Part shown: piece after piece, positions 1-15,517 of the stretch | Position numbering within the stretch: position 1 is the stretch's first letter | Layout of the letters: the number at the start of each line of letters is the position of its first letter | Assembly: GCA_002700765.1 (NCBI GenBank) | Contig: PAEP01000003.1 | Span: forward strand, 1-15,517 | Reading direction: 5' to 3' | DNA length: 15,517 bases | DNA from: Synechococcus sp. MED850 | Lineage (GTDB): Bacteria; Cyanobacteriota; Cyanobacteriia; PCC-6307; Cyanobiaceae | Position numbers and translations under genes: made by a program | The notes under the pieces: generated by a model | Databases searched by the model: none | What the model saw: the letters and a program-made list of their open reading frames with translations, nothing else | What the model was told of the DNA's origin: nothing

Positions 1-39
1 AAGGAAGGCGCCTTCATCCTCGACACCTGGACGCTCTGA
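1..39 (+). CDS. C-terminal end of a probable Sll0783/MSMEG_0572-family protein (partial)
   Basis: The first 39 bases read in frame as [12 protein letters not shown] followed by a TGA stop, so a gene enters from the left edge. Only 12 residues are visible, too few to identify a family from the sequence itself. The call rests on context: in Nit1C clusters the gene directly before the nitrilase is usually the Sll0783/MSMEG_0572-type nitrogen-starvation protein, and the order of the following genes matches that cluster. The stop lies 19 bases before the nitrilase start, which fits one operon. Function of the family is unknown. Confidence 0.55.
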
Positions 40-58
40 GCCGGAGCTGATCCCTGTC

Positions 59-1027
59 ATGGTGACCACTGTCAAAGTTGCCGCCGCTCAGATCCGTCCT
101 GTGCTGTTCAGCCTCGACGGATCCCTGCAGAACGTGCTCAAAGCGATGGCCGATGCGGCGGCCGAGGGTGTGGAGCTGATTGTCTTTCCGGAGACTTTTC
201 TGCCCTATTACCCCTACTTCTCCTTCGTTGAACCTCCGGTCCGCATGGGCCGTCCCCACCTGGCTCTGTACGACCAGGCGGTTGTTGTGCCGGGGCCTGT
301 CACCGACGCGGTCGCTGCTGCTGCGCGTCAGCACGGCATGCAGGTGCTGCTGGGTGTGAACGAACGCGATGGAGGAACCCTCTACAACACCCAGTTGTTG
401 TTCAACAGCTGCGGCGAGATCGTCCTCAAGCGGCGCAAGATCACACCGACCTATCACGAGCGGATGGTGTGGGGGCAGGGCGATGGCGCCGGACTGACCG
501 TGGTTCCCACACCCCTCGGTCGCATCGGAGCACTGGCCTGCTGGGAGCACTACAACCCCTTGGCCCGTTATGCCCTGATGGCTCAGGGGGAGCAGATCCA
601 TTGCGCCCAGTTCCCCGGTTCGCTCGTCGGTCCGATCTTCACGGAACAGACCGCGGTGACCATGCGGCACCACGCCCTTGAGGCCGGTTGCTTCGTGATC
701 TGCTCCACCGGATGGCTGGATCCCGTTGATTACGCGTCGATCACGCCGGATACGTCGCTCCACAAGGCCTTTCAGGGGGGGTGCCACACCGCTGTGATCA
801 GTCCGGAAGGCCGTTATCTGGCTGGCCCCCTCCCCGATGGCGAGGGTCTGGCCATCGCTGAACTCGATCTGGCTCTGATCACCAAGCGCAAGCGAATGAT
901 GGACAGCGTTGGCCACTACAGCCGGCCGGAACTGCTCTCGCTGAACATCAACCGTTCACCGGCGCTGACCATGCAGGACATGCCGGTCGAGCCAGCCCCA
1001 TTCAGTGAGGACACGCACCATGTCTGA
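59..1027 (+). CDS. Nit1-type nitrilase (carbon-nitrogen hydrolase)
   Basis: A 322-residue cytoplasmic enzyme of the nitrilase superfamily, expected to hydrolyse a nitrile to the acid and ammonia. The Glu-Lys-Cys triad is visible: E45 in VFPETFLP, K127 in [11 protein letters not shown] (with the accessory Glu of HER nearby), and nucleophile C161 in [10 protein letters not shown]. The CWEHYNP signature is that of true nitrilases rather than of amidases such as NitFhit-type proteins. Length is normal for the family. The start at ATG 59 leaves 19 bases after the upstream stop, and the stop overlaps the radical SAM start by 8 bases. Position at the head of a radical SAM, GNAT and AIR-synthase-like run marks it as the Nit1 of a Nit1C cluster (Sll0784 in Synechocystis). 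Such clusters have been tied to cyanide or nitrile nitrogen use; the native substrate here is not shown. Confidence 0.93.
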
Positions 1028-2111
1028 TCTCGGTCGTCTTGTCACCGAACTGCAGGTGAAGGGTCTGCGGGCCGAGCCGCTGAACGGCAACCAGGGGCGC
1101 CGGGGTGGAGCCGGCCCATCGGATCACCGCGCCCTCGAGATCGGCGGCCGGACCGTGATGGTTCCCGTTTACAACAACGCCTCCGGTACATCGCCATATC
1201 ATCTCGATGCCTCTCCGGAGGGCGTTTCCCTCAGCGGTCCAGGGGATGCCTCCCTGGCGCAGGTCGCCGCCACCGATGAACCGGCGTTCTACGGCCTCAG
1301 CACAGCGGATGGCATCCCCTACCGCTCAATCGCCCTCCTGCACAGCCGGGATGTGCTCGCCACAACGCTGCTGCAGACCTGCATCCGCTTCCGGGATCGC
1401 TCGGAGTCCTGTCAGTTCTGTGCCATCGAGCAGTCCTTGGAGGACGGCGCCACCCTGGTCCGCAAGACCCCCGAGCAGGTGGCCGAAGTGGCGGAAGCGG
1501 CGGTACGCCTTGATGGCGTCAGCCAGTTGGTGATGACCACCGGCACGCCCAACGCCGATGACCGTGGTGCCCGGCTGATGGCGGAGACGGCGGCCGCGGT
1601 GAAACGCCGGGTGGATCTGCCCATCCAGGGGCAATGCGAACCCCCCGATGATCCGATCTGGTATTTGCGGATGAAGCATGCCGGCATCGACAGCCTTGGC
1701 ATGCATCTCGAGGTCGTCGAGCCGGAGGTGCGGCGCCGCATCCTTCCCGGCAAGTCCGAGATCAGCCTTGAGCGTTACTACGAGGCGTTCGCCGATGCCG
1801 TCGCTGTTTTCGGTCGCGGTCAGGTGTCCACCTATCTGCTGGCGGGTCTCGGTGACAGCAGGGATGCCTTGATCGACTGCAGCCGCCGCTTGATCGAACT
1901 GGGCGTCTACCCCTTTGTTGTCCCCTTCGTTCCCATCTCCGGAACGCCCCTGGAGCATCATCCCGCTCCGAGCACCACCTTCATGGTGGATGTCTACAGC
2001 GCCGTTGCCGACCTGCTGCGGGAGGGTGATCTGCGCTCGGAGCAGATGGCTGCTGGTTGTGCCAAATGTGGAGCCTGCTCGGCGCTGTCGTTGTTCGAGC
2101 AGGTGGTCTGA
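1020..2111 (+). CDS. Radical SAM protein, MSMEG_0568/Sll0785 family (Nit1C cluster)
   Basis: A 363-residue radical SAM enzyme of the Nit1C cluster. The cluster-binding cysteines appear as C121, C131 and C134 in [15 protein letters not shown]. That is a C-x9-C-x2-C spacing in place of the common C-x3-C-x2-C, and I recall it as typical of this family. A second cysteine group near the C-terminus (C347, C350, C353 in CAKCGAC) could hold another metal site or auxiliary cluster. The middle of the protein has TIM-barrel-like strands such as [10 protein letters not shown] and [10 protein letters not shown]. The start was set at ATG 1020, which overlaps the end of the nitrilase gene by 8 bases; in-frame codons upstream lie within the nitrilase. 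The reaction is unknown. Genetic linkage suggests it makes or alters the substrate of the nitrilase. Confidence 0.92.
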
Positions 2112-2116
2112 GCATC

Positions 2117-2767
2117 GTGTTCTGTCTTGATCCCAGCAGTTCCGGCATCGGCCGCAGCCTGAGCTCAGCTCCGAGATCGTTCACGCCATCGGTGCGTTTC
2201 GGCATCGGCATCGATGCCGATGATTTCCAGTTGTCTCCCACGGCGTGTTCGGATCGGTTCTCCTTCCACCTGCTACGCGCTGATTCCAACCTGATCCGCG
2301 GCTACTGGCGCTTGCGGCGCAGCATTTTCTGTCGGGAGCAGAACGTGTTCGAGCGCTCCGATCGGGACGACCTTGATGCTGTGGCCTGGCCGATCGCTGC
2401 TCTTCAGCACGGCCCACCCTCCCATGGGTTGGAGGACGATGTTGATGTGGTGGGAGTGGTCCGGATCGTCGAGACCGAACCGCGCCTCTGGTACGGCGGC
2501 CGGCTCGGTGTGCACAGTGACTTCCGTCGTCACAATCAGATCGGCAAGGGTTTGATCTGGAAGGCGGTCACCACGGCCAACGGCTGGGGTTGTGATCGGT
2601 TTCTGGCCACCGTGCAACTGCAGAACGTGCGTTTCTTCCAACGCCTGCACTGGACGTCGATCGAGGAGATGGAGATCCGCGGCATCCGCCATCACCTGAT
2701 GCAGGCGGATCTCAGCTACTACCTTCCAGCGAAGCAGCAGCGGCCATCCCTGCAGCTGGCCGCATGA
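2117..2767 (+). CDS. GNAT-family N-acetyltransferase, MSMEG_0567/Sll0786 type
   Basis: An acyltransferase of about 216 residues with the GNAT fold. The acetyl-CoA pyrophosphate-binding motif is visible as RRHNQIGKGLI, preceded by a beta-strand (RLGVHSDF) and followed by a helix and the strand DRFLATVQLQN with FFQRLHWT, the usual end of the fold. I chose GTG 2117, five bases after the radical SAM stop. The open frame runs 60 bases further up, but that part lies inside the radical SAM gene and looks unlike a family N-terminus. Its stop overlaps the next start in an ATGA arrangement, so translation is probably coupled. Matches the GNAT member of Nit1C clusters; the acceptor substrate is unknown. 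Confidence 0.87.
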   Translation: MFCLDPSSSGIGRSLSSAPRSFTPSVRFGIGIDADDFQLSPTACSDRFSFHLLRADSNLIRGYWRLRRSIFCREQNVFERSDRDDLDAVAWPIAALQHGPPSHGLEDDVDVVGVVRIVETEPRLWYGGRLGVHSDFRRHNQIGKGLIWKAVTTANGWGCDRFLATVQLQNVRFFQRLHWTSIEEMEIRGIRHHLMQADLSYYLPAKQQRPSLQLAA

Positions 2768-3738
2768 GCCTCGCCCTGCTGGTGGATCACCTGCGCCGCC
2801 AGAGCGGACTGCTGGCCAAGCGGGACATCCGCCCGGCGGCTTCGGTGTTTAACCATCTGCCGTTTCCCCAGCTCGGCAAGGCCGGCCGGCTCGGCGACGA
2901 TGCGGCGCTGCTCCCGGCCCAGAACGGTCAGCTGTTGATGGCCTGTGAGGGCATGCATCCCGCTTTGGTGGCGGAGGATCCCTGGTTTGCCGGATGGAGC
3001 GGCGTCCTGGTCAATCTCAGTGACATCGCTGCGATGGGAGGGCGGCCGCTGGCTGTGGTGAACAGCGTCTGGACCCAGGGGCTTGATCGTCTGCAACCTC
3101 TGCTGGATGGGATGCACTTCGCCTGTGATCGCTTTGCGGTGCCGATGGTCGGTGGCCATTCCAATCAGCAGAGTCCCTACGAGGCGCTCTCCGTTGCGGT
3201 GCTCGGTGTGGCAGAGGGGCCTGTGCTGTCGGCCCGGATGGCGTCACCGGGGGATGACCTGTGGCTGCTGGTGAATCGCAGTGGTTCCTTCTACCGGCAC
3301 TACCCCTTCTGGGACGCCGCCACAGAGGCGTCCCCTGGCTTGCTTCGCTCTCACCTCAGCCTGCTTCCGGCCCTTGCCGCCGATGGCATCGTTCACGCCG
3401 CCAAGGACATCAGCATGGGTGGGCTCTGCGGCACGGCGGTGATGTTCGCGGAATCCTGCGGTCATCCCATCAGCCTCGAGCTCGATGCGATCGAGCGTCC
3501 TGATCAGGTGGAGGAACAGGCCTGGCTCACCTGCTTTCCCAGCTTCGGTTACCTGCTGGCGGTGCGTCCGTCGATGACCGGCAGGCTGACCCGGATGCTG
3601 CAGGGGGATTCGAACCTGATCTGCTGCCGGATCGGATCCTTCGGCAGCGGCCCCTGCCGGGTTGTGCTGCAGCGTTCCGGTGGCATGGAATCCCTGTGGG
3701 AAGGCAGCGAGGGTCTCACCGGGTTCGGCTGTGACTGA
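2764..3738 (+). CDS. AIR-synthase-related protein, Sll0787 family
   Basis: A 324-residue protein of the PurM/AIR synthase-related group, which includes ThiL, SelD and HypE. These use ATP to phosphorylate or activate a substrate. Visible hallmarks are GRLGDDAAL (D45, D46, a metal/ATP site), VNLSDIAAMGGRP (residues about 83-95) and, in the C-terminal half, KDISMGGLCGTAVMFAESCG. The ATG shares bases with the GNAT stop (ATGA). It is the fifth gene of the Nit1C run. It is not the housekeeping purM, since the context is wrong and the sequence lacks close resemblance. Role inferred: ATP-dependent activation of an intermediate in the unknown Nit1C pathway. Confidence 0.9.
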   Translation: MSLALLVDHLRRQSGLLAKRDIRPAASVFNHLPFPQLGKAGRLGDDAALLPAQNGQLLMACEGMHPALVAEDPWFAGWSGVLVNLSDIAAMGGRPLAVVNSVWTQGLDRLQPLLDGMHFACDRFAVPMVGGHSNQQSPYEALSVAVLGVAEGPVLSARMASPGDDLWLLVNRSGSFYRHYPFWDAATEASPGLLRSHLSLLPALAADGIVHAAKDISMGGLCGTAVMFAESCGHPISLELDAIERPDQVEEQAWLTCFPSFGYLLAVRPSMTGRLTRMLQGDSNLICCRIGSFGSGPCRVVLQRSGGMESLWEGSEGLTGFGCD

Positions 3739-3794
3739 TGAGACAGCACCAGCGGATTTGCGTGATGCAGGATCCACCAGGTCAGGTCTGAGGA

Positions 3795-4076
3795 ATGCCA
3801 GAAGTCCGATTTGAGCTGCAATGGCCTGACGGTCAATCCAGCACGTTGTATTCACCCTCCACGGTGATTCTGGAGTATCTGAAAGCCGGCGATTCCTTTC
3901 GGGTTTCTGAATTTGAATCGCTGGGCGTCAAGGCCCTTCGAGCCGCATCAGAGCGGGTTCGCGCCCGCTATGGATTTGCCTGCACACGAACAGACGAGGA
4001 GGAATCTCAGCTGCGTCAGTGGGTTGCCCGGTACAGCCCCGATGCCAGCGTGCGTGTGATCAGCCAGCTGCCCTGA
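3795..4076 (+). CDS. MSMEG_0570-family nitrogen starvation response protein
   Basis: A 93-residue protein. It starts [14 protein letters not shown], has a central [21 protein letters not shown] segment, and then a long basic helix [23 protein letters not shown]. This layout matches the small MSMEG_0570-type protein that accompanies Nit1C clusters. There is no signal peptide or membrane span. It begins 56 bases after the AIR-synthase-like gene, the largest gap within the cluster. The last bases before the ATG are purine-rich (GAGGA) but too close to be a standard ribosome binding site. Biochemical function is unknown; the name reflects family expression in nitrogen starvation. Confidence 0.87.
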
Positions 4077-4095
4077 CCCTCATTTTTTTAATCCC
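4077..4095 (+). other. Short intergenic T-tract between the Nit1C core and the DUF1348 gene
   Basis: A run of seven T residues at 4083-4089 lies between the stop of the MSMEG_0570-type gene and the start of the DUF1348 gene. The bases before it can form only a weak TCAG/CTGA stem, so it is not a convincing intrinsic terminator. It could act as a partial attenuator that lowers expression of the last two genes. Confidence 0.25.
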
Positions 4096-4563
4096 ATGAC
4101 TGGAAAACCACCGTTTCCTCCCTTCACGTTGGAAACCGCTCAGCAGAAAGCAAGGATGGCGGAAAACGCCTGGAACACCAAAGATCCGGACAAGGTTTCA
4201 CTGGCTTATACAGAGGACAGTTTCTGGCGAAACCGCAGTGAATTCATCCACGGGCGTGAGCAGATTCTTGCCTTTCTCAAGCGCAAATGGTCGACCGAAC
4301 TTGATTACAAGTTGATCAAGGAGGTATGGGCCTTTGCAGACAACAGAATCGCTGTTCGTTTTCAATATGAATGGCATGATGATTCCGGTCAATTCTTCCG
4401 TTCCCATGGCAATGAGAACTGGGAATTTTCGGACACGGGTCTGATGCGCCGGCGTGAGGCAAGCATCAATGATGTGTCGATCCAACCAGAGGATCGTCGA
4501 TTCACCTGGGGTGATGGTCCCCGGCCGGAGGATTTCCCCGGACTGACCGAATTGGGTCTCTGA
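4096..4563 (+). CDS. NTF2/SnoaL-like protein, DUF1348 family
   Basis: A 155-residue protein of the cone-shaped NTF2-like fold. The order is typical: an N-terminal helix [34 protein letters not shown], then [13 protein letters not shown], then beta-strands [27 protein letters not shown] and a tail ending in [15 protein letters not shown]. This pattern, especially FWRNR and the NENWEF strand, is characteristic of DUF1348 (PF07080). Proteins of this fold can be small enzymes or binding proteins; no catalytic role is proven. It follows the MSMEG_0570-type gene by 19 bases, across a run of seven T residues, and ends three bases before the next start. It seems to be an added member of this Nit1C operon. 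Confidence 0.85.
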
Positions 4564-4565
4564 GT

Positions 4566-5306
4566 GTGAATTTTCAGCGTCATCCGCTCCCCCAGGCGAT
4601 TCACTCCATCGCTCATCTGCGGCTGTTCGTTGAACACCACGTCTTCGCGGTGTGGGATTTCATGCTGCTGCTCAAGGCGTTGCAGCAGCATCTCGCCCCA
4701 TCCGGTGCACCCTGGGCCCCTCCACGCCACCCGAGCCTTGCCGGCCTGATCAACAGCCTTGTGGCCGAGGAGGAATGCGATTGCCTGCCGGATCATCTCG
4801 GCGGTCCCCTGCATCTCAGTCATTTCGCCATCTATCGGCGGGCGATGGATGAAATCCATGCCGATACCAGCGTGATTGATGCCGTTCTCGTCCAGGCGAT
4901 GGCTGGAGATCTCCCGGGTTCCGTGCGTCATCCGGCGATTCCTCCCTCAGCGCGTCGGTTCCTGCGGACCACCCAGGATTTGATCAGCGCGGGTGAGGTG
5001 GATGCCCTCGCCGCGGCGTTCGCCTACGGAAGGGAGTTGATCGTGCCCGATCTGTTCCGATCGCTGCTGGCCCGATTGCGCCTGCTCAATCTGCCCTGCC
5101 CCACCTTGTGCTGGTATCTCGAGCGCCATATCGAGCTCGATGGCAACAGCCATGGCCCCCTGGCGGAGCAGATGGTTCAGGCACTGGCGGGGTCGGACCC
5201 CATGGCCCATGACCGGGTCCAACGCATTCGATCACGGGTGATCGGCGATCGGGAATGCTTCTGGGATGCGATGCATGCCCAGCTGGCGGATCCCGTCATC
5301 GTTTGA
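4566..5306 (+). CDS. DUF3050 family protein
   Basis: A 246-residue, mostly helical protein. It starts with LPQAIHSIAHLRLFVEHHVFAVWDFM and carries LVAEEECDCLPD, then near the end WYLERHIELDGNSHGPL. These segments mark the DUF3050 family (PF11251), whose fold I believe to be of the heme-oxygenase-like type. H188, D192 and H196 form an H-x3-D-x3-H pattern, and E23 and H25 lie in the first helix. These could be metal ligands, though this is inference. The start is GTG 4566, two bases after the previous stop; no other in-frame start gives a better N-terminus. It is the last gene of the plus-strand operon and converges with a minus-strand gene six bases away. Function unknown. Confidence 0.84.
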   Translation: MNFQRHPLPQAIHSIAHLRLFVEHHVFAVWDFMLLLKALQQHLAPSGAPWAPPRHPSLAGLINSLVAEEECDCLPDHLGGPLHLSHFAIYRRAMDEIHADTSVIDAVLVQAMAGDLPGSVRHPAIPPSARRFLRTTQDLISAGEVDALAAAFAYGRELIVPDLFRSLLARLRLLNLPCPTLCWYLERHIELDGNSHGPLAEQMVQALAGSDPMAHDRVQRIRSRVIGDRECFWDAMHAQLADPVIV

Positions 5307-5312
5307 ACTGAA

Positions 5313-5666
5313 TCAGGCCCGGCCACCCCGGGGCGTCTGACGCAGCATCCCTTCCCAGTGCTGTTGCCAGCAGCGACCATCGCCGATGCCTGCAAGCAAT
5401 TCCACATTGGCTGGTGATTGCTTCAGACGGACTCTCCACTCGTCTATTTCTTCTGCCTGATTGATCCAGAGCTGCAACACATCGTGGTGAATTCTGTCCG
5501 CATCCCAGTGCTGTTGATGGGCAACTCCCTGGGACCAGATCACCAGATCATCAAGGGTGATCGGCCGAAAGCCCATCAGATTCAATCCAGTGAGCTGCTC
5601 AAGTTCGAACCGGCGCAGAACATCTCCCAAGCCGAAGAAGTGAAGAAGGATCATGCATCTGATCAC
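5313..5666 (-). CDS. Uncharacterised small protein, possibly CIRCE-controlled
   Basis: An open frame of 117 residues with a protein-like composition: RRFELEQLTGLNLMGFRPITLDDLVIWSQGVAHQQHWDADRIHHDVLQLWINQAEEIDEWRVRLKQ, then a short C-terminal part ending GRA. Several amphipathic helices with many Trp, His and Gln are visible. There is no signal peptide or known motif, and I do not recognise the family. Possible starts are GTG 5666, ATG 5654 or TTG 5630; none has a strong ribosome binding site (a GGAA lies before GTG 5666). The gene is convergent with the DUF3050 gene and divergent from the 5880 gene. A CIRCE element lies about 100 bases upstream of its start, so heat-shock control through HrcA is possible. 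Confidence 0.66.
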   Translation of the reverse strand: MIRCMILLHFFGLGDVLRRFELEQLTGLNLMGFRPITLDDLVIWSQGVAHQQHWDADRIHHDVLQLWINQAEEIDEWRVRLKQSPANVELLAGIGDGRCWQQHWEGMLRQTPRGGRA

Positions 5667-5762
5667 TTGTTCCGCAGAAAGTTAAGGGGGTTTTCTCTTG
5701 AAAAAGGTTCGTGTTGATGATCTTCATGCTTTCCAATTGCGTCTCCAAATCATCAACTCCCA

Positions 5763-5789
5763 TTAGCACTCTCGCTTTCAGAGTGCCAA
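5763..5789. promoter_or_regulatory. CIRCE element (HrcA operator)
   Basis: TTAGCACTC at 5763-5771, a 9-base spacer, then GAGTGCCAA at 5781-5789. The CIRCE consensus is TTAGCACTC-N9-GAGTGCTAA, so 17 of 18 arm positions match and the spacer length is exact. CIRCE is the operator of the heat-shock repressor HrcA, usually found before groESL, groEL2 or dnaK operons. Here it lies in the divergent region between the minus-strand gene ending at 5313 and the plus-strand gene at 5880, at similar distance from both. The palindrome does not tell which gene it controls. No chaperone gene is nearby. Confidence 0.85.
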
Positions 5790-5879
5790 ATAGTTGTTGT
5801 TCTCTTGGGCTGGCCGGTGTCTTGTTCTCGCGGGAACGTGCTGCCGCACCGATACTTGAACCCTGTTTTGTTCTTCGCG

Positions 5880-6044
5880 GTGGACTCGGATCTGTTGCAT
5901 CCCCGTCAGCGCTCTCTGATCGCCTCGCTTCAACTGCGCTTTCGTCTTGCTGAGCAAAAGCAGGACGTTGCAGCCAAGCAGGCCCTCTTCCGCGAGGCCA
6001 TCCATCTCGGCATCCAGCCGCATCTGTTCACCGGGTCCCGTTGA
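5880..6044 (+). CDS. Small uncharacterised protein upstream of the TIM-barrel gene
   Basis: A 54-residue frame from GTG 5880: VDSDLLHPRQRSLIASLQLRFRLAEQKQDVAAKQALFREAIHLGIQPHLFTGSR. It is almost entirely helical and charged, with no signal or metal motif. The frame is open from 5805, but residues before the GTG (MGWPVSCSRGN) do not look like protein. There is no clear ribosome binding site. Its stop overlaps the next start in a TTGA arrangement, so the pair is probably translationally coupled. That coupling is the best support that it is real. Function unknown. Confidence 0.6.
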   Translation: MDSDLLHPRQRSLIASLQLRFRLAEQKQDVAAKQALFREAIHLGIQPHLFTGSR

Positions 6045-6889
6045 CGTGTGCTCCCGTTCGATTGTTCCGGACCCTCTGGGGCTGGACCGGCTCGCTGGAG
6101 GAGGCCAGTCGCAACGCGGCTGAAACCGGCTTCGATGGAATCGAGCTGAACCTTGCCCATCCCTGTCTCTCTGCGCTTGATCCCAGTGCTCTGCGCGATC
6201 TGCTGGCTGAACGCCAACAACAGCTGATTCTTGAAATTGTCACGGGTGGGGATTACACCCCGGATCTCTCCCACACACCCCAGCACCATCTGGATCAGCT
6301 GGATCGGGCCCTCGATCGTGGCGCTCCCTTGCAGCCGTTGAAGATCAGCCTGATCACCGGAAGTGACAGCTGGCCTGAGGCGGAACAGCACCGGTTTCTT
6401 GCTGCCGTGCTCGATCGCATCGATGCTGCCCCCTGCCCGGTGCTGCTCGAAACCCATCGCAGCCGCAGCTTGTTCAACCCCTGGGTTCTGCCTCGCTGGC
6501 TGGAGCGCCACGAGCGCCTGCGGATCACCGCTGATCTCAGCCACTGGTGTGCTGTGAGCGAACGGTTGATGACGCCGGATCTGGAGCCGATTCAGGCGAT
6601 GGCGGCCCATGTTGATCACATCCACGCCCGGGTTGGTCATGCCCAGGGACCCTCCGTGTCCCACCCGTTCGCCCCGGAGTGGGCCGAGGCCCTTGAAGCC
6701 CATCGCCGCTGCTGGCAGTTGTTTCTCGATCAGCGCCCCAGCAGTGCTCCTCCGATGACGATCACGCCGGAATTCGGACCGGATGGCTACATGCCCCTGA
6801 TGCCCTTCAGCGCCGAACCACTGGCTGATGTGGCTGGGCTCAATGCCTCCATGGCGGCGTGGCTACGCACGGCCTTCACGTCGCCATAA
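6041..6889 (+). CDS. TIM-barrel protein, sugar phosphate isomerase/epimerase-like (AP endonuclease 2 family)
   Basis: A 282-residue protein of the xylose isomerase-like TIM-barrel family (PF01261). Candidate metal ligands follow the family order: E137 in PVLLETHRSR, D165 and H168 in ITADLSHW, H193/H195 in DHIHARVGH, and E244 in TPEFGPDGY. The N-terminal strands RLFRTLWGWTG and FDGIELNL also fit. Members act on sugars, inosose or related small molecules; the substrate here cannot be told. The start is TTG 6041, overlapping the upstream stop by three bases; no in-frame ATG or GTG lies nearby. The 3' end overlaps the convergent Rieske gene by 14 bases. The gene pair may answer to the CIRCE element upstream. 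Confidence 0.85.
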   Translation: MTCAPVRLFRTLWGWTGSLEEASRNAAETGFDGIELNLAHPCLSALDPSALRDLLAERQQQLILEIVTGGDYTPDLSHTPQHHLDQLDRALDRGAPLQPLKISLITGSDSWPEAEQHRFLAAVLDRIDAAPCPVLLETHRSRSLFNPWVLPRWLERHERLRITADLSHWCAVSERLMTPDLEPIQAMAAHVDHIHARVGHAQGPSVSHPFAPEWAEALEAHRRCWQLFLDQRPSSAPPMTITPEFGPDGYMPLMPFSAEPLADVAGLNASMAAWLRTAFTSP

Positions 6890-7907
6890 CCTGCGGCAGC
6901 GCTTTTTTGTAGATCGCTTGCCAGTGCAGGATGCGGCGTTCAAGGGCATGGGGGGGGCCTGGCACGAAGCCGCCGCGGTAGCCCCGCTGGGCTGATTCCA
7001 CCAGTTGTCTGTCCTCCTCCAGAAAAGCCAGCAACCCCCTCAGCCAGATGTCCATCGCTGCGGCGTCGCCGTCCGTCGCGCTCGCGAACAGTCGCAACTG
7101 CATCAGGCAGGTTTCCGGGCTGATGGGAAGAAATTCCAACAGGGCGATCCGGCCCTCCGGCCAGCTGATCAGATGCATCCAGGGAGGCAACCCGAAGGTG
7201 TGAAAGCTGCCACCGTCGGCGTGGGGTGTCACCAGCAGTGTCCCCAGCGCGCTGAACCGATGCCGATAGTGGCGAACCGGACCCTGCTCGCGATGCAGTG
7301 TCGTTGGGTGTGCCACGGCGACGTGGTAGTCGTCGAGCGTGTTGTCGTGGGCGATCTTCCAGTTGCAGTTGAGCGTGCGCTGCACCATCCGCACCTGATG
7401 CAGCGGCTGCGTCCACAGCGATTCGATTTCACGATGCACCAGCTCCAGCTGCTCTTCCAGCGGTGTCACGTCGGCTTGCAGCGCCACCCAGATCAGCGGA
7501 CCGTCCACCACACAGGGCAGAGACGTCAGCGGCCACTCCCCGCGCTGGAAGGGCTGATCGAACTCCCTCTCCCGCGCAGCGGCCATCAGTGTCCCCTCGA
7601 GGTTGTAGGTCCAGCCGTGATACGGACAGATCAGCCGACGGCAGCTGATTGGTTCCGGTTGTTCCTCCTGGAAGGCCACACCGCGATGGGGGCAGCGGTT
7701 CAGAAAGGCCCGCGGCGTACCGTCCCCCGGACGGGTCAACAACAACGGTTGATCCAGCAGCGTCAGGGCCATGCTGTGGCCCGGCGGCAGGGATGCGGCT
7801 GCCGCCAGAGGATGCCAGTAGCGCCCTGCATAGCCTTCGCAATCCCAGTGATGCACCCTCGGGTCCGTGTAAAGCCGCGCCGGCAGAAATCTCTGCACCT
7901 CGCCCAT
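6876..7907 (-). CDS. Rieske-type [2Fe-2S] non-heme iron oxygenase, alpha-subunit-like
   Basis: A 343-residue protein with both domains of a Rieske oxygenase alpha subunit. The Rieske cluster ligands are C72 and H74 (CPHRG) and C94 and H97 (CPYHGW). The catalytic domain has DNTLDDYHVAVAH, giving H195 and H200 and the bridging Asp (D192/D193), with the third iron ligand probably among E297-D299 in FLEEDRQLVESAQRG. Such enzymes hydroxylate or N/O-dealkylate small substrates using electrons from a separate reductase, which is not seen nearby. The start at ATG 7907 shares one base with the stop of the ATPase gene; the frame runs further upstream, but that part lies inside the ATPase. It is the last gene of the guanidine operon, so it may act on an imported guanidine compound (inference). 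Confidence 0.9.
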   Translation of the reverse strand: MGEVQRFLPARLYTDPRVHHWDCEGYAGRYWHPLAAAASLPPGHSMALTLLDQPLLLTRPGDGTPRAFLNRCPHRGVAFQEEQPEPISCRRLICPYHGWTYNLEGTLMAAAREREFDQPFQRGEWPLTSLPCVVDGPLIWVALQADVTPLEEQLELVHREIESLWTQPLHQVRMVQRTLNCNWKIAHDNTLDDYHVAVAHPTTLHREQGPVRHYRHRFSALGTLLVTPHADGGSFHTFGLPPWMHLISWPEGRIALLEFLPISPETCLMQLRLFASATDGDAAAMDIWLRGLLAFLEEDRQLVESAQRGYRGGFVPGPPHALERRILHWQAIYKKALPQVMAT

Positions 7908-8674
7908 CAGAGGAAGGCAGGCTCCAGTTGCCGCAGGCTGGTGGCCAGACTGCGGCGCTGCTGCAGAAACGCGCTGCTCAGGCGCAGCTGGTCCAGATCG
8001 CTTTTGTCCAACGTCACATCGAGTGAGCGGATGATCCGTCCCGGGTTGGGTGCCAGCACGTGCACCCGTTGGGCCAGCACCAGAGCTTCCTCCACATCGT
8101 GGGTGATCAGCAGCACCGTCAGCCCCGTGCGATGCCAAAGGTTCAGCAGGAAATCCTGCATCGATTCCCGGATCTGCAGATCCAGAGCACCGAACGGTTC
8201 GTCCAGCAGCAGCACACTGGGATCGGTGGCCAGGGCGCGGGCGATCGCCACCCGCTGCTGCATGCCGCCCGAAAGTTCCCGCGGCAACTTGGCGGCGGCG
8301 TCCTGTAGACCCACCACCTCGAGGAAATAGGCCGTGCGTTCACGGATTTCAGTTGCTGTCCTGCCCTGCATGCGCATGCCGAAGGCGACATTGTCAGCAG
8401 CGTTCAGCCAGGGATAAAGGCTGTATTTCTGGAACACCATGCCGCGGTCCGGGCCGGGGCCGCGAACCGGCTCCCCATCCACCAGGATCCGGCCACTGCT
8501 CGGCTGTTCCAGCCCGGCGATCAATCTCAGGATCGTGGTCTTTCCCGAGCCGGAACTCCCCACCAAGGCTGTGAAATCACCGGATTGCATCCGGAAGCTG
8601 ATGTTCTCCAGCACCGTTTTGCGTGCTTTGCCCTCCCCGAACTGCTTGCCGAGGTCTTGAATCCGAAGCTCCAT
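7907..8674 (-). CDS. ABC transporter ATP-binding protein of the guanidine operon (SsuB/TauB/NrtD type)
   Basis: A 255-residue nucleotide-binding subunit. All motifs are present: Walker A GSSGSGKTT, Q-loop in MVFQKYSLYPWL, signature LSGGMQQR, Walker B VLLLDEPFGALD and the H-loop in LLITHDVEEA. It belongs to the nitrate/sulfonate/taurine branch of importers. The start lies three bases after the permease stop, and the stop shares a base with the Rieske start. It corresponds in position to Sll1082 of Synechocystis. Linkage to guanidine hydrolase and riboswitch implies uptake of guanidine or a related cation rather than sulfonate. Confidence 0.95.
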   Translation of the reverse strand: MELRIQDLGKQFGEGKARKTVLENISFRMQSGDFTALVGSSGSGKTTILRLIAGLEQPSSGRILVDGEPVRGPGPDRGMVFQKYSLYPWLNAADNVAFGMRMQGRTATEIRERTAYFLEVVGLQDAAAKLPRELSGGMQQRVAIARALATDPSVLLLDEPFGALDLQIRESMQDFLLNLWHRTGLTVLLITHDVEEALVLAQRVHVLAPNPGRIIRSLDVTLDKSDLDQLRLSSAFLQQRRSLATSLRQLEPAFL

Positions 8675-8677
8675 GGC

Positions 8678-9505
8678 TCAGACCGCCCAGCGACAACTCA
8701 ACCGCAACAGCAACCGGAAGCTCATGTCGATCGCGAACCCGATCAATCCGAGCACGATCAGCTCAGCGAAGATCTGATCGGTGCGGAAGAAGCGTTGTGC
8801 CAGCTGGATCCGTTTGCCGAGTCCAACGTCCGCTGCCACCAGCTCCGCCACCACCACCAGGTTCCAGGAGGTGGCGATGTTGATGCGCAGGGTGTCGATG
8901 ATGCTCGGAAGGCTGTAGCGGGCCACCACCTGCACCAGCACCTGGCGGCTTCGACCACCGAGGGTGAGCGTTGTTTCAATCAGTTCCTTGGGAACGAACT
9001 TCACCGCATCCATCACCATCAGGATGTTGAAGAACACAGTCCCCAGGAAGATCAGCGCGATCTTGGGGGCTTCGCCGATCCCGAGGTAGATGATCAACAG
9101 CGGGATGAAGGCGGCTGCAGGCATGTAGCGCAACATCGCGATCAGCGGTTCACACAGCGCGCAGATCGCTGGATACACCCCCATCACGATGCCGATCGGA
9201 ACCGCGAGGAGCGTCGCCAGCAGAAAACCGCCGAACACCCGGCCAGTGCTGGCCACGATGTCCTGGAACAAAATGCCGCTCTCGGCCATGGAAGCCAGAG
9301 AGCGGAACACCGCTGCGGGAGAGGGAAGGAACTTCTCATCGACGATGCCGATCGCCGTGAACGCCGTCCAGGCCAGGAGTGGTAGGAGCAGGGAAGCCAC
9401 CTGAAGACCTCCCCGCACCGCCCGAGGTGGCGTCGCCCCGAGAGCGAAGAGTGAGAGGAGGCGAGGCCCCCCCGTCACATCGGCTGCGGGTGCCGAAGCC
9501 TGCAT
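8678..9505 (-). CDS. ABC transporter permease of the guanidine operon
   Basis: A 275-residue inner-membrane protein of the BPD_transp_1 type. Hydrophobic segments include LQVASLLLPLLAWTAFTAIGIV, GGFLLATLLAVPIGIVMGVYP, AAFIPLLIIYLGIG, IALIFLGTVFFNILMVM and IFAELIVLGLIGFAIDM. The ATPase-coupling loop is around ELIETTLTLGGRSRQVLVQVV, followed by LPSIIDTLRINIATSWNLVVVAELV, typical of SsuC/TauC/NrtB permeases. About 35 residues precede the first membrane segment. The ATG shares a base with the stop of the binding-protein gene. It corresponds in position to Sll1081. Confidence 0.95.
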   Translation of the reverse strand: MQASAPAADVTGGPRLLSLFALGATPPRAVRGGLQVASLLLPLLAWTAFTAIGIVDEKFLPSPAAVFRSLASMAESGILFQDIVASTGRVFGGFLLATLLAVPIGIVMGVYPAICALCEPLIAMLRYMPAAAFIPLLIIYLGIGEAPKIALIFLGTVFFNILMVMDAVKFVPKELIETTLTLGGRSRQVLVQVVARYSLPSIIDTLRINIATSWNLVVVAELVAADVGLGKRIQLAQRFFRTDQIFAELIVLGLIGFAIDMSFRLLLRLSCRWAV

Positions 9506-10509
9506 CAGGCGCCTGCCACGTTCTTCACGAAGCTGGGGTCAAACAGCTTGCTCAGATCGGGTTTTTCAGGGATGAATCCAACCGACACCATGAAGTCGGC
9601 CATCGACTCCGCCGCGTAAGGCATGAATTGCATGCCCTCTCCCTCACTGAAGGCTTCGAGGTTCTCCTCGATCGTGAAGAAACGGGTGCCGTCCTTGTAC
9701 TGCTCGTATTCCTCCGTGGGAATTCCGGCGCGCTTGGCCATGATCTCCTCGGATTTCTCCGGGTTCTCTGCCATGAAGGCCCGCACATCCCACCAGGTCT
9801 TGACAATCTTCTGAATATCGTCGGGTCGCTCCTTGATCAGATCACCGCTGACGGTGAGCAGATCGGGAATGGCCCCGGGATACTCCTTGGAGCTGGCGAT
9901 CACCTGGGCACCTTCGCGCTTCATGGCCGTGCCGGTGTATGGGGGAAAGGCGCCGACGGCGTCGACCTGTCCGGCTGCAAAGGCCGTGGCGGCCTGATCG
10001 GTCGGCATGCCCTTGATCACCACATCATCACGACTCAGACCCACGTCTTTGAGGGCAAGGCTGAGGAGGTAGTCATCCACAACGCCCTCTTCCACCGCCA
10101 CGGTCTTGCCCTTGAGTTCGGCGACGGAGTTGATCGACGCATCCGCAATGATCTGATCGTTGCCTGCGGAGTTGTCATTCACCAGCACCACCACTTCGCC
10201 TCCGTTTTCCCCAGGCAGGAAGGAGATGGTGTCGTTGAGCGTCTGCGAATTGCCGTCAATCTTGCCGGCGGCAAAGGTTTCCATCGACTGCAGGTATCCG
10301 TCGAACCATTTCATCTCAACGTTCACGCCGTTCTTCTCGAACAGCTTCTCCTCCACAGCGATGGCCCAGGGCCACCATCCCGCCCAGTTGCTGTAGCCGA
10401 GCACGATCGGGGTGCCGCTGACGGCCGTTGGAGTGGGCGATTTCGAACAAGCCACGGCCAGAAGAATTGCCAGCCCGGCGAAGAGAAGGTTGCGGAGTTG
10501 TTTGGTCAT
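9505..10509 (-). CDS. ABC transporter substrate-binding lipoprotein of the guanidine operon
   Basis: A 334-residue periplasmic binding protein of the NMT1/SsuA type. The N-terminus MTKQLRNLLFAGLAILLAVAC is a lipoprotein signal with the lipidated Cys at C21. The mature part has GYSNWAGWWPWAIAVEEKLFEKNGV, then MKWFDGYLQSMETFAAGKIDGNSQTLNDT, NDNSAGNDQIIAD and VGAFPPYTGTAM, all usual ligand-lining segments of this fold. The four tryptophans in the first of these could form an aromatic cage for a guanidinium ion, though this is inference. It lies 35 bases after the HypB-like gene and shares a base with the permease start. It corresponds in position to Sll1080; family-based annotation would wrongly suggest sulfonate or taurine. 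Confidence 0.93.
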   Translation of the reverse strand: MTKQLRNLLFAGLAILLAVACSKSPTPTAVSGTPIVLGYSNWAGWWPWAIAVEEKLFEKNGVNVEMKWFDGYLQSMETFAAGKIDGNSQTLNDTISFLPGENGGEVVVLVNDNSAGNDQIIADASINSVAELKGKTVAVEEGVVDDYLLSLALKDVGLSRDDVVIKGMPTDQAATAFAAGQVDAVGAFPPYTGTAMKREGAQVIASSKEYPGAIPDLLTVSGDLIKERPDDIQKIVKTWWDVRAFMAENPEKSEEIMAKRAGIPTEEYEQYKDGTRFFTIEENLEAFSEGEGMQFMPYAAESMADFMVSVGFIPEKPDLSKLFDPSFVKNVAGA

Positions 10510-10544
10510 GGCATCGGCAGGGTGGGTTCAGTGAGTGATGCAGC

Positions 10545-11249
10545 TCAGGCCTTGGCCAGAGCTGGTGTGGAGGCGTTGCGGCTGATGAGGGCCTGATGCA
10601 CCCAGTGGTGCCAGGCGTCGATCCCTTCACCGCTGAGGGCGGAGACCTCGATCACCGTGGCCTCTGGATTGATGCTGAGGATGTTGCGGCGGATCGTGGC
10701 CAGATCCACCGGGAGGTGCGGCAGCAGATCCACCTTGGTGATCAGCACCACATCCGCCTGACGGAACATCAGGGGGTACTTGAGCGGCTTGTCGTCTCCT
10801 TCCGTGACGCTCAGCAGCGCCACCTTGTGATGTTCCCCAACGTCGAATTCGGCTGGGCAGACAAGGTTGCCCACGTTCTCCACGAGCAGCAGATCGAGAT
10901 CAACGGGATCGAGACGCTGTTGCAGCAGGGTCAGGCCACCCTTCACCATGGCGGCGTCGAGGTGGCAGGCCCTGCCGGTGGTGATCGCCACAACGGGGAT
11001 GCCTACCGCCTCGAGCCGTTCGGCATCGAGCTGGGTGGTCATGTCCCCTTCCAGCACGGCCATCCTCAGGTCGGCAGCGAGGTTGGGGAGAGATCGTTCC
11101 AGAAGGGCGGTCTTGCCGGCGCCGGGACTGCTCATCAGATTGAGGCACAGCAGATCCCAGGTCCGGAAATGCGCCTGGTTGTGCTCCGCCTGGTGTTGAT
11201 TGGCTGCGAGCAGATTGAGGCCGAGGGTGTCCTCGAGAGGCATGTGCAT
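10545..11249 (-). CDS. ghaB: HypB-like GTPase, nickel chaperone for guanidine hydrolase (GhaB)
   Basis: A 234-residue SIMIBI GTPase of the HypB family. Motifs: P-loop [12 protein letters not shown] (K46), [13 protein letters not shown], the metal-site residues C95 and H96 in RACHLDA and C131 in [14 protein letters not shown], and the base-recognition motif as TKVDLL in place of NKxD. It lacks the His-rich or CxxCGC N-terminus of hydrogenase HypB. The homologue in Synechocystis (Sll1079) is needed with the HypA-like protein to load nickel into guanidine hydrolase. I chose ATG 11249, 19 bases after the HypA-like stop. ATG 11315 is an alternative that would overlap the HypA-like gene by 47 bases and add 22 residues. 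Confidence 0.9.
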
Positions 11250-11268
11250 GACTGGAGGGGTGTCGGTC

Positions 11269-11667
11269 TCAGCGAATGTTTGAAACTGCAGTGGACTCAA
11301 GTCCAGCTGCTGCATCACTGCGGTAATCGATGCTGCGGATCCGCAGTTCTCGGCCGCTGACGATCTCCTCGAGGGGATGATCGCAGCAGGGTGAGCGGTA
11401 AGCGGTCTCCGGGGTTGGTGTGTAGGTGTCGTTGCACACCACACACCGGCCGACGAAGGGAATGTCGCGGATGGTGAGCCTGGAACCATCCAGCCAGGTG
11501 CCCTGCACGGCGGCGGCATACGTGGTGATCAGCTGATCCGGTTCGACGCAGGTGAAGCCACCCACATCCAGATGAACGGTCTGCACCATTGCTGATGGAT
11601 CGTCCCTTCGATCGCGCCATTCATTCAGTGAGATCAGCAGGCACTTGGTCATGTCAACTTCGTGCAT
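11269..11667 (-). CDS. ghaA: HypA-like nickel chaperone for guanidine hydrolase (GhaA)
   Basis: A 132-residue protein of the HypA family. It starts [10 protein letters not shown], the conserved N-terminal Met-His-Glu nickel site. The zinc loop has C75 and C78 (CVVC) but the second pair reads SPCCDHP (C94, C95, with H97 nearby) in place of CxxC. The segment [15 protein letters not shown] is the usual C-terminal strand, after which about 17 further residues follow. It lies three bases after the guanidine hydrolase stop and just before the HypB-like gene. The Synechocystis counterpart is Sll1078, which delivers nickel to guanidine hydrolase rather than to hydrogenase. No hydrogenase gene is present in the window. 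Confidence 0.9.
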
Positions 11668-11670
11668 GGC

Positions 11671-12861
11671 TTATCTCCAGGCCTGATCGACGTTCATGTT
11701 GCATGCCTCATGGATCCACGCGGGTGCGGACTTGCGGGGCAGCTGACCACTCACCACCAGATGGGCCATGGCATCGCAGATGACCCGTGTCGCCATCAGT
11801 GAGGTCATGTCGCTGACGTCGTACGGGGGCGAGACCTCGACGATCTCGAGACCACACACCGGCACATTGCGTACAACAAGCTCGAGCAGTTTCAGGGCTT
11901 CACGTGGCAGCAGACCACCGGGTTCCGGCCAGCCGGTCCCGGGCACGAAGCCGGCATCGATGCAGTCGATATCAAAGGAGATGTAAACGCAGTCCGTTCC
12001 GTCAGTGGCCCGTTCGATGGCGTACTGAGCCGCAGCCTCGAGGCCCATCTCGGTGATATCGGTCACCGTGAGCACATTGGTGCCGCGCTCACGGCACACT
12101 TTCACGCCTTCCCGGGGAACCTGCCAGCCGCCGATGCCCAGCTGCACCAGGTTCTCGGCCGGGGCGTTGGCCATGTTGGTGGCGTGGAACCACGGGCAGG
12201 TGTGCATGCGTTCGTCCAGGTCGATTTCCTGGGTGTCGACATGGCGGTCGAAGTGGATGATCCCCACCTTCTTGTCGCCGAGATGACGACAGACGCCGCG
12301 CACCGTTGGAAAACCGATCGAATGATCGCCGCCGAGAATGATCGGGAAGGCGCCACTGGCGAACACGTGGGCGATGCCCTTGGAGATCTGATCGAAGCTC
12401 TTTTCGTTGTTGGCTGGAATCGTGAAGATGTCACCCACATCACAGAGGGTGATCTGTTCGCGCAGATCCACCCCCATCTCGTAGTTGTAGGGGGTGTAGA
12501 GCGCTGAGATCCGTCGGATTCCCTGGGGCCCGAAGCGGGTTCCGGGTCGGTAGGTGGTGCCGCAGTCGTGAGGAACGCCGATCACCGCGACGTCGTAGTT
12601 GCCCACCTGGTTCACGTCCTCCAGATAGGGCGCTTTCATGAACGTGTTGATGCCGGCGAAATGCGGCAGCTCTCCCCTCGAGAAGGTGGAGATGTTTCGA
12701 TCAACGATGCTTTCAGCGGCCTCGAGACCCAGGCGTTTGGCTTGATCAACTTCCTGCTGCCAGCCGGTTAGTGGGAGCTGGCGTTCCTTTTCAAGCGCCT
12801 GTATGCCTTCGCTGGGATGCGAACGCTGGAAGGGACCGTTCGGGTCCGTCGGAGATGACAT
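11671..12861 (-). CDS. gdmH: Nickel-dependent guanidine hydrolase (ureohydrolase family)
   Basis: A 396-residue enzyme that hydrolyses guanidine to urea and ammonia, close in layout to Sll1077. It has the arginase/agmatinase metal-binding set: H180 in GGDHSIGFP, D205, H207 and D209 in FDRHVDT, and D297 and D299 in SFDIDCID, followed by AGFVPGTGWPEPGG. Arg206 stands where most ureohydrolases have Ala (DAHxD). Residues 1-60 form an N-terminal extension beyond simple agmatinases, as in guanidine hydrolases. Older annotation would call it agmatinase. The support for guanidine is threefold: the riboswitch directly upstream, the HypA/HypB-like pair downstream and the transporter. ATG 12861 follows a pyrimidine-rich stretch with no Shine-Dalgarno, next to the riboswitch. 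First gene of the minus-strand operon. Confidence 0.95.
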   Translation of the reverse strand: MSSPTDPNGPFQRSHPSEGIQALEKERQLPLTGWQQEVDQAKRLGLEAAESIVDRNISTFSRGELPHFAGINTFMKAPYLEDVNQVGNYDVAVIGVPHDCGTTYRPGTRFGPQGIRRISALYTPYNYEMGVDLREQITLCDVGDIFTIPANNEKSFDQISKGIAHVFASGAFPIILGGDHSIGFPTVRGVCRHLGDKKVGIIHFDRHVDTQEIDLDERMHTCPWFHATNMANAPAENLVQLGIGGWQVPREGVKVCRERGTNVLTVTDITEMGLEAAAQYAIERATDGTDCVYISFDIDCIDAGFVPGTGWPEPGGLLPREALKLLELVVRNVPVCGLEIVEVSPPYDVSDMTSLMATRVICDAMAHLVVSGQLPRKSAPAWIHEACNMNVDQAWR

Positions 12862-12884
12862 CGGAGAGGGAGGTTGGGTTGTCG

Positions 12885-12985
12885 CGGTCTCCCGGGCTTT
12901 TGTCCCTCCGTGCAGCCGGTGAAAACCGACCCAAACCTCTCGGACCAGACACCTCGTTGGAGGCCGGAACCCTAGGTTTGCTCCG
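12885..12985 (-). ncRNA. Guanidine-I riboswitch (ykkC class)
   Basis: The minus strand carries the conserved blocks of the guanidine-I aptamer in order: CTAGGGTTCCG (12965-12975), a CCTC/GAGG hairpin, GGTCCGAGAG (12937-12946), a GCCGGTGAAAACCGAC-type hairpin on the plus strand, and ACGGAGGGACAAAAGCCCGG (12894-12913) ending in GGGAGA. Guanidine-I riboswitches bind guanidinium and turn on export or degradation genes. It ends about 24 bases before the gdmH ATG, so it most likely controls the whole operon down to the Rieske gene. No obvious intrinsic terminator with a T-run follows; control may be at translation start. Confidence 0.95.
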
Positions 12986-13280
12986 CTTGTGCATGCTCAA
13001 CAGGCCGACGCGTCACCGTGGTGTGATCGGCTACGGAATTCGCGGCATCGAGGCATGCTTGGTAGCGACCGTTACGTGACAGTTGGCTGACTGGTTTCAT
13101 GATTCCGGCCGCGTCGGGATGTTCATGAATCAGCAACCCAATCAATACGTTGAAGTGTTGGAAAATTGGATTCCTGGCATCGGTGAATGCACGGAACTGC
13201 ATGATTGCCTGCACGATCACTTCGGGCTTGACTTCAGTGTGAACAGTGAGGCGCGTCTGCTTGGTTTCCAATGTGGACAT
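12972..13280 (-). CDS. Small uncharacterised protein upstream of the guanidine operon
   Basis: A frame of about 102 residues: MSTLETKQTRLTVHTEVKPEVIVQAIMQFRAFTDARNPIFQHFNVLIGLLIHEHPDAAG and onward, ending EHAQAEQT. Codon use and composition look like a real soluble protein, with a hydrophobic helix in the middle. I do not recognise the family. The start could be ATG 13280, 13283 or 13304. The TAG stop lies within the CTAGGG block of the riboswitch, so the gene and the riboswitch overlap by about 14 bases. The opposite strand also has a long frame here, but its N-terminal half is the mirror of this one and looks less protein-like. Confidence 0.5.
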   Translation of the reverse strand: MSTLETKQTRLTVHTEVKPEVIVQAIMQFRAFTDARNPIFQHFNVLIGLLIHEHPDAAGIMKPVSQLSRNGRYQACLDAANSVADHTTVTRRPVEHAQAEQT

Positions 13281-13560
13281 CATCCAGCCAGCACCATCTT
13301 GCATGTGCTGATCTTTTGTTTGATTTCCTCAACCATTTATCCAGCCGACTATCGCAATCGTCCCTCTGATTTGCTTGATTTTTATCGCAGTTATCTGGTC
13401 GGAAAAGAATGGCAGATGGTTTCTTACTGGTTCTGCCCGCGGGATCTCCTTCATCTCGACCGGGCCAGGGAACAGCGGCCTCTATCGGTGAGGACCTCTG
13501 CCCCTCTTGAACTGGGGGGGATGAAGCCCCATCCTTGAACTCAGGCCCAGTGGCCTTTGA
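13281..13560. other. Intergenic region with short hairpins
   Basis: No convincing gene. The plus-strand frame 13083-13538 continues through here, but I consider it weak. Two hairpins lie near the right end: a GGGG/CCCC stem within 13516-13535 and GGCC-CAGT-GGCC at 13545-13556, the latter followed by TTTGATT on the plus strand. The promoter of the guanidine operon or of the 12972 gene is expected in this region, but I could not pick a clear one. Confidence 0.4.
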
Positions 13561-13767
13561 TTACGTCGCGCCGGATCCGCTGATTGGATCCAGATCTCCT
13601 TCGGCCTGACGACGACGCAGCTCCAACATCAACTGTTGCAGTTTCACTGCATTGTTGGTGTTTTCTCCCTCGGTCCAGTGCTGCGGGTGAGCTAGCCGCG
13701 TTTGAAGCTCTGCAATGTGATTGATGAGTTGTCTCGCTGGGTCCTCGGATCCTTGGAACAACCTCAC
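13561..13767 (-). CDS. Small uncharacterised helical protein
   Basis: A 68-residue frame: MRLFQGSEDPARQLINHIAELQTRLAHPQHWTEGENTNNAVKLQQLMLELRRRQAEGDLDPISGSGAT. It is predicted to form two helices with heptad-like Leu/Ile spacing joined by a His/Trp/Gly turn, which would fit a short coiled-coil or helical hairpin. No signal peptide or metal motif. Not recognised. It is the first of several small genes on the same strand, separated from the next by 162 bases containing a strong inverted repeat. Confidence 0.6.
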   Translation of the reverse strand: MRLFQGSEDPARQLINHIAELQTRLAHPQHWTEGENTNNAVKLQQLMLELRRRQAEGDLDPISGSGAT

Positions 13768-13857
13768 TATGAACGACCTGAGAGCAAGGTCACTCAGCGC
13801 TTGTACTCAAGATGGTTTTGGGCTGTCCGTAAGGACATGCCAATGGATCCACAGCCT

Positions 13858-13907
13858 TTGAACCCGATGCTGCCATCCGATCATGGAGATCCTTGCATCG
13901 GGTTCAA
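13858..13907. repeat. Perfect 13-bp inverted repeat with 24-base loop
   Basis: TTGAACCCGATGC at 13858-13870 is the exact reverse complement of GCATCGGGTTCAA at 13895-13907. The 24-base spacer holds a further CCAT/ATGG pairing. It lies between two small minus-strand genes. There is no T-run after either arm, so a simple intrinsic terminator is unlikely. It may be an RNA stem-loop, a protein-binding site or a remnant of a mobile element. Confidence 0.75.
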
Positions 13908-13929
13908 CAACGGTCAGCGAGGCATCGCT

Positions 13930-14160
13930 TCAGGCGAACGACGCATCCTGTTTTCTTACGGCTTCATGGGCCATGCGCAAACCTTCCACAACAAAGCAGT
14001 AAGCCTTGTTGCAGACCAGATAACGGCCGTTCCCGACCGCATCAATGGTGGAACCACTGGATGTGGCATAAATCCGGCTTCTGAACGCCATGGGAGCTCC
14101 GATGCTTTGAACCCACTGTTGGTGTTGTGGATTACAGAGGCAATCAGTGTTAAGGCGCAT
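13930..14160 (-). CDS. Small uncharacterised protein
   Basis: A 76-residue frame: MRLNTDCLCNPQHQQWVQSIGAPMAFRSRIYATSSGSTIDAVGNGRYLVCNKAYCFVVEGLRMAHEAVRKQDASFA. The middle part looks like a small mixed alpha/beta domain ending in an amphipathic helix, with four cysteines. I do not recognise it. The start ATG 14160 sits within a small hairpin (AAGGC/GCCTT). An inner ATG (MAFRSRIY, position 14091) is a possible alternative. Its general plan (strand, NGRYL or EGKYL, strand, helix) loosely resembles that of the gene at 14496. Confidence 0.55.
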   Translation of the reverse strand: MRLNTDCLCNPQHQQWVQSIGAPMAFRSRIYATSSGSTIDAVGNGRYLVCNKAYCFVVEGLRMAHEAVRKQDASFA

Positions 14161-14217
14161 TGCCTTCGTGCTGCCGCAACAGAGAGGCTGGAGAGGTGTG
14201 TCTCGCTTCAGCAGGAT

Positions 14218-14442
14218 TCAGACGCCACGCAGGTCTCGTTCCTCCGCTGTTAGGTACTCCTCGACAATTGGTGAGGGTTGACCCTGTTCAAGAGCCGTGA
14301 TCTCCCGCTCAATGTTCTCAACAAACAGCTGATTGCCATTTGTTTTGGCGACGTCAAGAACCAGACGCAGTCTTTCCAGTTGATCGTGGTCGGCCTGATC
14401 CGGATTCATCTCAATCTCTTCTGGTTGGTTCAGATTGATCAT
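14218..14442 (-). CDS. Small acidic uncharacterised protein
   Basis: A 74-residue, strongly acidic frame: MINLNQPEEIEMNPDQADHDQLERLRLVLDVAKTNGNQLFVENIEREITALEQGQPSPIVEEYLTAEERDLRGV. Two amphipathic helices with regular Leu/Ile spacing suggest a helical hairpin. No signal peptide or motif was recognised. The start is ATG 14442, with ATG 14409 as an alternative. It lies 57 bases from the gene at 13930 and 53 bases from the gene at 14496, on the same strand, so the three may be co-transcribed. Confidence 0.65.
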   Translation of the reverse strand: MINLNQPEEIEMNPDQADHDQLERLRLVLDVAKTNGNQLFVENIEREITALEQGQPSPIVEEYLTAEERDLRGV

Positions 14443-14495
14443 CCTGGATCAAGCCGGTCTCGATCTGTCGCGCAGAGTCTCCTTCGCGATAGGGG

Positions 14496-14720
14496 TCAGT
14501 TCCCATTCATGTCGGAGATCGCTTCATGGATGTGTCGACGGATTGCTTGGAGCACAGCTTGGTTTGCCGACATGGCATCTTCGTACAAGCCAAGGTCCCG
14601 GCACTGACCGTTCTGACAGTAGTGAGCGAGGTACTTTCCCTCGCTGGTGGTCTCGATCCACTTCCAATTGATACAGGACGGCAGAACGTGTTCTCGATGC
14701 AGTGGAATCCGTCTCGGCAT
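14496..14720 (-). CDS. Small uncharacterised protein
   Basis: A 74-residue frame: MPRRIPLHREHVLPSCINWKWIETTSEGKYLAHYCQNGQCRDLGLYEDAMSANQAVLQAIRRHIHEAISDMNGN. It looks like a small beta-rich domain (WKWIETTSEGKYLAHYC) followed by a long helix. I do not recognise the family. The start at ATG 14720 was chosen because GGGGG lies seven bases before it; ATG 14726 (adding MT) would leave that motif too close. Confidence 0.6.
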   Translation of the reverse strand: MPRRIPLHREHVLPSCINWKWIETTSEGKYLAHYCQNGQCRDLGLYEDAMSANQAVLQAIRRHIHEAISDMNGN

Positions 14721-14858
14721 GGTCATACCCCCGACAATTGTTCAATCACCGTATGCCCTTTGTGTGCTTTCTGACACCATGTTGATGGTGCTTAATGCCT
14801 ACCGATCAAGTCGGGTTGCTGCGTGTGTCGACAGTCGTGCCCGTCCTTGATCGGCCTT

Positions 14859-14884
14859 GCCCAGATGAACATGCTGTTCAGGGC
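14859..14884. other. Hairpin with TGAACA/TGTTCA palindrome
   Basis: TGAACA-TGC-TGTTCA at 14866-14880 is a perfect palindrome; outside it, GCCC (14859-14862) pairs with GGGC (14881-14884) across a three-base bulge. No T-run follows. It may be an RNA structure or an operator; I cannot say which. Confidence 0.45.
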
Positions 14885-15187
14885 CAGCACAGTGATTCAT
14901 CGGTAACGATCCGTTTGAAGATTGTTTGATCTCATCTTGTTCTCTGCTGATCGATTTGCTGTTTTATTTGATGTTTTCGAGGTGTTTAAAGTTTTTTGTG
15001 ACTGTGCTCGGATGCTGTGGGAATTGGGTGAAGCATAAGAATGTCGTTGGGTTTTACACGTCTTCTCGTTGATTTATGCAAGATTTACGGTATGAATTTA
15101 AACCTAATTTGGTAGTCAAGGTTTTGCTTGCACCATCCAGGGCTTTTAATGATGCAAGTTTCAAATCGTTTTTCGTCCAAGAAAAAA

Positions 15188-15212
15188 GGAGGCCTTAGAA
15201 CCTAAGAGCTCC
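15188..15212. terminator. Hairpin with flanking A- and T-runs, possible bidirectional terminator
   Basis: GGAG and CTTAG (15188-15198) pair with CTAAG and CTCC (15202-15212) around a short loop and a two-base internal mismatch. A run of six A residues precedes it (15182-15187) and AATTTT follows close after, so it resembles a terminator read from either side. The stem is imperfect and modest in G+C. Confidence 0.45.
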
Positions 15213-15251
15213 CTCAATTTTGGTGAATCCTAATTTTGAATTGCGGATCAC

Positions 15252-15517
15252 GTCCCTGTTGTGTTGAACGTTACCGATTTTTGGTGAACCTCTCTGGCGA
15301 AGAGCATGGTCAACACCGTCCTGATCGGATCGAGGCCCACAGATGCCTTTCAATCACAGGGTTTTTCGCCGTACTCAGCCCAACTGTCTTCCACTTCAAC
15401 AGGTCAACATTGTTTGCGTCCTTCCCGTTGCTCGTCTCTGGCAGGGTTCATCACGCTGAGCGGATGCCAAAACCATGCAATGTCTGGAGTTAAGCAGTGT
15501 TGAGTGATCCCCTGTTG
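15252..15517 (-). pseudogene. Possible decayed coding remnant
   Basis: On the minus strand, a single frame from the window edge reads DIAWFWHPLSVMNPARDEQ, stop, VEVEDSWAEYGEKPCD, stop, then KASVGLDPIRTVLTMLFAREVHQK, ending TFNTTGT and a stop. The three pieces stay in one frame and look somewhat protein-like, as expected for a gene that has gained two stop codons. It could equally be chance. I do not recognise a family. Confidence 0.22.

What the first reader, a model, noticed from the sequence alone, without database searches (positions are those of the whole stretch)
6876..12985. Complete guanidine uptake and degradation operon under a guanidine-I riboswitch
Riboswitch, gdmH, HypA-like, HypB-like, binding protein, permease, ATPase and Rieske oxygenase run in one direction with junctions of a few bases. 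The transporter and ureohydrolase would normally be annotated as sulfonate/taurine uptake and agmatinase. The riboswitch and nickel chaperones argue for guanidine instead. It points to free guanidine as a nitrogen source for a marine picocyanobacterium.
Basis: partly seen in the sequence, partly recalled or inferred. Interest (0 to 1): 0.85.

Follow-up and report, generated by a model that had tools for sequence, protein, structure and literature searches.

The report
Guanidine-use operon with extra oxygenase
A marine picocyanobacterium carries a switch-controlled set of genes to import guanidine and cut it to urea and ammonia; this set was already described in print, but its last gene (an iron oxygenase) and a neighbouring barrel-shaped protein look like an unstudied pair that may free guanidine from larger molecules.

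Summary
A guanidine-I riboswitch (88 bits, cut-off 63) precedes, on the minus strand, gdmH, hypA, hypB, a binding protein, permease, ATPase and a Rieske oxygenase. GdmH matches a solved guanidinase over 382 gap-free residues. The guanidine reading is well supported but not new: Dore et al. 2023 (PMC10119275, passages) describe this cluster in marine Synechococcus, Rieske gene included. The role of the Rieske gene is open. I find: (1) its modelled fold is nearest carnitine monooxygenase CntA; (2) in 151 family genomes it occurs only with gdmH (49 of 49) and nearly always with a xylose-isomerase-like TIM-barrel gene (48 of 49), here the convergent gene at 6041-6889; (3) proteobacterial kin of that TIM gene stand beside a different iron oxygenase, in Paraburkholderia between two guanidine-I riboswitches; (4) two cyanobacteria outside this clade also have Rieske-tailed guanidine operons. 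I propose an oxygenase plus TIM-barrel module that releases guanidine from N-alkylguanidines. The substrate is unknown; no activity was tested.

The parts
12887..12986 (-). Guanidine-I riboswitch aptamer
   Evidence: RF00442, 88.0 bits, gathering 63, E 5e-15, full length
12862..12886 (-). Short leader between aptamer and start codon; pyrimidine-rich CCTCCC could pair with GGAGGG inside the aptamer; no terminator-like site found on this strand here
   Evidence: sequence; scan; comparison of leaders; mechanism inferred, not shown
11671..12861 (-). gdmH, nickel guanidine hydrolase (guanidinase)
   Evidence: PF00491; 7esr/7oi1 767 bits, residues 15-396
11269..11667 (-). HypA-like nickel chaperone
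   Evidence: PF01155 77.8 bits; TIGR00100 68 bits, below its cut-off of 88
10545..11249 (-). HypB-like nickel GTPase (start uncertain; 11315 and 11318 also in frame)
   Evidence: TIGR00073 280 bits, cut-off 121; starts
9505..10509 (-). ABC transporter substrate-binding lipoprotein, SsuA family
   Evidence: TIGR01728 280 bits, cut-off 163.5
8678..9505 (-). ABC transporter permease
   Evidence: PF00528
7907..8674 (-). ABC transporter ATPase
   Evidence: PF00005
6876..7907 (-). Rieske non-haem iron oxygenase (343 aa), last gene of the operon
   Evidence: PF00355 and PF00848; ATG overlaps the ATPase stop; fold nearest CntA
6041..6889 (+). Xylose-isomerase-like TIM-barrel protein, convergent with the Rieske gene (14-base overlap at the ends); not under the riboswitch
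   Evidence: PF01261 31.2 bits, cut-off 31.1; co-occurrence with Rieske in 48 of 49 genomes; model pLDDT 85.9

Best explanation
This is a guanidine-induced nitrogen-scavenging operon of a marine Synechococcus-like cyanobacterium. Guanidine binds the riboswitch and turns on the operon; an ABC transporter imports guanidine; HypA- and HypB-like proteins load nickel; GdmH cuts guanidine to urea and ammonium, and a urease elsewhere in the genome finishes the job (family knowledge, no assay here). The last gene, a Rieske oxygenase whose fold is nearest the C-N-cleaving kind, most likely oxidises the carbon next to the nitrogen of an N-alkylated guanidine (methylguanidine is the simplest candidate) so that it falls apart to guanidine and an aldehyde, widening the diet of the pathway. 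The convergent TIM-barrel protein most likely acts on the oxygenase product, in the way that the unrelated lyase MgdL speeds the collapse of N-(hydroxymethyl)guanidine in Vreelandella. Shown: riboswitch match, gene order, homology, co-occurrence, predicted fold. Inferred: cargo of the transporter, nickel loading, every catalytic step, and above all the substrate of the Rieske enzyme. The number below is for the guanidine operon as such; the oxygenase plus TIM reading is about 0.4.
Confidence: 0.87

Rival explanations
1. The Rieske and TIM proteins serve another substrate that shares the operon only by convenience, for example a quaternary amine or a sulfonate imported by the same SsuA-like transporter; guanidine is only one of the cargoes.
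For: The nearest solved Rieske folds act on carnitine, gamma-butyrobetaine and stachydrine. The binding protein belongs to the SsuA family. In G218 a Rieske relative follows a different ABC transporter (permease 43%, binding protein 31% identical), away from gdmH. Distant TIM kin sit in sugar-like surroundings.
Against: The gene sits under a guanidine switch in Synechococcus and in G210 and G275, and all 8 Rieske-positive genomes of 244 in the phylum sample are gdmH-positive, 36 of 244 being so. The proteobacterial TIM kin recur at guanidino-compound loci in Paraburkholderia and Klebsiella.
Confidence: 0.25
2. The Rieske enzyme frees guanidine from a larger guanidino acid (guanidinoacetate, guanidinobutyrate, arginine-like) rather than from methylguanidine, and the TIM barrel isomerises the acid or aldehyde left over.
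For: TIM kin in Klebsiella L119 lie between a guanidinobutyrase (best solved match 3nio, E 1e-147) and a 2OG oxygenase; the homologous 2OG oxygenase of Paraburkholderia best matches a PDB entry named ethylene/succinate-forming enzyme (9ovh, E 2.6e-67); such enzymes release guanidine from arginine (PMC12186494, passages). The TIM fold is that of sugar epimerases and isomerases.
Against: The operon carries a transporter of the SsuA kind, not an amino-acid transporter as in Klebsiella L119 and Kozakia L118.
Confidence: 0.25
3. The TIM gene is a passive neighbour; only the operon matters.
For: It is convergent, not co-transcribed, and absent in the 30 Prochlorococcus-like loci.
Against: 48 of 49 co-occurrence, also within gdmH genomes, and two different relative placements; G078 keeps it although a nitrilase cluster separates the two genes.
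Confidence: 0.25
4. The operon is chiefly for detoxification of guanidine rather than nitrogen supply.
For: Guanidine is a stressor and many guanidine-switch genes encode exporters (PMC12186494, passages).
Against: The operon encodes an importer-type ABC system with a binding protein and no exporter gene; the Synechocystis homologue supports growth on guanidine as sole nitrogen source (PMC12186494, passages).
Confidence: 0.08

Closest known systems
Guanidine eCAG of marine picocyanobacteria (Syn-eCAG_001 / Pro-eCAG_004), Dore et al. ISME J 2023, PMC10119275 (passages seen; supplementary figures not seen)
   Same: ykkC switch, speB2/gdmH, hypA, hypB, TauABC-like transporter, Rieske gene downstream
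   Different: The passages seen give the Rieske gene no function beyond iron use and call it a seeming specificity against Synechocystis; the words isomerase, epimerase and TIM barrel do not occur in the main text. Here: the TIM partner, the CntA-like fold, and Rieske-tailed operons outside this clade.
Synechocystis PCC 6803 gdmH operon
   Same: Riboswitch, GdmH, nickel chaperones, ABC transporter (PMC12186494, passages); solved chain 7esr/7oi1 (its identity with the Synechocystis enzyme is recalled)
   Different: No Rieske gene in the homologous cluster, following Dore et al.
MgdH/MgdL methylguanidine demethylation, Vreelandella boliviensis, PMC12508155 (abstract and sections 3, 4, 6, 8, 10 read)
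   Same: Oxygenase plus second enzyme added to a guanidine-switch operon; the pair frees guanidine
   Different: MgdH is a 2OG/Fe(II) dioxygenase and MgdL is modelled as a beta-barrel; here a Rieske enzyme and a TIM barrel, and guanidine is then hydrolysed by GdmH instead of carboxylated
CntA carnitine monooxygenase and stachydrine demethylase
   Same: Best fold matches of the Rieske model
   Different: About 19-24% identity in the structural alignments; substrate of the window enzyme unknown
TIM plus 2OG oxygenase pair of Paraburkholderia sprentiae WSM5005 plasmid (L117)
   Same: TIM kin (39% identity) beside an iron oxygenase at a guanidine-switch locus
   Different: Oxygenase is of an unrelated family; genes annotated as urea carboxylase and its associated proteins instead of gdmH

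Membership tests
Guanidine-I (ykkC) riboswitch | Score above the Rfam gathering score over the full model | tested here: met
   88.0 bits against 63, positions 1-107
Guanidine-I (ykkC) riboswitch | Selective guanidine binding and gene control | not testable with these tools
   needs in-line probing or reporter assay
GdmH guanidine hydrolase | Closer to characterised guanidinases than to agmatinase, guanidinobutyrase or arginase | tested here: met
   7esr/7oi1 767 bits, 9fek 574 bits, next 1gq6 173 bits; that the first two are guanidinases is recalled, their PDB names read agmatinase 2
GdmH guanidine hydrolase | Metal-site segments of the ureohydrolase fold kept | tested here: met
   GGDHSIGF, HFDRHVDTQ and SFDIDCIDAGF stretches identical to the solved chain in the alignment; role of these residues recalled
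GdmH guanidine hydrolase | Nickel-dependent urea release from guanidine | not testable with these tools
   enzyme assay needed
Agmatinase (TIGR01230) | Score above the curated cut-off | tested here: met
   177 bits against 174.3: a marginal pass, outweighed; shows how the gene would be mis-named
Guanidine ABC importer | Genes fixed in a guanidine-switch gdmH operon | tested here: met
   66 of 67 loci have the order
Guanidine ABC importer | Guanidine binding by the lipoprotein | not testable with these tools
   calorimetry needed
Rieske oxygenase | Rieske [2Fe-2S] motif and mononuclear iron domain | tested here: met
   PF00355 57.6 bits, PF00848 55.4 bits; CPH and CPYH motifs, conserved HDNTLxDYHV segment
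Glycine betaine monooxygenase GbcA (NF058607) | Score above the curated cut-off | tested here: not met
   83 bits against 670; best-named family only
CntA-like C-N-cleaving Rieske group | Fold nearest CntA and stachydrine demethylase | tested here: met
   top rows of both aligners; lead over other Rieske enzymes small
CntA-like C-N-cleaving Rieske group | C-N cleavage activity | not testable with these tools
   enzyme assay needed
MgdH/MgdL methylguanidine demethylase | 2OG/Fe(II) dioxygenase plus beta-barrel lyase | tested here: not met
   the window has a Rieske enzyme and a TIM barrel; MgdL is modelled as a beta-barrel. It may still work like that pair.
Xylose-isomerase-like TIM barrel (PF01261) | Score above cut-off and TIM-barrel fold | tested here: met
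   31.2 bits against 31.1 in the window, 39.4 in L032; model matches 1yx1, 5zfs and other members

The most novel reading that the evidence does not exclude
A recurrent two-enzyme module for guanidine release: a xylose-isomerase-like TIM-barrel protein teamed with a non-homologous iron oxygenase (Rieske in picocyanobacteria, ethylene-forming-enzyme-like 2OG oxygenase in Proteobacteria) that frees guanidine from N-alkylguanidines and feeds guanidinase or guanidine carboxylase. It would be a third way, beside MgdH/MgdL and the dimethylguanidine/metformin hydrolases, in which microbes open alkylated guanidines, and would make picocyanobacteria users of this little-known nitrogen pool.
Probability: 0.38. 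Interest if true: 0.68.

Novelty: new member of a known kind. Interest (0 to 1): 0.42.

Why it matters
The operon itself confirms, in a further lineage, a published view that marine picocyanobacteria may live on guanidine. The new leads are testable: what the Rieske enzyme does was left open in the passages seen, and the conserved TIM partner turns the question into a defined two-enzyme assay. If the pair opens alkylated guanidines, the nitrogen pool that very common marine phototrophs can use is wider than guanidine itself, and the iron demand of the step could help to explain why the cluster is absent from low-iron waters, as Dore et al. report and suggest.

Tried and rejected
Agmatinase or taurine uptake as the true function: rejected and on the riboswitch, although TIGR01230 and TIGR01728 are passed.

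TIM as a homologue of the lyase MgdL: rejected, MgdL is modelled as a beta-barrel. TIM against solved sequences: no match at E 0.01; the fold search gives only the broad superfamily.

A Rieske gene in every cyanobacterial guanidine operon: rejected. Leaving out the four genomes of the phylum sample that also lie in the family sample (G004, G013, G029, G043), 32 have gdmH; 2 have the Rieske gene in the operon (G210, G275), and in the other 30 stretches read none was seen (two of these, L144 and L151, end soon after the ATPase gene, and a few lack part of the transporter). In the family sample 19 of 68 gdmH genomes lack it.

Phage-borne copies: none credible; 4 viral contigs gave only 25-27% Rieske matches and the gdmH patterns gave none. 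Plasmid copy of the window DNA from 6870 on: only short matches, the annotated ones in ABC ATPase genes.

A riboswitch in Prochlorococcus: not found at E 0.1 in 3 of 3 loci searched.

An intrinsic terminator as expression platform in the window: no terminator-like site on the minus strand behind the aptamer; mechanism left open.

Print: (and 6, 7, 89, 102) searched the held open library. Besides Dore et al., the listings of 34, 35, 122 and 128 gave five papers whose titles are on other subjects (oxidative stress, contaminants, SxtT/GxtA, metformin, an oil-field genome); these were not opened, so absence of the Rieske or TIM idea from print is judged from listings. Subscription papers, among them Funck et al. 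2022, are not held and were not read.

The statistics ignore kinship; the phylum figure rests on 8 genomes. One of five outgroup stretches fetched for the tree, L169, gave no usable frame and was dropped.
Full report
What is there. On the minus strand of the window a guanidine-I riboswitch (12986-12887, 88.0 bits, cut-off 63) is followed 25 bases later by gdmH (12861-11671), then hypA (11667-11269), hypB (from 11249, or 11315/11318, to 10545), a binding lipoprotein (10509-9505), a permease (9505-8678), an ATPase (8674-7907) and a Rieske oxygenase (7907-6876). The gap between hypB and the binding protein is 35 bp; the others are 19 bp or less, two of them overlaps of one base.

Guanidine. GdmH aligns to the PDB chain 7esr/7oi1 over residues 15-396 without a gap at 767 bits, to 9fek at 574 bits, and to the next enzyme (1gq6) at only 173 bits. 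The PDB names of the first two read 'agmatinase 2'; that they are the Synechocystis and Nitrospira guanidinases is recalled. Urease alpha is found in 15 of 16 related genomes searched; the miss, G002, is a metagenome-assembled genome (origin). No whole genome is held for the window itself.

Already in print. Dore et al. 2023 (PMC10119275; passages read) describe this cluster in Prochlorococcus and Synechococcus: the guanidinase gene speB2, the ykkC switch upstream in Synechococcus reference genomes, hypA and hypB as possible metal loaders, a TauABC-like transporter as possible guanidine importer, and a Rieske gene downstream in most Synechococcus/Cyanobium genomes that have the cluster. The main claim of the finding is therefore known. 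The window is a further member: the closest genome-borne Rieske protein seen is 72% identical (G078), the closest metagenomic one other than the window's own cluster 84%.

How widely. A scan of genome contigs with the Rieske alignment gave 123 relatives, of which the best 80 were kept: 50 Synechococcus/Cyanobium-like and 30 Prochlorococcus-like by the grouping used (three of the 30 are titled Synechococcaceae). Two of the 50 bear other names (L009 Acidiferrobacteraceae, L048 Bifidobacterium) but carry the same gene block, so they look misnamed. Of these 80, 67 have gdmH on the stretch and 66 the full order. In 151 genomes of the family of G004, Rieske orthologues (E below 1e-120; the next matches are at 4e-27) are in 49, gdmH (E at most 1e-100) in 68, the TIM gene (E at most 1e-20) in 49 and RF00442 in 67. 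All 49 Rieske genomes have gdmH. In 244 genomes of the phylum, 8 have a Rieske relative at E 1e-40, all 8 among the 36 with gdmH. Two of these, G210 and G275, which by size, distance and tree are not picocyanobacteria, have a riboswitch and end their guanidine operon in a Rieske gene about 30% identical to the window's; two others, G218 and G319, have it away from gdmH. A tree puts all 20 sequences of this cyanobacterial kind in one clade (98/96) against 8 outgroup rows (4 of them from other cyanobacterial Rieske genes), with the tool's warning about long branches. The clade shares HDNTLxDYHV at the iron site.

The TIM partner. The gene at 6041-6889 (+) ends against the Rieske gene. It is a xylose-isomerase-like TIM barrel (31.2 bits, cut-off 31.1; model pLDDT 85.9). 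In the family sample it co-occurs with the Rieske gene in 48 genomes, with one exception each way (G039, G030); the copy of G001 is in pieces with a stop. Within the 68 gdmH genomes 18 have neither. In the 50 Synechococcus-like loci it is convergent downstream in 39, divergent upstream of the operon in 8 and not seen in 3, one of which has a short flank; it is absent in 30 of 30 Prochlorococcus-like loci and from two such genomes searched whole (G006, G007). In the plasmid collection 6 records hold TIM kin. In the 4 proteobacterial ones (Paraburkholderia L117, Kozakia L118, Klebsiella L119, and Klebsiella L172, where both matches come in two pieces) a 2OG/Fe oxygenase of one family lies next door. 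In Runella and Spirosoma (about 30% identity) that gene is missing; a phytanoyl-CoA dioxygenase family gene lies 0.4 kb upstream in Runella and 3.3 kb away in Spirosoma, and the other neighbours look sugar-related. In Paraburkholderia the pair lies between two guanidine-I riboswitches, with a guanidine-II riboswitch before the carboxylase gene; L118 and L119 have no such switch. In Klebsiella L119 the gene before TIM is a guanidinobutyrase (best match 3nio, E 1e-147). The 2OG enzyme of L117 is 55% and 57% identical to those of L119 and L118 and best matches an entry called ethylene/succinate-forming enzyme. Residues kept in all 12 TIM proteins aligned include E137, D165, H168, H193 and E244; that such residues bind a metal is recalled from the superfamily.

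Reading. An oxygenase added to a guanidine-switch operon, with a second enzyme that is helpful but dispensable, is the logic of MgdH/MgdL, where MgdH hydroxylates methylguanidine and MgdL speeds the release of guanidine (PMC12508155; abstract and sections 3, 4, 6, 8 and 10 read). I think that the Rieske enzyme does the same kind of chemistry on an N-alkylguanidine and that the TIM protein works on its product. Against it: the V. boliviensis guanidine-I switch ignores methylguanidine, no electron-transfer partner is encoded in the operon, TIM is missing in several Rieske-bearing lineages, and distant TIM kin have sugar-like surroundings. The substrate cannot be told from sequence.

Other accessory gene. 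In 35 of the 50 Synechococcus-like loci a glutamine synthetase type III gene is found on the stretch (in L032 it scores 558 bits, cut-off 469.6), in all 35 together with a second type of binding protein (43-48% identical to the window's); the two loci with that binding protein but no such gene, L012 and L023, begin inside the binding-protein gene. The tie is not strict: among Rieske-less operons L090, L094, L095, L096 and L098 have this binding protein without the gene between hypB and it. One stretch outside the clade, G317, has such a gene between hypA and hypB.

Verdict. Observation confirmed, guanidine interpretation supported, already described; the accessory oxygenase plus TIM pair is a new, testable lead of middling probability.

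Noticed in passing
window 59-5306 (+): A Nit1C-type (nitrile/cyanide) cluster: Nit6803-family nitrilase 59-1027, MSMEG_0568 radical SAM 1005-2111, sll0787-like AIR synthase 2764-3738, MSMEG_0570 protein 3795-4076, then DUF1348 and DUF3050 genes. Parts of it also lie beside the Rieske or TIM gene in G126 (L085) and G078 (L160), with different arrangements.
   Followed up: partly
L011 3913-4013 and L159 7876-7976: Leaders of gdmH in two related genomes (92.7% identical DNA over 9 kb) match RF00442 at only 20.6 and 24.0 bits: helices partly kept, conserved core changed, 5 of 107 bases differing between the two. A decaying or re-tuned ykkC switch.
   Followed up: partly
   Followed up: partly
L032 4901-6286 and kin: Glutamine synthetase type III gene between hypB and the binding protein in freshwater-type operons; short or broken matches in L088 and L099. 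It may handle ammonia or methylamine set free (inference).
   Followed up: partly
L049, L052, L071: Prochlorococcus guanidine operons keep the gene order but show no riboswitch (3 of 3 searched).
   Followed up: partly
L119 6946-12985: Klebsiella chromosome-sized record: guanidinobutyrase, TIM barrel, 2OG oxygenase, amino-acid ABC transporter and class II aldolase in a row, the first two not listed in the collection's gene table; looks like an uncharacterised guanidino-compound pathway.
   Followed up: partly
L009 and L048: Contigs titled Acidiferrobacteraceae and Bifidobacterium breve carry picocyanobacterial guanidine operons; misnamed or mixed metagenome assemblies.
   Followed up: no
window 12990-15517: Region upstream of the operon has lower GC (0.51 against 0.62 in the operon) and open frames of at most 183 aa.
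   Followed up: no
L124 9282-9875 (G218): An ORF between the transporter genes and the Rieske relative reads to me like an isochorismatase-type hydrolase (by eye, not searched).
   Followed up: no
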